Shown here: positions 1 through 64,000 of the stretch, piece after piece
Layout of the letters: each line of letters starts with the position of its first letter
Numbering within the stretch: position 1 is the stretch's first letter
Assembly (NCBI RefSeq): GCF_019679435.2
Contig: NZ_CP139781.1
Location: 930,001 to 994,000 of the forward strand
Origin: Actomonas aquatica
GTDB taxonomy: Bacteria > Verrucomicrobiota > Verrucomicrobiia > Opitutales > Opitutaceae
Direction of reading: 5' to 3'
Length of the DNA stretch: 64,000 nucleotides
Program-made: the position numbers and the translations under genes
Notes under the pieces: model-generated
Told to the model about the DNA's origin: nothing
Database searches by the model: none
The model's input: only the letters and a program-made list of their open reading frames with translations

Positions 1-737
1 AACGGGTCGCCGCTCGCTTGCTCCATCCCGGCGCTCTTAGCGGAGCTTCGGGCTGGCACGCCACCAGTGCCGAAGAAGCGCGCGCGATTCGCGACGCCGG
101 ATTTCGACAACCGATCTGCATCTCGCCAAACGGCGTGACTCTGCCCACCGCCGCGGAACAATCGGCCGCCGCATCGCACTGGCATCGCGTGGAACCTGCG
201 ACAACCACGCGCCGAGTCGCCCTGTTTTATTCACGCTTTCACAGCAAGAAGCGGGTGCGGGAGTGCATCGAACTCTGGCATGAGTTGGCCCCCAAGGGCT
301 GGTTACTTCTCGTGGTCGGCATTCCTGAGGAGTTTTCGGTCCAGCAGCTGCGAGACCGGGTGCAACAGCTCAACTCTACGGACGCCGTTAAAGTCCACGA
401 CGGCACCAACGCCCCTCCCCCGTATGCCGCCGCGGAGTTGTTTTTACTTCCCACCCAATCCGAAAACTTCGGCATGGTGGTGGCGGAAGCACTCGCCCAT
501 GGCGTGCCCGCTTTGGTGACGGATGACTTGCCATGGGCAGAACTCGGAAGCCGGGGAGCCGGTTGGAGTGAACCTTGGATCGATCCCTATCGTGCACAGC
601 TGCAGTCCGCTTTGGCGTTGGGCACGCCAGAGCTGGCTGAAATGGGCGAACGCGGGCGCCTTTGGATGAACGAAGCCTTTTCTTGGACTGCTGCTGCCGG
701 CAAGTTAGTCGATTTTTATCATTCCCTGCTTCCCTGA
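1..737 (+). CDS. Glycosyltransferase family 4, 5' end outside the window
   Basis: The reading frame is open to the left edge, so the true start lies upstream; the first in-window candidate (TTG at 18) would remove most of the N-terminal half of a GT4. What remains is the end of the acceptor domain and the whole donor-binding domain. A 'GASGWHATSAEEARAIRDAG' stretch followed by 'SPNGV' is the classic GT4 inter-domain region, and 'ENFGMVVAEALAHGVP' carries the E-x7-E motif that binds the nucleotide sugar. It is a cytoplasmic sugar transferase using an NDP-sugar; donor and acceptor cannot be read from sequence. Its stop is one base before the next gene's ATG, so it is translationally linked to the polysaccharide operon that follows. 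Confidence 0.85.
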   Translation, partial: RVAARLLHPGALSGASGWHATSAEEARAIRDAGFRQPICISPNGVTLPTAAEQSAAASHWHRVEPATTTRRVALFYSRFHSKKRVRECIELWHELAPKGWLLLVVGIPEEFSVQQLRDRVQQLNSTDAVKVHDGTNAPPPYAAAELFLLPTQSENFGMVVAEALAHGVPALVTDDLPWAELGSRGAGWSEPWIDPYRAQLQSALALGTPELAEMGERGRLWMNEAFSWTAAAGKLVDFYHSLLP

Positions 738-738
738 A

Positions 739-1629
739 ATGGGTCTCCCCGTAAACGCTCCCCTGCCGCTCTCTGTTCTCATTCCCGCCCGGAACGAGGA
801 AGCCAATCTACGCGACTGCATCGCCTCATGTTCTGTGGCTGACGACATTGTGGTCGTCGACAGTCGTTCGTCCGACAATACCCCGGCAATTGCCCGGGAG
901 TTGGGCGCTCGGGTGATCGATTTTGATTGGAACGGGCGGCTGCCCAAAAAGAAGAACTGGGCCCTAGCCAACGTGGAATGGAAACACGACTGGGTGTTCA
1001 TTCTCGACGCCGATGAGCGATTCACACCGGAACTGGTCGAGGAGCTTCGAACAATCCTCGCATCGCCCCCCGAGAATACCCCCGGCTACTATGTGAATCG
1101 GCGTTTTTGGTTCCTGGACGGGTGGTTGAAACACTGCGGTTATTACCCGAGTTGGAATCTGCGTTTATTCCGTCACAACTGCGGACGCTACGAGCAGTTC
1201 ACTGGGGTTGAAGATACGGGATCCGGCGACAACGAGGTCCACGAGCATGTGCAACTGCAAGGCTCCGCCGGATACCTCAAAGGCGAACTCGACCATTACG
1301 CATTCCCCACCATCGACATCTGGGTCGAGAAGCATAACCGCTATTCCAGCTGGGAGGCGCAACTCGATCTTTCCGCCGCGGCTCGCGCCGAAAGCACCAC
1401 TGGAAAGCTCAAAACCGACATCGCGTTGAAACGTGTCCTGCGTCGCATCAGTCGCCGACTGCCGTTTCGTCCGACGCTTCGTTTCGTTTACCATTACCTG
1501 TTGCGACGCGGCTTCCTCGACGGCTATCGCGGGTGGGTGTTTTGTCGCCTGCTCGCATTCTACGAGTTCTTGGGCGTGGCCAAGGCTGCCGAATACCGGC
1601 GCAGTCGATCGAGTCCCCCGCCGTCATGA
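739..1629 (+). CDS. Glycosyltransferase family 2, WaaE/KdtX-like
   Basis: A 296-residue GT-A fold glycosyltransferase. It opens with 'LSVLIPARNEEANLRDCI', followed by 'DDIVVVDSRSSDNT' (nucleotide-binding Asp) and 'FILDADERF', which holds the DxD metal site. The stretch 'KKKNWALANVEWKHDWVFIL' is typical of the WaaE/KdtX group that adds glucose or heptose to lipopolysaccharide core and of related exopolysaccharide enzymes. The C-terminal basic, aromatic-rich helices around residues 225-290 suggest peripheral membrane contact. It sits between two GT4 genes, separated by 1 bp upstream and an ATGA overlap downstream, so it acts in the same glycan pathway. Exact sugar specificity is unknown. Confidence 0.85.
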   Translation: MGLPVNAPLPLSVLIPARNEEANLRDCIASCSVADDIVVVDSRSSDNTPAIARELGARVIDFDWNGRLPKKKNWALANVEWKHDWVFILDADERFTPELVEELRTILASPPENTPGYYVNRRFWFLDGWLKHCGYYPSWNLRLFRHNCGRYEQFTGVEDTGSGDNEVHEHVQLQGSAGYLKGELDHYAFPTIDIWVEKHNRYSSWEAQLDLSAAARAESTTGKLKTDIALKRVLRRISRRLPFRPTLRFVYHYLLRRGFLDGYRGWVFCRLLAFYEFLGVAKAAEYRRSRSSPPPS

Positions 1630-2858
1630 GTCGCCTGCTCTTCATCAACCGCTTCTACCGACCCAGCAGTGTCGCCACGGCCCAGCTGCTGACGGATATG
1701 GCCGAGCAGCTCGCGGGGCGAGGTCAGGACGTATCAGTATTGACCTCACGTTTGGACGACCAAGCCCCCACCGATTCGGTCGAAAACGGCGTGCGTTTAC
1801 TACGAGTGCGCGGCACCCGTTGGGGAAACTCAGGCAACGTCGTCGCCCACGCGATCGACCTACTGACCTTCGCATTGGTTGCCGTATTCAAGGCCGTTCG
1901 TTCGGTAGGACGCGGAGACATGGTGGTGATCATGACGGACCCACCGCTTTTAGGCCTGTTGCTTCAGCCGATGCTTCGTTTGCGCGGGGCGCGCATCGTG
2001 CACTGGATCCAAGACATATACCCGGAGGTCATTCAGCGGGTAAGTGGCAGCAACGCCGCCCGATGGCTCGCCGGGCCGCGTAATCGCATGTGGCGCAACG
2101 CGGATGCCTGCATCACGTTGGGCGAAGATATGGCCCGATTGGCGCATCAAGCCGACGTGCCCGCCAACCGAATACATCTCCTGCCCAACTGGGCGCCGGA
2201 TGGCGTTGAACGCCTTGCGCCTGAGCGAGCAACGGAATTGCGTCGCGAATGGGGACTCGAAGGGAAGTTCGTCATTCTCTACTTTGGTAATTTCGGGCGA
2301 GTGCATGCGCTGGACCAGATTCTCGACCTGGCCGATGAACTGCGGGATGACCGCCGGGTGTCGTTTTGCCTTGTGGGTCCGGGACCGCAGAAAGCGGCGC
2401 TTGAGACCGCTGCCACCAACAGAGGACTGACCGCCGTGCGTTTTCACCCGGCACAACCACGCGAGCGGCGGAGCGAGATTCTTGCGCTGGGTGATGTTCA
2501 CCTCGTGACCCTCAAGGCCGGCTGCGAAGATGTGGTTTTCCCCAGCAAACTGTATGGCATCTGTGCCGCCGGTCATCCGGTCCTGTTCATCGGCCCGCCC
2601 GACTGTGAATTCGCCCAACTCATCCAAGAGCGCGGTCTGGGACTGAATGGCGATCCATCGAGTATGCCAAAGCTCGCCGAGCAAATCCGCAAATGGGTCG
2701 AGGATCCATCACAGGCCAAGACCCATGCGGCCGCCGCACATCACTTCTATGTGACAGAGGGCAACGCGCAGGTCGCCGCCGAACGATGGTTGCAAATCAT
2801 GGCCAGAATCGAAGCACTGCACACCTCGGCGGGATTGAAGCCTTCTTCCACTCGATGA
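1626..2858 (+). CDS. Glycosyltransferase family 4, WcaI-like
   Basis: A 410-residue GT-B glycosyltransferase. The ATG at 1626 is chosen because it forms an ATGA overlap with the preceding stop and puts 'MSRLLFINRFYRPSSVATAQLL' at the N-terminus, as in the WcaI family of colanic acid biosynthesis; an ATG at 1533 in the same frame only adds out-of-family residues. Visible features are 'IVHWIQDIYPEVIQRV' in the N-terminal domain, 'ILYFGNFGRVHALDQIL' at the start of the donor domain and 'KLYGICAAGHPVLFIG' in the C-terminal donor site. WcaI homologues transfer fucose or another hexose to a polyprenyl-diphospho-sugar at the inner face of the membrane. Here the next gene makes that lipid-linked first sugar, which supports a second-sugar role, an inference from context. 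Confidence 0.85.
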   Translation: MSRLLFINRFYRPSSVATAQLLTDMAEQLAGRGQDVSVLTSRLDDQAPTDSVENGVRLLRVRGTRWGNSGNVVAHAIDLLTFALVAVFKAVRSVGRGDMVVIMTDPPLLGLLLQPMLRLRGARIVHWIQDIYPEVIQRVSGSNAARWLAGPRNRMWRNADACITLGEDMARLAHQADVPANRIHLLPNWAPDGVERLAPERATELRREWGLEGKFVILYFGNFGRVHALDQILDLADELRDDRRVSFCLVGPGPQKAALETAATNRGLTAVRFHPAQPRERRSEILALGDVHLVTLKAGCEDVVFPSKLYGICAAGHPVLFIGPPDCEFAQLIQERGLGLNGDPSSMPKLAEQIRKWVEDPSQAKTHAAAAHHFYVTEGNAQVAAERWLQIMARIEALHTSAGLKPSSTR

Positions 2859-4267
2859 CGATTCGTCGCGGCCATCTCTTTCTCTTGCTCGGACTCGACA
2901 CCCTGGTGGTGTTCGTGACCTTCAATCTGCTCGGCCAATTGCGCGGCATTTTGGGCGCCGGGAACTGGCTACTCTCTCCGCTGCTGACCCCGTGGGTATT
3001 CACCGTCGTCGGACTATTCCTGATCGATGGCTACCGATCGCGCACGGAAATGATGAGCGCCGACTACACCTCGCAGCATTTCGTGGCGATTGCGTTCGCT
3101 CTCTTGGCAACGCTCATCGTCTCGTTTGTGCTCATCACCGAAGGGTCGCGTCTCGAAGACTCGCGTTTGGTCATAACCATGGGTTTCGCCTGTGTTGCCT
3201 TTCTCACCCTAAGCTACCGCCGGTCGATTCACCGCTGGATGAGCCATGAACGCTCCGATCGTGCGGTGCTATTTCTCGGCGACCAAGCCTCCTGTGAAAC
3301 CTTCCGGGCAGCATGTGCCGAAAACGAGTTCCGGCAAAGAGTCATTTACGCCTACACCGGCGATGCCCCCCCCCCGCCGATGTCGGCGAAAAATTCGGAG
3401 GCCGATAGACTGCGGATGTATCGGGCCGTATTGGATGAAATCAAGTCGGGCGACATTTCGGTGGAAGCCGTAGTGCTCAAAGAAACCGCCAGCTCGATTC
3501 CGGAGGGTTTGGCCAGTGAACTCACCGAGTTGTATTTTACCGGTGTTCCGACCTTCACCCTCGAGCTCTTCTACGAGACCTACTGGCGCAAAATTCCCCT
3601 CTACCGCATCAACTATGTGTGGCTGTTCCAAAAAGGTTTTGAGATCGCCCGTAACCCGGTGTTCGAACGGATGAAACGCATGGCCGATGTGATTTCGTCT
3701 GCCTTGGGTCTTGTCTTGGCATCCCCGATTCTCTTGGCCGCAGCCTTGGCAATCAAGTTCACCGATGGCGGCAGCGTTTTCTTTGAACAGACCCGCATCG
3801 GCCGCAATCGAGTCCCCTTCCAAATCCTCAAACTTAGGACCATGCGATCGCTGCCGCCTGCGGATGTAGAGGCCGCATCGGTGCCTGGAAAAGACAGCCG
3901 TTACACGCAGGAGAACGACCCCCGCATCACTCGGGTGGGCAACTTTCTGCGCAAAACCCGGATCGATGAAGTGCCACAGTTGTGGAACGTGCTGCGGGGC
4001 GAAATGAGCCTCATCGGACCACGCGCGGAATGGGACGCTCTGGTGGCCGACTACGAAGAAAAAATCCCCTGCTACCACTTCCGTCACCTCGTTCGCCCTG
4101 GCATCACCGGCTGGGCCCAAATCAACTACCCCTATGGCGCGGGGATCGACGATACTCTGCGCAAGTTGGAGTATGACCTCTACTACATCCGTCACTTTTC
4201 CTTCGTGATGGATGCCGCCATCGTGCTGCGCACGATCCACTTGATGGTATTTGGCAAGGGACGTTGA
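2855..4267 (+). CDS. Polyprenyl-phosphate sugar-1-phosphate transferase (WcaJ/WbaP type)
   Basis: A 470-residue membrane enzyme that starts lipid-linked polysaccharide synthesis by moving a hexose-1-phosphate from an NDP-sugar to undecaprenyl phosphate. The N-terminal ~150 residues hold about four membrane helices, followed by a Rossmann-like cytoplasmic region (CoA-binding-3 type) and a C-terminal bacterial sugar transferase domain from about residue 270. Diagnostic pieces are '[11 protein letters not shown]', '[10 protein letters not shown]', '[19 protein letters not shown]', '[10 protein letters not shown]' and '[16 protein letters not shown]'. The ATG at 2855 overlaps the previous stop (ATGA); an upstream in-frame ATG at 2693 lies inside the preceding gene and is rejected. 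It closes the operon. Confidence 0.93.
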
Positions 4268-4300
4268 AATAATCTGTCTCGCGGGCCCCTCTTGTAAGTC

Positions 4301-5707
4301 ATGAAACGCCCCATCTCTTACGACTTCATCGCCATAGGCGGTGGATCCGCTGGTTTTAACGCGGCTCGCGTCGCCGCCGATCTCGGCAAAAAGGTAGCCA
4401 TCGTCGACGGCGCAGAAGAGCTGGGTGGGCTCTGTATCCTCCGCGGCTGCATGCCGTCGAAAACTCTACTCTATTCGACCGATGTGTTGCACCTCGCCCA
4501 GCACGGAAAGCTTTTCGGTCTCAACATTCCGTCGGCCAAGGTCGACATGAAGCGCCTCCACGCCCGCAAGAAGGCGATCATTGGGGAATTCGCCGAATAC
4601 CGCGCCAAAGCGATGATGCAGAAGCGTTACGACGTTTATCGCGCACACGCCAAGTTCATCGATCCGCACACCATTGCGCTCTCCGACGGCAAACTGCTTC
4701 GCGCCGAGCGCTTCATCATTGGCACGGGCTCCAAGGTTTCCGTGCCTCCACTCCCCGGCCTCGCCGACACTCCGTTTTGGACGAGCGACGATGTGCTCGA
4801 CCTGGATTTTGTGCCCCAAAGCGTCATCGTGCTCGGCGGCGGAATCGTTGCCTGCGAGCTCAGCCAATTCCTCAGTCGCATCGGATCTCGCGTCGTCCAG
4901 ATTCAACGCAGTTCCCACATCCTCAAAGAGCATTCGCCCGAGGCCTCCATCGTCGTGGAGGACGCGTTCCGGGACGAAGGGATCGATCTCCATACCGGCA
5001 CGAGCATCCAATCAATCCGCACGACCAGCGACGGTGGCGTCAGCGTTACTTTCCTCAACTCCGACGGCAAGAAGCTCACTCGTCGCGCCAAGCACCTTTT
5101 CAACGCTCTCGGTCGCAGCCCCAACACTGGGTCTCTCGACCTCGCCAACGCAGGCGTGGAACTGCAGAAGTCCGGCCGCATCAAAATCAACCAGTGGCAG
5201 CAAACGACTCAGCGCCACATCTACGCCGGAGGCGACTGCTGCGGACCGCACGACATAGTGCATCTCGCGGTGGCACAGGGCGAACTCGCCGCTCGCCACG
5301 CTTTCGGCGAAAAGAAGCTCAAGCCGGTTGATGAGAACCTGCTCCTCAGCGTCGTTTTCACCGAACCGCCCATCGCCTCGATCGGCCGCTCCGAAGCGCA
5401 GCTCAAGGCCGAAGGCACGCCCTTCCTCACCGCGAGCTACCCCTTCGACGATCACGGCAAGTCCATCCTGATGGAGGCCAAACGCGGCTACGTGAAGGTC
5501 ATCGCCGAACCCAAACGTGGACGGATCCTCGGTGCCGAAATCGTGGGTCCGCAAGCCGGCGAACTCATCCACTGCTTCACGGCTCCGCTGGCGATGAAAG
5601 CCACGGTCTTCGATCTGCTCAAAGCCCCGTGGTATCACCCGACCCTCGCGGAAATCCTGACCTATCCGCTCGAGGACATCGCCGACGAAATCAACGGCGA
5701 CGCCTGA
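4301..5707 (+). CDS. FAD-dependent pyridine nucleotide-disulfide oxidoreductase
   Basis: A 468-residue class I flavin disulfide reductase related to dihydrolipoyl dehydrogenase and mercuric reductase. The FAD-binding 'IGGGSAGFNAA' is at residues 12-22; the redox pair is Cys45 and Cys50 in 'GGLCILRGCMPSK' (the usual C-x4-C spacing); a NAD(P)-binding 'VIVLGGGIVACELS' lies near 175; 'IYAGGDC' marks the second FAD site near 308; and the dimer-interface 'HPTLAE' (His446/Glu451) supplies the proton-relay dyad. All catalytic residues of an active enzyme are therefore present. There is no lipoyl-enzyme gene nearby, so the substrate is open: dihydrolipoamide, a small thiol or a metal are all possible. 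It lies 33 bp after the sugar transferase and converges with hisA, stops 2 bp apart. Confidence 0.9.
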   Translation: MKRPISYDFIAIGGGSAGFNAARVAADLGKKVAIVDGAEELGGLCILRGCMPSKTLLYSTDVLHLAQHGKLFGLNIPSAKVDMKRLHARKKAIIGEFAEYRAKAMMQKRYDVYRAHAKFIDPHTIALSDGKLLRAERFIIGTGSKVSVPPLPGLADTPFWTSDDVLDLDFVPQSVIVLGGGIVACELSQFLSRIGSRVVQIQRSSHILKEHSPEASIVVEDAFRDEGIDLHTGTSIQSIRTTSDGGVSVTFLNSDGKKLTRRAKHLFNALGRSPNTGSLDLANAGVELQKSGRIKINQWQQTTQRHIYAGGDCCGPHDIVHLAVAQGELAARHAFGEKKLKPVDENLLLSVVFTEPPIASIGRSEAQLKAEGTPFLTASYPFDDHGKSILMEAKRGYVKVIAEPKRGRILGAEIVGPQAGELIHCFTAPLAMKATVFDLLKAPWYHPTLAEILTYPLEDIADEINGDA

Positions 5708-5709
5708 AA

Positions 5710-6438
5710 TCAGGTCTTCGCGATCGCCAGCAGATCGCTCAGCTCCACTCGTTTCTCATAGAGGGCTTTGCCCACGATGACGCCGCCCAGGTTCGGGCGG
5801 CGTTTTTCGATTTCGGCCAAGCCGATTACGTCCTCGCGTCGGCTCACCCCACCGCTGGCGATGATCGTTGCGGAAACCGCGTCGGCCATTTCTTCCTGCG
5901 CGGCGAAATTGGGGCCCGTCAGCATCCCGTCGGTGCCGATGTCGGTGTAGATGATCGTCTGCACGCCGATGGCGTCCATGCGCTTGGCGAGATCGATCGC
6001 GCCGACTCCGGTGGTATCGACCCACCCCTTGACGGCGACCTGGCCATCCTTGGCGTCGATGCCGACCGCGATCTTTTCGCCGAAAGCCTGCACCATCTCG
6101 GCCACAAATTCTGCGCTCTCTGCGGCCCGCGTGCCGATGACGACCCGGCTCACGCCGAGCCCGAGCGCGCGCTCAATCGTTTCGCGGTCGCGCATGCCCC
6201 CGCCGAGCTGCACCTGCATGCCCGTCTGCGCGATGGCTTCCACCCGCGCCAGGTTCTGCGGTGACCCCGCAAACGCCCCATCGAGATCAACCACATGCAC
6301 CCACGGGCTACCCGTCGCCTGAAAGGTCTTGGCGACCTCGGCCGGGTCCGTCGCGTAGACCGTCTCTTGGTCGGCGCGTCCTTGCAGCAACCGCACCGCG
6401 CGGCCGCCTTTGATGTCAATGGCTGGATAGATGATCAT
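5710..6438 (-). CDS. hisA: HisA, phosphoribosylformimino-5-aminoimidazole carboxamide ribotide isomerase
   Basis: A 242-residue (beta/alpha)8 barrel that opens the ribose ring of ProFAR to give PRFAR in histidine biosynthesis. 'IYPAIDIKGGRAVRLLQG' carries the first catalytic Asp and the first half-barrel phosphate region, 'VQLGGGMRD' and 'IIASGGVSRREDV' are the two phosphate-binding loops, and 'YTDIGTDGMLTGPN' has the second catalytic Asp. The ATG at 6438 is chosen because the frame upstream of it is only antisense to the peptidase gene and low-complexity spacer. The usual hisH/hisF neighbours are not in the window, so hisA stands alone here, divergent from the M42 peptidase across a 66-bp spacer. 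Confidence 0.96.
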   Translation of the reverse strand: MIIYPAIDIKGGRAVRLLQGRADQETVYATDPAEVAKTFQATGSPWVHVVDLDGAFAGSPQNLARVEAIAQTGMQVQLGGGMRDRETIERALGLGVSRVVIGTRAAESAEFVAEMVQAFGEKIAVGIDAKDGQVAVKGWVDTTGVGAIDLAKRMDAIGVQTIIYTDIGTDGMLTGPNFAAQEEMADAVSATIIASGGVSRREDVIGLAEIEKRRPNLGGVIVGKALYEKRVELSDLLAIAKT

Positions 6439-6439
6439 C

Positions 6440-6478
6440 GGGAATTTTGATTTTGGGTTTTTGATTTTCGATTTCAGG
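6440..6478. repeat. T-rich quasi-periodic intergenic element
   Basis: The spacer between divergent hisA and the peptidase is strikingly T-rich on the plus strand and is built of slightly varied 'TTTTGAT' / 'TTTCGAT' / 'TTTTGGG' units. Read as protein it would give 'KSKIKNPKSKFP', a pattern I recall from spurious ORFs in many environmental bacterial genomes, so it looks like a copy of a dispersed intergenic repeat rather than plain promoter DNA. It probably also overlaps the promoters of both genes. Copy number cannot be judged from one window. Confidence 0.45.
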
Positions 6479-6504
6479 CTGGGCCGAAAGCAACTGTTCC
6501 TTTC

Positions 6505-7575
6505 ATGGCAAAATCTTACTCTCCTCCTCCCTTCCTCGTGGAACTGCTCGCCGCGCGCGCTCCGTCCGGCGACGAATTTGAATCCCAGGCCGTCTTCGAC
6601 CGCCACGTCCAGCCTTCGGCGGACATCTATCAGAAAGACGCCCTCGGCAACCGGATCGCGACGCTCAATCCCAAGGGTGACCCGATACTCATGCTTGCCG
6701 GTCACTTGGACGAGCTCGGGCTCATCGTCACCTACGTCAACAACGACGGCTTCCTCTACTTCAACACCATCGGTGGTCACGACCGCATCATGATCCCGGG
6801 TCGTCGCGTGATCATTCGCACGGCCAACGGCCCCGTGAAGGGCGTCACCGGCAAACGAGCCGTGCATCTCATGAACCCGGAGGATCGCAAGAAGGTCCCG
6901 GAGATCCATGAGATGTGGATCGATATCGGCGCAAAGGATAAGAAGGACGCCCTCAAGCGCGTGAGCATCGGCGACACCGCCACCTACGACCACGAGTTTG
7001 AGTTGCTCAATGGCTCCATCGGCACCGCCCGCGCCTTCGACAACAAGGTCGGCGCTTACGTCGTCGGTGAAGTCCTGATCCGCCTCGCCAAAGCCAAAAA
7101 GAAACCCGCCGCGCGCGTCGTGGCCGTTGGCACCGCGCAGGAAGAGATCGGCGTGCGCGGAGCGACCACCTCCAGCTACGCCGTAGATCCGCATATCGCC
7201 GTCGCCATCGACGTCGGCCACGCCACCGACCACCCCGATTGCGACAACCGCAAATTCGGCGAAACCAAACTCGGCGGCGGCCCGATCATCTGCCGCGGTC
7301 CCAACATCAATCCCCTGCTCTACGAGCGCCTCGTCGAGGCCGCTAAGAAAGCCAAGATCGACTACCAGTTGGAAGCCGACCCGCGCCCGACTGGCACCGA
7401 CGCGCGCGCGATCCAGATGGCCCGCGGCGGTGTTGCCACCGGACTGATCTCGATTCCGCTGCGCTACATGCACACCCCCAGCGAAATGGTCGATCTCGCC
7501 GACGTGGAAGCCTGCGTGCAGCTGCTGGTCGAGTTCACCAAAGCACTCAAGCCGGGCGACTACCTGCACTGGTAG
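6505..7575 (+). CDS. M42 family metallo-aminopeptidase
   Basis: A 356-residue cytoplasmic di-metal aminopeptidase of the M42 family (PepA/FrvX/glutamyl aminopeptidase group), which trims N-terminal residues from peptides. The metal ligands are all visible: His in 'LAGHLDELG', bridging Asp in 'ARAFDNKVG', the catalytic and metal-binding Glu pair in 'GTAQEEIGVRG', Asp in 'AIDVGHATD', and His in 'LRYMHTPSEMVD'. The PDZ-like dimerisation insert 'GVTGKRAVHLM' around 115 is also typical. Some relatives were once annotated as endoglucanases; the intact ligand set favours peptidase activity. It is transcribed divergently from hisA and ends before a strong hairpin terminator. Confidence 0.93.
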   Translation: MAKSYSPPPFLVELLAARAPSGDEFESQAVFDRHVQPSADIYQKDALGNRIATLNPKGDPILMLAGHLDELGLIVTYVNNDGFLYFNTIGGHDRIMIPGRRVIIRTANGPVKGVTGKRAVHLMNPEDRKKVPEIHEMWIDIGAKDKKDALKRVSIGDTATYDHEFELLNGSIGTARAFDNKVGAYVVGEVLIRLAKAKKKPAARVVAVGTAQEEIGVRGATTSSYAVDPHIAVAIDVGHATDHPDCDNRKFGETKLGGGPIICRGPNINPLLYERLVEAAKKAKIDYQLEADPRPTGTDARAIQMARGGVATGLISIPLRYMHTPSEMVDLADVEACVQLLVEFTKALKPGDYLHW

Positions 7576-7605
7576 TCGCGCCCCGCGTCACCTTCCTCTC
7601 AAAAC

Positions 7606-7633
7606 AAAAGGGCGCCTGCTGAGGCGCCCTTTT
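7606..7633. terminator. Bidirectional rho-independent terminator
   Basis: A perfect 11-bp inverted repeat (7606-7616 pairing with 7623-7633) with a 6-nt loop. The core is 'GGGCGCC', flanked by four A on the left and four T on the right, so it ends transcripts from both directions. It sits between the convergent M42 peptidase and the ABC ATPase gene. Confidence 0.9.
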
Positions 7634-7657
7634 CTGTATCCCGTAAGCGGCTCGTCC

Positions 7658-8361
<704 letters not shown>

Positions 8362-8365
<4 letters not shown>

Positions 8366-9615
8366 TGGGCTGTCCCCCGAATAACGTCACCTGGCTCCAG
8401 CCGAGCGGCACGACGCGCCGGCACCAGACTCGCGATCATGACCATGATGATGGCCGTGATTGTCGCCGCGACGTAGTGCCAGATGGACCACGACACGATG
8501 AACGTATCCGTGGCGAAAATACCGGTGATACGCACCGGCACATTGGAAATCACATAGGTGCCGCCAGCGCCGAGCGCACAGCCCAAGATGGTGCCGATCA
8601 CCAGCACGATGACCGCCTGCCACAGGAAGATCTGAAGCACGTCCTCTCGGGTGTAGCCCATCGAGCGCAGGATCGCGATGTCCTTGGTCTTCTCCATCAC
8701 GATCATGGCGAGTGTGTTGAACATCGCCAGACCCGCGATGAGCGTGAAGACCGACACCGTAATGCCGGAGGAGATACGCAAGGCCCGGAAAACCTCGAGC
8801 CAAGTCTTCTCGCGCTCCTGCCAACTGGTCGCGCTGTGTCCGAGAGTCTCCTCCATGAGCACCGCATCTGCGGGGGCGCGATTTGGCTCGATCAAACCGA
8901 CCTGCAAAAACGAAGCACCGGTGGTTTTCTTGAGCAACGAACGGGCCTCACCGAGGTGCATGTAGACACGTTCCTTGTCGATGTCGGCCACGCCGGTCTC
9001 GTAGATGGCGCAGATGGTGTAACGGCGATTCTGTTCACGCGTTTGCAGTGACACCGAATCCCCCGGCTCCAGTCGCAGACGCGTTGCCAGAACCCGGCCG
9101 ATCATTATGCCAAGCGCCGACACACGATATTCCGCCAAATCCCCGCGCACGATCTGGTGCTCCAGGTCGGAGACCGCGATGTGGTCGTCCAATTCGATGC
9201 CGTAGATCTTGGCGTCCTCGTCCTTGAAGGAGCTCTCTACCGTCACCGATCCGGTCACGACCTGAGAAATGGCGGCCACGTTGGCGAAGGGGCGCAGCCC
9301 CTTGATCAGCAACGCGGGCTCGTCGATGCCCTCGATGTATTTCCGGTTCTTCTCATTGGAGATGAGCATGCTCGACTCACCAAAATCGGTGCCGCCGGCA
9401 TACATCACTCCCATCGTGTCCTGAATCTTGTCGGCGATCCGAATAGCGCCGTTGGTGCCCAGGATGGTGCGGATGAAGAATTTCTCGAAACCGCTGGTGG
9501 TGGCCTGAGTGATGATGAAAAGGCCAACGCCCAGCACGATGCAGGCGAGGCTCATCAGCATGGCTCGCTTCTTCGCGGTGAGAAACCGCAGGGCGATGCG
9601 AAAGTTAGGCGACAT
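8362..9615 (-). CDS. ABC transporter permease, LolC/LolE-MacB type (FtsX fold)
   Basis: A 417-residue inner-membrane protein with one helix near the N-terminus ('MSLACIVLGVGLFIITQAT'), a large periplasmic domain from about 45 to 285, and three C-terminal helices in the FtsX domain ('AGLAMFNTLAMIVMEKTKDIAILRSMGYT' region and beyond). That conserved 'IAILRSMG' string is typical of LolC/LolE and MacB. The start at 9615 gives a native 'MSPNFRIALRFLTAKK' N-terminus and leaves a short gap after the HlyD stop; the longer version from 9648 would overlap that gene. With the LolD-type ATPase it forms the inner-membrane pump of a tripartite exporter; lipoprotein, peptide or lipid cargo are all possible. 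Confidence 0.92.
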
Positions 9616-9628
9616 AATCGCGCTCGGC

Positions 9629-10726
9629 TCAGCCGCGCTCCTCAACATTCACCCGATCGCCATCCCGATAGAGATCGAGTTCTTCCGTGATCACGAGCTC
9701 GCCCGGGCTGATACCGCTGACGATTTCGACTTCGTTGAGACTCTCGTAACCGGCTTCCACCGAGCGGATTTCTACGACGCCGTCACTCACGACCATAACC
9801 TTATCGCCGATCAGGGCACGTCGCGGGATGAGGGTCGTGCCATCACGCTCGTTCGTGATGATACTGACCTCACCGGTCAGACCCGGGACCAACTGGTCGA
9901 GCGGGATATCGACGTTCAGATGAACGATGTAGCGCTGCGTCTCGGCATCAGCCGCCGGCAACACCTTGGAAACCGTCGCGTTAAATTGTTGGTTGCCGTA
10001 ACCGAGCAAGCGCACGGAAGCGCGTTGGCCCAGAGCGATGTTGGAGAAGTTCTCCTCGCTGATGCGGGCCTCAACGGTGCGGCTGGTCGAGATGAGCAAG
10101 GCGATCGGCGAATTGGAACCGATCAGGTCACCCGGCCGGGCGTAGACTTCGGATACGACGCAATCAAACGGCGCCGTGATGCGCATCTTGGCCAGTTGGC
10201 GGCGACGCTGCGCGAGGGTATTGCGGTAGCTGGCGAGCAGGAGGTCGTTGTTCACCTCCTCGGTCTTCAGCTTGTTCTCGATCTGCTGCACCGCGCGCTC
10301 GCGCTTGCGATACTCAGATTGTGAGAAGTTACCCGAGTCCAAGAGGCGCTTGTCTTCTGCCAACCGTTCCTGCGCGGTCTCGAGTTCGAGAGCGATCGTC
10401 GATCCCAGTTCGATACGGGCCTTGGCGGCGTCATACTCCGTTTGGATGCGCTCGATCTCGAGCTCCAGATCGCTCGAATCGATCTGCACCAAAAAGTCGC
10501 CTTCCGCGAAGCTGGCTCCGGTATCGAGAGCAGAGTCCTGCACCCGGCCACCGACCTCAGATTTGAGCGCCATGTCGTATTCGGCCTGCACCGTAACACT
10601 TCCAGGCACCGACTGCAGCGCCTTGCCTTGCCACGCCGCGCGCACGGTGGCGGTCGGTCGATTCAACATGACAGCCGCGGCCACACCGGCCACGACCACT
10701 ACCAAAACAGCGATAAATTTTTTCAT
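9629..10726 (-). CDS. HlyD/MacA-family periplasmic adaptor protein
   Basis: A 365-residue membrane-fusion protein. It starts with a signal-anchor helix (residues 3-22), then a barrel-sandwich (lipoyl-like) half 'GSVTVQAEYDMALKSEVGGRV', a long alpha-helical hairpin (about 95-180, rich in E, R, Q) and the second lipoyl half 'ITAPFDCVVSEVYARPGDLI', followed by beta-barrel and membrane-proximal domains. Such adaptors bridge an inner-membrane pump to an outer-membrane TolC channel. The start codon overlaps the TolC-like gene's stop, and the LolC/E-type permease follows, so it is the middle part of one machine. Confidence 0.93.
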   Translation of the reverse strand: MKKFIAVLVVVVAGVAAAVMLNRPTATVRAAWQGKALQSVPGSVTVQAEYDMALKSEVGGRVQDSALDTGASFAEGDFLVQIDSSDLELEIERIQTEYDAAKARIELGSTIALELETAQERLAEDKRLLDSGNFSQSEYRKRERAVQQIENKLKTEEVNNDLLLASYRNTLAQRRRQLAKMRITAPFDCVVSEVYARPGDLIGSNSPIALLISTSRTVEARISEENFSNIALGQRASVRLLGYGNQQFNATVSKVLPAADAETQRYIVHLNVDIPLDQLVPGLTGEVSIITNERDGTTLIPRRALIGDKVMVVSDGVVEIRSVEAGYESLNEVEIVSGISPGELVITEELDLYRDGDRVNVEERG

Positions 10727-12105
10727 CGGGAATTAGCCGGCAACAAATCCGCAGCCGGATCAGCATCCATCAGACTCAGGAAGTGGAACAAACGTTCCCA
10801 ATAACCCATGCGAGCCGTCATGGTTCCGCCCCACCGCTCGAGCAGATTGATGCGAGCCTGCGACAATTCGTTTTCCGAAGCCTCCCCTCGATCGAAACGC
10901 TGCTGCGTGTAGTTGAGGTGATTTCGCGCAATTACCAACTCTTCGTCTTCGACTGAGACCTCCATCGAGCGGTAGTCGAGCTGCCGTTCGAGGCTGTCGA
11001 TATCGTCAAAAATCCGGTTCTTGGTCGACTCGTAGTTCACCTCGGCAGCGCGCATGCGATTGAGCGACGCACGCACCGCACCACGGCTGGCGAATCCGTC
11101 CCAGATCGTCCAATACACGCCGATACCCGCGTAGAGGGATTGGTATTCGTAGCGGTTACCAATGTTGGCCGAATAGCTCTGCTCGTCCTGAGTCAGGCCC
11201 GCGATGGCGTTGACGCGAGGGCGCAGGCTCATCTTGGCGTTTTTGAGCTCCTTCTGCTTGATTTCCAGTTCTTTGAGCTGGATCTGGAGATCGAGATTGG
11301 TCGGATCGGCCATGCTCTTGAACCGCAAGGCGAGGCTTTCGATCGCCGCGGCATCATCCTCCGTATTGAGCTCGGGAAACTCGTCGGCGATGTCGTCATC
11401 GGTGATCAAGTCCACGCCCACCATGCGGCTGAACATCGATTTCGCGACCATGTAGCCATCCTCCTGATACCGCACGCCCACCAGAGATCGTTTGTGAGAT
11501 TGGCGCTGGGCCTGAAGTTCACCCTCTGAAAGCGTATTGAGGCGTCGCTTTTCCTCCGCATCGGCCAGCTTCTCGTCCACCAACTGCATGCTGAAGCGGT
11601 AACGCTCGACCACTTTTTTCTGGATCATGAGCTCGAGGTATTTTCTCCGGATTTCGTTTACCATGGTCAGCATCGCCTGGCGAGTGCGGCCGGCCTCGAT
11701 ATCGCGGCGAATCTTCGCATTTTGGATGTTACGGGAGATCACCCCCCAGTGGTAAATCGGCTGCGACATCGAGACGCGGTAGTAGACCTTGTCCGCCGTT
11801 TGCGGCTCCGAGAAATCGCCCCGGTCTTCTTCGGAACGGACCATGTCCGCCGAAGCGCTGAGGTTGGGTAGACGGGCTGACTTGGCGGTCAGCAGGTCGG
11901 CGTCGGCAACCGCCTCGTCGAAGCCACGCACGATCGCTCGCGGGGATTGCCGCAGGGCGTGGTCGATAAATTCCCGCAACTGCGGCAGGGAGTCTTCCGG
12001 CATTTCGAGCGCCGGTTGAGCCGAAGCGCTGATTCCGAGGCTGAGGGCACCCAACACGGCACCGACAAAGTAGCGTCCAAAGGAACGGCAGGAGGAGAAC
12101 AACAT
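10723..12105 (-). CDS. TolC-family outer membrane efflux protein
   Basis: A 460-residue outer-membrane channel subunit. The ATG at 12105 is chosen because it gives a signal peptide ('FVGAVLGALSLGISASAQP', cleavage after ASA) directly before the mature N-terminus; an ORF extending to 12237 adds residues with no secretory character and would run into the opposite promoter region. Two outer-membrane-factor repeats are visible as long Glu/Arg/Leu-rich helices with internal symmetry, and 'SASADMVRSEEDRGDFSEP' resembles the first beta-strand region. It is the first gene of the four-gene tripartite exporter operon (TolC, HlyD, permease, ATPase) and is divergent from wzm. Confidence 0.92.
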   Translation of the reverse strand: MLFSSCRSFGRYFVGAVLGALSLGISASAQPALEMPEDSLPQLREFIDHALRQSPRAIVRGFDEAVADADLLTAKSARLPNLSASADMVRSEEDRGDFSEPQTADKVYYRVSMSQPIYHWGVISRNIQNAKIRRDIEAGRTRQAMLTMVNEIRRKYLELMIQKKVVERYRFSMQLVDEKLADAEEKRRLNTLSEGELQAQRQSHKRSLVGVRYQEDGYMVAKSMFSRMVGVDLITDDDIADEFPELNTEDDAAAIESLALRFKSMADPTNLDLQIQLKELEIKQKELKNAKMSLRPRVNAIAGLTQDEQSYSANIGNRYEYQSLYAGIGVYWTIWDGFASRGAVRASLNRMRAAEVNYESTKNRIFDDIDSLERQLDYRSMEVSVEDEELVIARNHLNYTQQRFDRGEASENELSQARINLLERWGGTMTARMGYWERLFHFLSLMDADPAADLLPANSR

Positions 12106-12289
12106 TGAAAGGGATCTGGTTTTGAATCGTGAGCCCCAGTGGGATTGCGAATTCGAACAGGGACAACGCCATAGCAGCGAGAGTGCATGCAAGCTCATTC
12201 TCGGTCCTACGACAGACTGCGGCGGGGCCTCCTCCATTGGGAAATTGTGCTTTACTCTTCAAAGCCCCTATTGGTTCGTCTTCCGGTTC
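12106..12289. promoter_or_regulatory. Divergent intergenic region between exporter operon and wzm
   Basis: This 184-bp spacer is the only non-coding DNA between the leftward TolC operon and the rightward wzm-wzt operon, so both promoters should lie here. I cannot point to convincing -35/-10 pairs, and no operator palindrome stands out. Confidence 0.5.
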
Positions 12290-13111
12290 ATGCCTGCCAC
12301 CACCCTCGCGTCCGCAAACCGGTTGCCCAGCCTGTGGCAATCCCGCGACCTGCTGTGGCAATTCACCCAGCGTTCCATCGAGCTGCGTCATCGCGGCAGT
12401 CACCTCGGCTTGGCGTGGTCGTTTGTCCAACCGCTCCTCATGCTCGGCCTCTATGTGGTCGTGTTTGGGTTCATTTTTGATGGCACCTTCGGCGTCCTGC
12501 CCGACGAGTCCCGCGTCGACTACGCCCTCGGCATTTTCCTCGGCCTTACCCTCTTTCATTTCATCGCCGAGACCTTCTCGGTCGCTCCGACCGTGATCGT
12601 CGGAAACCCCAATTTCGTGAAGAAGGTCGTCTTCCCGCTCGGCATCCTGCCGGCGTCCACCGTAGGCACCGCCGCCTTTCACCTGCTCATCAGCTTGGGC
12701 CTCGTTTTCATCGGCGTCATTTTCTTCGGCGAGGGCCTGAGCTGGAGCGCACTGTGGCTGCCGTTGATCCTAATCCCCATCATTTTCCTCGCCCTGGGCG
12801 TCACCTATGCGGTCTCGGCCTTGGGCGTATTCTGGCGCGACCTCCAACAGCTCACCCAGTTCACAACGCTCGCACTCATGTATGCCAGCGCCATCTTCTT
12901 CCCGGCTTCCAAGGTGCCGCCGTCGATCTGGATGTTCCTGCGCTTCAACCCGCTGCTGTTGGCCATCGAACTCTCCCGCGACGTGCTCCTGTGGCACCGC
13001 CCGCTCAATTGGCACCATCTCGTTTACCTTTGGTTCGCCAGCCTGCTGACCTTCTTCATCGGCCGTTGGGTCTTTGAACGACTCCGCCCGGCATTTGCCG
13101 ATGTGCTCTGA
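12290..13111 (+). CDS. wzm: Wzm, polysaccharide ABC-2 type permease
   Basis: A 273-residue inner-membrane protein with six predicted helices, the channel half of an ABC exporter for O-polysaccharide or similar undecaprenyl-linked glycan. 'LLWQFTQRSIELRHRGSHLG' is the amphipathic interface helix and 'LGLAWSFVQPLLMLGLYVVV' the first membrane segment, both signature features of the Wzm/TagG/KpsM group; the later 'ALGVFWRDLQQLTQFTTLAL' and 'FNPLLLAIELSRDVLLW' are also family hallmarks. The ATG at 12290 is preferred because earlier in-frame residues are not membrane-like and overlap the divergent promoter. It is followed after 7 bp by its ATPase. Confidence 0.95.
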   Translation: MPATTLASANRLPSLWQSRDLLWQFTQRSIELRHRGSHLGLAWSFVQPLLMLGLYVVVFGFIFDGTFGVLPDESRVDYALGIFLGLTLFHFIAETFSVAPTVIVGNPNFVKKVVFPLGILPASTVGTAAFHLLISLGLVFIGVIFFGEGLSWSALWLPLILIPIIFLALGVTYAVSALGVFWRDLQQLTQFTTLALMYASAIFFPASKVPPSIWMFLRFNPLLLAIELSRDVLLWHRPLNWHHLVYLWFASLLTFFIGRWVFERLRPAFADVL

Positions 13112-13118
13112 TTCCCCC

Positions 13119-14609
13119 ATGAGCGAAGCCCCATTGGTCATCGCCGCCCACGGCATCGGCAAAGCCTACCGCATCTGGGAATCTCCCGGTGCCCGCCTCT
13201 CCGCCGCCTTCTGGCAGGGACTAGATCGGCGCATCCCCGGCCAAAACGGCCCCCTCAATCGCGCTCTGGCCGAACGCGCTCGCCGCGGGTTTCGCGACTT
13301 CCACGCCTTGCAGGATATCGAGCTCGAAGTGCGCCGCGGTGAGAGCGTCGGCATTATCGGCCGCAATGGTTCCGGCAAATCCACCCTGCTTCAAATCATC
13401 GCCGGCACCCTCCGCCCCTCGACCGGCGATGTGGCCGTGCAAGGTCGTGTCGCCGCCCAACTCGAGCTCGGCGCGGGCTTCAACCCGGAGTTCTCCGGTC
13501 GCGAAAACGTCTACCTCTACGGTGCAGTGCTCGGTCTCGATCGAGCCGCCATGGATGCCAAATTTGATGAGGTCGCGTCCTTCGCCGATATCGGCGAATT
13601 TTTGGAGGAACCGGTAAAAACCTACTCCAGCGGCATGATGACCCGGCTCGCGTTTGCCGTGAGCACCTGCGTCGAACCCGAAGTGCTCATTATCGACGAA
13701 GCACTCAGCGTGGGCGACGCACCCTTCCAGGCGAAGTGCTTCCGCCGCCTGCGCAAACTCATCGATGAAGGAGTGAGCCTACTGTTCGTGTCCCACGACC
13801 TCGCCACGGTCCGTTCCGTCTGCTCGCGTGCCCTCTGGCTCAAGGACGGTCGCACCGCCGCGTGGGGCGACGCCAAGACGGTTTGCCGCGAATACGAAAA
13901 GTTCTGTTGGCGCGAACAGGGGATCAACTTCGACGACGACGGCCCCTCCGGCGGCTCCGCCAAAGCCCAGATCCTCGCCGGCGCGAAGTCGGACGGCGAA
14001 TCCACAGACGAGGAGCCCGTCGGAGATGCGGAGGAGGCCGCGCCCGCCCTCTCCCCCATCGATAAACTGCTCGATTCGGCCGCAGCCGATTTCGCCCAAC
14101 GCGCCTCCGAAGCCGGTCGGGTCGGCACCGGCGTCGCCCGCTTCGACAGCTGCGTGCTCACGGCCACGAACGGTGAGTTGATTCAGCGCGTCGATTTCGA
14201 GCAGGAGGCGGTCTTCCACACCCGGATCACCGCGCGAGAAGCCATCGATTCGGACATCGTGATCGGACTCGCGATTTTTAACGTCAAAGGCGAGCGCATC
14301 GCCGGCGTGCAAAACGTCCACGAGGAATTGCGCCTCAAACTCGCAGCTGGCGAGAGCACCTACGCGTCGGTGCAAATGCGTTTCCCTTTCACCCACGAAA
14401 AATACGCCGCCCGTCTCACCTTGATGGGCTTTCAAGACGGCGATCGCACCGTCAACGGCATCTACGACTTCAATCGCAGCATCATCTTTGATCAGGTGAC
14501 CGACGCGTTGTTTTTTGAAGTGCAGCTCCACGCTCCCTTCCCGATTGGCCCCGCCGTGTGCTTGCCCGCTCACATCACGCTGAGCTCAACCCCGCCCGCC
14601 TTGTCATGA
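13119..14609 (+). CDS. wzt: Wzt, polysaccharide ABC transporter ATPase with C-terminal glycan-binding domain
   Basis: A 496-residue ATPase of the O-antigen exporter. The nucleotide-binding domain (about 1-270) has Walker A 'GRNGSGKST' at about 81-89, signature 'YSSGMMTRLAFA', Walker B 'VLIIDEALSVGD' and H-loop 'FVSHD'. A linker rich in Glu/Ser/Ala leads to a C-terminal beta-sandwich (about 340-496) of the Wzt_C type ('GVARFDSCVLTATNGELI', 'ITAREAIDSDIVIGLAIFN'). In E. coli O8/O9a this domain recognises the modified non-reducing end of the finished chain, so its presence predicts a terminal-cap signal, and the next gene is a candidate capping enzyme. An alternative ATG at 13101 overlaps wzm; 13119 matches the family start better. 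Confidence 0.95.
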   Translation: MSEAPLVIAAHGIGKAYRIWESPGARLSAAFWQGLDRRIPGQNGPLNRALAERARRGFRDFHALQDIELEVRRGESVGIIGRNGSGKSTLLQIIAGTLRPSTGDVAVQGRVAAQLELGAGFNPEFSGRENVYLYGAVLGLDRAAMDAKFDEVASFADIGEFLEEPVKTYSSGMMTRLAFAVSTCVEPEVLIIDEALSVGDAPFQAKCFRRLRKLIDEGVSLLFVSHDLATVRSVCSRALWLKDGRTAAWGDAKTVCREYEKFCWREQGINFDDDGPSGGSAKAQILAGAKSDGESTDEEPVGDAEEAAPALSPIDKLLDSAAADFAQRASEAGRVGTGVARFDSCVLTATNGELIQRVDFEQEAVFHTRITAREAIDSDIVIGLAIFNVKGERIAGVQNVHEELRLKLAAGESTYASVQMRFPFTHEKYAARLTLMGFQDGDRTVNGIYDFNRSIIFDQVTDALFFEVQLHAPFPIGPAVCLPAHITLSSTPPALS

Positions 14610-17098
14610 GCATTGGCCCCTCTCGCCCAGATTACGGTCCAGCGCTGCACGCGATGATCGCGCGGATCGATGCCGAGCTGGGTTCTCCGGCTCAGCCCAG
14701 TCGCCAACTCACCACGGCCCCGGCCGCTCCCACGTCTCGTTCTTGGCGCCAGCTTGAAGAAGCGGCCGAGCGCTTCGCCGCCGCCTGGACCTCGCGGCGC
14801 GATGGCTTGGGCTCTTTCAAGCGTATCGGACGTGCCACCATCGAGGCCGACAACACCGTCGTCGCCACCACCAAACCGTGGGAGTTCCAAGGCTGGCTCC
14901 CCTTCGCTTCCCGCCGCGTTTTGCGACTCAACGGAGCATTGGCCGAGGTTGAATTGGAGGTCACCCAAGGTGAAGTGGGCATCGCGATCCTGGCGGACGA
15001 CGGCTCCCAATTTGTCGGCAAACGCTACGTCGCCACTGTCGGTCGCCACCAGCTGCAGCTGCCGATCCGCAGCGACGAGGTGAAAGGCATCGTTTTTTGC
15101 AGCACGGATGCCGTCGAGACGCCGGCGCGTTTTTGCATCCGACGCACCGCCCTCCTCAAGATCGATCCGGAATCACCCGCCGCCCAGCACTTGCGGGAAC
15201 AGTTTCTGGCCGCCGGCAATCCACCGCCCGAAACGGATGACCCCGACGCGGTTCCGGCGACCGTGCCGCTGGTGCTCTTCCATCTCCTCGGTCAGGGCAA
15301 ACTGCACGCCGTGCGTGCCCTGCTTCACGCGGCGCGCCAACTTACTGGCGACACGCCCGCTTGGTTCCCGGCCCGACTCAGCGAATTGTTGCAACAATTC
15401 GACGGCCTCAAAGATCGCGGCGACCAGCCGACTGCGGTCCCGCCCGCCACCACCACGCCCACGCCTTCGACTTCCCCCGAACCAACCGAGCGAGCCGCCG
15501 CAGAGCTACTCGCCCTGCGTCACCTCACGACCGGGGCAGACCTCGTTCCACTCCAGCTCGAGTTGCTGGAATTCGGCTTCACTTTGGACCTCATCGGCAG
15601 CGTCCACGCCAAACCGCTGCAGTTCACTTGGCAGCGTCAGGCGCTCGCCTCGACCCTCGTGCCCCGCGGTCTGCTCGCGTCGTTGCTGGCCGTCATTGGT
15701 GACCGCCTCCGCGGCGACCTCCAATCGCTGCGCGTCGAAGCTTCGACCACGACCACCGGCACCGAACTCTGGCTGCACAGCGATCTTGCCCACGGCGACC
15801 TCCAGTATCGCGACTTCACCGGCAATGCCGCCGCACTGCACCACCACCTCAACGATCCCCGCTGCGCCTCCCCGCGCCTGGAACACCGCTTGGGTGAGGA
15901 AAACGCCATCGGCCTGATCTGGCCGGATACCAACGAAGAGGCCGACCTCCCCGATCTGAGTTGGACCGCAGGAGACGATGTTGCTGCGACCACGCAACTT
16001 TACATCGGGCAAAACGGCGGCGAGATCCGGCGACGCGGCGGCCTCTGCTACAAACTCTCGCCCACCGAATCCACCAAGCCCAACGACTTGGTCGACGAAG
16101 CGAAACTGTCCCGCCAACTCGCGGAACTCGATTTTGTGGTCCCGGTGCTCAGCGCGCATCGCTGGCCCGAGGGTTCGGCCATGTCCTATCCCTTCCAAGC
16201 GGGCACCACCTTGGCCCAGGCAGCCTTGGACGCCACTCCCGCCCCCGTCGACCAACCTGCCATCATTCGTCAGGTCACCGACGCCTTGGTGGAGCTCAAC
16301 CAGCGAGGTATCCAGCACCGCGACGTTCGCGCCGAAAACATCCTGCTGCGTCCCGACGGCACGATCGTGGTGCTCGACTTCGACCAAGCCCGCCCCCACG
16401 CGGACGCTGACGACTTCGGCAACGAATGGGATGCCGAGGCGGTGTGCGCTGGCTTTGGCGGTATGCTGCGACAACTGCACTGGGAGCGCGACTATCTCGC
16501 CACCGCCGGCCAACTCGGTTTCGCGTGGGAACTCGGCCGTCACTCCGCCGCCAATTCCCCCGGCAAACACGCCTGCTACTACGCTTGGCGCTGGGGTCCC
16601 CTTGCCCTCGAGGGTGAGCGCCCGTGGTCGCTGCGCTGGCAGCTGTTGCGCCCGGCTTTCCGCCGCGAAGGCGTGGCCCCTGGACGCTTTCTCGAGCTTG
16701 GTGCCAATCTCGGCCTGCTCTCCACCTATGCTTCGTTGGAAGGCTGGGAAGCCCGCGGCATCGAGCGTGATGGGGTCGCCGTCACCGCCGCCCAGCGCAT
16801 CGCCGCCACCCTCGGCGCGTCCTCCCAATTCTCCCGCGGTGACCTTACCTCGCCGGCCCTTTTCGCGGACCTCGACGACACCTACGACATGGTTTCGGCC
16901 CTTTCAGTCGTGCACTGGCTACCCGACCCTGCCCCGGTCGAGGCCTTCCTCCGCCGTCAGCCCCGCCTTCTCTTCGAAGGCCATCGCGCCATTGCCGACG
17001 AAGAAGCTTACCTTCACGAATTGGGCTTCGAAACCGTTAGCCTCCTCGGTTATTCGGAAAGATTACGTCCGATTCTACTAGCGACTCGCGCGTCCTGA
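14606..17098 (+). CDS. Kinase-like plus methyltransferase protein, WbdD-like with reversed domain order
   Basis: An 830-residue protein whose ATG overlaps the wzt stop. Residues 1-~260 form an unrecognised N-terminal part containing a predicted beta-sandwich; a Pro/Thr-rich linker follows near 290, then a region of unknown fold to about 460. From about 475 to 640 there is a protein-kinase-like fold: candidate Lys483 in 'GLCYKLS', catalytic 'HRD' at 571-573 with the downstream Asn in 'HRDVRAEN', and 'DFD' at 591-593 replacing DFG. The C-terminal ~150 residues are a class I SAM methyltransferase ('LELGANLG' at 696-703, 'DMVSALSVVHWL'). WbdD of E. coli O8/O9a caps O-antigen by phosphorylation and methylation and is encoded with Wzm/Wzt, but has methyltransferase first, kinase second, then a coiled coil. 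A chain-terminating role here is inferred from this content and position. Confidence 0.75.
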   Translation: MSIGPSRPDYGPALHAMIARIDAELGSPAQPSRQLTTAPAAPTSRSWRQLEEAAERFAAAWTSRRDGLGSFKRIGRATIEADNTVVATTKPWEFQGWLPFASRRVLRLNGALAEVELEVTQGEVGIAILADDGSQFVGKRYVATVGRHQLQLPIRSDEVKGIVFCSTDAVETPARFCIRRTALLKIDPESPAAQHLREQFLAAGNPPPETDDPDAVPATVPLVLFHLLGQGKLHAVRALLHAARQLTGDTPAWFPARLSELLQQFDGLKDRGDQPTAVPPATTTPTPSTSPEPTERAAAELLALRHLTTGADLVPLQLELLEFGFTLDLIGSVHAKPLQFTWQRQALASTLVPRGLLASLLAVIGDRLRGDLQSLRVEASTTTTGTELWLHSDLAHGDLQYRDFTGNAAALHHHLNDPRCASPRLEHRLGEENAIGLIWPDTNEEADLPDLSWTAGDDVAATTQLYIGQNGGEIRRRGGLCYKLSPTESTKPNDLVDEAKLSRQLAELDFVVPVLSAHRWPEGSAMSYPFQAGTTLAQAALDATPAPVDQPAIIRQVTDALVELNQRGIQHRDVRAENILLRPDGTIVVLDFDQARPHADADDFGNEWDAEAVCAGFGGMLRQLHWERDYLATAGQLGFAWELGRHSAANSPGKHACYYAWRWGPLALEGERPWSLRWQLLRPAFRREGVAPGRFLELGANLGLLSTYASLEGWEARGIERDGVAVTAAQRIAATLGASSQFSRGDLTSPALFADLDDTYDMVSALSVVHWLPDPAPVEAFLRRQPRLLFEGHRAIADEEAYLHELGFETVSLLGYSERLRPILLATRAS

Positions 17099-17116
17099 AC
17101 TGTCTCCTTTTCCACC

Positions 17117-19111
17117 GTGCCTGCCTCCTCCGATTTCGGCTTCCTTCGCATCGCCACCGTCTGCCCTGAGCTACGCGTGGCCGATGTCGTGTTCAACCTC
17201 GACCAACACCACCGCTGCCTCGCCCAGGCCGCCGCCGCCGGTGCCCGCCTCGTCCTCTTCCCCGAACTGAGTCTCACCGGCTACACCTGTGGCGATCTCT
17301 TCGCCCAGCAACTGCTCCGCACCACCGCCCGCGAAGCCCTCTGTGCTTTGGCCGAAGCCACTGCCGAGATCCCCGCCTTTGCTTTGGTTGGCCTCCCCTT
17401 TCTGGTCGACGACCGCCTCTACAACTGCGCCGCCCTTATCGGCGACGGTCGCGTCCTCGGACTCGTGCCCAAGACCTTCCTGCCCAACACGCAGGAGTAT
17501 TACGAGCAACGTTGGTTCACCAGCGCCGAGCGCCTGCGCGTCGACACCGTCGAGCTCGCCGACGACTATGTGGCGATTTCGCCTTCGCTGCTCTTCAACG
17601 ACATCACCACCGGTGCCTGCATCGGCATCGAGATTTGCGAGGACCTTTGGACTGCCAGCCCGCCCAGTGGCCAGCTGGCTCTCGCCGGCGCCAATCTCAT
17701 CCTCAACCCCTCCGCCAGCGACGAACTCCTCGGCAAGGCCCCCTACCGCCGCGACTTGGTCAAACAACAGTCTGCGCGCTGCCTCGCCGCTTACGCTTAC
17801 GCCAGCTCGGGTCCCGGTGAGTCCTCGACCGATGTCGTGTTCTCCGGCCACTGCCTCATCGCCGAAAACGGCGCCCTGTTGAGCGAGTCGAAACGCTTCC
17901 AGTTCGAGTCCCAGATCCAATGCGCGGACATCGACATCCAGCGTCTCTCTCACGAGCGCATCATCAATAGCTCCTATTCGAGCGCAGTCGCGACCCTCAC
18001 GCCGGATCGCATCAAAATTGCCCTGCCCGAGGCAAAAACGCCGACGAAGAAGCAACCGCAGGCCCCGTTGGGCACCCTTCGCCCGAACCCCGCGCGCCCC
18101 TTTGTCCCGTCCGATTCCGCCATCCGCGCCGACGCCTGCCGCGAGATCTTCGCCATCCAGTCCACCGGCCTCGCCAAACGCCTGCGCCACACCGGCGCGC
18201 GCAAAGTCGTGATCGGCATCTCCGGCGGACTCGATTCCACCCTCGCCCTCCTGGTGACGGCACACGCCTTCGACCTGCTCGGACTCGACCGCGCCGGCAT
18301 CATCGCGCCCACCATGCCGGGCTTTGGCACCACCAAACGCACCCGCGGCAATGCCGAAAAACTCGTCGAGCAACTCGGCGCCACCCTGCGCATCATCCCC
18401 ATCGGCGACAGCGTGATGCAGCACTTCAGCGACATCGGACACAACCCGGAGTCACACGATGTGACTTACGAGAACGCCCAGGCTCGCGAGCGCACCCAAA
18501 TCCTCATGGACGTGGCCAACCAGGTGGGCGGATTTGTCGTCGGCACCGGTGACCTGTCCGAATCCGCCCTCGGCTGGTGCACCTTCAATGGCGACCACAT
18601 GTCGATGTATCACGTGAACGCCAGCGTTCCGAAAACCCTCGTGCGTTACCTCATCGACTGGGCCGCCGAAGCCGAGTTTTCCGGCGCCACCACCGCCGTG
18701 CTGCACGACATCGCTGACACCCCGATCAGCCCAGAACTGCTGCCGATGGGCGCAAATGACGAGATCTTGCAACAGACCGAGGACGTCGTCGGTCCCTACG
18801 AACTGCACGACTTTTTCCTCTTCCACTTCCTCCGCCACGGCGCCCCGCCGGCCAAAATCCTCTACCTGGCCGAGCTCGCATTCGGGAAACGCTACTCCCG
18901 CGCCGTGCTGCTCAAGTGGCTCGAAACCTTTGCCCGACGCTTCTTTGCCCAACAGTTTAAGCGCTCGGCCATGCCGGACGGCCCCAAGGTCGGCTCGGTC
19001 GCCCTCTCCCCGCGCGGCGACTGGCGCATGCCCTCCGATGCCTCCAGCGCCACCTGGCTCGCGGAGATCGAATCGCTTAAGCCGGCAAAATCTCGCGCAA
19101 AGCGCCGTTGA
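17117..19111 (+). CDS. nadE: NadE, glutamine-dependent NAD+ synthetase
   Basis: A 664-residue two-domain enzyme that makes NAD+ from nicotinic acid adenine dinucleotide, using ammonia released from glutamine. The N-terminal nitrilase-type glutaminase has the full triad Glu50 ('FPELSLTGY'), Lys119 ('VPKTFLPN') and Cys174 ('IEICEDLW'). The synthetase domain has the PP-loop 'SGGLDST' beginning at residue 369, '[12 protein letters not shown]' and the '[18 protein letters not shown]' segment of the NadE family. The start is GTG at 17117. It follows the kinase-methyltransferase gene after 18 bp, so it may share that transcript, although its role is housekeeping. Confidence 0.96.
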
Positions 19112-19125
19112 CTCGCCCCGCAGTC

Positions 19126-19154
19126 ATTCGCTGTGCTCGCTAGTTTCTTATAAA
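19126..19154 (+). promoter_or_regulatory. Possible promoter upstream of the GME-like gene
   Basis: A 'TATAAA' at 19149-19154 lies just upstream of the ATG at 19162, in the 50-bp gap after nadE. A -35 match 17 bp upstream is poor, so this is only a candidate; if it is used, the mRNA would have almost no leader. Confidence 0.25.
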
Positions 19155-19161
19155 ACGACCC

Positions 19162-20169
19162 ATGAAGGATAAGCTTATTGTTGTCTGCGGCGCCGGCGGT
19201 TTCATCGGCGGACATCTCGTTGCAGACCTTATTCGCCAAGGCCACACGCGCATTCGTGCCGTGGACCTCAAACCCCTCGATCGCTGGTATCAACGTTTCG
19301 ACGACGTCGAAAACCTCACGCTCGACCTCCAAGGCCTCGCGGCCTGCCGCACCGCGGTGAAGGACGCGGCCTGGGTCTACAACCTCGCCGCCGACATGGG
19401 CGGCATGGGCTTCATCGAGAACAACAAAGCGCTGTGCATGCTCACGGTGCTCATCAACACCCACCTCCTGCAGGCCGCCCGCGAAGTCGGCGTGGAGCGC
19501 TTCTTCTACTCCTCCTCCGCCTGCGTTTACGCGCACGACAAGCAGACCGATCCGACCATCACCGGCCTCCGCGAAGAGGATGCCTACCCCGCGATGCCCG
19601 AGGACGGTTACGGCTGGGAGAAACTCTTCTCCGAGCGCATGTGCCGCCACTTCACCGAGGACTTCGGTCTGCTGACCCGCGTGGCGCGCTACCACAATGT
19701 TTACGGCCCCCACGGCACCTTCGACGGTGGTCGTGAAAAGGCCCCGGCCGCCATCTGCCGCAAGGTCATCAACGCCAAGCTGGCCGGCACCAATGACATC
19801 GAAATCTGGGGCTCGGGCGAACAGACCCGCTCCTTCATGTTCATCGACGACTGCCTGCAGGGCACCCAGGCCATCATGCGCAGCGCCGACATCACCTTCC
19901 CGATCAATCTCGGCAGCGAGGAGAAGGTCTCGATCAACCAGCTCGTCGACATCGTCGAATCCATCGCCGGCATCGAGCTCAAGCGGAACTACAACCTCGA
20001 CGCGCCGAAGGGCGTGAACGGCCGTAATTCCGAAAACACCCTCATCCGCAAGATGCTCGGCTGGGAGCCCTCCATCTCCCTGCGCACTGGCATGGAAAAG
20101 ACCTACGCTTGGATCTACGACCAGATCAAATCCGGCGCCTCCAAGGACTCCGTGGTCAACATCGCCTGA
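19162..20169 (+). CDS. GDP-mannose 3,5-epimerase homologue (extended SDR)
   Basis: A 335-residue NAD-dependent sugar-nucleotide epimerase. The Rossmann 'GAGGFIGGHLV' is at 10-20. The match to plant GDP-D-mannose 3,5-epimerase is unusually specific: 'AADMGGMGFI', 'SSACVYA', 'DGYGWEKL' and 'GPHGTFDGGREKAPAA' are all present, and Cys121, Tyr150, Lys154 and Lys193 have the same spacing (29, 4, 39) as the catalytic Cys145, Tyr174, Lys178 and Lys217 of the Arabidopsis enzyme. The expected products are GDP-L-galactose and GDP-L-gulose, here presumably for surface glycan rather than ascorbate. It is followed by a nucleotide-sugar dehydrogenase after 56 bp. Confidence 0.88.
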   Translation: MKDKLIVVCGAGGFIGGHLVADLIRQGHTRIRAVDLKPLDRWYQRFDDVENLTLDLQGLAACRTAVKDAAWVYNLAADMGGMGFIENNKALCMLTVLINTHLLQAAREVGVERFFYSSSACVYAHDKQTDPTITGLREEDAYPAMPEDGYGWEKLFSERMCRHFTEDFGLLTRVARYHNVYGPHGTFDGGREKAPAAICRKVINAKLAGTNDIEIWGSGEQTRSFMFIDDCLQGTQAIMRSADITFPINLGSEEKVSINQLVDIVESIAGIELKRNYNLDAPKGVNGRNSENTLIRKMLGWEPSISLRTGMEKTYAWIYDQIKSGASKDSVVNIA

Positions 20170-20225
20170 ACCTTCGTCTCGGCCCCCATCCCGCCCCTCT
20201 TCCCGCTCTCCCGCGATCTCACACA

Positions 20226-21590
20226 ATGACTGAAAACGTCTCCATCATCGGACTTGGAAAACTCGGCGCCAGCATGGTTGCCGGCATGGCCTCACGCGGC
20301 CTCAACGTCATCGGCGTCGACATCAACCGCAATGCGGTCGATGCTGTGAACGCCGGCCGCGCGCCCGTCCAGGAAACCGGGTTGGATGAGATGATCGGCC
20401 AGCACCGCGAGCGCATCCGCGCCACCCTCGATACCACCGAGGCGGTGCTCCAGTCCGACATCAGTTTTGTGATCGTGCCGACTCCGAGCGACGAGCGCGG
20501 GGCCTTCACGCTGCAATACGCGTCCTATGCGTTCAAAGCGCTCGGCCAGGCGTTGAAGAAGAAGGACGGTTACCACGTCATCGTGCTCACCAGCACGGTT
20601 CTCCCTGGTGCCACCCGCCATGGTCTGCTGCCCATTCTGGAGAAAGAATCCGGCAAAGTCTGCGGCCGCGACTTCGGTCTCTGCTACAATCCCGAGTTCA
20701 TTGCGCTGGGATCGGTCATCCGCGACTTCCTGAATCCCGACTTCTACCTGCTCGGGCAGTTCGACGAGCGCTCCGGCGACTTGCTCGAATCGGTCCACAA
20801 CAAGGTGTCCGAGAACGCCGCGCCGGTGAAGCGCATGACCATCGAGAACGCCGAGTTGGCCAAGATCGCGGTCAACAGCTACGTCACCATGAAGATCTCC
20901 TTCGCCAACATGCTGTCGGAGTTCTGCGAGAACATCCCGGGTGGTGACGTCGACGTGGTTTCCGATGCCCTCGGCATGGACAAGCGCATCGGGCGCAAAT
21001 ACCTCACCGGCGGTTTCGGTTTTGGTGGCCCCTGCTTCCCCCGCGACAACGTCGCGCTCAACTTCATGGGCAACTCGCTCGACGTCGACAGCCGCCTCTT
21101 GGCCGAAAACGACGACTACAACCGCAACCTCGCCAAACGCTACGTCGCCCGCCTCCAGCGCGACCTGCCGAAGGGCGCCAATGTGGCGGTCCTCGGTCTC
21201 GCCTACAAAGCCCACTCTCACGTTATCGAGGAATCCCCCGGCATCCTGCTGTGCAAAGCCCTCTCCGAGGCCGGCTATCGCGTGATCGGCCACGACAATC
21301 TGGCGGCCCCTTACGCGGAAACCGCGTTGAAGATGAGCTCGCTGGTAACCGACTCCCTCGAGGAAGCCCTCAAAGACGCCCAAGTGGTGCTCATCACCAC
21401 CAACGATCCGGACTACCTCGCCCTCACCGCCGACCAAGTCGCTCGCGACCAGGACAGCGTCACGATCGTCGACTTCTGGCGGACCCTCGGTCACTTGGCA
21501 GAGGACTCGCGCGTGCGCTACCTCCCCATGGGTCGCTGTCTCGACGACGCCGGCGCCGCCGAAAAACTCGAGCCGCTCTGGACGTCCTAA
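20226..21590 (+). CDS. UDP-glucose/GDP-mannose dehydrogenase family protein
   Basis: A 454-residue enzyme that oxidises C6 of a nucleotide hexose to the uronic acid using two NAD+. Features are the N-terminal Rossmann 'IIGLGKLGASMVAGMASRG', 'ISFVIVPTPSDERG', 'CYNPEFIALGSVIRDF' (substrate loop), the catalytic Cys270 in 'FGFGGPCFPRDN' and the C-terminal 'VLGLAYKAHSHVIEESPG'. The start at 20226 gives 'MTENVSIIGLG'; the in-frame extension upstream overlaps the epimerase and is rejected. Motifs do not separate UDP-Glc, UDP-ManNAc and GDP-Man users; the GME-like neighbour makes a GDP-sugar substrate plausible, by inference only. Confidence 0.9.
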   Translation: MTENVSIIGLGKLGASMVAGMASRGLNVIGVDINRNAVDAVNAGRAPVQETGLDEMIGQHRERIRATLDTTEAVLQSDISFVIVPTPSDERGAFTLQYASYAFKALGQALKKKDGYHVIVLTSTVLPGATRHGLLPILEKESGKVCGRDFGLCYNPEFIALGSVIRDFLNPDFYLLGQFDERSGDLLESVHNKVSENAAPVKRMTIENAELAKIAVNSYVTMKISFANMLSEFCENIPGGDVDVVSDALGMDKRIGRKYLTGGFGFGGPCFPRDNVALNFMGNSLDVDSRLLAENDDYNRNLAKRYVARLQRDLPKGANVAVLGLAYKAHSHVIEESPGILLCKALSEAGYRVIGHDNLAAPYAETALKMSSLVTDSLEEALKDAQVVLITTNDPDYLALTADQVARDQDSVTIVDFWRTLGHLAEDSRVRYLPMGRCLDDAGAAEKLEPLWTS

Positions 21591-21633
21591 GTCCGGCATA
21601 GATTCGGCTTACGGGACCCCAGCCAAACAAGAA

Positions 21634-23817
21634 ATGTCGACCCGCCGACCAATCGAGGAGCGACCAAATCGGGTTACAAACCGATGGATGTGGCTCACGT
21701 GGGTAACGGCTTGGGCATTGGGAAACCTCTCACTGCTTTTATTTCGCGAAGGGTTTCCCTTTCCTCCCTTCGATCAAATCGACACCTGGTTTTACACGGG
21801 GTTCATGTGGAACCTTACGCGTTGGAATGAGCTCTACCCCTCTACCTACTATGCAGCGCGAGTGAGCTGGCTCTTCCCTGCCGCACTGATCCACTCTCTC
21901 CTTCCTGCAATCTGGGCCAATATCGTCCTCAAAATGACGTTCTCTGGCCTCTTGTCTTGGGCGTGGGGATTCATCGGTTGGCGAGTAGGTGGGAAGAGCG
22001 TGGCCACCACCGGCGTTCTATTGGCCGTTTTTGCGCCCCAAGTCATTATTGCGCTTCACGGCGACTACACCGACACCGCCTTCTTGGTCTACTCCGCGCT
22101 CGCGGTTGCATTCATATTTGGGGCCGCAACCTCCAAACACGCCTGGCTTTGGATGATCGGAGTGGGGGTCGCCTTAACCTTCACCGGTTTGGCGAACATA
22201 GGTATTTTAACCTTTGTCGGGGTGGGAATCGTGCTCTTCCACTTAATGTGGATCCCGGGCACGTTCTTAACCCAACTGCTCCGGCTGGCCGGATACGTCT
22301 GCACTGCTGCGGCGACAATCGGCATTTTGCAGTGGATCCACTACAAAATGGGCGGAAACGAGTTCCTTTTTGCGGCTCAGATACGTCTGGCAAATATCCT
22401 CAATACCGAGGGCACTGCGAACGAATGGTTCATCCCGGGATGGGACTGGGCCGTGCAGGCCACCCAACTCGTTTTACCCGCCTCTGCGGTATTTGGCGGC
22501 GCGGCCTACCTGTTCACCTCCAAACGGTGGTATTCGGAGTCAAATCACGCGATTCTGTCACTTTTGGCGGGCCTTTGCATGTCGTTGATGATCGCGGGCT
22601 ACCTGCAATTTCGCGGCACAATGGCACTGAGCTCATTCTACTATTCTGTCGCGTTTCTCTCCCTGAGCATCCCGCTCCTACTGGCCTTGCTCGGGAAATT
22701 CAGCCTCTCGGAAACCGCATCCAAGTGGTGGAGCCTGTTTACCGCCGGCGCACTCGCGTTTGTTGCCCTCGTGCCTTGGCCCATGCTTTATAGTAAAGGG
22801 TTTTTATGGTGGCGAACGATCTGGGGTGATTCAGAAGCATTCCTCTTTGGCAGTTGGGGTATTATTTCCATAGCCGCCGCACTACTCCTCGGCGTTCGAA
22901 ATCGGTTCTCCTTCATTCGCCGGATCCACCCGACCATCTACCTCGTTGCTGTGGTTTACCTGAGTATGCCGAGAACCTTTCCGCATTTCAGCTACTCGGA
23001 CCGCCTGCAACAACGCTACTCAGCGATCTACCAAGCGACGCAATACCTTCAGGAAACGACCGAGCAAAAACCGCTCTTCTGGATAAACCCCGATTTCGAT
23101 GACGCGTGGTCCCTCGCATCGGTGCACATTTACGGCTTCAGCCTCTACACCATGGACCCCTTCCCTGAGGTTTCGGATCCGTTTCTAACCCCCAGCCCAG
23201 TGGTGCTCGCAGTTGAACCGGGAAAAGGCGAAGAGGCGCTAGTTGCAGCACAAGACCGCCTTGCTCGCTCAGGTTTTTCCGTCGAAAACCTGAAAACAAA
23301 GAGAATCGACGCGAACGATGGAATCGGGTTCGACCTATTAGTGTTTGATGTCGGTCTCCTCCCCATCGATCCCGCCTCTCCCCCCGCTGACATCAAGCCA
23401 CTTCAAATCATCAGCGCTTTAGAGTATTCCGGAGAGCACTCTTACCTGAAAGAGCTGGGCTTTTTTAATCACAATGGCGGACATGTTTCCATTCAAACCA
23501 CCGACCATGTCGCAAGGTTTGTTCGAACAACGCCCATCGATTACGCATTCACCCATTGGCGCGAACTCCCCAAAACAGGTCATAGTCGCCACCTCATCAT
23601 TGAGTTCTACTTCAATCATGGAGGGCATACCAAAGTCGCCATCGAAGATGAACACCTCCGCCAGTTCCACATCATGGACTTTACCGAACCGGGGCGTCAT
23701 GTTCGCCAACTGCCGGTGCCCAACGATTCAAAGTTTTTCCGCTTTCGCTTCTACTCCCCCACCGAAGAAAGTGCGCCCCTTCCAACCAATATCATTATTC
23801 ACGAAGCACCTAAATAA
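21634..23817 (+). CDS. Multi-spanning membrane protein, possible GT-C glycosyltransferase
   Basis: A 727-residue protein that I do not recognise with certainty. Roughly 10-12 hydrophobic helices fill residues 20-460, and the last ~260 residues are soluble with alternating beta-strand patterns, presumably extracytoplasmic. An acidic 'FPPFDQIDTWFY' in the first loop after helix 1 is where GT-C enzymes keep their catalytic Asp. Architecture and neighbourhood (GtrB-like GT2 nearby) fit a polyprenyl-phosphate-sugar-dependent transferase, but the soluble tail lacks the 'HAPS...DRG...DW' module found in the GT-C-like genes further right. Its codon use is visibly A/T-richer than genes on either side, and it opens the cassette that runs to about 27.4 kb. 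Confidence 0.6.
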   Translation: MSTRRPIEERPNRVTNRWMWLTWVTAWALGNLSLLLFREGFPFPPFDQIDTWFYTGFMWNLTRWNELYPSTYYAARVSWLFPAALIHSLLPAIWANIVLKMTFSGLLSWAWGFIGWRVGGKSVATTGVLLAVFAPQVIIALHGDYTDTAFLVYSALAVAFIFGAATSKHAWLWMIGVGVALTFTGLANIGILTFVGVGIVLFHLMWIPGTFLTQLLRLAGYVCTAAATIGILQWIHYKMGGNEFLFAAQIRLANILNTEGTANEWFIPGWDWAVQATQLVLPASAVFGGAAYLFTSKRWYSESNHAILSLLAGLCMSLMIAGYLQFRGTMALSSFYYSVAFLSLSIPLLLALLGKFSLSETASKWWSLFTAGALAFVALVPWPMLYSKGFLWWRTIWGDSEAFLFGSWGIISIAAALLLGVRNRFSFIRRIHPTIYLVAVVYLSMPRTFPHFSYSDRLQQRYSAIYQATQYLQETTEQKPLFWINPDFDDAWSLASVHIYGFSLYTMDPFPEVSDPFLTPSPVVLAVEPGKGEEALVAAQDRLARSGFSVENLKTKRIDANDGIGFDLLVFDVGLLPIDPASPPADIKPLQIISALEYSGEHSYLKELGFFNHNGGHVSIQTTDHVARFVRTTPIDYAFTHWRELPKTGHSRHLIIEFYFNHGGHTKVAIEDEHLRQFHIMDFTEPGRHVRQLPVPNDSKFFRFRFYSPTEESAPLPTNIIIHEAPK

Positions 23818-23945
23818 CTTTGGGGAGTTCCCCGGAACCACTCACTCCTCTGGTATACGCACTCTTACGCTAAACCCGACGCCTGATTCGAAGGGCAGCT
23901 CAAAAACCACTTTATCGGAACACCTCCACATTTGATTTAAATCAC

Positions 23946-24782
23946 GTGGCGAAAACAGACCAAAACACAACCTGCCCTGTTTGCGGTGGCATTTCTAAGT
24001 ATTCGGGAGAACACACCGAAGCGACCATCATGCGCTGCACTGCTTGCGGTCACCGCTATAGCTTGCTCAAGGGAGAACCCGAAAGCTATTCCGCCGAGTA
24101 TTTCTTGGAGGCTCACCGAAATTGGTTCAATAATCCCAACACTCCTTTATTCCAAAAAGTTACTGATGGATTGAGGGAGCTTCCGGCTGGAGCCCGCGTC
24201 CTTGATGTGGGTTGCGGCAAGGGCGATTTTCTCAAATACCTGCACGGTCAACGACCAGACCTCGAACTCTGCGGTTTGGATCTTAGTCCAAATCAAGACG
24301 TGCCCGGCATAACATTCGTCCAGAGCCTGGTTGAAGAATACGAACCCACTGAACCTTATGATGCTTTGGTCACCATGGCGGTGATCGAACATATCGACGA
24401 CATCCAAGGTTTTGCCCAGAAGCTCAGCGACCTTGTCAAACCCAATGGGTTGGTTGTAGTAATGACCCTCGACGACACTAGTTTACTCTACAAACTCGGT
24501 CGGCTATTCCGAAAATTCGGAATCAACATCATATACAACCGGATTTACCAAGCCCATCACCTCAACCATTTTAATCGTGTCAGCTTACAGACTCTTTTGG
24601 AGCGCGCCGACATGGAATTGGTCGAATACCACGGGCATAACGTCCCACTTGCAGCGATCGACATTCCTGCAACTGGCTTACTCCAAAAGGTTTTAAGGGC
24701 TGGAGTCTGGGGCGTCTTTAATCTCAGCGAACTGACCGGAAATACCTATCTACAAACCTTGTTCATGCGTTCAAAGAGGTAA
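23946..24782 (+). CDS. Class I SAM methyltransferase with N-terminal zinc ribbon
   Basis: A 278-residue methyltransferase. The N-terminus has two CxxC knuckles, 'CPVCGG' (10-15) and 'CTACGH', likely binding one zinc ion; this pattern is common in sugar and secondary-metabolite methyltransferases of polysaccharide clusters. The SAM site is 'VLDVGCGKGDFLKYL' near 80, with 'GLDLS' as motif II and 'ALVTMAVIEHIDDIQGF' as motif IV/post-I. The start is GTG at 23946. It probably O-methylates a glycan or an intermediate; the acceptor is unknown. It is on the plus strand, tail to tail with the next methyltransferase. Confidence 0.85.
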   Translation: MAKTDQNTTCPVCGGISKYSGEHTEATIMRCTACGHRYSLLKGEPESYSAEYFLEAHRNWFNNPNTPLFQKVTDGLRELPAGARVLDVGCGKGDFLKYLHGQRPDLELCGLDLSPNQDVPGITFVQSLVEEYEPTEPYDALVTMAVIEHIDDIQGFAQKLSDLVKPNGLVVVMTLDDTSLLYKLGRLFRKFGINIIYNRIYQAHHLNHFNRVSLQTLLERADMELVEYHGHNVPLAAIDIPATGLLQKVLRAGVWGVFNLSELTGNTYLQTLFMRSKR

Positions 24783-24861
24783 TTAGCAGTAGCTATACCA
24801 CATCAGAAGCGCCAAGGTTGAGGCTCCCCGCCCCCAAGCCTAAACGCTTTTTATAAAACCA

Positions 24862-25542
24862 TCACCTGGACCTACGCAACCTGACGTAGTATTGAGCCCC
24901 CATAGGTATGGCTGAAAGCCAAGGTTCCACAAAGCGAAGGAAGGACAGTTGAGCCGGAAAGAACAATGTGTAGCCCGACTTGTCCAACTCCAAACCGGCC
25001 CCTCTCGCGATCGAAACCGTTTCGCTCCGCGGCAGCATGACCGCGTTTACATCGAAGGGGCATCGCTCAAAAATCCGCTTTGTGACCGGGTTGTAGGGGT
25101 TATGTTCGAAAATATACATAACCCCGGATTCCTTCAGAACCCGCGCACAGGCTTTCAGGGCATCAGATTGTTCTGATTTCGGTATGTGATGGAAGACATT
25201 GGCCGCGAAGATTAGATCAAATTCTTGATTTTGAATCTCATCCATATCCAAAACAAATTTGGCATTAGGATTATTCGCTCTCGCCTGCTTCACTGAATCT
25301 TCTGAAACATCAAATCCCCAAATCTCAGCTCGCGGAAAATATGAGGCGAGAAATTCAATACTTCGTCCCGGACCACATCCAAAATCCAAGATCCGCTCTG
25401 GAGCGCGCTCCTTAAGCTGCTGATTAATCAGCTTAATCTTGTATTCCGCAAAGTAGACATTCTCAGCCATCCCTGGCGGCATTGCTCCCGCCAATACGGC
25501 ATCGTAGTTCGTGGCGAACTTATCGAATTCTTTCTCACTCAT
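24862..25542 (-). CDS. Class I SAM-dependent methyltransferase
   Basis: A 226-residue methyltransferase when started at ATG 25542 ('MSEKEFDKFATNYDAVL'); an ATG at 25557 adds five residues. 'ILDFGCGPGRSIEFLASYFP' is motif I, 'GFDVSEDSVKQAR' motif II, and 'FDLIFAANVFHHIP' the region before strand 4. The C-terminal 'GYTLFFPAQLSFLRFVEPWLSAIP' is amphipathic and may touch the membrane. The start overlaps the 3' end of the GT2 gene by 8 bp, so both are cotranslated. Probable sugar or lipid O-methyltransferase; the acceptor cannot be read. Confidence 0.83.
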   Translation of the reverse strand: MSEKEFDKFATNYDAVLAGAMPPGMAENVYFAEYKIKLINQQLKERAPERILDFGCGPGRSIEFLASYFPRAEIWGFDVSEDSVKQARANNPNAKFVLDMDEIQNQEFDLIFAANVFHHIPKSEQSDALKACARVLKESGVMYIFEHNPYNPVTKRIFERCPFDVNAVMLPRSETVSIARGAGLELDKSGYTLFFPAQLSFLRFVEPWLSAIPMGAQYYVRLRRSR

Positions 25543-26500
25543 TCGATTTATTAGCAACGTTCACCAGCCGCCCAACACTAAACTGCGGCTTTTTGTTCAG
25601 CTTCAAATATGTGCGCCCCATATACTCGCCAATCATCCCAAGACAAAGAGTTTGTATTCCGCCGATGAATAGAATGGTGGTGACGACCGATGCCCACCCA
25701 GCTTGGATATCTGGATACATCAACTTTCCGACAACTACCGCCACCAACATAAGCATGCTAAGAAACGAGAGAGTAATACCCAGAAAGGAAACCACTCTCA
25801 AGGGGAATACCGAGAAGCTGGTGGCCATTTTCAGCCATAGGGATACTGAATTTATAAGATTGTAGTTACCAGCCCCCGACTCCCGCTCTTGGTGCTCAAT
25901 ATCAATTGTAGCAATCGATCGAGTCACGTCTAAGATCAAACCATCGATATAGGGATAAGGACCGTCATAGCGAACAATCTCATTCACGACCTCGCGGCGC
26001 ATGGCCTTGAACGATGAAAGGTAAAGCCCGGTAGGTTTACTCAACAAACGCGTCGCCACCCAATCGTTAAAACGACTGCCAACCTTTTTCCAGAGCGCAT
26101 GCTTTCGGTTACGATAATTCGTGTAACACACATCGTAACCCTCCTTAAGGGCGGAAAGAAGTTCCGCAATCGCTGAAGGAGGATGCTGTAGGTCATCATC
26201 CATTATAACTACATAACAGCCACTGCTGAGGTTAAGCCCGGCCATAGTGGCGTTATGTTGGCCAAAATTGCGTCGCAACCCAACCCCCTTGACCCATGGG
26301 TTTGCTGTCGCCAGTTCAAGGATAACATCCCAGCTGTTATCCGGACTGGCATCATTTACCAAAATCAACTCGAACTGCCCCTCGAGCCCCAAGGCCTTCA
26401 TTTCCGTTGCGACCACCGCTACCAGCTTCGGCAAAATGGATTCGCTCCGATAAACCGGAACGACTATCGACAGAACGGGAGCGTCATCCATTTTACCCAT
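25535..26500 (-). CDS. GtrB/ArnC-like polyprenyl-phosphate glycosyltransferase (GT2)
   Basis: A 321-residue membrane GT2. The GT-A domain has 'LSIVVPVYRSESILPKLV', 'LILVNDASPDNSW' and the DxD-type 'VIMDDDLQHPP' near residue 100; 'LRRNFGQHNATMAGL' and 'GAGNYNLINSVSLWLKM' are typical of the DPM1/GtrB/ArnC subgroup. Two C-terminal membrane helices lie near 230-300. Relatives load a sugar onto undecaprenyl phosphate at the inner membrane; the lipid-linked sugar is then flipped and used by a GT-C transferase. It overlaps the SDR gene upstream by 8 bp and the methyltransferase downstream by 8 bp, giving a three-gene minus-strand operon. Confidence 0.87.
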   Translation of the reverse strand: MGKMDDAPVLSIVVPVYRSESILPKLVAVVATEMKALGLEGQFELILVNDASPDNSWDVILELATANPWVKGVGLRRNFGQHNATMAGLNLSSGCYVVIMDDDLQHPPSAIAELLSALKEGYDVCYTNYRNRKHALWKKVGSRFNDWVATRLLSKPTGLYLSSFKAMRREVVNEIVRYDGPYPYIDGLILDVTRSIATIDIEHQERESGAGNYNLINSVSLWLKMATSFSVFPLRVVSFLGITLSFLSMLMLVAVVVGKLMYPDIQAGWASVVTTILFIGGIQTLCLGMIGEYMGRTYLKLNKKPQFSVGRLVNVANKSNE

Positions 26501-27182
26501 AATACTTCCTCACCAGATTATCCAGATACGCATCATTAAAACCAAGCGAAAGCGTGCGGAGAATTTCAGCAATGCCTGCGATATCGACCTCATACGCTCC
26601 CCCCTTTTTTTCTTCGACGGTCGAAGCTTTCACCCCCAGCACACGTTCAAATGACTCAATGATCTCCCCCACTCGATAATTCCGGGGATTTGCGACGTTC
26701 AAAACTCTGTTTTGCCCCGTCCCTTGATCAATGATCGCAGCGCAGATACGCTCGATATCGTCGATATCCAAGAGATTGCGCTTAGCCCCGGTCCAGACCT
26801 TTACCTGCGCTCCCGCTCGAATCTTGTTGTAGAGACTATTTAAGAGGGTGTGTGGGTTTGCCGAGCGCCCCACTGCTTGGGGTAATCTCACGATAAGAAA
26901 ATTATTCGATTCGCTGACCAATCGTTCCATGGCCAGTTTGTGCTTCACATACAGCGTCTGCGCCCGATCAGGATCGTAGATGCTGCATGTGCTGAAATAC
27001 ACCAACATGCATTCAGGTTGCAATTCCTTCAGGGTAGTCGAGAGCCGATCCTTCTCCCGGGCAAACTCCCCTGCATCGACACAGGAAGAATTGGAAACAC
27101 CAGCGGCGTAGACACACACGTTCTCGGTGGCCTCAAACCTCCGCAGAAATACACCTGCCAATAGACCTGATCCGACAACCAT
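26493..27182 (-). CDS. Short NAD-dependent epimerase/dehydratase (SDR)
   Basis: A 229-residue extended-SDR-like protein, shorter than the usual ~300. The nucleotide-binding 'VVGSGLLAG' is right at the N-terminus with the first beta-strand nearly absent, and an in-frame TAG two codons upstream rules out a longer form. The active site is present: 'FSTCSIYD' supplies the Ser/Thr and Tyr78/Lys82 in 'YVKHK' the catalytic pair. 'RNLLDIDDIERICAAII' and 'NVANPRNYRVGEI' are standard C-terminal epimerase segments. It probably acts on a nucleotide sugar, with a reaction (reduction, epimerisation or dehydration) that motifs cannot fix. It is the first gene of the minus-strand trio. Confidence 0.8.
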   Translation of the reverse strand: MVVGSGLLAGVFLRRFEATENVCVYAAGVSNSSCVDAGEFAREKDRLSTTLKELQPECMLVYFSTCSIYDPDRAQTLYVKHKLAMERLVSESNNFLIVRLPQAVGRSANPHTLLNSLYNKIRAGAQVKVWTGAKRNLLDIDDIERICAAIIDQGTGQNRVLNVANPRNYRVGEIIESFERVLGVKASTVEEKKGGAYEVDIAGIAEILRTLSLGFNDAYLDNLVRKYYG

Positions 27183-27447
27183 GACCTAACTGGCGAGAAT
27201 TGAGGCTAGCTGCCTTTCGAAGTTTACCATTCCCATGTGCTCAAACGGGAACTTTTCGTGAGCGCCACATGGTGCAGCAAGCATTTTGTCTCCCCTCCCC
27301 AAGACCAACCCGTTTCTGCGCTCCTTTATTTTGTCGCCGCAAGCACGCCCGTCCCATCAGCCGAGGGTATGCGAGGGACAGCCGAAGCGCCATCGTTCTT
27401 ACCTTCCCCCTGCCCCCCCGCCTTCCCAGACACGCCCTAAAGCGGTC
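27183..27447. other. Non-coding junction sequence at cassette edge
   Basis: This 265-bp stretch has no supportable gene. Short plus-strand ORFs cross it but show no family pattern. It lies between the start of the minus-strand SDR gene and the aminotransferase scrap, so it must contain the SDR operon promoter (read leftward) and the recombination junction. I see no terminal inverted repeats, target duplication or transposase remnant. Confidence 0.6.
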
Positions 27448-27537
27448 AGTGAACGCCTCCTGCGCTTACCGCTCTACAATACCCTGGATGACGCCACTCA
27501 GGACCGTGTGATTGAGGCAATTCTGGACTTCGCCTGA
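27448..27537 (+). pseudogene. C-terminal remnant of a WecE/RffA-type sugar aminotransferase
   Basis: In one frame ending at a TGA, about 29 residues read 'SERLLRLPLYNTLDDATQDR' followed by 'VIEAILDFA'. This is the signature tail of DegT/DnrJ/EryC1 PLP-dependent aminotransferases of the WecE group; E. coli WecE ends with a closely similar 'LLRLPLFYNLSP...VI..LL.Y'. Nothing upstream in this frame resembles the rest of the enzyme, which lacks its active-site Lys and PLP domain here. It is therefore the 3' scrap of a gene whose body was lost, probably when the A/T-richer block to its left arrived. The glycosyltransferase 64 bp downstream would have been its operon partner. Confidence 0.75.
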
Positions 27538-27601
27538 GACCGCCTCTCAGGCCTTGCCTCCGAAGGAAGCAGGCGTTGGCCTCTTCCCTTTTAACACGTC
27601 C

Positions 27602-29275
27602 ATGACCCAATCTGCGTTCGAACCTTACCTGTCCGTAGTCTGCGCCTCGCGCAACGACGACCACGGCGGCGACCCCCTCATCCGCACCCAAATTTTCGTC
27701 AACTGCCTGGCGCGCCAATGCGAAGCCCTGCAGCTGCCGACCGAACTCATCATCGTTGATTGGAACCCCGTCGCCGGTCGCCCCGGCCTCGCTGGCGTTC
27801 TGCAGCTCCCGGAGGGCTCCACCTACTGCCGCGGCCGCGTCATCACCGTCCCGACGGAGCTGCATCGCCGCTACAAGTATTCCGAAAAGCTGCCGTTCCT
27901 GCAGATGATCGCCAAGAACGTCGGCATCCGTCGCGCCAAGGGCCAATTCGTCCTCGCGACCAACATCGACATCATCTTCTCCGCCGAACTGATGGCCTTC
28001 ATCGGCAAGCAGCGCCTCGACCCGTCCAAAATGTATCGCGTCGACCGCTACGACATCAAAGCCGGCATCCCCCTCGACTTCACCCTGGAGCAGACGCTCG
28101 ACTACGCGTGGAAGAACCCCCTGCGCAACAACCGTCGCTTTGGCCCCGCCGCCGTCGTCGAACACCTCTACGGCGACAATCCGCACCGCAAGGAGTGCAT
28201 CCCCAACCCGGATTTCTTCGAAACCGTGCATGGTTTTGAGGCCATCCAGCACGACGGCGCCTGGCTCATCTGCCCGCAGCGTGACACCCTCATGGGCGAG
28301 ATTCACACCAACGCCTGCGGCGACTTCACCCTGCTCGCCCGCGAAGCTTGGGAGCAAATCGCCGGCTACGCCGAGTTCGCCAGCTACTCCTTCAACATCG
28401 ACAGCGTCGGCGTTTATGCCGCCCATTACGGCGGCTTCGAGGAGGTCTCGTTGTTGCCGCCGTGCGTGTGCTTCCACATCGAGCACAGCCTCGGCTCCGG
28501 CTGGACCCCGGAAGGCGAAAAGAAGCTTTTCGAGCGCCTCAACAACGCCGAAATCCTCAATCCCGAGTGGCCCGTGCTCAACGACCTCATTGAGCAGATG
28601 AAGGTCAGCGACGCGCCCATACCCCTCAACGACGCTGAGTGGGGCCTCGCCCCCTTCGAGTTGCCGGAGGAGCCGATCGAAGTGGGCGCCTTTCACGCCT
28701 CTCCCGATCATCCGTGGCCCCAGCAGGACTGGCCGCCCGCCTCCGTCAGCGCGATCAAACCGGGCTTCGATCTGGACCGCATGACCCTCTGGTATGAGCG
28801 CAAGCTCGGTGAGGGGCGTTATGGCCGCAAGGATCCGGACCAGACCCACGTGGTGCAGATCTTTGTTCCCGACGCCAACAACGCTCACTCCGAGGAACGT
28901 TGCTTCAACCTCGAGACCCACCTCGATGGCGACGAAACCCACTACGTCGCCATCGACGACTACTTCCCCGGCACCACCCTGCGCTTCGATCCGGCTTACA
29001 AGCCCGGTATCATTGAGATCCACGATTTCACGATCATGGAGCCTCAAAGCGGCCGAGTCCTCTGGAGCATTCAGGACTGTGCCAAAGCCCGCCTGGGCGT
29101 CTGGGGCACCACCCGCGTGCTCTCTTCGCCGCCTGACTCGGCAAATGAACTGCGCCTGCTGGTCAACGGCTGGGATCCCCAGCTCTGGCTGCCGCCGCTG
29201 CCCACGCACCAACAATCCATCATGGTGCGCTTTCGCATGACGCACCTCCCCTACTCGCGGTTCGAGGCACAGTAA
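27602..29275 (+). CDS. GT-A (GT2-like) glycosyltransferase with C-terminal beta domain
   Basis: A 557-residue protein starting at ATG 27602 ('MTQSAFEPYLSVVCASRNDD'). The N-terminal ~300 residues look like a divergent GT-A domain: 'LSVVCASRNDDHGGD' at strand 1, 'ELIIVDWNPV' at the uridine-binding strand, and 'FVLATNIDIIFSAEL' where the DxD motif would be, read here as N-I-D. From about 370 to 557 the pattern is beta-rich with many Trp and Asp ('RMTLWYERKLGEGRYGRKDP'), suggesting a carbohydrate-binding sandwich. It belongs to the surface-glycan cluster and begins the G/C-rich block right of the cassette. Donor and acceptor are unknown; the divergent DxD lowers certainty on activity. Confidence 0.7.
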   Translation: MTQSAFEPYLSVVCASRNDDHGGDPLIRTQIFVNCLARQCEALQLPTELIIVDWNPVAGRPGLAGVLQLPEGSTYCRGRVITVPTELHRRYKYSEKLPFLQMIAKNVGIRRAKGQFVLATNIDIIFSAELMAFIGKQRLDPSKMYRVDRYDIKAGIPLDFTLEQTLDYAWKNPLRNNRRFGPAAVVEHLYGDNPHRKECIPNPDFFETVHGFEAIQHDGAWLICPQRDTLMGEIHTNACGDFTLLAREAWEQIAGYAEFASYSFNIDSVGVYAAHYGGFEEVSLLPPCVCFHIEHSLGSGWTPEGEKKLFERLNNAEILNPEWPVLNDLIEQMKVSDAPIPLNDAEWGLAPFELPEEPIEVGAFHASPDHPWPQQDWPPASVSAIKPGFDLDRMTLWYERKLGEGRYGRKDPDQTHVVQIFVPDANNAHSEERCFNLETHLDGDETHYVAIDDYFPGTTLRFDPAYKPGIIEIHDFTIMEPQSGRVLWSIQDCAKARLGVWGTTRVLSSPPDSANELRLLVNGWDPQLWLPPLPTHQQSIMVRFRMTHLPYSRFEAQ

Positions 29276-29303
29276 CGCTCCTTCGGGCTTCGCCGCTGGC
29301 CTG

Positions 29304-30608
29304 GTGATTCCCTGCATCCATCCAACGTCAGTCACGTTGCCCGCCGCCTGTTCCACACCTGCCCTTCTGCACCACCTCGACGCGCCCGCCTCGTGGCACG
29401 ACCTGCCGCGTCGCGTCCTGGTGCGGGGCTGGGTTTTCGCTCCCGGCGCCGCCCCGTTGCAGGCCGTGCGCGCCCGTGTCGGCGGCACCTTGATCAGCGG
29501 AAACGTCGGCTTTCATCGCCCGGATGTGAAGGCGGCGTATCCAGATGCCCCCGACGACTACACCGGCTTCCAGATCGCGATCGAAACGCCTCGCGGCCGC
29601 TTCCCGCTGGAGCTCGAAGCGCTCACCGCCGGCGGCGAATGGTGGTCCTTTCTGGAGCTGGAGGCGCATGGGAAGCCCAGGCGTCGCCCTTACATCTTCG
29701 GCGCCGATTCCCCCGAGGAACTACTGGCCGGACAACTTGCCCTGCAACCACGCCACCCGCCGCGTCCGTTGCAGCCGGAGCACTTTCCCGCCGTCCATCT
29801 CGCGCCGGGCACGAGCCTGCCCGTCGTCGATATCGTCACCCCCAACCTCAATCAAGGTCGTTGGCTCCCGGCCGCCGTAGCCAGCACCGCCGGACTCGAC
29901 GGCGTGCGCCACACCGTGCGTGACGGTGGCTCCACCGATGGTTCGGTCGAGTGGCTGCGGGAGTCTGCTTCATCGCTCCATTCGTGGGTCAGCGAAAAGG
30001 ACGATGGCCAGGCCGACGCGATCGCCCGGGGCCTCGCCGCTACCGCCGGGGAGCCCGAGGACCTCATGGCCTGGATCAATGCCGACGATCATTACCTGCC
30101 CGGCGCGATCGAGTTCGTGCGCCGCTATTTTGCGGCTCACCCCCGGGTCGATGTCATTTATGGCAACCGCGTGATGGTGGACGAAGACGGTGCGGAAGTT
30201 GGCCGTTGGCACCTGCCCCCGCATAACGACGATGTGCTGAAGCTCTACGATTTTGTCCCGCAGGAGACCCTCTTCTGGCGGCGTCGTATATGGGATCAGG
30301 TCGGCGGCATCGACCCGACCTTCCAGTTCGCGCTCGATTGGGACCTGCTGCTTCGCTTTCAAGCCGCCGGCGCTCGCATCGAGCACCTCCCCCGATTCCT
30401 CGGCGCCTTTCGCCTGCATGCCGCGCAGAAATCTTCCGCCGCCATCGGCAGCACCGGCCAGGCCGAGCTGGATGCTCTGCGTCGCCGCACCTTCGGACGG
30501 GATCTCGCTCCGTCGGAGTTAATCGAATCCTCGTTCATCAACCGCTACCTCCGCCGAAGCGCGCGCCGCGAACTCGCCGCCCGTTTCGGTCTGCGCCCGT
30601 CCCTTTAA
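29304..30608 (+). CDS. GT2 glycosyltransferase with N-terminal 'GW/RPDV' module
   Basis: A 434-residue protein with a GTG start at 29304. Residues 30-130 form a beta-rich module: 'VLVRGWVFAPG', 'GFHRPDVKAAYP', 'YTGFQIAI' and 'FPLELEAL'. The same pattern occurs in the GT at 33227 and in both giant enzymes (41132, 45233). The GT2 domain starts near 175 with 'VDIVTPNLNQGRWLPAAVAS' and carries 'RDGGSTDGSVEWL', 'EKDDGQADAIARGLA' and the metal-binding 'WINADDHY', as in WcaA-like enzymes of exopolysaccharide synthesis. 'ETLFWRRRIWDQVGGID' is the acceptor-side hallmark. Predicted inverting, cytoplasmic; sugar unknown. Confidence 0.85.
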   Translation: MIPCIHPTSVTLPAACSTPALLHHLDAPASWHDLPRRVLVRGWVFAPGAAPLQAVRARVGGTLISGNVGFHRPDVKAAYPDAPDDYTGFQIAIETPRGRFPLELEALTAGGEWWSFLELEAHGKPRRRPYIFGADSPEELLAGQLALQPRHPPRPLQPEHFPAVHLAPGTSLPVVDIVTPNLNQGRWLPAAVASTAGLDGVRHTVRDGGSTDGSVEWLRESASSLHSWVSEKDDGQADAIARGLAATAGEPEDLMAWINADDHYLPGAIEFVRRYFAAHPRVDVIYGNRVMVDEDGAEVGRWHLPPHNDDVLKLYDFVPQETLFWRRRIWDQVGGIDPTFQFALDWDLLLRFQAAGARIEHLPRFLGAFRLHAAQKSSAAIGSTGQAELDALRRRTFGRDLAPSELIESSFINRYLRRSARRELAARFGLRPSL

Positions 30609-30614
30609 CGCCTT

Positions 30615-31781
30615 ATGCCTTCTCCCCGCTTTCTTGTTGTTGGTGCCGGTTTCTCCGGAGCCGTCATTGCTCGCGAATTGGCCACCCACACCGGTGCACA
30701 GGTCGACGTCATCGACAGCCGTCCGCACATCGCCGGCAACTGCCACACCGAGCGCGACGCCTCCACCGGCGTGATGGTGCACATCTACGGTCCCCACATT
30801 TTTAATACGCAACGGCAGGACGTTTGGGACTACGTGAATCGCTTCGCCACCTTCGGCCCCTACGTGAACCGGGTGAAGGCGCACACCCCGCGCGGCGTGT
30901 ATTCGCTCCCCATCAACCTGCTCACCATCAATCAGTTTTTCGGCCGCGATTTCAGCCCCGCCGAAGCCCGGGCCCACCTCGCCTCCCTCGGCGACCACTC
31001 CATCACCGAACCGCAAAATTTCGAGGAGCAGGCCCTGAAGTTTCTCGGCCGGGAGCTCTACGAAAACTTCTTTCACGGCTACACCGTAAAACAGTGGGGC
31101 TGCGACCCCAAGGACCTGCCTGCCTCCATCCTCAAGCGACTGCCGGTCCGCTTTAACTACGACGACAGCTACTTCAACTGCCTCCACCAGGGCATTCCGC
31201 TCGACGGCTACACCGCGCTCATCGAGGGCATCTTCGACGTATCCGGCGTCAATGTTCGCCTGAGCACGACCTTTGAGCCCGGCATGGCGCGCGACTACGA
31301 CCACGTCTTCTACACCGGCCCGCTCGATGCCTACTTCGGCCACCAACATGGTCGCCTCGGTTACCGCACCGTCACCTTCGACCGCTTTGAAGCCGAGGGC
31401 GACATTCAGGGCAACGCCGTCATCAACTACACCGACGCCGCCGTGCCCTTTTCGCGTATCCACGAGCACAAACACTTCACGCCCTGGGAAACGCACGAAC
31501 GCTCCGTCGCCTTTCGCGAGTATTCCAAGGAAACCGAAGCCGCCGACATCCCCTATTACCCCAAGCGTCTCGTCGCCGACCTCGACCTGCTACGCACCTA
31601 CGCCGACCTCGCCGCTCAGCAAACTGGCGTCTCTTTCGCTGGGCGCCTCGGCACCTACCGCTACCTCAACATGGACCAGGTCGTCGGTGAATCCCTCGAC
31701 TTCGCCGCCCGCTGCGTCACCGCCCTTGCCCAGCGCCAGCCGCTTCCCCTATTTTCCGCCCCTCCATTGCCCCCCGCCTGA
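30615..31781 (+). CDS. glf: Glf, UDP-galactopyranose mutase
   Basis: A 388-residue flavoenzyme that contracts UDP-galactopyranose to UDP-galactofuranose. The FAD-binding 'VVGAGFSGAVIARELA' is at 8-23, followed by 'IAGNCHTERD', the conserved 'YGPHIFNT' (substrate-loop His), 'FHGYTVKQWG', 'PVRFNYDDSYFN' and 'RLGTYRYLNMDQVVGESLDF' at the C-terminus, all of them mutase family hallmarks. Its presence predicts galactofuranose in the glycan made by this locus, so at least one neighbouring GT should be a galactofuranosyltransferase. It is 6 bp after the GT2 gene and 3 bp before the next. Confidence 0.96.
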   Translation: MPSPRFLVVGAGFSGAVIARELATHTGAQVDVIDSRPHIAGNCHTERDASTGVMVHIYGPHIFNTQRQDVWDYVNRFATFGPYVNRVKAHTPRGVYSLPINLLTINQFFGRDFSPAEARAHLASLGDHSITEPQNFEEQALKFLGRELYENFFHGYTVKQWGCDPKDLPASILKRLPVRFNYDDSYFNCLHQGIPLDGYTALIEGIFDVSGVNVRLSTTFEPGMARDYDHVFYTGPLDAYFGHQHGRLGYRTVTFDRFEAEGDIQGNAVINYTDAAVPFSRIHEHKHFTPWETHERSVAFREYSKETEAADIPYYPKRLVADLDLLRTYADLAAQQTGVSFAGRLGTYRYLNMDQVVGESLDFAARCVTALAQRQPLPLFSAPPLPPA

Positions 31782-31784
31782 CCC

Positions 31785-32486
31785 ATGCCCGACCTCGCCA
31801 TCGTTATCCCGATCTACAACGAGTCCGCCAACATCGGCGCGCTCCTCCGTGAATGGGGCGAAGCCCTCGACGCGGTGGGGGCAGATTACCGCTTCATCAC
31901 CCTCAACGACGGCTCCAAAGACAATACCGCCGAGGTCCTTGCCTCCGCCGCTACCGAGCTCGGCGACCGCATCGATGTCGTCAACAAAGCCAACAGCGGG
32001 CACGGCCGCACCTGCCGCTTCGGTTACGAACGCGCCCTCGCTGCCGACTATCCGTGGATCCTCCAGATCGACTCCGACGGCCAGTGCGACCCGATTTACT
32101 TTGCCGACATGTGGGCCGCCCGTGACCAGGCCGATTGCGTTTTTGGTCTGCGCGTCACCCGCGACGACGGCCTCGCCCGCGCCATCATTTCCCGGATGGT
32201 GCGACTCTCCACCTTTTGCCTCACCGGTCGCGATCTGCGTGACGCCAACGTGCCCTACCGACTGATGCGCCACGAGGTGCTCGCCCGCGCCCTCAAGCGC
32301 GTGCCCGCCGATTTCGACATCCACAACGTCGCTCTCACCCTCGCCCTCAAACGTGACCCGTCCGTGCGCTGGCACTATGTGCCGATTCGCTTCCGCGACC
32401 GCCAAGGGGGCACCAACAGCATTGATGTGCCCAAGATCTTCAAAATGGGCTGGAACATGCTCCGTGCCTTGCGCGGCGTGAGCTGA
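31785..32486 (+). CDS. DPM1-like glycosyltransferase family 2
   Basis: A 233-residue single-domain GT2. 'LAIVIPIYNESANIGALL' opens the fold, 'FITLNDGSKDNTAEVL' binds the nucleotide and 'ILQIDSDGQCDP' holds the DxD site near 90-95. 'NSGHGRTCRFGYERAL' and 'DANVPYRLMRHEVL' place it with dolichol/polyprenyl-phosphate mannose synthases. There is no membrane helix, as in short DPM1 forms. It probably charges polyprenyl phosphate with a sugar for one of the GT-C-like membrane proteins in this cluster, though it could also act directly on the growing chain. Tightly spaced after glf. Confidence 0.85.
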   Translation: MPDLAIVIPIYNESANIGALLREWGEALDAVGADYRFITLNDGSKDNTAEVLASAATELGDRIDVVNKANSGHGRTCRFGYERALAADYPWILQIDSDGQCDPIYFADMWAARDQADCVFGLRVTRDDGLARAIISRMVRLSTFCLTGRDLRDANVPYRLMRHEVLARALKRVPADFDIHNVALTLALKRDPSVRWHYVPIRFRDRQGGTNSIDVPKIFKMGWNMLRALRGVS

Positions 32487-32507
32487 CCGCCACCGCACTC
32501 GTTCGTC

Positions 32508-33230
32508 ATGGCAGATTCGCCCGCATCGTCCTCCGAAGCTTCTCGTCCCGCCGACGAGAATCTGGTCACGACCTTGCGTCGCGAAATCGTCGCCGCCGAA
32601 CTGCAGATTCTCGAGCTCAATGACCGTCTCGCGGCCAAGGACACCGACCGCGCCGACGCCGTCGCCCTGCTCGGCCAAGCCGAACTCGTGCTCGAGGAAA
32701 AGATCGGCTACATCATGACGCTCGACCAGGCGCTCAACACGCGTATCCGCGAACTCGAGCAGGAGTGTGATCGCAAGACCGCCGAGATCGACCGTCGCGG
32801 CGAAGCCCTCCAAGCGGCCCACGCGGCCGACGAGCGCAATCGCGCCGAACGCGACGCGGTCATCAAAGACCTGAGCGAACGTCTCGAAGCCGCCAATCAG
32901 GAGATCAACCGCGCCCACGAACTGGCCCGCGACTACGCTGAAAAGTTCAACGGCGCCGAACAGGCGCTCGCGGCGACCAAAGCCGAACTCGCCGCGACCA
33001 CCGAGCAACTCACGCAGACCCAAACGAAGCTCACCACTCGCGACGCCGAGCTCGCCGACGCCCTCGCCCGCATCGAAGCCCTTTCCGCTCAACTCAACGA
33101 CACGACCGTCCGTCTCTCCACCTCCGAGGAAACCCTCGCCGCCGAACGCGGACGCCTGCACACCATATTTCACTCCACGCTGTGGCGCTGGGGTCGGCCG
33201 TGGCGTGCGCTCTTCGGCCCCAAGCTATGA
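32508..33230 (+). CDS. Coiled-coil protein in glycosyltransferase cluster
   Basis: A 240-residue protein that is almost wholly predicted coiled coil from about 20 to 215: Glu, Lys, Arg and Ala dominate, Leu/Ile/Val recur at heptad spacing, and Pro is absent from the core. It ends with an aromatic, basic tail 'LWRWGRPWRALFGP', a type of ending often seen on coiled-coil proteins and glycosyltransferases of O-antigen loci, probably a membrane-surface anchor. No enzyme motif is present. Its stop overlaps the next GT4 gene's ATG (ATGA). A structural or chain-length role is suggested by analogy with the coiled-coil ruler of WbdD, which the WbdD-like protein here seems to lack; this is inference. 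Confidence 0.75.
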   Translation: MADSPASSSEASRPADENLVTTLRREIVAAELQILELNDRLAAKDTDRADAVALLGQAELVLEEKIGYIMTLDQALNTRIRELEQECDRKTAEIDRRGEALQAAHAADERNRAERDAVIKDLSERLEAANQEINRAHELARDYAEKFNGAEQALAATKAELAATTEQLTQTQTKLTTRDAELADALARIEALSAQLNDTTVRLSTSEETLAAERGRLHTIFHSTLWRWGRPWRALFGPKL

Positions 33231-35227
33231 GTGTCGCCCCGCCCGAGATCGCCCACGGGCTGGAGACCCCGTATCCGCTGCAGCCGTGCCAGAACTATTT
33301 TCGGCTCGAGGGCTGGGCTCTCCTCCGGGGCGGCGCCGCCCCGACCATCGCCCGTATTCGGATCGGCGATACCACCCATGCGCCCGAATCCACCTCCCGC
33401 CGCGACGACGTGCAGTCGCTGTATCCAGAAGATGAATTCGCCGCCAACACCGGGTTCCTCTTCGTCATTTACCTGCCTTTCGGCAACCACCTCGCGACCC
33501 TCGAAGCCAGCAACGACGGCGGTGACACCTGGCACCCCGTGCGCAGCATGATGGTGCCGGTCAGCTCCCATCCGCTGATGGGCGCCTTCGAACCCGCGGG
33601 CACCAACGGCCTCATCACCGAGACTTGCCGCCCGACCGGTTGGGTGTGGCACCCCGAATTCGAGATCGCGCACATCGAACTCCTCTTCGGCAACATGGCC
33701 CTGCCCGTGGAAACCGGACTGGAGCGACCCGACGTGGCCGAGCGTTTTCCTGACCAACCCGGCGCCCGTTACAGCGGATTCCTCCTCGCCGAGAATCTGC
33801 CCCGCGGCAAGGGACCGATTCGCCTACACGTCACCACGTCCTGCGGCCGCACCTACTTTCTCGATCCGGCCTATTCGGCCAAACTGCCGAACGGCGCATA
33901 CGCTCCGCCGCGCCCACCGCCCGACATGTGGGAGCTGCCACCGGTGGATCGAGCCGGCACCGGTGCCTCAACACCTCTGCCTGCCGCGCCCGACCCGGCC
34001 GGCCCGCACAACGTGCTCTTCGTGCTCTACGGCGATTTTACCTCCAACAGCGCCGCCCACGTTTGCGCCTTGGCCGACGAACTCATCGGTCACGGCTATG
34101 ACTGTATCGTCGCGGTCCCGGAGCATGCCGAAACCATCGGTGCACAAGGCCGCACCCGCTTCCTGGCCATCGAATACCCCGATCTCCCGAATCTGGCGTC
34201 CTATTACCGGGACAGTCGCGGCCCCGCGGTGATTCACGCCTGGACCACTCGCGAGCGCGTCCGCCTCTTTTGCGCCGAAGCCCAGACCCGTTTCGACTGC
34301 GACTTGATCCTGCACCTTGAGGACAACGAACGCGAACTCCTCGCCAATCACCTGAACTGCTCTCTGGAGGAACTGGAAACCCTCCCTGCCGAGGACCTGG
34401 ATCAACGCGTGCCGCTCGACCTGACCCACCCTCTGCGCGCCAGCCAATTTATGGCCTCCGCCCAGGGCATCACCGTGATCATCGATCGTCTGCGTGAATT
34501 CGTTCCTGCTGACGTCCCGTCGACCGAGATTTGGCCGGCAGCGTTACCAACCTTCGCCCCCCGGCCACTCGATCACACCTTTCGCCGCACCCTCGGTATC
34601 GCTGATTCGGATACCGTCCTTTTTTATCACGGCAACGCCCACGCCTCCAACGCACCGGAGATGCTCGAGCTGCACCGTGCCGTGCTGCAGCTCAACGAAG
34701 CCGGCCACCGCACCTGGCTCCTTCGCACTGGCCGCAATTCCCCGGACTTCGAGCGGCTCCTCCCCCCCGCGGTGCGACCGCACTTGATCCACCTCGGCTT
34801 CGTCAAACGCCACCGCGACCTGCCCCGCTTCATGGCCATGGCCGACGTCTTCGTGCAACCCGGTCAGGCCGGCAGCTTCAACGACTACCGCTTCCCCTCC
34901 AAACTGCCCGAGTTCTTTGCCCTCGGTCGTCCCGTGATTCTGCCACGGTCCAATCTGGGCCACACCGTCCAGCACCTCCGCGACGCCTACGTGCTGGAGG
35001 ACGCCAACGCCGCCACCATTGCCGCCGCCGTGATGGAGTTGACGGCCTCGCCAGAACTCACCGCCTCCCTGTCTCAAGGCGCCATCGCCTTCGGACAAAA
35101 ACACTTCTCGTGGCCCCGTTCAGCGCAGCGTCTGATCGACTTTCTGCTTCAGCACACCCGTCTGAAGGCCCCCGACGACGCCCGCCAACGCGCCGCCCGC
35201 GCGGTCTCCGCCGCCGCTGCAGATTAA
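33227..35227 (+). CDS. GT4-like glycosyltransferase with two N-terminal 'GW/RPDV' modules
   Basis: A 666-residue protein; ATG 33227 overlaps the previous stop. Residues ~20-120 ('YFRLEGWALLRGG', 'RRDDVQSLYPED', 'TGFLFVIYLPFG') and ~125-235 ('CRPTGWVWHPE', 'LERPDVAERFPDQP', 'YSGFLLAENLPRG') are two copies of the accessory module seen in neighbouring transferases. A GT-B region starts near 265 ('HNVLFVLYGDFTSNSAAHVC') and ends with 'ADVFVQPGQAGSFNDYRFPS' and 'LPEFFALGRPVILP', which occupy the donor-site position; the usual E-x7-E is replaced by 'FNDYRFPSKLPE'. Predicted cytoplasmic retaining transferase. Confidence 0.8.
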   Translation: MSVAPPEIAHGLETPYPLQPCQNYFRLEGWALLRGGAAPTIARIRIGDTTHAPESTSRRDDVQSLYPEDEFAANTGFLFVIYLPFGNHLATLEASNDGGDTWHPVRSMMVPVSSHPLMGAFEPAGTNGLITETCRPTGWVWHPEFEIAHIELLFGNMALPVETGLERPDVAERFPDQPGARYSGFLLAENLPRGKGPIRLHVTTSCGRTYFLDPAYSAKLPNGAYAPPRPPPDMWELPPVDRAGTGASTPLPAAPDPAGPHNVLFVLYGDFTSNSAAHVCALADELIGHGYDCIVAVPEHAETIGAQGRTRFLAIEYPDLPNLASYYRDSRGPAVIHAWTTRERVRLFCAEAQTRFDCDLILHLEDNERELLANHLNCSLEELETLPAEDLDQRVPLDLTHPLRASQFMASAQGITVIIDRLREFVPADVPSTEIWPAALPTFAPRPLDHTFRRTLGIADSDTVLFYHGNAHASNAPEMLELHRAVLQLNEAGHRTWLLRTGRNSPDFERLLPPAVRPHLIHLGFVKRHRDLPRFMAMADVFVQPGQAGSFNDYRFPSKLPEFFALGRPVILPRSNLGHTVQHLRDAYVLEDANAATIAAAVMELTASPELTASLSQGAIAFGQKHFSWPRSAQRLIDFLLQHTRLKAPDDARQRAARAVSAAAAD

Positions 35228-35269
35228 TCCGCCTGTTTCCGCCCCCCGTTCTCCGCTTCGATCCTACTC

Positions 35270-36670
35270 GTGAGTTCCTCCGACGCCTCCCTTTCCAGTC
35301 ACGCCATCGCCTATCGTCGGCTTCTCGCCCGGTATTTTAACCTGCTGCTGCCGCCGGACGCCTCAGTGCTCGAGGTCGGCTGTGGCACCGGCATGTTGCT
35401 CAAGCACCTAGCGGCCTCCCGCCGCGTCGGTATCGATATCGACCCTCAAGCCGTCGCCGCCGCCCGTGAGCAGGTGCCCGACGCCGAGTTCCAAGAAGCC
35501 GACGGCAACCACCTGCAGCTGGAGGAATCCTTCGATACCGTGATTCTCTCCGATACGATCAACTACGTCCCGGACGTGCAGTCGATCTTCGCCCAGATCC
35601 GCCGTATCAGCACGCCGACTACACGGCTGATCATCACTCTACCCAACACCCTCTGGCGTCCGGTGTTCGCCCTCGCCGATAAACTCGGCTGGCGTCGCTC
35701 CCATCCGCCCAGCAGTTGGCTGTCGGATCGCGACGTGCACAACCTGCTTTCGCTTGCCGATTGGGAACCCATCAAAACCCAGTCCCGCATCATTTTCCCC
35801 TATGCCGGCGGCTTCATCGAGCGCGCCTTGAACCGCTGGGTGGCGCCGCTGCTGCCCTGGTTCTGCCTCACCCAGTTTATTGTTGCCCGCCCGGCCCGCG
35901 ATCAGGCCCGCTCGTCCAACACCCTGCGACGCACGCTCCAAGCCCCTGACGAGACCACCGTGTCGATCGTCGTGCCCGCCCGCAACGAGGCCGGCAATAT
36001 CGAGGCCGCCATCACCCGCACCCCGCCGATGGGCAAATGGACCGAGTTCATTTTCGTTGAAGGCGGTTCCAGCGACAACACGTGGGAGGAAATCCTGCGC
36101 GTGCAAAAGGCCTACCCCGCGGTGCGGATCAAAGCCCTGCAGCAAAGCGGCAAAGGCAAGGGCAACGCCGTGCGTGACGGTTTCGCCCAGGCGGAGGGCG
36201 ACGTGCTCATGATCCTCGACACCGACCTCACCATGCCGCCCGAGGAGCTGCCGAAATATTTCCATGCCGTCACGGCCGGGCACTGCGAATTCGCCAACGG
36301 CTGCCGCCTGGTGTATCCAATGGACAAGCACGCCATGCAGTTCCTCAACATGCTCGCCAACAAAACCTTCGGCGTGCTCTTCTCCTGGCTCCTCGGCCAA
36401 CCCGTCAAGGACACCCTCTGCGGCACCAAGGTGCTGCGCCGTTCGGACTACGAACGCATTGCCGCCAACCGTGCCTACTTCGGTGACTTCGACCCTTTCG
36501 GCGATTTTGACCTGCTCTTTGGCGCAGACCGCCTCGGCCTCAAGATCCGCGACATCCCCATCCGTTACCGCGATCGCACCTACGGTTCCACCAACATCAG
36601 CCGTTGGAGCCATGGTTGGCTTTTGTTGCGCATGGTCCTCTTCGCCGCCCGCAAGCTGAAGTTCGTCTAG
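35270..36670 (+). CDS. Methyltransferase-GT2 fusion protein
   Basis: A 466-residue fusion with a GTG start at 35270. Residues 1-~215 are a class I SAM methyltransferase: 'VLEVGCGTGMLLKHLAA' is motif I, 'GIDIDPQAVAAAR' motif II, 'FDTVILSDTINYVPDV' motif IV. From about 225 a GT2 domain follows with 'VSIVVPARNEAGNIEAAI', 'FIFVEGGSSDNTWEEI', 'GKGKGNAVRDGFAQAEGDVL' and the metal site 'MILDTDLTMPPEE'. The C-terminal 'YRDRTYGSTNISRW' is shared with DPM1-like enzymes. The two activities may act in sequence on one lipid-linked sugar or at a shared membrane site. It ends the plus-strand run and converges with the GT-C-like pair. Confidence 0.87.
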   Translation: MSSSDASLSSHAIAYRRLLARYFNLLLPPDASVLEVGCGTGMLLKHLAASRRVGIDIDPQAVAAAREQVPDAEFQEADGNHLQLEESFDTVILSDTINYVPDVQSIFAQIRRISTPTTRLIITLPNTLWRPVFALADKLGWRRSHPPSSWLSDRDVHNLLSLADWEPIKTQSRIIFPYAGGFIERALNRWVAPLLPWFCLTQFIVARPARDQARSSNTLRRTLQAPDETTVSIVVPARNEAGNIEAAITRTPPMGKWTEFIFVEGGSSDNTWEEILRVQKAYPAVRIKALQQSGKGKGNAVRDGFAQAEGDVLMILDTDLTMPPEELPKYFHAVTAGHCEFANGCRLVYPMDKHAMQFLNMLANKTFGVLFSWLLGQPVKDTLCGTKVLRRSDYERIAANRAYFGDFDPFGDFDLLFGADRLGLKIRDIPIRYRDRTYGSTNISRWSHGWLLLRMVLFAARKLKFV

Positions 36671-36699
36671 GGAGGTAGCTGGGCACGCCCTAATCGGGC

Positions 36700-38802
36700 T
36701 TAACGCGCGTCGAAGCGGCTGAGCCAGAACTGGTCGAAGGCCCCGTTGTGGCCCGGCCCGGCCAGCACTCGCAGCACCAGCCTGTCGCCCGGCTGCCAGT
36801 CGCCCAGCGGCACCACCTTTTCCCGCATGCCGATTTCGCCCTGCGGGGATAGCCAGTCCGAGTGGATTCCGGCCACCACTTGGTCGTCGCGCACCCACTC
36901 CACCAGCAGCGCCACGCCGTCAAAATCACGTTGTTCATAGGCGGCCGGGTTTACGCCGTAACGTAGATCCAGCTCGGTCGCGCCCGCCGGAACGTCAAAG
37001 AACAATTCACTGACGGCGTGGACCAACAGGTGTTGCTCCTCCCCATCCCACACCACGTCATAACCAAACGGATACGCCCCTTCCACCGCGTCGATCCCGA
37101 CCTGTTCTTTCGCGCGTTCGCCTTCCGGCGTGCCGCGAATCGGTTTGCGTTGATCGGCCGGGAGCAGCTCTTCGGCATTGTTGAGGCGCGTCCCGCGGAT
37201 TCCCAGATTGGCCGCTTCCGTGCGCAGCCGACCGTAGTCCTCCTTGCTGCAATACATGGTGATGTCCTCCTCCCAGAACAACAGCGGCAAGGGCCACATC
37301 CCAAGCTGGTCGATCCGCTCCGTCGTCCACTGCCCTTGCACCCGCGATTCCGCCCGCAGCACCAGCAGCGGCACGTTCTCGTTTTCCAGCAACTTCACGC
37401 CCTGTCGCACCCGGTCGGGGTGCAAAAACATCTGCGAGTCCGGGATGATCAACATCCGCCGCTCACTGAAGAACGGATACGCCGAGCTCCATCCGGGCGA
37501 GTGCATCACGATCACATCGCCCGGCTCCGTCAGCTCGCGCATCAAACGCGTCAGCCCGAAATCGCCCCGCGTCGGCATGGTCTGCTCCGCCAAATAGTTC
37601 TTCTGGTAGCCTTGGTGCTGGGCGGCTGCAGTCACCAGCAATCCAACCACGGTCAATCCTCGGAAAAGCCCAGCTAGCCCTGCTTTCTCGCTGGCGGCTG
37701 CCTTCCGCCATAGCTCCATCCCGGCGATTCCCACCAGCACGCACGCGAACGCGCCTGTGGCGTAGAAGTAGTAGTCGTGCAGGTAATACAGGTTGAAGAA
37801 GATCGACGGGCCGCCGAAGAAGCCCAGCGTAGCCAACAGCGCCAACTCGCGCGTCCGGCGCATCAACAGGCACAAGCCGAGCGCCACCCCGGCCGCACTC
37901 AAGGTGATCACATTCACCCGCGTGTAGAGGAAGAGTTGCCCCCACTGTTCGGGATCCAGTCGCGCCGCCAAGGTGCCGAAGTTGAACTCCTGCAATTCGC
38001 TCGACCGCAAAAAGCTGGCCACCGGGTTCAACGATTTCACCCCATCGGCATAACGCACCCACGCCAAACCAGCCCCCAACAACGGCACGCCCAGCCCCAC
38101 CGACTGCCACACCAACGACGCGCCCGATCCTTCGCGACGACGCAGCCATACCCACGCGTCCCGCAAAAACAAGACCGCCCACGGCAGACAAAACACCGCC
38201 CACGTCGTGCCCTTCACCACGGCCGCGCCCGCGCCCGTCACCAGCGCCAAGCCCCATGCCCACTTCGCCGCGGGCTCCGCTCGAAAGCGTAACACCGCCC
38301 ACAAAAACCACGCACTCAGCGCCCACGCCGTGGACTCGATCATCACCGTGCGGGAGTAGAATATGTAGATCGGCGACGTGAGGATCGGCACCACCACAAG
38401 CAGGCTCGTGCCGCGCCCGTAACCCGCGAGTCGCGCCATCAGCCGCCACGCCGGCAGCCCGAGCAAAAACATCGCCCACGCCACCGCCCGACCGGATTTG
38501 ATCACATCCGAGTCCAGCCCATTGGCCACCTTCGCCGCCATCCATTGATAGAGCGGAAACTCCATCGGCATCGACCACGGTTTGCCCAGCACCGGCGTCT
38601 CGTAATCGAGGCGGAAACCTTGTTCCCGCATCACTCGCGCTGTCAGTGCCGTCTGGCTCTGGCGAAATTCATGACCGAGCAGCCCCGGGTTATCCCAATT
38701 GCGCGACGCCCAGAAGAGGCTCCACCCAAGCGCGACCAGCAGCACCAGCACGGCCGCCCATTCCCAACGCACCTTACGCCCGGCAGCGCTCGTCTCACTC
38801 AC
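36700..38802 (-). CDS. GT-C-like membrane glycosyltransferase with C-terminal beta-sandwich (paralogue A)
   Basis: A 700-residue integral membrane protein, paralogous to the gene just upstream on the same strand. Residues 10-420 hold about 10-12 helices; the first extracytoplasmic loop has 'GHEFRQSQTALTARVM' and 'YETPVLGKPWSMPMEFPLYQ', the position where PMT/ArnT-type enzymes bind metal and catalyse. After 'MPTRGDFGLTRLM' comes a soluble domain, and the last ~110 residues ('LLVHAVSELFFDVP', 'FDGVALLVEW', ending 'GAFDQFWLSRF') are one copy of the 'HAPS...DW' module of this locus. Its start overlaps the upstream gene by 8 bp. Likely transfers a sugar from a polyprenyl phosphate outside the inner membrane; substrate unknown. 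Confidence 0.72.
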   Translation of the reverse strand: MSETSAAGRKVRWEWAAVLVLLVALGWSLFWASRNWDNPGLLGHEFRQSQTALTARVMREQGFRLDYETPVLGKPWSMPMEFPLYQWMAAKVANGLDSDVIKSGRAVAWAMFLLGLPAWRLMARLAGYGRGTSLLVVVPILTSPIYIFYSRTVMIESTAWALSAWFLWAVLRFRAEPAAKWAWGLALVTGAGAAVVKGTTWAVFCLPWAVLFLRDAWVWLRRREGSGASLVWQSVGLGVPLLGAGLAWVRYADGVKSLNPVASFLRSSELQEFNFGTLAARLDPEQWGQLFLYTRVNVITLSAAGVALGLCLLMRRTRELALLATLGFFGGPSIFFNLYYLHDYYFYATGAFACVLVGIAGMELWRKAAASEKAGLAGLFRGLTVVGLLVTAAAQHQGYQKNYLAEQTMPTRGDFGLTRLMRELTEPGDVIVMHSPGWSSAYPFFSERRMLIIPDSQMFLHPDRVRQGVKLLENENVPLLVLRAESRVQGQWTTERIDQLGMWPLPLLFWEEDITMYCSKEDYGRLRTEAANLGIRGTRLNNAEELLPADQRKPIRGTPEGERAKEQVGIDAVEGAYPFGYDVVWDGEEQHLLVHAVSELFFDVPAGATELDLRYGVNPAAYEQRDFDGVALLVEWVRDDQVVAGIHSDWLSPQGEIGMREKVVPLGDWQPGDRLVLRVLAGPGHNGAFDQFWLSRFDAR

Positions 38803-40930
38803 GGGCCGCCTCCTCCAAGCTAAATTCCGCCAGCGTCAGATACGCCCAGTCGTAGGCAATGCTGCCTCCTTGGCGGGTCGTAAACACCAGCTGTTCTCCC
38901 GACATCACTTCACCGGTCACCACATCCTGCTGCAGGCCGCGGTCACCTTCCGCCGAACGCGGATCCAAGTAACGCTTCCAAATCAACCGACGCGTCCCCT
39001 CGTCGCCGTCCCGCTCTCCCCAAAGCGCAAACTCGACGCCGTCAGTTTTGTCGTCGAGTCGCACGTCGCGGTTCCAAGACGGGTCGGTCAGACCATACTC
39101 GAGCTTCGCCTGAAACGCCCCGGCGACCTCGGCGATCCACAGGTCCGTCGGCGGATGCACACTCACCGCCCAGCGTTCGCCCACCGGATACGCGTTGTAG
39201 CCAAACTTCACCCGGTAGCGATCCACCGGCCGATTGATCATCTTAAACGCCGTGTGTGAGCCGCCCGCCGTCAGACGATATTCCTCCAGATAGTCCGGAC
39301 CCGCGTCGTAATCCTCCGTCAATTCGATCGCGCTGTATTGGGAGGTCTTCAACGAGGCCCGCAGCTTCGCGTAGTGTGTCGGGGTCACGTAGACATCCGA
39401 GTCCTGGTGTCGAAACGCCGGCACCGGCACGAGCCCGACCCGCTTGATCAGAAACTCCACCATCTCGCGATTTTCCCGCGGGCGCCCCGTGATCACCACG
39501 GCCCCGATATCTTCGTCATCCAAATCGCCGATCGCGCCATCCAAATACTCGAGATCCGCGTCCAAGCCATTCCGCACCATCAACGCACGCCGCTTGGCAT
39601 AATACGGCAGGATCGCCGACCAGTCGTGACCGATGCCGACCAGCACGGTCTCCTTGGGCAGGAAGTCGCGCAGCACCTCGGCCATGCCGGAGCCTCCGTG
39701 GCTCTCCACCTTTTGCAGCGGGAAATAATACGTCGCGTAGGCGTGCACCATGCCCGCACAGGGCAGCAGCGCCAAACCGGCCCGCAGCGCCAACGGACCG
39801 CGCCCGTATTCCCACACGCCAACGATCGCGAAACCGAACGCGAAGGTCAGGAACGCCACGCCCGCATAAAAATAGTAGTCCTGGTAGGCGTAGGCATACG
39901 GAAAGGCCAGTTGCCCAAAAAACCACACTCCGGTCGCCAGCAGGATCAGACCCCGGTCGCGGGCCTGGCGGCACCACACCAGCCCCAACACCAGCGTGAG
40001 CCCCACCACCCAGGGCAACGCGATCGCCTCCGACCAGCGCGCAAACATCACCCGCCAGGTCTCGACCGAAAACCGCGAATCAAGGCTGAACGTCCCGAAA
40101 TTCCCCACCGAGAGATTCTTCGAGGTAAACACATACCCGGAGCGATGCCCCTCTTTGATCGCATCCGTGTATCCAATCCACCACTTCAACGCCCCCAGCG
40201 GCAGCACCACCGTGCCCAGCCCCCACGCCGTCGTGAGCCAAGTCGGCCGACTCAGCCCGTGTTTCCGCCAACTCGTCCACAAGCACCACGCCCCATACAC
40301 CGCCGCCGGAAACAGCCAGACCGCAAAAACCAAACTCTTGATCAACGCCGCAAGCGTGCCCGCCACCACACAGGCGACGAACCAGCCCACCTTGCGGGTA
40401 TCCATCGTGCGCACAAACGCGGTCAGGAACCAGGCCGACAGCGCCATCGCCATCGGATCGATCAAAAAGGCCCGGGAGTAAAAGATCAGCGCCGGACAAA
40501 ACAGCGTCACCGCCAGCAAAACCCAACGCCGCGCCGCACTCACCCCGAACGAGCCCAGCAGCAGCCAAAACGCCGGCAGCGCCGCATAAAAACTCCCCAG
40601 CGAAACGATCCGCGCCGCCTCGAACAATTCCAACCCGGTCGCGCGCTTTAGTCCCACCACCGTCCACTGGTATAGCGGGAACTCCAAGGGAAAGGCCCAC
40701 GGTTTGCCCAAAATCGGCGTTTCGTAATACAGCCCGAAGTTATCCTGCTGATCGATATACTCCGAGATGATCGCCGTCTGCGCCTGGCGAAACTCATGCC
40801 CCACCATAAATCCCCAGCTGAAATTGTAGCTGGCGAAGTAGAAGTGGCCCAGCAGCGCCACCACGAAGAACCCGAACGTCCATCGGGAAGAGAGCAAATG
40901 CGGCGAAGCGGACGGGGCTGTCTCAGGCAT
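38795..40930 (-). CDS. GT-C-like membrane glycosyltransferase with C-terminal beta-sandwich (paralogue B)
   Basis: A 711-residue integral membrane protein sharing 'GHEFRQAQTAIISEYI', 'YETPILGKPWAFPLEFPLYQ' and overall layout with the gene downstream, so the pair arose by duplication. ATG 40930 ('MPETAPSASPHLLSSRW') is chosen because the extension to 41011 is Cys/Arg-rich and lies in the divergent promoter region. About a dozen helices fill residues 20-430. The tail has 'KLEYGLTDPSWN', 'KTDGVEFALWG', 'KRYLDPRSAEGDRGLQ' and 'YDWAYLTLAEF', the tDG/dP/DRG/DW core of the recurring module. It is the first gene of a two-gene minus-strand operon divergent from the giant glycosyltransferases. Confidence 0.73.
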   Translation of the reverse strand: MPETAPSASPHLLSSRWTFGFFVVALLGHFYFASYNFSWGFMVGHEFRQAQTAIISEYIDQQDNFGLYYETPILGKPWAFPLEFPLYQWTVVGLKRATGLELFEAARIVSLGSFYAALPAFWLLLGSFGVSAARRWVLLAVTLFCPALIFYSRAFLIDPMAMALSAWFLTAFVRTMDTRKVGWFVACVVAGTLAALIKSLVFAVWLFPAAVYGAWCLWTSWRKHGLSRPTWLTTAWGLGTVVLPLGALKWWIGYTDAIKEGHRSGYVFTSKNLSVGNFGTFSLDSRFSVETWRVMFARWSEAIALPWVVGLTLVLGLVWCRQARDRGLILLATGVWFFGQLAFPYAYAYQDYYFYAGVAFLTFAFGFAIVGVWEYGRGPLALRAGLALLPCAGMVHAYATYYFPLQKVESHGGSGMAEVLRDFLPKETVLVGIGHDWSAILPYYAKRRALMVRNGLDADLEYLDGAIGDLDDEDIGAVVITGRPRENREMVEFLIKRVGLVPVPAFRHQDSDVYVTPTHYAKLRASLKTSQYSAIELTEDYDAGPDYLEEYRLTAGGSHTAFKMINRPVDRYRVKFGYNAYPVGERWAVSVHPPTDLWIAEVAGAFQAKLEYGLTDPSWNRDVRLDDKTDGVEFALWGERDGDEGTRRLIWKRYLDPRSAEGDRGLQQDVVTGEVMSGEQLVFTTRQGGSIAYDWAYLTLAEFSLEEAARE

Positions 40931-41131
40931 GGGAAACGCGCACTTAGCAGGATTCCCGCGCCCCCTGTCAACAAAGCCCTCTGCCCGTCGTAAGCAGCCA
41001 ACGCAAAACACATTACCGACACGTCACCGTCTCCCAACCGCCATTCCTAATTCAAATTATTTGCCCCGCCGACCCGCCGGGAAAAACCACGCTTTACTGT
41101 GCCGTTTCCCGCCGCTTCATTCGGCGGTTTC
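40931..41131. promoter_or_regulatory. Divergent intergenic region with hairpin before the giant GT
   Basis: This 201-bp spacer separates the leftward GT-C pair from the rightward giant transferases and should hold both promoters, though I cannot assign -35/-10 elements. A perfect 6-bp inverted repeat (41109-41114 with 41122-41127, 7-nt loop) ends 4 bp before the ATG at 41132 and would cover the ribosome site, so it could dampen translation. Confidence 0.4.
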
Positions 41132-44100
41132 ATGTTCGAGAACGACTTTTGCCGATACTTCATCGATGAGCCGATTGATTGGAATCTATCCCAAGAAATC
41201 GTCGATATCCGCGGATGGGTATTGGCCAAGAGTGGTGAAGAGATCGTCGACCTGCGCGCCCGCCTCGATGGCGTGATCTTCTACGGCATCATCGGCCTGC
41301 ATCGCCCGGACATTCGCGACACCTTCGACGCCGGCGCCCCGGGCCTCAAATCCGGTTTCCGCGTCAACGTCCGCCCTTGGATCGGCGCCCGCCAACTCGC
41401 CCTCGAGGGCATGCTGCGCGACGGCTCCTGGGTCGAGTTCTGCCAGCGCGACGTGACCGTCACCGGCGACAAGGTGCCCCCGGCCCAGCCCAAGCCCTAC
41501 GTGCGCTCCGAGGTGCTGGAGGAGTCCCTTTACTACCTCTACCGCCATTTCCACTTCGAGAGCAGCACCCAGCTCCGCGCCGAAGCCCGCCGCGTGCTCG
41601 CCGAGATCTCCGTCAACCAGACCGAGATGCTCCCCGAAAACGACCTCATCGGCTACCTCGACCTGCCCGACTTCTGGATCAACGCCCACTACGAGAAGTT
41701 CCGCGTCTCCGGCTGGGCCTTTTCCAAGGACCAAACCATTTCCCGGCTCCACGCCACCATCGGCAACGTCGACGAAAACCGCCTCGTATGGGGCAAGGAG
41801 CGCGACGACGTTCTCGCCCACAACCCCGGCTACCCGCAGGCGCTCAAGTCCGCCTACTACGGTCTGGTCGACGTCCGTCCCGATTCCTTCAGCCCGGCCT
41901 GCCTCAAGATCTGGGTCGACTACCCCGACCAGCCCCGCCAGCTCCTCCGCTCCAAGCGCCTCTTCGTCAACAAACTCGACGAAAACTCCGGCCCCATCCC
42001 TTACTACAGCCACTTTCAGTTTGTTCGCGTCATGCTCGCCTTCGTCCGCGAGCTGCGTCGCGGCGGCTACGAACTCGAGAGCTGGTCCGACCTCTGGGAG
42101 GCCATGCGCCGCACCCGCGCCAAGCTGGCCGACAAGATGGTGCGCGGGGGCAAAAAGGCCAACACCCCGCCGCCTCCCACCCCGTGGGAACGCAAGGAGC
42201 CCTACGATCTGTGGTTCCACCACAACCGCCTCACGCCGCGCCTGCTCAAGTTCCTCGCCGAGACCGCCAAACCCATCTCCGCGCGCGGTCCCAAAATTTC
42301 CATCGTCGTCCCCACCTACAACACGCCGGCCAAGTTCCTCGATGAGCTCATCGCCTGCGTGAAGGCCCAGGTCTACACCAACTGGGAACTCTGCATCGCC
42401 GACGACAATTCCCCGCAAAAGCACGTCGTCAAAAAACTCGCCGCCGCGGCCGCCGCCGATTCGCGCATCAAATATGTCGTGCGCAGCGAAAACGGCCACA
42501 TCTCCGCCGCCACCAACAGCGCCTTGGAGCTGGCCACCGGTGAATACGTCAGCTTTCTCGACCACGACGACCTGCTCCCGGCCGACGCCCTCCTCCACGT
42601 CGCCGAAGCCATCCTCGAACACCCCGCGGCCGACTTCCTCTACACCGACGAGGACAAGATCGATGCTTCCGGCCGCCACTACGACCCGCAGTTCAAGGGC
42701 GAGTGGAATCCCGAGATGGCCATCACTCACAACTACACCCACCACCTGCGCACCATCCGCCGCAGCGTCATCGAAAAGGTGGGCGGCCTGCGCGTGGGCT
42801 ACGAGGGAGCCCAGGACATCGATCTCATCCTGCGCTGCGTTGAGCACATCGACGACGCCAACATCCGCCACGTTCCGTTCGTCTGCTACCACTGGCGCGC
42901 CCACGAGGAATCCACCGCCCAGCGCGGCGACCAAAAGGGTTACCTTTTCGACGCCGCCCGCCGCGCCATTGCCGATGCCGTCGAACGCCGCGGTCACCGC
43001 GCCGAGGTGTTCATCCCCGGCCATCTCGAGGAAAACGCCCTCTGCCTCCACCAACTCAAGTGGTCGCCCGAGCTCCTTGCCGAGAACCCGGTCACCATCG
43101 TCATCCCGACCCGCAATCAGGCCAAGATCCTTCAGGCTTGCCTCGATTCCCTCGAACGCACGGTCAACTGGGATCACACCAAACTCATCGTCGTCGATGA
43201 CGGCTCCGACGAGAGCGACGCCCAGACCCTGCTCGCCCGCGTCGAGACCCGCGAGGACCGCCCGTGGCGCGTCCTGCGCCCGATCCGCGGCCAGGACGGT
43301 GAGTTTAACTACTCCCGTCTCGTCAACCTCGGCACGAACGCCGCCGACACGCCGCTCGTCCTGCACCTCAACAACGACATCGAGGCGCTCGAACCGGGTT
43401 GGTTGGAGGACATGGTCGGCTGGATGTCCGTCAACGGCGTCGGCGTCGTCGGCGCCCGCCTGATCCACCGCGACGAGACCCTCAACCACGCCGGCATCTG
43501 GGTCGGTCCCAACGGCGGCCTCGCCCACGGCATTTTTGTCGGCCTGCCCAAGGACGACTTTGGTTACCTCTTCCTGCCGCACGCCGCCCGCGACACAACC
43601 GCTGTCACCGGCGCCTGCCTGCTCACCCGCACGGACCTCTACAACCAGCTAGGCGGCTTCGACGAGAAGGACTTCTGCGTCGCCTACAACGACGTCGACT
43701 ACTGCATGCGCGCCCTCCGCGCCGGCTACCGCACCGTCTACTCGCCGCAGGCCACGCTCATCCACCTCGGCTCCGCCACCCGCGGCATCAGCTACACCGA
43801 GAAGGAGCACCTCGCCTTCGTCCAAAAGTATCCGGGATTCCGCGATCCGCACTTCAGCGAGTCGGTCGAATACGCCAATCCGTCCTTCCGCATCAACGCC
43901 TACGACCACCGCCACGCCTCCCGCCCGCTCAAGCTCCGCGTCGCCGTCGTTTCTCACAACCTCAACCTCGAGGGCGCGCCGCTCTTCATCGTCGAATACG
44001 CCAAGCACCTCCAACACGTCGCCGGCTGGGACGTGAAAGTCATCGCGCCCATGGAAGGTCCGCTGCGCGAGAACTTCACCGCCATCGGCCTGCCGCCCGA

Positions 44101-45109
44101 GGTCATCGACATCGAGTGCGCCACCAAGGCCGCCACCGCCGCCGATTTCGCCAAGGGCATCGATCAGCTCGCGAAACTCGAGATCTGGCAGGACGTCGAT
44201 CTCATCGTCGGCAACACCATGCTTTCCTACTGGGTCGTGCCGCTCGCCCAAAAGCTCGGTCTGCCCAGCTCGATGTATATCCACGAGAGCAATACACCGC
44301 GCCGCTTCTTTTCCGAGCACCGCCTCGCCACCGACGAGGTCATCCCGCTCATCGACAAGGCCATGAGCGAAGCCACCCGCGTCGTTTTCATCGCCGAGGC
44401 CACCCGCCGCATCTACGCCGAGCTCAACCGCTACGACAACTTCCGCCTCATCAACAGCTGGATCGATATCGAGCGCATCGAAAACTACATCGCCGCCACC
44501 GACCGCGCCGCTCTGCGCAAGCAGCTGAAGATTCCCGAGAACGCCACCGTGGTCGTCAACGTGGGTTCAGTCTGCCAACGCAAGGGCCAGCACATCTTCA
44601 TCCGCGCCATCGATCACCTGCACAAGCAGCACGGCCCCGAGATCGAGAAACGCGGCCCCATGCTCTACGTCATGGTCGGCGCCCGCGAAGGCCTCTACCT
44701 CGAGACCATCGAGAACGACATCGAGTTGATGGGCCTCAAGAACACCCGCCTCATTTACGAGACCCAGGACGTCTACGCCTGGTATCGCGTGGCCGACATG
44801 TTCTGCTGCACCTCCTTCGAGGAGTCCTTCCCGCGCGTGCTGCTCGAGGCCGCCTCCTTCAAGCTGCCCATCGTCTCCACCGACGTGAACGGCATCCCCG
44901 AGATGCTCACCGGCAACGACGAGGCCTACCTGATCAAGGCCGGCGATTACCACGTGCTCGCCGCCACCTTGAAAAAAGCCCTCGACCGCCACTTCGCCGG
45001 CGACACCAAGATGGTCTCCATGGCTTACACCCGCATCTCGCGTTTCTACGACTCACGCATTTCCCTCCCCCACCACGTCGAACTCGCCCGCGAAACCTAC
45101 TTCGGCTGA
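41132..45109 (+). CDS. Giant tri-domain glycosyltransferase GT2-GT2-GT4 (copy 1)
   Basis: A 1325-residue enzyme with five recognisable parts. Two N-terminal 'GW' modules come first (about 15-120: 'IVDIRGWVLAK', 'GLHRPDIRDTF', 'SGFRVNV'; about 180-290: 'FRVSGWAFSKD'). GT2 domain 1 starts near 388 ('ISIVVPTYNTPAKFLDEL') with the metal site 'DHDD' at 477-480. GT2 domain 2 starts near 654 ('VTIVIPTRNQAKILQACL') with 'LNNDIE' near 747. The GT4 domain starts near 933 ('RVAVVSHNLNLEGAPLFIVE') and has 'ESFPRVLLEA' near 1230. All three catalytic domains look intact, so one chain may add three linkages. An alternative GTG at 41099 adds eleven residues; 41132 aligns with copy 2. Confidence 0.85.
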   Translation: MFENDFCRYFIDEPIDWNLSQEIVDIRGWVLAKSGEEIVDLRARLDGVIFYGIIGLHRPDIRDTFDAGAPGLKSGFRVNVRPWIGARQLALEGMLRDGSWVEFCQRDVTVTGDKVPPAQPKPYVRSEVLEESLYYLYRHFHFESSTQLRAEARRVLAEISVNQTEMLPENDLIGYLDLPDFWINAHYEKFRVSGWAFSKDQTISRLHATIGNVDENRLVWGKERDDVLAHNPGYPQALKSAYYGLVDVRPDSFSPACLKIWVDYPDQPRQLLRSKRLFVNKLDENSGPIPYYSHFQFVRVMLAFVRELRRGGYELESWSDLWEAMRRTRAKLADKMVRGGKKANTPPPPTPWERKEPYDLWFHHNRLTPRLLKFLAETAKPISARGPKISIVVPTYNTPAKFLDELIACVKAQVYTNWELCIADDNSPQKHVVKKLAAAAAADSRIKYVVRSENGHISAATNSALELATGEYVSFLDHDDLLPADALLHVAEAILEHPAADFLYTDEDKIDASGRHYDPQFKGEWNPEMAITHNYTHHLRTIRRSVIEKVGGLRVGYEGAQDIDLILRCVEHIDDANIRHVPFVCYHWRAHEESTAQRGDQKGYLFDAARRAIADAVERRGHRAEVFIPGHLEENALCLHQLKWSPELLAENPVTIVIPTRNQAKILQACLDSLERTVNWDHTKLIVVDDGSDESDAQTLLARVETREDRPWRVLRPIRGQDGEFNYSRLVNLGTNAADTPLVLHLNNDIEALEPGWLEDMVGWMSVNGVGVVGARLIHRDETLNHAGIWVGPNGGLAHGIFVGLPKDDFGYLFLPHAARDTTAVTGACLLTRTDLYNQLGGFDEKDFCVAYNDVDYCMRALRAGYRTVYSPQATLIHLGSATRGISYTEKEHLAFVQKYPGFRDPHFSESVEYANPSFRINAYDHRHASRPLKLRVAVVSHNLNLEGAPLFIVEYAKHLQHVAGWDVKVIAPMEGPLRENFTAIGLPPEVIDIECATKAATAADFAKGIDQLAKLEIWQDVDLIVGNTMLSYWVVPLAQKLGLPSSMYIHESNTPRRFFSEHRLATDEVIPLIDKAMSEATRVVFIAEATRRIYAELNRYDNFRLINSWIDIERIENYIAATDRAALRKQLKIPENATVVVNVGSVCQRKGQHIFIRAIDHLHKQHGPEIEKRGPMLYVMVGAREGLYLETIENDIELMGLKNTRLIYETQDVYAWYRVADMFCCTSFEESFPRVLLEAASFKLPIVSTDVNGIPEMLTGNDEAYLIKAGDYHVLAATLKKALDRHFAGDTKMVSMAYTRISRFYDSRISLPHHVELARETYFG

Positions 45110-45134
45110 AGCTTTCCCTAGCATGATTTTGGCT

Positions 45135-45206
45135 GCCCACGGAAAACACGGAAAACACGGACAGGATCTATCTCCTGCTTCGGTGTCTTCCGTGTGTTCC
45201 GTGGGC
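45135..45206. repeat. Long palindromic intergenic element
   Basis: Arms of 24 nt (45135-45158 and 45183-45206) are complementary at 22 positions around a 24-nt loop. The left arm holds a tandem repeat of a 9-mer 'GGAAAACAC' and the motif 'CCCACGGAA'; the right arm is its complement. Such 'CACGGAA.ACACGGAA' strings recur between genes of many Verrucomicrobiota and Planctomycetes genomes as I recall, so this is probably a dispersed REP-like or MITE-like element. It fills most of the gap between the two giant transferase genes and would fold in mRNA about 26 nt before the second ATG. Confidence 0.7.
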
Positions 45207-45232
45207 CAATTCCCCTGCCCGTTCGGCACGGC

Positions 45233-48200
45233 ATGAACGAAAACGAATCCTACCTCTTTCACGTCGAGCAACCGACGGACTGGAACCTCAAGCCCGACCA
45301 TTTTTGGATCTACGGCTGGTTCGTCTCCAAGAACGGCGTCACTTACACCGACGTCCGCGCCTTCGTCGATGACGTGCCCTTCACCGGTCTGCTCGGCATG
45401 CCGCGGCCCGACATCGAGGGCGCTTACCCGGGCTGGACCAAGGGCCGCGCGCCGGGCTTTGCCTTCCGTCTCGAGCCTTGGGCCGGCGCCAAACTCATCC
45501 GCCTCGAGATCCTCAACGAGAAAAACGAGTGGTCCGAATTCTGGCGCGTCAGCATCAACGTCACCGGCACCGGCGAATGCTCCCGCAAAAAACTCCGCCT
45601 CCGCCCCGAGCTGCTGGAGTTGCTTTACCTGCGCCTGCTCAAGCACCCCAACCTGCACCCCAAGATCCCGCTCGCCAAACAGGCGCGCCGCCTCGTGCAG
45701 GACTTCTCCATCGAGTGCGTGGACGTGCTGCCCAACCCGCCTTTCCGCGGTCAGTTCGAGCAACCCAAACTCCTCGCCCACACCCAATACAACAAACTCT
45801 CCATCCTCGGCTGGCTCTTCCACGAGGAACGCCCGCTCGCCCGCCTGCTCGCCACCACCGACAGCGTTAACTTCAACGAGCTCACCCACGGCATCGAGCG
45901 CGAGGATGTCGGCGCCAAATACAGTCAGTTCCCCCAGGCCCGCCATTCGCGCTTCCAGGGTATCATCGATCTGAGCCAAAACGCCGGCGATCCGGTGCCG
46001 CTCAAGATCTTTGCTGAGTTCGAAGACGGCACCCGCGAACTCGTTTTCGCCAAGCGCCTCTACCAGTGGTCCTGCATCGAAAAGGAATCGCGCCTGCCGC
46101 CCTACGACGCACCGCATTTCAACCACGTTAAAACCGCCATCATCGACGCCTGTCGCGACCTGAAGATCGCCACCGGCGGCTGGCGCTTCTGGCGCGAGAC
46201 CAAACGTCTCGAACGCCTCTACGAAGAAGAGGCGCAAGATCCCTTGCCGTGGTATGACTGGCAGCAACGCTCGCCCTACCAGGCCTGGCTCGCGCACAAC
46301 GAACTGCGTCCGCGTCTCCGCGCCGAGTTTGAGAAATCGGCGGCCACCCTCGCCGCCTCCGCCGAGGCCCCGCGCTTCTCACTGCTGGTCGATACCCGCG
46401 AAGCCGCGTTCCCGCGCCTCGATCGTTTGGCCGCGTCGCTGCGTGCTTCGATTTACCCGCATTGGGAACTGCTCTTCGTCATCCGCGCCGACGCCGATCC
46501 CGCGCTCACCGCGCACATCGAGACGATCGTCAAAACCGATCCGCAGCGCATCCGTTTCTGCCACGGTCAGCCCGAAGAGAACTTCTCGCTTTCGATGAAC
46601 AACGCCGTTGGTGCCGCCACCGGCGATTGGCTGTTGTTCCCGACCGCCGGGGCCCGTTTTGCGCCCGAAGGTTTGCTGCTCCTAGCCGAGCCCGCTGCTA
46701 CGACCGAGGTCGATGTCGTGTTCGCCGACGAGGACCACATGACCGATGCTGGCGAGCGTCGGGACCCGGTTTTTAAATCCGCGTGGAGCCCCGAGCTCAT
46801 TTTCTCCGGCACCCACCCCGGCGAGTGCGTCACGATGCGTCGCCGCACCTTCGAAGAAAGCTACGGTTTCCAAATCGAATACGATCAGCTGCTCGGCCCC
46901 GCGCTCGCGCTGCGTCTGCAGGCTGTCGTTGATCCCAAGCGCGCCCAGCACATCCCCGCGATCGCCTACCACCGCGCCTGGCCCCTGCCGCACTACGAGG
47001 CCGGTTCAGTCGTCGTGGAGCAGATGAAGTCGGCCGTCTCCACCGCGCTGAATCGCCGCAACCTGCCCGGCCAGGGCTTCCAACCGGGCTTCGCCGTCAA
47101 CGCCGGTCTGCCGGTCCACCAGATTTATTGGGACGCCAACTACCTCGCCCAAAACCCGGTCACCATCGTCATCCCCACGCGCGATCGCGTCGATTTGTTG
47201 GAGCGTTGTGTCGAGGCTCTGCTGCTCACCGTCAATTGGGCCCACGTGAAGCTCATCATCGTCGATGACTTCTCCCGCGAGGAAAAGGCGGTGCGCTTCC
47301 TCAAGTGCCTCGCCGCCCGCCGCGACATCAATTGCCGAGTCATTCAGCCGCAGGTCGATCCGCAGCAACCCTTCAACTACTCGCGCCTCGTCAACGCCGC
47401 GCTGCCCTACATCGACACGCCGCTCATTCTCCATCTCAACAACGACGTCGACGCCCTGCGTCCCGGTTGGATCGAGGAGATGGCCGGCTGGTTCTCCATC
47501 CCGGAGGTGGGTGTCGTCGGCGCGCGCCTGCTTTACGCCAACGATCACATCAATCACGCCGGCGTCATCGTGGGCCCGCAACACGGCCTCGCCGATGTGC
47601 CGCTCGCCGGCCTCGGTCCCGACGAACCCGCGCCCTTCGAGCTGCACAAGATCGCCCGCAACTGCTCCGCCGTCACCGGCGCGTGCCTCATGACACGCAC
47701 CGACACTTACAAGCAGTATCACGGTTTCGACGAAGAAACCCTCGGCGTCGCCTACAACGACATCGACTACTGTCTGCGCCTCAACGCCGACGGTATCCGC
47801 ACCGTCTATACACCGCAGGCCGAGCTCTGGCACTGGGGCAGCGCCTCGCGCGGCACCGACTACCACCCGGAGGAACACATTGCCTTTGCCCGCCGCTACC
47901 CCGGCATCAAAGATCCGTTTTGGAGCCAGCACCTCGAGCCTAAGAACCGCAACGTCACCATCGACGCCAGCAGCTACGCTCACACCAAACGCCTCGGCCA
48001 GCTCCACCTGCTCGTGGTCACGCACAACCTCAACTTCGAGGGCGCGCCACTCTTCCTCTTCGAATACGTCAAATACCTCATCCACGAGCTCGGCTTCAAA
48101 GTCGACGTGGTGTCCGCCGAGGAAGGCCCGCTGCGCGCCCACTACGAGGCCATGGGATCCGACATCATCCTGCTCGATCGTCACCCGCTGCACGGCGCGC

Positions 48201-49243
48201 GCAATGACCAGGAGTTCACCGAGCAACTCCAGCACATGGGCCACCTGCTTTCGCAGCAGATCGATCTCGGTCCGGTCGACGCCGTGATCTGCAACACCAT
48301 CGCGACGTGGTGGGGCGTGCACCTCGCCGCTCAGGTCAACAAGCCGTCTTTGTTCTACATCCACGAGAGCACTTCGCTGAAACGTTTCTTCAGCAAGGCT
48401 CTGCCCAAGGGACGTCTGCACGTCGCCCGTCAGGCCTTCCGCCTGGCGACTCGCGTGTGTTTCCTCTGCGAGGCCACCCGCGCCTACTACGAGGAGCTCA
48501 ACGACTACGACAACTTCTGCTACGTCTCCTCTTGGATCGACATCCCGCGCATCGAGCAGATCAAAGCCGCCACGCCGCGCCACGAGGCCCGCGTGAAGCT
48601 CGGCTACGGCGCCGACGAACAGATCATCGCCAACATCGGCACCGTCTGTGAGCGCAAGGGCCAACACGTCTTCCTGCGCACCGTCGATTACTTCATGAAG
48701 CATTTCGGCGCCGGCGGAAACTACCGCTTCATCTTCGTCGGCGGTCGCCCCGGCGAGTTCCAGGACTCGCTCGAAAAGGACATCAAGCGCCTCGGCCTCG
48801 AGGACCGCATCCAGATCATCGGCGAGACCGACCGGGTCTATGAATACTTCCGCGCCGCCAATCTTTTTGTCTGCACCTCCTTCGAGGAATCCTTCCCCCG
48901 CGTGCTGCTCGAAGCCATGGCCTTCGAGACGCCGATCGTGAGCACCAACGTGCACGGTATCCCCGAAATGGTGACAGATAAAAACGAGGCCTACCTCGTG
49001 TCGCCCGGCGATCCCATCACCTTCGCCCGCGCCATGAAGACCTGCCTCGACAAGCTGCTCCACGGCACCTCCACCGTGCCCGTCGCCTACAGCAAGGTCG
49101 TGCGCGCCTACCACCCCGATCGCGTCCTGCCCGACCACGCCGATCTTGCCCGCCAAGCCGTCCTTGACTACGACGGTAACACCACCCGCAACCAACCACG
49201 TCGACTCTCTGGCCGAGGCGACCGGGTTGAATCCAGTTGGTAA
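45233..49243 (+). CDS. Giant tri-domain glycosyltransferase, copy 2 with a degenerate first GT2
   Basis: A 1336-residue paralogue of the preceding gene. Two N-terminal modules ('FWIYGWFVSKN', 'GMPRPDIEGAYP', 'PGFAFRL'; then 'LSILGWLFHEE') lead to a first GT-A-like domain near 382 ('FSLLVDTREAAFPRLDRL') in which the metal-binding 'DHDD' of copy 1 is replaced by 'PTAGA' at 470-474, so this domain is probably inactive. GT2 domain 2 starts near 643 ('VTIVIPTRDRVDLLERCV') with 'LNNDVD', and GT4 near 925 ('LLVVTHNLNFEGAPLFLFE') with 'ESFPRVLLEA' near 1219; both look intact. ATG 45233 is chosen because it matches copy 1 ('MNENESYLFHVEQPTDWNL'). Confidence 0.85.
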   Translation: MNENESYLFHVEQPTDWNLKPDHFWIYGWFVSKNGVTYTDVRAFVDDVPFTGLLGMPRPDIEGAYPGWTKGRAPGFAFRLEPWAGAKLIRLEILNEKNEWSEFWRVSINVTGTGECSRKKLRLRPELLELLYLRLLKHPNLHPKIPLAKQARRLVQDFSIECVDVLPNPPFRGQFEQPKLLAHTQYNKLSILGWLFHEERPLARLLATTDSVNFNELTHGIEREDVGAKYSQFPQARHSRFQGIIDLSQNAGDPVPLKIFAEFEDGTRELVFAKRLYQWSCIEKESRLPPYDAPHFNHVKTAIIDACRDLKIATGGWRFWRETKRLERLYEEEAQDPLPWYDWQQRSPYQAWLAHNELRPRLRAEFEKSAATLAASAEAPRFSLLVDTREAAFPRLDRLAASLRASIYPHWELLFVIRADADPALTAHIETIVKTDPQRIRFCHGQPEENFSLSMNNAVGAATGDWLLFPTAGARFAPEGLLLLAEPAATTEVDVVFADEDHMTDAGERRDPVFKSAWSPELIFSGTHPGECVTMRRRTFEESYGFQIEYDQLLGPALALRLQAVVDPKRAQHIPAIAYHRAWPLPHYEAGSVVVEQMKSAVSTALNRRNLPGQGFQPGFAVNAGLPVHQIYWDANYLAQNPVTIVIPTRDRVDLLERCVEALLLTVNWAHVKLIIVDDFSREEKAVRFLKCLAARRDINCRVIQPQVDPQQPFNYSRLVNAALPYIDTPLILHLNNDVDALRPGWIEEMAGWFSIPEVGVVGARLLYANDHINHAGVIVGPQHGLADVPLAGLGPDEPAPFELHKIARNCSAVTGACLMTRTDTYKQYHGFDEETLGVAYNDIDYCLRLNADGIRTVYTPQAELWHWGSASRGTDYHPEEHIAFARRYPGIKDPFWSQHLEPKNRNVTIDASSYAHTKRLGQLHLLVVTHNLNFEGAPLFLFEYVKYLIHELGFKVDVVSAEEGPLRAHYEAMGSDIILLDRHPLHGARNDQEFTEQLQHMGHLLSQQIDLGPVDAVICNTIATWWGVHLAAQVNKPSLFYIHESTSLKRFFSKALPKGRLHVARQAFRLATRVCFLCEATRAYYEELNDYDNFCYVSSWIDIPRIEQIKAATPRHEARVKLGYGADEQIIANIGTVCERKGQHVFLRTVDYFMKHFGAGGNYRFIFVGGRPGEFQDSLEKDIKRLGLEDRIQIIGETDRVYEYFRAANLFVCTSFEESFPRVLLEAMAFETPIVSTNVHGIPEMVTDKNEAYLVSPGDPITFARAMKTCLDKLLHGTSTVPVAYSKVVRAYHPDRVLPDHADLARQAVLDYDGNTTRNQPRRLSGRGDRVESSW

Positions 49244-49284
49244 CCACCTGCCGCCCCACCATCTGATTCAACCATGAGCCCGCC

Positions 49285-52200
49285 TTGAAGTCGTCGACCG
49301 CCTCCCTTTTACGCGGCCTCTTTGTCGTGGTTGTGGTTCTTGCCGCGGTGCTGTTGCGCTGGCCGGGCTTGGACAAACCGCACTTCGGCATCGATGAGGG
49401 CGTGACCTTCACGATCGCGCAGCAACTCGCCGAAGGCGAAGTGATGTATCGCGACGCGGTTGATCATCGCACGCCGCTCGTGCCCTACCTCAAGGCCGCA
49501 ATCCTGCTCGTCGCCGGCGACTGGAATGTCTTCGCCGTGCGCCTCGTGCTCGCCGCCATGCTCGGCCTCAGCGCGGTTATGCTCTGGAGCATCGGCCGTC
49601 GGCTCGGCGACGAGGGCACGGGCTTCGCCGCCGCCGGCGTTCACCTGCTCGGAGCGTTCCTCTACCTCGGCCTGCCCGACGGTCCGTCTGCCAGCACGGC
49701 GTGGTTTCTGGTCTTTTTCTCCACGCTCGGATTCTGGCTCTTTGCCGGAGCGCTCAGCGCGCCGAGTTTCCGCCGCGGCTTACCCGTTGGGCTGGCCTTC
49801 GGTCTTTCCATTCTCTGTAAGCAACCGGCCCTGCTCGATTTTGGCGCGACGTGGGTGATCATCGGCATCGCCGCTGCCCGCGAGCTGCAGGACCGCCGCC
49901 GCTGGGGCGCCTTGTTCGCCGGCCAGTTGGTGGGCGCCGTGCTGCCGCTCGCCGCCTTTGCCGTCTATTTTGCGGCCAAGGGCGTGTGGTCCGATTTCGT
50001 TTTCTACGCCTTCACCTACAACACCGCGATCTACGTGCCCGCCGGTGGCCCGATCGACTACTGGGCGACGATCCAGATGCCCTTCACCGCCGCGTGGGCC
50101 AACATGCCCGTGATCGGCGTGCTCGGCGTTCTGGGAGGTGTCTGCATCCTTATTCCCGCGCTGCTCGGCCTGTTCCGCCCGCGCGAAACGACGGCTTCCG
50201 ACACGCCTGCCATCCCCAACTTTCGTGTGCTGTTGTGGATCACCCTGGGGTGGACCGCGACCGGGCTCGTCGCCACCACCCTCAGCGGCCGCACCTTTGT
50301 GCACTATGCCGCGCAGGTGTTGCCGGGTCTGTCACTCGCCGCCGGCTGGTGGCTGCACCAACTCTACCGACTGCTGCGCGAGCGGCGCGGTTTACTGCGC
50401 TGGGCCGCTGCGGTCGTGTTGCTCACCGTGGCCGGGGCGTTGAGCTGGCAAACGATCCCCCGCGTCGTCGCCCAATACCGGGGCACTCAACAATGGGGCT
50501 TGGGCAACGCCGACGTCCCTGAATTGGTAGACCACTTCACGTCCCCCGCCGAACGGATCTTCGTCTGGGGTTACTATCCGGAGTTCTACCTCACCAGTCA
50601 CCGACTGCCGGCTACCCGCTTTAATTACACCAATTTCCTCACCGGTTTTGTGCCCTGGGCCAATATGGATGCCCTCGTCGACACCTCCGCGCAGATTGTG
50701 CCCGGTGCCTGGGACAAACTGCAGGAAGACTTCGCCGCCTCGCCGCCCGCGCTGATCGTGGACATCAAACATGAGCGCGCCCAAGGCAAGTTTCCCCTCA
50801 GTGACCACCCGCTCATCTGGCAGCAGGTTGTCACCCGGTATGTCGAGGTCCGGCATGAGGCGATCTACGGCAATATCCGGTTCTACCGCCGCCTGGACGT
50901 TGCCACCGAGCCGCTGGCGTCCTCCAACGAAACAAGCGAGTCGGCAGACCTCCAACTGACGCTCACCGCCAATAACCGCCCCGGCGAAGGCCATCTCTTA
51001 AAACTCTCCGGCCCTACCGGCTGGCAACATTTCAGCATCTGGGCCGACGGTCGCGCGGTGGCTTCGTTTCCCTACGCCCCAACTGAACCCGCCGAGGTCA
51101 GCGTTTTTATCGATCACACTGCGTTTGCCGACTCCCGCCACCTGCAGTTCGTCGGCCGACGCGAAGACGGCACGCTCGCCGCCAGTCCCGCGATCAACCT
51201 GCCCGTCGCACGACAGGCGGCCGACGATGCTCGCGGTCCGTTGCCGGCCCTGATGCTCAACGGCGTCCTCGTGCAGCCCACCAAGATTTCGCAATCCAGC
51301 GAAGCCACCCGAGTCGCTCCCCAACAACCCCACGCCGTCGCCCTTTCCGCCCCCGCTCGCCTCGTTTATCCCTGCGAAGCCTCCGTGCGCCGGATCGACT
51401 TTTTCCACGGCCTGCACCCGTGGCTCTACAACGAAAGCGACGGCTACGACGTGGTCATCAACTGGCTGCCGGCCGATGGTTCTCCCCCGCAACGTATCTG
51501 GCACACCCGCCTGAGCAACCTCACCGAGGGTCGCCATCGCTCCACGCAGCGCGAATCGGTGGCGTTGCCTCCCCGTGGTCCCGGCCAGCTGGAATTTCTC
51601 TTCCTCAATGGCCCCCGCTCGAATCCCCAGTTCGACGAGTTCTTTTTCGGCGACGCTTCGGCCGACGTGCAACGACCGCGTATCTTCCTCGACGGTCGAA
51701 TCGTCGCCGTGGCCCGCGATCACTCCGAAGACGAGCTCTCCCAGTGGATGCGCAAAGCCGACCAGTCGTGGCTGCTCCACGCGCCGGGGCACATGGATTG
51801 GATCTTCCCCTCGCCGCCTCCTTTCCCCGCCCTCCAGCTCGACTACGGCATCGACGACGGCGCATGGACCCCCGATGGCGGTCGGACCGACGGGGTCACC
51901 TTTTACGTTGAATACTTCGTTGGTGATGACCCCGAGCCCGTGCCTCTCTTCACCCGCCATCTGGATCCGCTCAACAATCCGACGGACCGTGGCCCTCAAA
52001 CCTCCATCATCGATATTCCGGTCTCCGAGTCAGGCGTGCTTCGCATCCGCACTACCGAAGGCCCCGTGGGCAACGGTGCCTGGGACTGGGCATGGATCAT
52101 GGATCCGGTGGCTCTCCCGGCCGGGCCTCCGCTGCAATGGTCGGGAGCTGAAAACGGCCGCATCCGTGCCAGCGCCTACCAAGGTGCCGGGGGCAGTCGG

Positions 52201-52584
52201 CTGCAGGAAGGGCACCCCAATACCTGGACCGGCCATTCTCCCAGCCGCCTCGAATACCCTAAACCGGCCGGCTTGGCATTCATCGACTTCGAATTTGGCT
52301 TGGAGGACGGCATTCCGCGCGACGAGTCCGGCCGACTGCGCAGTGATGGTGTGATTGTCATCGTCGAGTTTTTGCCCGACGGCAGCGAGACGCCCATCCA
52401 GGTTTACCATCGCCACCTCGATCCTTCGATCCGCCCCGAAGACGTCGGCCGCCAACACGTCACGCGTCAGCTGCCGGAGAACGACACCGGTAAGCTGATT
52501 TTCCAAATGTTGCCCGGCCCCAATCAAAACGCCGCGTTTGACTGGGCCTACTGGGGCACCTTCACCGGTCGCAGTCACCCATGA
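49285..52584 (+). CDS. GT39-like (GT-C) membrane glycosyltransferase with three C-terminal beta modules
   Basis: A 1099-residue protein with a TTG start at 49285; an ATG at 49274 is out of frame and hits a stop. After one N-terminal helix the first loop has 'FGIDEGVTFTIAQQL' and 'MYRDAVDHRTPLVPYLKAA'; the Asp-Glu pair sits where ArnT/PMT-type enzymes have their catalytic acid. About 10 more helices run to ~390, followed by 'FVWGYYPEFYLTSHRLPATR'. The tail contains three related beta modules at about 686-790, 830-940 ('LLHAPGHMDW', 'RTDGVTFYVEY', 'DPLNNPTDRG', 'WDWAW') and 983-1095 ('GHSPSRLEYP', 'FDWAYWG'). It probably transfers a polyprenyl-linked sugar in the periplasm; tails may bind glycan. 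First of three tandem paralogues. Confidence 0.75.
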   Translation: MKSSTASLLRGLFVVVVVLAAVLLRWPGLDKPHFGIDEGVTFTIAQQLAEGEVMYRDAVDHRTPLVPYLKAAILLVAGDWNVFAVRLVLAAMLGLSAVMLWSIGRRLGDEGTGFAAAGVHLLGAFLYLGLPDGPSASTAWFLVFFSTLGFWLFAGALSAPSFRRGLPVGLAFGLSILCKQPALLDFGATWVIIGIAAARELQDRRRWGALFAGQLVGAVLPLAAFAVYFAAKGVWSDFVFYAFTYNTAIYVPAGGPIDYWATIQMPFTAAWANMPVIGVLGVLGGVCILIPALLGLFRPRETTASDTPAIPNFRVLLWITLGWTATGLVATTLSGRTFVHYAAQVLPGLSLAAGWWLHQLYRLLRERRGLLRWAAAVVLLTVAGALSWQTIPRVVAQYRGTQQWGLGNADVPELVDHFTSPAERIFVWGYYPEFYLTSHRLPATRFNYTNFLTGFVPWANMDALVDTSAQIVPGAWDKLQEDFAASPPALIVDIKHERAQGKFPLSDHPLIWQQVVTRYVEVRHEAIYGNIRFYRRLDVATEPLASSNETSESADLQLTLTANNRPGEGHLLKLSGPTGWQHFSIWADGRAVASFPYAPTEPAEVSVFIDHTAFADSRHLQFVGRREDGTLAASPAINLPVARQAADDARGPLPALMLNGVLVQPTKISQSSEATRVAPQQPHAVALSAPARLVYPCEASVRRIDFFHGLHPWLYNESDGYDVVINWLPADGSPPQRIWHTRLSNLTEGRHRSTQRESVALPPRGPGQLEFLFLNGPRSNPQFDEFFFGDASADVQRPRIFLDGRIVAVARDHSEDELSQWMRKADQSWLLHAPGHMDWIFPSPPPFPALQLDYGIDDGAWTPDGGRTDGVTFYVEYFVGDDPEPVPLFTRHLDPLNNPTDRGPQTSIIDIPVSESGVLRIRTTEGPVGNGAWDWAWIMDPVALPAGPPLQWSGAENGRIRASAYQGAGGSRLQEGHPNTWTGHSPSRLEYPKPAGLAFIDFEFGLEDGIPRDESGRLRSDGVIVIVEFLPDGSETPIQVYHRHLDPSIRPEDVGRQHVTRQLPENDTGKLIFQMLPGPNQNAAFDWAYWGTFTGRSHP

Positions 52585-55500
52585 GTGTCTCGGCAACCAC
52601 CCCTGCCGGTTCGCCCGGCTCGCCGCGACCCCGCGTGCAGTGGATTCTGCTCCTGGGCCTGGTCTGCTTCGCATTTGGTCTGCGGGTCTCGTTTACCGAT
52701 CGCATTTTTTATAACCTCGATGAGGGCGTCACCTTCACCCTCGCCCAGCAGATCCTGGATGGTGACGTGATGTATCGCGACGCCGCGGACCATCGCGGTC
52801 CGTTGGTGCCCTACCTCAAGGCGGCCGCCCTGCTGCTGTTGGGCGACTGGAACATCATCGGCACCCGTCTCGCCTTCAACGCCCTACTGGGTCTATTTGC
52901 CTACGGCTTGTTTTCGCTCGCGCGGCGACTGGGCGAGCCTCGCACCGGCGTCGCCGCGGCACTGGTGTTTTCCATCCTCTCCTTCACGTTGCAGGGCCCG
53001 CCTGAAACCATGGCCCTGCACACCGAATGGTTCATGGAGGCGTTTTCATTGCTGGGGTTTCTGGTGTTTGCCTCCACCCACGCCGCTGCCCGCAAACGCC
53101 ACGGCGTGCTCGTTGGCATCTGCTTCGGATTGGCCGCTCTCAACAAACAGCCCGCTCTGCTCGACTACGGTGTGGTGCTCGTCATTTCGCTGCTGCAGTG
53201 CTTCGTCGCCGCCGGAACACGCCGGCAACGGGTGGCTTACCTCACCGCCACCGCGATCGGCGTGGTGCTCCCCTTCATCGCGGCCTGGGCTTACTTTGCC
53301 GCCAATGGCGCAGGCGACGCGTTTCGTTGGTATGCGTGGACTTACAATACGTCGATTTACGTGCCGGAAGTCCCGTTCGCCGAACGCCTCCAGGGCTTCC
53401 GCTTACCTTTCAAATTGTTGAGCGAACACGCTCCGCTCTTAGGCCTAGCCACGGCGGTGGGCATCATCGGTTTGCTGGTTTATGTCTTCAGTCCGCGCAA
53501 TTTGCCGCGGGCCGGCGGGCAGTCGTTGCCCGTGCTGCCGTGGCTGATCCTCGGTTGGGGCGCGGCCGGTTGGATTTCCTGCCTGCTGAGTGGACGCGAT
53601 TTTCCCCACTACGCCCTGCACATGCTGCCCGCCATTTGCCTGGCCTCGGGCTGGATATTCGCGCGGGCCTGGACCCTCCTCGTCAGCCCGCCACGAAGGT
53701 CTTGGCCCCTTCGTCTACTGGCTGGGGTCATGCTCTGCTACTGCCTGGTGAATTCGGTCCAACACGCCACGATCGTGCATCGTTACGTGACGGTGCCCGC
53801 CTCCCCCGGAATCATCGTCTTCCCTCCTTTGGCCAAAGCGTATACCGCCCCCTCCGACCGCGTTTTTGTATGGGGATTTTTCCCGGAAATCTACGGCTGG
53901 ATGCACCGATTGCCGGCGTCCCGTTTCAGCAACACCAATTTCCTCACGGGCATGATTCCGTGGACCAATGTCGCACCCGACGTGGATACCAGTTACGCCA
54001 TCGTCCCCGGCGCGTGGGATCAACTCCGGGACGACCTCCAGCCCGATCCGCCGCGGCTCATCGTTGCGACCTCCGCTCGTTACTACACCAAGTATCCGCT
54101 GGTCCAGCAGTCCTGGTTTCGCGACTGGCTGCCCGACCACTACGCGGAGGTGACGTCCGTTGACTTGCAGGTCTTCAGTGCCCGCGCATTCCTGCGCCTG
54201 CAACCCATCGCCGCCTCCGACATCGAAACGGCCCGAGACGCACAACTGATGCCTGCTCCTGCCATCCGTTTCGAAGACGGCCCCGGTGAGGATGCGATCA
54301 TTCGAGTCAGCGCCGAACTGTCCTCCCGGCTCGAGCAGGACGTCCTGTTACTGGTCGAAGGCCACCCCATTCGCCACCTCCGTCTCCCGGCGACGGACGA
54401 GCCCGACCGTAGCATCGCATTCCTCATTCCGTTGACCGAACTGCACGGCCTTGGCAGTGATCGCATCACCCTGCGCACCACCGCGGTCGACGCACCGGAA
54501 CTGCCGATCAACATCGCGACCGAGGCCGAGGTCGCCCTGTTGCTGAATTTGAACCGCGCCGCCTTCGGCGGTCCCCCGGTCCTGCGGTGGGGCAATTCCG
54601 TCCTCTCGCCCCTCGCATCGACCGGCGACTGGTCCACCGCAATGGCCACTTCCAGCCCAACCACCCCCGAGTGGCAACTGAACGGCCCCGGTTCGTTGAC
54701 CTTCCCCCTCCCCGCCGCCGCCCAGCGGCTGTCTTTCCGCTGGGATGGAGCGGGTGCACCCCTGCTTCGTTTCACTGCCGCCAACGGTGACGATATTCCC
54801 GCGCTGCCGCTTCAGGATGAAACGGGAGGTCAGTTCTCGACCATCCTGCCGTCGCCGCGTCCAGCCCGTGTTACCCTGGCGTGGTCGCCCACTCCCGATG
54901 CCCCCCACGCCCGCGTAAGCGCGCTCCTGGTTGATGCCGTGGGCCCGGTGCTGCACCTAGGGGACCAAGCCATTCATGCCATCCACAGTGAAATAGGCGT
55001 CGGCGGCCTTCCGTCGCCCATCGATGCTCAACGTTGGTTCATGCATGCCCCCGCTCGCGTGCACTACCTTTTGCGCCCCGGCTTTACCGGCGTGGTGATG
55101 CGTTACGGCTTCACCGATGACACCTGGCAACGGCCGCCGGAACACCCGACCACCGGAGCGGAGTTTCGTATCGAACACGTTTCGGCCGCCGGCCAACGCG
55201 AGGTCCTGTTCTCGCGCTACATGAACCCGATGTATCTCGAACACGACCGCGGTCTGCAAACCGTGGAACTGCCACTGACTCGTCGCTCCGACGGCGAGCT
55301 CCAGTTCGTCATCGACGAGGGTCAGTTCAATGAAAAGTCGGGCGATTGGACGATGCTGGCTGACGGCCGCCTGCTCGGTCCCGGACCCGACATCACCCTG
55401 CCCGACGACACGAACCTCACTCCGCTCCATGGCAGCTTCGGCCAAGCGGAAATCATCGACACCCGCACGCCGGAGGGCTGGTGGGACGCCCATGCCCCTT

Positions 55501-55856
55501 CTCGCTTGATCTATTCGTTCCCCACCCGTCTGGCCGCGGTCACCATCCGCTTCGCCTTCAAGCCCGGTGCCTACGAAAACCGGGTCGAGCCACACGTCAC
55601 GGACGGCATCGAACTCGTCGTGGAACGGCTATCCTCTGGCGGAGAAATCGAGCAACTGCACCGCTCGGCGTGGAATCCGCATGTGGAACCGCAACATCGC
55701 CGACGATTGGAGGTCACCGTGCCTCTGCCTCGCGCCGACCCCGGCGACCAGCTCATCATTCGCTCCACCACCGGTCCCAACTCCGATCCGGAACTGGACT
55801 GGACCCTCTGGGGCCCCTTCTCCGGCGCACTCCGCGAAAATTCGACCACGCCATGA
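52581..55856 (+). CDS. GT39-like membrane glycosyltransferase with C-terminal beta modules (second paralogue)
   Basis: A 1091-residue paralogue whose ATG overlaps the previous stop (ATGA). It repeats the first-loop pattern 'NLDEGVTFTLAQQILDGDVM' plus 'YRDAADHRGPLVPYLKAA', and 'FVWGFFPEIYGWMHRLPASR' after the helix bundle. The soluble tail (about 470-1091) holds a degenerate module near 690-800 and two clear ones starting at His822 ('HAPARVHYLL', 'HDRGLQTVEL', 'SGDWTM') and His971 ('HAPSRLIYSFP', 'VTDGIELVVE', 'LDWTLWG'). Membrane part and tail both match the neighbours on each side. Function is inferred as for the first copy; specificity may differ, which would explain triplication. Confidence 0.74.
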   Translation: MSVSATTPAGSPGSPRPRVQWILLLGLVCFAFGLRVSFTDRIFYNLDEGVTFTLAQQILDGDVMYRDAADHRGPLVPYLKAAALLLLGDWNIIGTRLAFNALLGLFAYGLFSLARRLGEPRTGVAAALVFSILSFTLQGPPETMALHTEWFMEAFSLLGFLVFASTHAAARKRHGVLVGICFGLAALNKQPALLDYGVVLVISLLQCFVAAGTRRQRVAYLTATAIGVVLPFIAAWAYFAANGAGDAFRWYAWTYNTSIYVPEVPFAERLQGFRLPFKLLSEHAPLLGLATAVGIIGLLVYVFSPRNLPRAGGQSLPVLPWLILGWGAAGWISCLLSGRDFPHYALHMLPAICLASGWIFARAWTLLVSPPRRSWPLRLLAGVMLCYCLVNSVQHATIVHRYVTVPASPGIIVFPPLAKAYTAPSDRVFVWGFFPEIYGWMHRLPASRFSNTNFLTGMIPWTNVAPDVDTSYAIVPGAWDQLRDDLQPDPPRLIVATSARYYTKYPLVQQSWFRDWLPDHYAEVTSVDLQVFSARAFLRLQPIAASDIETARDAQLMPAPAIRFEDGPGEDAIIRVSAELSSRLEQDVLLLVEGHPIRHLRLPATDEPDRSIAFLIPLTELHGLGSDRITLRTTAVDAPELPINIATEAEVALLLNLNRAAFGGPPVLRWGNSVLSPLASTGDWSTAMATSSPTTPEWQLNGPGSLTFPLPAAAQRLSFRWDGAGAPLLRFTAANGDDIPALPLQDETGGQFSTILPSPRPARVTLAWSPTPDAPHARVSALLVDAVGPVLHLGDQAIHAIHSEIGVGGLPSPIDAQRWFMHAPARVHYLLRPGFTGVVMRYGFTDDTWQRPPEHPTTGAEFRIEHVSAAGQREVLFSRYMNPMYLEHDRGLQTVELPLTRRSDGELQFVIDEGQFNEKSGDWTMLADGRLLGPGPDITLPDDTNLTPLHGSFGQAEIIDTRTPEGWWDAHAPSRLIYSFPTRLAAVTIRFAFKPGAYENRVEPHVTDGIELVVERLSSGGEIEQLHRSAWNPHVEPQHRRRLEVTVPLPRADPGDQLIIRSTTGPNSDPELDWTLWGPFSGALRENSTTP

Positions 55857-55943
55857 TCCACCCACTCGGCTGTTCCGTCATCCGCCTTCCCCGAGGTTGC
55901 CATCCGTCGGCCTCAGTCCTGCTTTTGTCCCCCCACTCTCTCC

Positions 55944-58349
55944 ATGCCTAACTTCACTTCCCTGCGCAAAAACTGGCTTTTACTCCTGGTCGCCGCGCTG
56001 CTGACCGCATGGATCTTCTGGCTCCGTGCCCCCACGTGGTCGACGGCCATCTGGAACGTCGACGAAGCCATCCACACCTCAGTCGCCGACGTCATCCTGG
56101 ACGGTGGCGTTATCTATCGTGACGCGATCGATCAACGCACCCCGCTCACCTATTACGTGTTTGCGGCGGTTTACTCGATCACCGGCAACAGCCTGCCCGC
56201 CATGCGTGTGGTGCTCACCGCCATGATCGTCGCCACCATGCTCCTGCTCGGGGCAGTCGTGCGCCGCCACCACGGCAATATCACCGCCTTGCTCGCCGCC
56301 CTCACCTACGGCGCCCTGACCAGCAAACTCCTCCAGCCCGCCGACGCCTACGCGGTGCACACCGAGTGGTTTGTCGCGCTCTTCTCCACCGCCGCCGCCG
56401 CCTGCTTTCTTTGGCCCACCGATCGCGCCCCCTCGTCCCTCCGCGCGGCGGCCAGCGGCGTGCTCCTCAGCCTCGCCGTGCTGAGCAAACAATCCGCCCT
56501 CCTCGAGATCGGACCACCGTTCGTCGCCCTCGCCGGCCTGTTGCTGGCGAAACGGCTGGGTTGGTTCGGAGCGCTCGCGTGTGGTGGGGCCCTGCTGGCC
56601 GGCTTGGCGGTGCCCCTACTCATCACCGCCGGACTATTGGCATCGGCCGGAGCCCTCGATGACTTCTGGCTCTATGGCTGGGCCTACAACGTGAAATATT
56701 ACGGCGCCGAGATTTCGTTCCCCGACAAAATCCTCTCCGCCACCATCTGGTTCCGGCTCCTTTGGGAACAGTATCCTCACGTCTTGATTCTCGGTTCCGC
56801 CGCTGCCGCCGCCCTCGTTGTGCGTGCGCTTCAGGCCCGGGCTTCGGACAGCCTGCGCCAAGCCCGCCCGGTGGAATTTTACCTGCTCGCCTGGTCGGGT
56901 CTCGCCCTCGGTTCGGCCATGGCTGGCGGCCGCGGTTTTGATCACTACTTCTTCGTTTGCCTGGCCCCCTTTTCCTGGGCCGCCGCTTGGGCGTTGCGTG
57001 GCTTGACCACCACCCTCGGTCGACTGCTCCATCTCAGCCCCCGGGGCCAACGCGTCGCGGCCACCGTTCTGGCGGTCGCCTTTGTCGCTCCTACCGTTTG
57101 GCACGCCCGCTTGTCCCGCACGGTCGACAGCTACCCCCTTGATACCACCCACCGGCTGGTCGAAACCGTGCATGCCTACACCTCCGACGATGAGCCCATC
57201 TTCATCTGGGGCTACAACACCGACCTCTACACCCTGGCAGATCGCCTGCCGGCCTCCCGCTTCCTCTACTGCTCCTTCCAGACCGGCCTCATCCCCTGGA
57301 CCAATACGGCCCCCGACATCGACACGTCCTACGCCATCCTGCCCAACGCGATGGACGATCTCCTCGCCGACCTGGAGGCCTCCAAACCGCCCATCATTGT
57401 CGATGGCTCCCTGCAGGAATACCGCGGTTTCGCCAAATACCCCCTGCGCAAGTTCCCTCGGCTGCGCGACTGGATCGACGCCCACTATGTCGAACTCGAG
57501 CCGGACCGCATCCGCTCCTACGGCTTCGCCATGTATCGTCGCCGCCTCGATACCCCGCCTGAACTCGATCTCAACGCTCCCGCCGCAGGCAACCAGATCA
57601 GCCTCGAGGTCGGTAATCCCGTCTCCCTCGGTCGGCTCCACATCGGTGTGTTCGGCGAGAGCCAAGACGGTCTGCCGCTCACGGGCTTGGCGCTGACACT
57701 GGAGGACGAAGTTCTCGCCGCCGTCGAGATCGCTCACGCCCCCTACTCCCAAATCACCATTCCCTTTACCGCCACGGACGAGATGACGACCTTGCCTTTC
57801 CGCGCGTGGGCGCGATTCGGCGACGGCCCTTGGCAACCGGGCCCAAGCCGCGACGTGAAGGTGATGCCGCTCACCGCCAGTCCCGAGGTCGCCACGACCT
57901 TTGCCCTGCCCATCATCGACAGCCGCGTCCCGGCGGACGGCGTGCGCTCACTCATCGATCCGCGCCTCGATGTCTACGACAACAAACGCATCTTCGCCGT
58001 CCACGCCCCCTCGGTCCTGCGCTACACCCTGCCCGATGCGGCCAATCGCATCTGGGGTTTCTACGGCATCCCCGCCGGAGCCTATGCCGCCGACAACACC
58101 CACCCGACCGATGGCGCGGAATTTATCATCCGTCTGCTCTTTGCCGACGGCGGCGAACGGGAGTTGATGCGCCACTTCATCGATCCAGCCTCCCGTCCGG
58201 AGGACCGCGGACACCTGCGCTTCGAGTATGAGCTCCCGTCCGCCCCCGGTCCACGGGTGATCGAGTTTGACATCAACCCCGGTCCGACCGGCTCCGCTTC
58301 GAGCGATTGGACCGAATGGGCCAACATCGTCCTCGAAACTTCCCCGTAG
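55944..58349 (+). CDS. GT39-like membrane glycosyltransferase with one C-terminal beta module (third paralogue)
   Basis: An 801-residue third paralogue, shorter because the tail has a single clear module. First loop: 'WNVDEAIHTSVADVILDGGV' and 'YRDAIDQRTPLTYYVFAA'. About 11 helices follow, then 'FIWGYNTDLYTLADRLPASR' and 'TNTAPDIDTSYAILPNAMDD', both shared with the two upstream copies. The tail module starts at His687 ('VHAPSVLRYTLPD', 'PTDGAEFIIRLL', 'DPASRPEDRG', 'SSDWTEWANIVLE'). An 87-bp spacer precedes it, longer than usual here, so it may have its own promoter. Likely an extracytoplasmic sugar transferase. Confidence 0.74.
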   Translation: MPNFTSLRKNWLLLLVAALLTAWIFWLRAPTWSTAIWNVDEAIHTSVADVILDGGVIYRDAIDQRTPLTYYVFAAVYSITGNSLPAMRVVLTAMIVATMLLLGAVVRRHHGNITALLAALTYGALTSKLLQPADAYAVHTEWFVALFSTAAAACFLWPTDRAPSSLRAAASGVLLSLAVLSKQSALLEIGPPFVALAGLLLAKRLGWFGALACGGALLAGLAVPLLITAGLLASAGALDDFWLYGWAYNVKYYGAEISFPDKILSATIWFRLLWEQYPHVLILGSAAAAALVVRALQARASDSLRQARPVEFYLLAWSGLALGSAMAGGRGFDHYFFVCLAPFSWAAAWALRGLTTTLGRLLHLSPRGQRVAATVLAVAFVAPTVWHARLSRTVDSYPLDTTHRLVETVHAYTSDDEPIFIWGYNTDLYTLADRLPASRFLYCSFQTGLIPWTNTAPDIDTSYAILPNAMDDLLADLEASKPPIIVDGSLQEYRGFAKYPLRKFPRLRDWIDAHYVELEPDRIRSYGFAMYRRRLDTPPELDLNAPAAGNQISLEVGNPVSLGRLHIGVFGESQDGLPLTGLALTLEDEVLAAVEIAHAPYSQITIPFTATDEMTTLPFRAWARFGDGPWQPGPSRDVKVMPLTASPEVATTFALPIIDSRVPADGVRSLIDPRLDVYDNKRIFAVHAPSVLRYTLPDAANRIWGFYGIPAGAYAADNTHPTDGAEFIIRLLFADGGERELMRHFIDPASRPEDRGHLRFEYELPSAPGPRVIEFDINPGPTGSASSDWTEWANIVLETSP

Positions 58350-58386
58350 ACGGCTGGCCCCGCATTCGTTCAAGTCATCGCCTTCC

Positions 58387-60783
58387 ATGTCCGCCGCGGT
58401 CTCGCCCACGCCCTCCTCTGCCTCGCCCGCCACCTCTGCGCCCCAGCCCTACCGCCCCGGTGAGGTGCTGCTCTGGCTGCTGCTCACGCTGCTCGCCCTC
58501 ACGCTGCCGCAGAAACCGCTGCTGGAGTTGGACTCCTCCTGGCGTCAGGCCCTCGCCTACTTCTTCCAACGCGACTACCAGTTCGGCACCGAAGTCGTCT
58601 TCACCTACGGCCCCCTCGGCTTCCTCCTCGGTAACACTTACGTCGGCCTCTACTTCTACGCCTACGTCGCCTTCCAGGTAGCGTTCTCCGCCATCGCCGC
58701 CGGCCTGATCGTGCACATGGCGCGCCCGCTCAGCGGGGTCGCGCGCTTCGCCTACTTCACCTTCTTCATTCTGTGGGGCGTCGGCTACGGCGATGCCCTG
58801 CACATGATCGTGATCGCCTTCTGCGGCTGGAACGCCGTCAAGGCACTCGCCGAGGGGCGTTCCCCGCGCCCCGTCCTCCTCGGACTCTTTCTCGCCTTCC
58901 TCGCGGTCATCAAATTCACCAACCTGCTCTTCGCCGGCTTTGTGGTGGCCGTGGCCGTCGGCTTCGGGCTCGTTCGCGGCGAACGTCGCGCCGCTCTATG
59001 GCTCCTCGGTTGCTTCGGCCTCGGCTTCCTCGCCCTCTGGGTCGCCTGCGGCCAGTCGCTGCTCAACCTGCCCGCCTACGTGCTACATTCCTTGGACGTG
59101 AGTTCCGGTTACCAAGCCGCCATGGGCCTGCCCACCCCGCGCGGCGAAACCGGCTACGCCAGCCAGCTCACGCTCGCTTTCCTGACCTTCGCCATGCTCG
59201 GCGCCTACCTGGTCTGGCACGCGCTCACCCAACCCGATCGCCTGCGCTCCGCCGCCCTCGTCCTCATCCTCGCCGCCTTCCTCTTCCTCAACTGGAAACA
59301 CGGCTTCGTGCGCGCCGACGGTCACATGCTGGGCTTTTTCTACTGCGCCCTCGTGCCCGCCGTCGCCTTCCCCGCGCTCTTCGGCGAAACGCTCGCACGC
59401 CGCCGTTGGGTGCCTCGCGTCGCCCTCGGTTTGGCCGCCTTCTTCTGCCTCTCCGGCATGCGCGGCACCTTCACCTCCAACATCGATTACGCCCCCAACA
59501 TCACCAACGAGAAGCTGCAGTATAACCTGCAATACCTGCTCGATTGGGATCGCTTCCGCGGGGACCTCGGTGGCCAGCTCGACCACTGGCGCCGCGAAGG
59601 TGAACTCGAAAAAACCAAACAACTCGTCGGCGACGCCTCGCTCGACGTGCTCGGCTACGAACAAGCCATCGCGCTCTTCAACAACTTCAACTACACGCCG
59701 CGCCCCATCTTCCAGAGTTACTCGGTTTACACCCCCAAACTCACCGAGCTGAACGCCGAGTTCATCACCTCCGAGCGCGCTCCCGAATTTCTCCTCCTCA
59801 AGCTGCAGACCATCGACGAGCGCCCGCTACTCATGGACGACTCGCAGCTCATGGCCTTCTTCCCGCACCTCTACACCTTCAAGCTGCTGGAAAAAGACTT
59901 CTACCTCTTCCAACGCCGCGCCGAACACGCCCCGATCGAGAGCCTGCGCCCCCGCCGCCTGCGCACCCTCGACCTCGAAATCGGTCAGCCGCTCTCCCTC
60001 TCCGAATACGGCGACCGCCACCTCTGGATCGAAATCGACCTGCCCTTCAGCCTCACCGGCAAGGCCCGTAGTTTCCTCTACAAACCTCCCTTCGTGCACC
60101 TCGAGGTGACCGACGTCGCTGGCGAAATCTTCAACTACCGCCTGCCCCTCACCTCCGCTCGTGCCGGGTTCCAGATCAACCCGCTGGTGCTCGACTTCGA
60201 GTCCTACCTCGAAGCCCACGGCGGCAAGAACCCACACCTCGTGAAATCCGTGCGCCTCGTCGTCGACAAGGCCGACCGTCATTACTTCGCGGATACCGCC
60301 CTGGTCTCCCTGAGCTCGTTGCAGCCCACCGCCCTCAAACAGGAATACGAGAAGCAACTTGAACGGGAGAAGTTCTCCATGTTCTCGGAGCTCCCGCTCG
60401 ATTTCTCCTCCGCCACCGCGCCGTCCAAGCTCAAGATCGATGGCCGCGAGGCGCTCGTGATGCATGCGCCCAGCCTGATGACCTTCCCCTTCCGTGCTGG
60501 CACCCAGCACATCCGCGGCGCCCACGGGTATCCGCCCGGCGCCTACACCAACGGCGGTGAAACCGACGGTGCCCTCTTCCGCATCCTCTGGACCGACGGC
60601 ACCGAAGAGCGCGAACTCTACGCCCGCGAGCTGCAGCCCTTCACCAACGAGGCCGATCGCGGGTTGGTGGACTTCGACGTCTCCACCGCCGATCTCCCCG
60701 CCGGCACGCTGCGTTTCGAAATCAGCATTCGGGACCACCCCGCCTGGGACTGGACCACCTGGGCCGACATCGTGATCGAATAA
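58387..60783 (+). CDS. Multi-spanning membrane protein with C-terminal 'HAPS...DW' module
   Basis: A 798-residue membrane protein of a different core family. ATG 58387 is chosen because the in-frame extension overlaps the previous gene. About 12 helices occupy residues 20-390; the first loop has 'LELDSSWRQALAYFFQRDYQ' and 'EVVFTYGPLGFLLGNTY', reminiscent of uncharacterised GT-C-like proteins with an acidic residue after helix 1. The soluble part has 'PFSLTGKARSFLYKPPFVHL' and ends with the locus module at His693 ('MHAPSLMTFPFRAG', 'ETDGALFRILW', 'NEADRGLVDF', 'WDWTTWADIVIE'). The shared tail, despite an unrelated membrane core, indicates the module is a mobile accessory domain. Catalytic role unproven. 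Confidence 0.68.
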   Translation: MSAAVSPTPSSASPATSAPQPYRPGEVLLWLLLTLLALTLPQKPLLELDSSWRQALAYFFQRDYQFGTEVVFTYGPLGFLLGNTYVGLYFYAYVAFQVAFSAIAAGLIVHMARPLSGVARFAYFTFFILWGVGYGDALHMIVIAFCGWNAVKALAEGRSPRPVLLGLFLAFLAVIKFTNLLFAGFVVAVAVGFGLVRGERRAALWLLGCFGLGFLALWVACGQSLLNLPAYVLHSLDVSSGYQAAMGLPTPRGETGYASQLTLAFLTFAMLGAYLVWHALTQPDRLRSAALVLILAAFLFLNWKHGFVRADGHMLGFFYCALVPAVAFPALFGETLARRRWVPRVALGLAAFFCLSGMRGTFTSNIDYAPNITNEKLQYNLQYLLDWDRFRGDLGGQLDHWRREGELEKTKQLVGDASLDVLGYEQAIALFNNFNYTPRPIFQSYSVYTPKLTELNAEFITSERAPEFLLLKLQTIDERPLLMDDSQLMAFFPHLYTFKLLEKDFYLFQRRAEHAPIESLRPRRLRTLDLEIGQPLSLSEYGDRHLWIEIDLPFSLTGKARSFLYKPPFVHLEVTDVAGEIFNYRLPLTSARAGFQINPLVLDFESYLEAHGGKNPHLVKSVRLVVDKADRHYFADTALVSLSSLQPTALKQEYEKQLEREKFSMFSELPLDFSSATAPSKLKIDGREALVMHAPSLMTFPFRAGTQHIRGAHGYPPGAYTNGGETDGALFRILWTDGTEERELYARELQPFTNEADRGLVDFDVSTADLPAGTLRFEISIRDHPAWDWTTWADIVIE

Positions 60784-60787
60784 GCCC

Positions 60788-63016
60788 GTGCCTGATCAAC
60801 CGCCAGCAACCCGCGCACTGTGGCTCGCCGCCCTCGGCGGAGCCCTGCTCGCGCTCGCGGCTCACCTCGACCTGATCGCCATCTTCGGCACCGTCCTGCC
60901 CTACCGCGATCAGTGGCAACTCACGGGCGTCGAACTCCTCGGCCCGTGGGTCGACGGCAACCTCACCGGCGCCTCCTTCCTCCAACCGCTCAACGACCAT
61001 TGGCCCGTCCTCACCCGCGTGCTGTCCTTCGCGCTCCTGCGCCTGAACGGCCAGTGGAACAACCTCGTCGAGACCACCTTCAACGCCTTCATCCTCGCCG
61101 GCGCCATCGCGGTGTTTTTGCGCGGTGTGTTGCCCGCCTTCGGTCCGCGCCTGCGCGTCGTCTTTGCCCTTTTCACCGGTGCCGTGATGGCCTTGCCCAT
61201 CGGTTGGGAAAACACCCTCTGGGGTATCCAGTCGCTGCCCTACACCCAGATCCTGCTTTCGGTCTGCTACCTCTACCTGCTCACCAGCCGCACTTCCCGC
61301 GACGCCGTCTGGTGGCTCGCCCAACTCGCCGGCGTGCTGGTGCTCTTCACCCAACACTCGGCCATCCTCGCCCACTTCGCCCTGCTGCCGATCTGCGTCT
61401 GGCGCTTCGTGCGCAACGATGGCGACCGCTCGCTGCACGCGCTCAACGCCGCCCTTGCCGCGATCACCATCCTCGCCTTCTTCACCCTCTTTCCGTCGAT
61501 CGAAACCACCGCGCACCTCGCCGCCGATTCGATTCCCTTGGCGCTTGAGGTCGGCCTGCGTCAACTCGCCTTCCCCACCGCCCATCCCGCCTGGGCTTTC
61601 CTGCTCTGGGCGCCGTGGTTGCTGCTCCCCATCGATCGTTTTGCCCGTCGCCGCCTCGATACGCCCACCGCCTTTGTATTGGTTTTGGGTCTGTGGGTCG
61701 GCGGTCAGGCCGCCGCCATCGGTTACGGTCGCGCCGCCGAGACCTATACCTTCGCCTCGCGTTACTGCGATTTCCTGCTGCTCGGTTTCGCCACCAATGG
61801 TGCCGCCGTTCTCCTGCTCTGGCAGGCCTGGCCCCGCCGCCTCGTGCGCGTCGCCACCGTGGTCCTCGCCACCCTCTGGCTGCTCGTGCCGCTGGAGGGC
61901 TTCTGGTGGGAATCCACCCAAAGCCACGCCGGCTTTAACCTCTCCAACCGCTTCCGCGAAAACCCCGCCAACCTGCAGCGCGTTCACGACTACATCGCCA
62001 CCCGCGATCCCGCCGTGCTTTCGCTCGAACGCGGCGGCGCCCTGCTCTTCACCTACCCGCCTTCCGTGCAGGCGCTGTTGGACAAGGCCGGCGTCCGTGC
62101 CTACCTGCCGCCCGAAACCGGCGCGCCCGAAGCCCGCGACGATCACGGCCGGCTGGGCGGCATCACCCACCTCATCCTCGACGGCCGATTGCTCATCGCC
62201 TTGCTCGGTTTCGCCGGACTCGGTGCGAGCCTCTTGGTGCGTCGTCCCTCCACGTCCACGGCCGATGCCGACGTCGGTCCCTCCACCTGGACCGCACCAC
62301 GCCTCTGGTGGTCCTCGACTTCGGTCGTGCTCACCTTCGCCGCCCTTTGGTCCACGTGGGAACTGCCGCTGGAATTCGACGCCACCGAACGCATTCGCCA
62401 ACTCATGGCCCCCGCCGACCCGGGACTGTCGTTCGCCGACCTGAGTTTCCACTACGAGGGCCATGGTGAGGTCGACACCTCGCAAACGCCGGGCGCGGTC
62501 TTGTCTGAACCGGAAACCTGGCGGCCCTTCACCCACGGCACGGCCTTCGGCGGCAAAACCAACGGCTTCCAAGGCACCCTCGCCAGCGCGCCCATTCCGA
62601 TCACCGCCGACACCTTGTCGGTCCTTTTCACGGGTTTCCCCTGCGCGCACGGCAACGGCATGCGCTGGAAACTCCTGCCGCCCGATGGCGGGGAACCGCA
62701 ATGGTCCGGCTACGACGGCCCGAACCCCGAGAGCGGTTGGTATACCTGGACCATCGACACCTCCGCCCACCGCGGCTGGAACGCCGTGCTCTATCTCTTC
62801 GACGGCCGGCCCGATCGCGAGGGTTGGCTCGGCGTCACCCGCCCCGTCTTCACCGACGATCCCACCTGGGCCGCCGGCTGGCAGGCACGTCTCCGCGCCG
62901 AACGCGCCGCGCCCGCCCATCGCACCCTCGCCGGGGCCACGCTCGTCTCGGGCAGCCTGTGGTTGCTCGGTGGCGTCGTCCTGCTCTTCAGTCGCCGTTT
63001 GCGTTCCCCGTCATGA
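60788..63016 (+). CDS. Large membrane protein of unknown function, possible GT-C enzyme
   Basis: A 742-residue protein with a GTG start at 60788, 4 bp after the previous stop. About 12 helices run through residues 10-400, with 'YRDQWQLTGVELLGPWVDGN' in the first loop and 'NDHWPVLTRVLSFALLRLNG' next to it, so an acidic residue again follows helix 1. Two more helices near 475 and 525 flank a luminal region, then a beta-rich domain (about 570-700, 'TNGFQGTLASAPIPI', 'GWYTWTIDTSAHRGW') and a last helix near 725. The beta domain is not the 'HAPS...DW' type. I do not recognise the family; position suggests glycan work. Its stop overlaps the next ATG. Confidence 0.62.
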   Translation: MPDQPPATRALWLAALGGALLALAAHLDLIAIFGTVLPYRDQWQLTGVELLGPWVDGNLTGASFLQPLNDHWPVLTRVLSFALLRLNGQWNNLVETTFNAFILAGAIAVFLRGVLPAFGPRLRVVFALFTGAVMALPIGWENTLWGIQSLPYTQILLSVCYLYLLTSRTSRDAVWWLAQLAGVLVLFTQHSAILAHFALLPICVWRFVRNDGDRSLHALNAALAAITILAFFTLFPSIETTAHLAADSIPLALEVGLRQLAFPTAHPAWAFLLWAPWLLLPIDRFARRRLDTPTAFVLVLGLWVGGQAAAIGYGRAAETYTFASRYCDFLLLGFATNGAAVLLLWQAWPRRLVRVATVVLATLWLLVPLEGFWWESTQSHAGFNLSNRFRENPANLQRVHDYIATRDPAVLSLERGGALLFTYPPSVQALLDKAGVRAYLPPETGAPEARDDHGRLGGITHLILDGRLLIALLGFAGLGASLLVRRPSTSTADADVGPSTWTAPRLWWSSTSVVLTFAALWSTWELPLEFDATERIRQLMAPADPGLSFADLSFHYEGHGEVDTSQTPGAVLSEPETWRPFTHGTAFGGKTNGFQGTLASAPIPITADTLSVLFTGFPCAHGNGMRWKLLPPDGGEPQWSGYDGPNPESGWYTWTIDTSAHRGWNAVLYLFDGRPDREGWLGVTRPVFTDDPTWAAGWQARLRAERAAPAHRTLAGATLVSGSLWLLGGVVLLFSRRLRSPS

Positions 63017-64000
63017 CCGATTCCACCGACATCGAGCTCACCTTGCTCATGCCCTGCCTCAACGAGGCCCTCACGCTGCCGTCCTGCCTGGCGGAGTGTC
63101 AGGAGATCATCGATCGCCTCGGCGTGTCGGCTGAAATTCTCATCGCCGACAACGGCAGCACCGACGGTTCCCAAGCCATCGCCGCAGCCGCCGGCGCCCG
63201 CGTTGTGCCCGTCACTCAGCGCGGCTACGGCCACGCGCTCAACACCGGCATTCAGTCCGCGCGCGGTCGCTACGTCATCATGGCCGACGCCGACGGTAGT
63301 TACGACTTTCGCGAATGTGGTCCCATGCTCGACGCCCTGCGCGCCGGCGCCGATATCGCCATGGGTAACCGCTTCGCCGGCGGTATCCAGCCCGGCGCCA
63401 TGCCCTGGAAAAACCGCTACATCGGCAACCCTGTATTGAGTTTTCTGGGACGCCTCTTCTTCAAGATTCCCACCCGCGATTTTCACTGCGGACTGCGTGG
63501 CGGTTCCAAAGCCGCGCTCACCGGTCTCGACCTGCGCACCGGCGGCATGGAGTTCGCCTCCGAGATGGTGATCAAAGCCTCCCTCTCCGGCCTCAAGATG
63601 GTGGAGACCCCCGTCTCGCTGCGACCCGATGGCCGCGACCGTCCGCCGCACCTGCGCCCGTGGCGCGACGGCTGGCGACACCTGCGCTTCATGCTGCTCT
63701 TCAGCCCGCGCTGGCTGTTCCTGCTGCCCGGCCTCGCTTTGCTCGCCGCCGGTCTCACCGGTTTCGCCACCTTGCTGCGCGGTCCGCTCGATCTCGGTGG
63801 CGTGGTGCTCGACGTGCACACCTTGCTCTACGCGGCCGCGGCCATCCTGTGTGGTTTCCAAGCGGTCGCTTTTGCGGTCATTTCCAAAGTCTTCGTTCAT
63901 GAGGCCGGCCTCGCGCCCGGCAGCCGCGACGAGAACAGCCCTCCGCCTTTTGCCGGCTTCACCCTCGAACGCGGCATCGTCGCCGCCGTCGCCCTCGGCG
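63013..64000 (+). CDS. Membrane-anchored GT2 (dolichol-P-glucose synthase-like), cut by window end
   Basis: The ATG at 63013 overlaps the preceding stop (ATGA) and the frame stays open to the window end, giving 329 residues so far. The GT-A domain has 'LTLLMPCLNEALTLPSCLAE', 'ILIADNGSTDGSQ', 'RGYGHALNTGIQSARGRYV' and the metal site 'IMADADGSYDF'. 'NRYIGNPVLSFLGRLFFKIP' and 'TRDFHCGLRGGSK' are hallmarks of the GT2 group annotated as dolichol-P-glucose synthetases. At least two membrane helices follow near 233-250 and 270-295, and a third may begin at the edge. It may supply polyprenyl-phosphate-sugar to the GT-C-like proteins just upstream; this pairing is inference from adjacency. Confidence 0.87.
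   Translation, partial: MTDSTDIELTLLMPCLNEALTLPSCLAECQEIIDRLGVSAEILIADNGSTDGSQAIAAAAGARVVPVTQRGYGHALNTGIQSARGRYVIMADADGSYDFRECGPMLDALRAGADIAMGNRFAGGIQPGAMPWKNRYIGNPVLSFLGRLFFKIPTRDFHCGLRGGSKAALTGLDLRTGGMEFASEMVIKASLSGLKMVETPVSLRPDGRDRPPHLRPWRDGWRHLRFMLLFSPRWLFLLPGLALLAAGLTGFATLLRGPLDLGGVVLDVHTLLYAAAAILCGFQAVAFAVISKVFVHEAGLAPGSRDENSPPPFAGFTLERGIVAAVALG

Follow-up and report, generated by a model that had tools for sequence, protein, structure and literature searches.

A candidate glycan-capping kinase-methyltransferase encoded directly after wzm and wzt in Actomonas aquatica

A single polypeptide joining a kinase-like domain to a class I SAM methyltransferase is encoded directly after the polysaccharide export genes wzm and wzt in the 64,000-nucleotide stretch of the Actomonas aquatica genome analysed here (the window). 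We propose, with confidence evenly balanced, that this protein caps the polysaccharide exported through Wzm/Wzt, and that it was built independently of WbdD and is perhaps paired with a separate ruler. In the proposed pathway, once the chain is complete, the kinase domain would phosphorylate its non-reducing end, the methyltransferase domain would then methylate the terminal phosphate, and the C-terminal domain of Wzt would read this cap and admit the chain to export.

Gene order and domains of the kinase-methyltransferase

The permease gene wzm (12290..13111, forward strand, 273 aa, ABC-2 type, PF01061 E 6.3e-21), for which 101 genomes among 165 from the family (its own counted in) give a match at E<=1e-30, is followed on the same strand by wzt (13119..14609, 496 aa), encoding an ATPase (PF00005 E 1.2e-22) with a C-terminal carbohydrate-binding domain. 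The latter, which the earlier note had already claimed for this Wzt, was recovered at about residues 334–469 (Wzt_C, PF14524 E 5.6e-9, over its cut-off). The wzt stop codon and the ATG of the kinase-methyltransferase gene share bases (ATGA), and the open reading frame of this gene (14606-17098, forward, 830 aa plus stop), its motifs and its neighbours all agree with the earlier note, which had placed a kinase-like domain and a SAM methyltransferase in one polypeptide at this position. Three parts can be distinguished along its forward strand: an N-terminal region (residues 1–469, 14606..16012), the kinase domain (about residues 470–654, 16013..16567), and the methyltransferase domain (residues 655–830 and stop, 16568..17098). 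The downstream border of the wzt slot is formed by the NAD synthetase gene nadE (17117..19111, forward, PF02540 E 2.1e-27, PF00795 E 3.7e-18), likewise found downstream in the related clusters L133, L138, and L226.

Of the kinase families in Pfam, only PF06293 (Kdo/WaaP kinase, an LPS kinase family) passes its cut-off on the kinase domain, at 26 bits where 21.3 are required; PF00069 remains under its own (28.8 against 31.7 bits). A motif check found the kinase residues K483, H571-x-D573, N578, and D591; in addition, E498, absent from the earlier note, is invariant across the 8 rows of an alignment and suits the position of the alpha-C Glu. The AlphaFold2 model of residues 456–830 built on this alignment, six of whose eight rows are protein kinases, shows a predicted kinase fold with many 10-residue blocks at pLDDT 83–92, in keeping with the kinase claimed earlier. 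Its best fold match is the kinase of the lanthipeptide synthetase CurKC (VIA Z 14.6, rmsd 4.7, 176 aligned), a match to be read with the predominance of protein kinases in the model's alignment in mind. Since protein kinases and the kinases of lanthipeptide synthetases give the closest kinase matches in both sequence and fold, the protein could instead combine a regulatory protein kinase with a methyltransferase and modify a partner protein, such as Wzt or a glycosyltransferase, and not a sugar. We consider this quite improbable, given the composition of that alignment, the passing of the Pfam cut-off by the LPS kinase family alone, and the fusion to a methyltransferase within a polysaccharide cluster.

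Four Pfam methyltransferase models match the last domain at E 1.5e-5 to 2.9e-3, all of them under their cut-offs. Along about 170 aa, the domain shares 37% identity with P0002, a stand-alone Verrucomicrobia protein of 452 aa (one gene, seen in loci L073 and L087) whose own methyltransferase passes the cut-off. The domain in the window protein carries the motifs GERPW (670–674) and LELGANLG (696–703) as well as H770. This histidine aligns with H132 of WbdD, mutation of which abolished phosphate methylation in vitro (PMC3482155); the place of H132 is taken by Asn in P0002, and that of the adjacent WbdD H133 by Trp in the window protein.

The earlier description of the N-terminal region as being of no known kind, and of the protein as lacking a coiled coil, was borne out. 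No Pfam family was found in the first 469 residues up to E 10, nor any match to this region outside its own genome among 387 genomes of the phylum. A single-sequence structure model was uninformative (mean pLDDT 38), with residues 100–166 beta-rich at low confidence (pLDDT 46–61, lower elsewhere). A degenerate histidine-kinase domain (LytS-type HATPase), suggested by eye at about residues 295–460, was rejected at the sequence level: a profile of six LytS-type kinases from the same genome gave residues 191–475 a score of −1.6 bits, within the range of 200 shuffles; searches of that segment against Pfam, NCBIfam, and PDB sequences came back empty; and it matched at E 0.006–0.7 in 13 of 56 other genomes searched, the five matches aligned being chance-like. 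That the N-terminal residues bind glycan or a partner is our guess. As for the coil, scored throughout with a simple home-made heptad measure and not an established program, none was detected in the kinase-methyltransferase, the longest run free of Pro and Gly being of 24 aa with a low heptad score.

Relation to WbdD and other kinase-methyltransferase systems

The window protein resembles WbdD of E. coli O9/O9a and K. pneumoniae O3 in carrying a kinase and a class I methyltransferase in one polypeptide encoded directly after wzm-wzt. The two differ in layout, WbdD being arranged as methyltransferase, kinase, coiled coil, and membrane-proximal tail, whereas the window protein runs from the N-terminal region to the kinase and the methyltransferase, without a coil. 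In E. coli HS, the same slot, between wzt and wbdA, is occupied by a 708-aa gene annotated only as methyltransferase, which by its length, position, and methyltransferase and kinase matches we infer to be WbdD; the WbdD sequence used in our comparisons is this one.

A search of 6,578 ORFs, a set biased because many of the loci were gathered with kinase and methyltransferase queries, did not find WbdD at E<=1 with either the kinase or the methyltransferase part of the window protein, and the corresponding parts of P0002 ranked it 46th and 19th in the same biased set. Comparison by hhalign, for the kinase with an alignment in which ordinary kinases predominate, gave a probability of 95% over 75 columns with the WbdD kinase and of 77% over 93 columns with its methyltransferase, the cover being partial in both cases. 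WbdD structures (4AZS and others) were not among the best 50 fold matches listed; this is no argument against a shared fold, as kinase matches filled the list and the methyltransferase half was barely probed. By sequence, neither domain appears detectably nearer to its counterpart in WbdD than to ordinary kinases or methyltransferases, respectively, and for this reason independent assembly, from common kinase and methyltransferase folds, would fit better than a permuted WbdD. True descent from WbdD with rearranged domains would account for the hhalign probabilities and for the occurrence of both kinds of domain in one shared slot. We rate it as highly improbable, because WbdD is not distinguished from ordinary members of either family, no transitional form was seen, and the coil is missing. 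Of the two ideas in the earlier note, a protein that works like WbdD remains reasonable, given a kinase and a methyltransferase in the WbdD slot beside a Wzt bearing Wzt_C, and the permuted form loses ground, since WbdD does not stand out among the 6,578 ORFs.

The kinase-first order is not new as such, being in print for the Lani_1194/NoeA family, in which R38 is the equivalent of the catalytic Lys and places the kinase first (PMC9758233). The same order follows from our own reading of the NoeA frame. These proteins differ from the window protein in their atypical kinase motifs and in their nodulation-factor or unknown context (PMC9758233), and also in size, with about 480 codons in the NoeA frame against 830 aa. 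No phmmer match at E<=10 was found between the window protein and the NoeA frame, whereas P0002 did match the latter (E 2e-5 in a search of the ORFs from that locus), and the P0002 methyltransferase matched NoeA at E 0.004 (rank 11) in the 6,578-ORF set. The ORF6 terminator of K. pneumoniae O7 offers another likeness, as a methyltransferase-kinase pair unlike that of WbdD in an ABC-dependent O-antigen cluster, with one extra domain (CBM-like there, of unknown kind in the window protein); it differs in having the methyltransferase first, an AmiN-like kinase, and, within the one polypeptide, also coiled-coil and GT2 modules (PMC11231755). In the reviewed systems, the terminator itself bears the coiled coil (PMC11231755) that the window protein lacks. 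Finally, the Lcin_0519 family, compared here by its published description, also consists of kinase-methyltransferase proteins, and in 27% of its analysed neighbourhoods a glycosyltransferase homologue occurs together with a Wzt-type ABC transporter; in this family, a coiled coil is common and no alpha-C Glu is recognisable (PMC9758233), whereas E498 fits one in the window protein.

Capping or decoration

P0002, in which the kinase again precedes the methyltransferase, was the single relative found with this layout. Among 57 related genomes, only kinase matches appeared besides the protein itself, and the module matched at E<=1e-6 in 39 of 286 genomes of the class, among the matches listed all in the kinase save its own. 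The methyltransferase profile found the already known relative in one of 146 genomes at E<=1e-8, and nothing in 200 genomes at E<=1e-10 or in 117 genomes at E<=1e-8, both weak zeros from sets that had no positive control. Three of the seven genomes behind the loci matched at E<=0.001, strongly only that of L087. Four plasmid records matched, in the kinase only; no relative of the N-terminal region or of the whole protein was found in plasmids or in the genome contigs searched with the single protein, and no match to the module in viral contigs and phages.

The cluster around P0002 is of the Wzx/Wzy type: it encodes a flippase as well as a Wzy_C protein, and neither wzm nor wzt occurs within the 18 kb examined. 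The module can thus operate in the absence of an ABC exporter, and its role may be to decorate a chain and not to terminate it. This context speaks against a cap, and it partly weakens the earlier note, for which homologues of this layout away from ABC exporters would count against the idea: the only such homologue found lies in that position. As proposed for NoeA and Lani_1194, a decorating enzyme would modify internal sugars of the glycan, or those of its precursor, with methyl phosphate or with phosphate and methyl as separate groups, and would not end the chain. The shared kinase-first order (PMC9758233), its recurrence in P0002, and the lack of a coil all suit decoration; the overlap with a wzt encoding Wzt_C, the wbdD slot, and the failure of the window protein, unlike P0002, to match the NoeA frame do not. 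We regard decoration as possible, if on the unlikely side.

The genomic context favours the cap, through the overlap with wzt, the WbdD slot in E. coli HS, and the genes that follow wzt in relatives. Five related clusters have other modifying enzymes, chiefly methyltransferases, after wzt, among them Methyltransf_24 alone in L129; an FkbM methyltransferase and then Methyltransf_24 in L133; in L226, a class I methyltransferase and then Methyltransf_24, preceded by an unidentified gene; and a weak sulfotransferase match with an FkbM methyltransferase in L138, where an APS kinase gene lies between wzm and wzt. The Wzt proteins of the five closest relatives are 71–76% identical to that of the window in their ATPase domains and 24–35% in their C-terminal domains, as would be expected were the chain ends that they read different from one cluster to the next. 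However, the C-terminal domains of L133 and L129 are only 34% identical even though their Methyltransf_24 proteins share 71%; since this domain diverges even where the slot gene is kept, its co-variation with the cap enzyme is unsupported.

A separately encoded coiled coil

By the simple heptad score, the strongest coil among the genes and ORFs of the window, and the only one found among its polysaccharide genes, belongs to a stand-alone 240-aa protein (32508..33230, forward; C-terminal end STLWRWGRPWRALFGPKL), a candidate ruler acting in trans. Because the kinase-methyltransferase itself has no coiled coil, we propose that this protein may pair with it and set chain length. Its end is somewhat like that of the WbdD ruler, with S-x-x-W-R after the coil, as also in the coiled-coil genes of the related clusters L273 and L276. 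This pattern, framed after the four sequences were known, has 39 matches in the 6,578 ORFs, four of them after a coil (WbdD, L273, L276, and the window) against about 0.3 expected. The stop of the coiled-coil gene overlaps the start of a GT4-type glycosyltransferase gene (33227..35224, forward, 666 aa, PF13692 E 6.7e-10). The product of this gene is 43% identical to its counterpart immediately downstream of the coiled-coil gene in L273, and 40% identical to the one in L276.

These observations would allow for a split chain terminator, in which a capping kinase-methyltransferase beside wzt would act with a separate coiled-coil ruler with a membrane-proximal S-x-x-W-R tail, and in related clusters cap enzymes (for methylation, possibly sulfation, or methyl phosphate) would be exchanged around the separately encoded ruler. 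We hold this extension to be speculative and rather doubtful.

If the capping reading is true, the window protein would join WbdD and the K. pneumoniae O7 enzyme as a further cap enzyme in which a kinase and a methyltransferase were brought together independently, and methyl-phosphate capping, of which no report in Verrucomicrobiota was found among the open-licence papers listed by a literature search, would extend to this phylum. Should the ruler also prove to act in trans, capping and the control of chain length would be separable and exchangeable, so that the ruler model would be directly testable with two genes.

Architecture of the kinase-methyltransferase encoded after wzt

The gene at 14606–17098 (+) is an open frame of 830 residues preceded by wzm and then by wzt, the latter with a Wzt_C domain; its ATG overlaps the wzt stop as ATGA, and the nadE frame begins 18 bases past its own stop. 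Residues ~470–654 resemble a protein kinase and carry the catalytic residues that such a domain should have (K483, E498, H571, D573, N578, and D591), and PF06293 was over its cut-off there. Residues 655–830 correspond to a class I methyltransferase (GERPW at 670–674, LELGANLG at 696–703); Pfam methyltransferase models were under their cut-offs here, and four were over them in P0002, a stand-alone relative. No Pfam family matched residues 1–469 up to E 10, NCBIfam gave a single chance-level match (E 0.17), and nothing was found outside the own genome among 387 genomes of the phylum. The longest run free of Pro and Gly is 24 aa, and therefore no coil of the length of a ruler (the length-setting coiled coil of WbdD, the E. 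coli O9/O9a chain terminator) is possible within this protein.

A structural model of residues 456–830, built on an eight-row alignment, had a mean pLDDT of 60, with the kinase blocks mostly at 79–92 (a few at 56–68), the last 80 residues at 62–88, and model residues 146–292 mostly below 50. Its top Foldseek match was the kinase of the lanthipeptide synthetase CurKC (E 2.0e-8), against which VIA gave Z 14.6 and rmsd 4.7 with 176 aligned, many protein kinases being tied within 1. Because six of the eight alignment rows are protein kinases, the fold is supported but families cannot be ranked. The kinase with K483 and HRD/DFD motifs claimed in the earlier note was recovered in residues, Pfam match, and predicted fold; the methyltransferase, the N-terminal region of no known family, and the lack of a coiled coil likewise held.

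Relatives of the module and comparison with WbdD

The methyltransferase part matched 23 of the 387 phylum genomes at E ≤ 0.001, its own included, and the sole other strong match was in genome G367 (37% over ~170 aa, E 1.7e-21), whose protein, P0002, is also encoded in Verrucomicrobia bacterium isolate casp150-mb.303 (locus L087). P0002 is a stand-alone kinase-methyltransferase of 452 aa with the same domain order and 31% identity over this module, its frame having no counterpart of the N-terminal region. The neighbours on its two sides are the gene of a Polysacc_synt_3 flippase and one of GT4 type; genes for a Poly_export (Wza-type) protein and for a Wzy_C protein are close by. In the surrounding 18 kb, tblastn found neither wzm nor wzt, the best E values being 0.27 and 0.19. 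A scan of the genome collection with a two-row alignment yielded nine loci, of which L087 alone matched past approximately residue 175 of the 361-residue query, and profile searches in further genome sets gave no additional strong relative.

The kinase-first order is already known from other proteins. According to PMC9758233, R38 is taken as the catalytic Lys equivalent in the Lani_1194 family, the kinase therefore coming first, and of some two thousand homologues of the Lani_1194 kinase, 94% have the methyltransferase as well. The frame 9273–10712 (+) of the unannotated record L096, which we call S. meliloti NoeA because of its location and because P0002 matches it, shows by eye a kinase-type motif first and a methyltransferase second, the methyltransferase alone being seen by Pfam. 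Among the open-licence papers listed in literature searches, no title or abstract opening described the layout of our protein or a stand-alone ruler.

In E. coli HS, wzm and wzt are followed by a 708-aa gene, whose annotation is class I methyltransferase, and then by wbdA; we took the 708-aa gene as WbdD because of the length of 708 residues given in PMC3482155, together with its methyltransferase, kinase-like, and coil-type matches. BLASTP aligned both proteins over 59 catalytic-loop residues (E 0.002), and a weak piece (E 0.59) paired H770 with H132 of WbdD. For the kinase, hhalign gave a probability of 95% over 75 columns, from a profile composed largely of ordinary kinases; for the methyltransferase, the probability was 77% over 93 columns. 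Among 6,578 ORFs from all loci analysed, a set in which kinases and methyltransferases are over-represented because these same queries had been used to collect them, neither part of our protein found WbdD at E ≤ 1, so the "permuted WbdD" previously suggested was not borne out in this biased set. With the P0002 parts as queries, WbdD ranked 46th (kinase, E 0.0009) and 19th (methyltransferase, E 0.1), and reverse searches from WbdD did not return our protein among the 12 best matches listed. We read these results as shared superfamilies without a sign of special kinship. The protein is a real, unusual kinase-methyltransferase in the slot of WbdD, for which functional analogy to WbdD is plausible and descent from it unsupported.

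The place after wzt in related clusters

Of the 61 Wzt_C places that scored best in the class, we surveyed all but one, with ~9 kb per side where contigs allowed, and a Wzt frame was present in 59 of these 60. Judged by simple motif patterns, which can miss atypical kinases, the only ORF with both kinase and methyltransferase motifs across these places and the window was the window's own, and one other (L126) carried the kinase motif alone. At E ≤ 1e-30, a match to the window Wzm was present in 101 of the 165 genomes of the family, counting the window's, and 60 further places, roughly the upper part of this list, were taken. Together with L129, L133, L138, and the window, they made 64 stretches, some of them short; a same-strand wzt match was present in 35 and absent from 29. 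Among the ORFs listed after wzt (up to seven per locus), both motifs again occurred only in the window, and the kinase motif alone in L239.

In the five clusters with the closest Wzt (L226, L133, L215, L129, and L138), its ATPase part was 71–76% and its C-terminal part 24–35% identical to that of the window. Wzt is followed in L129 by Methyltransf_24 alone, in L133 by an FkbM methyltransferase and then Methyltransf_24, in L226 by one other gene, a class I methyltransferase, and Methyltransf_24, in L215, whose contig ends within, by a similar arrangement by eye, and in L138 by a gene that matches a sulfotransferase model weakly (E 0.15, below its cut-off) and one for an FkbM methyltransferase. 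L138 also has two genes between its wzm and wzt (5408–8107), one for an APS kinase (E 1.6e-47) and one that we read as CysN-like (PF00009). By eye the layout recurs in L226 and L215, which suggests a sulfated cap or polymer in these related clusters. The nadE gene comes next in the window, L133, L138, and L226, L129 having an epimerase there and no nadE. We infer that the place after wzt is the site of cap chemistry; the Wzt C-terminal domain diverges even where the slot gene is kept, which argues against a tight link between the two.

A separate coiled-coil gene

Other polysaccharide genes of the window include a UDP-galactopyranose mutase (PF03275; 30615–31778, +), and therefore the polymer may contain galactofuranose, as well as genes for two large proteins (1325 and 1336 aa; 41132–45106 and 45233–49240, +) that both combine GT2-type with GT4-type glycosyltransferase domains and are possibly the polymerases.

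A simple heptad measure applied to 32 window genes gave the top coil score (0.73) to a stand-alone 240-aa protein at 32508–33227 (+), followed by genes TolC-like and adaptor-like by eye (0.46 and 0.43); a scan of all window ORFs returned the same three. The protein ends STLWRWGRPWRALFGPKL, a terminus that resembles the end of the WbdD coil, and it may be a ruler acting in trans. The stop codon of its gene overlaps the GT4-type gene that comes next. In two related clusters, L273 and L276, a coiled-coil gene likewise stands by itself directly 5' of the GT4-type orthologue, which is 43% and 40% identical, respectively, to the window gene. These coil genes lie ~10 kb (L273) and ~44 kb (L276) after wzt, and both coil proteins carry SRSWRWTAWLR near the end; the WbdD coil runs into SRSWRMTKGYRYLG. 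A tail pattern, written post hoc with the four sequences already in view, had 39 matches in the 6,578 ORFs and followed a coil in four alone (WbdD, L273, L276, and the window; ~0.3 expected). Since tblastn between the window coil and those of L273 and L276 detected no similarity in either direction, the kinship of the window coil rests on position, coil, and tail.

Genomes G197, G215, and G1022 (L275, L277, and L280) encode a glycosyltransferase of ~1000 aa carrying a coil, and G1022 has in addition a shorter orthologue whose tail is charged and coil-like (L279, 12112–14094). The window counterpart of the N-terminal part of the ~1000-aa protein, at 27602–29272 (+), is 62% identical over 394 aa, with no coil and no Pfam match, and the C-terminal glycosyltransferase domain weakly matched a separate frame at 29802–30443. 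The stretches of 40 kb analysed from G215 and from G1022 showed no coil encoded on its own. In the systems reviewed in PMC11231755, the coiled coil is part of the terminator, and a ruler on a protein of its own would be exceptional. The separate coiled-coil gene is a more interesting lead than the kinase-methyltransferase.
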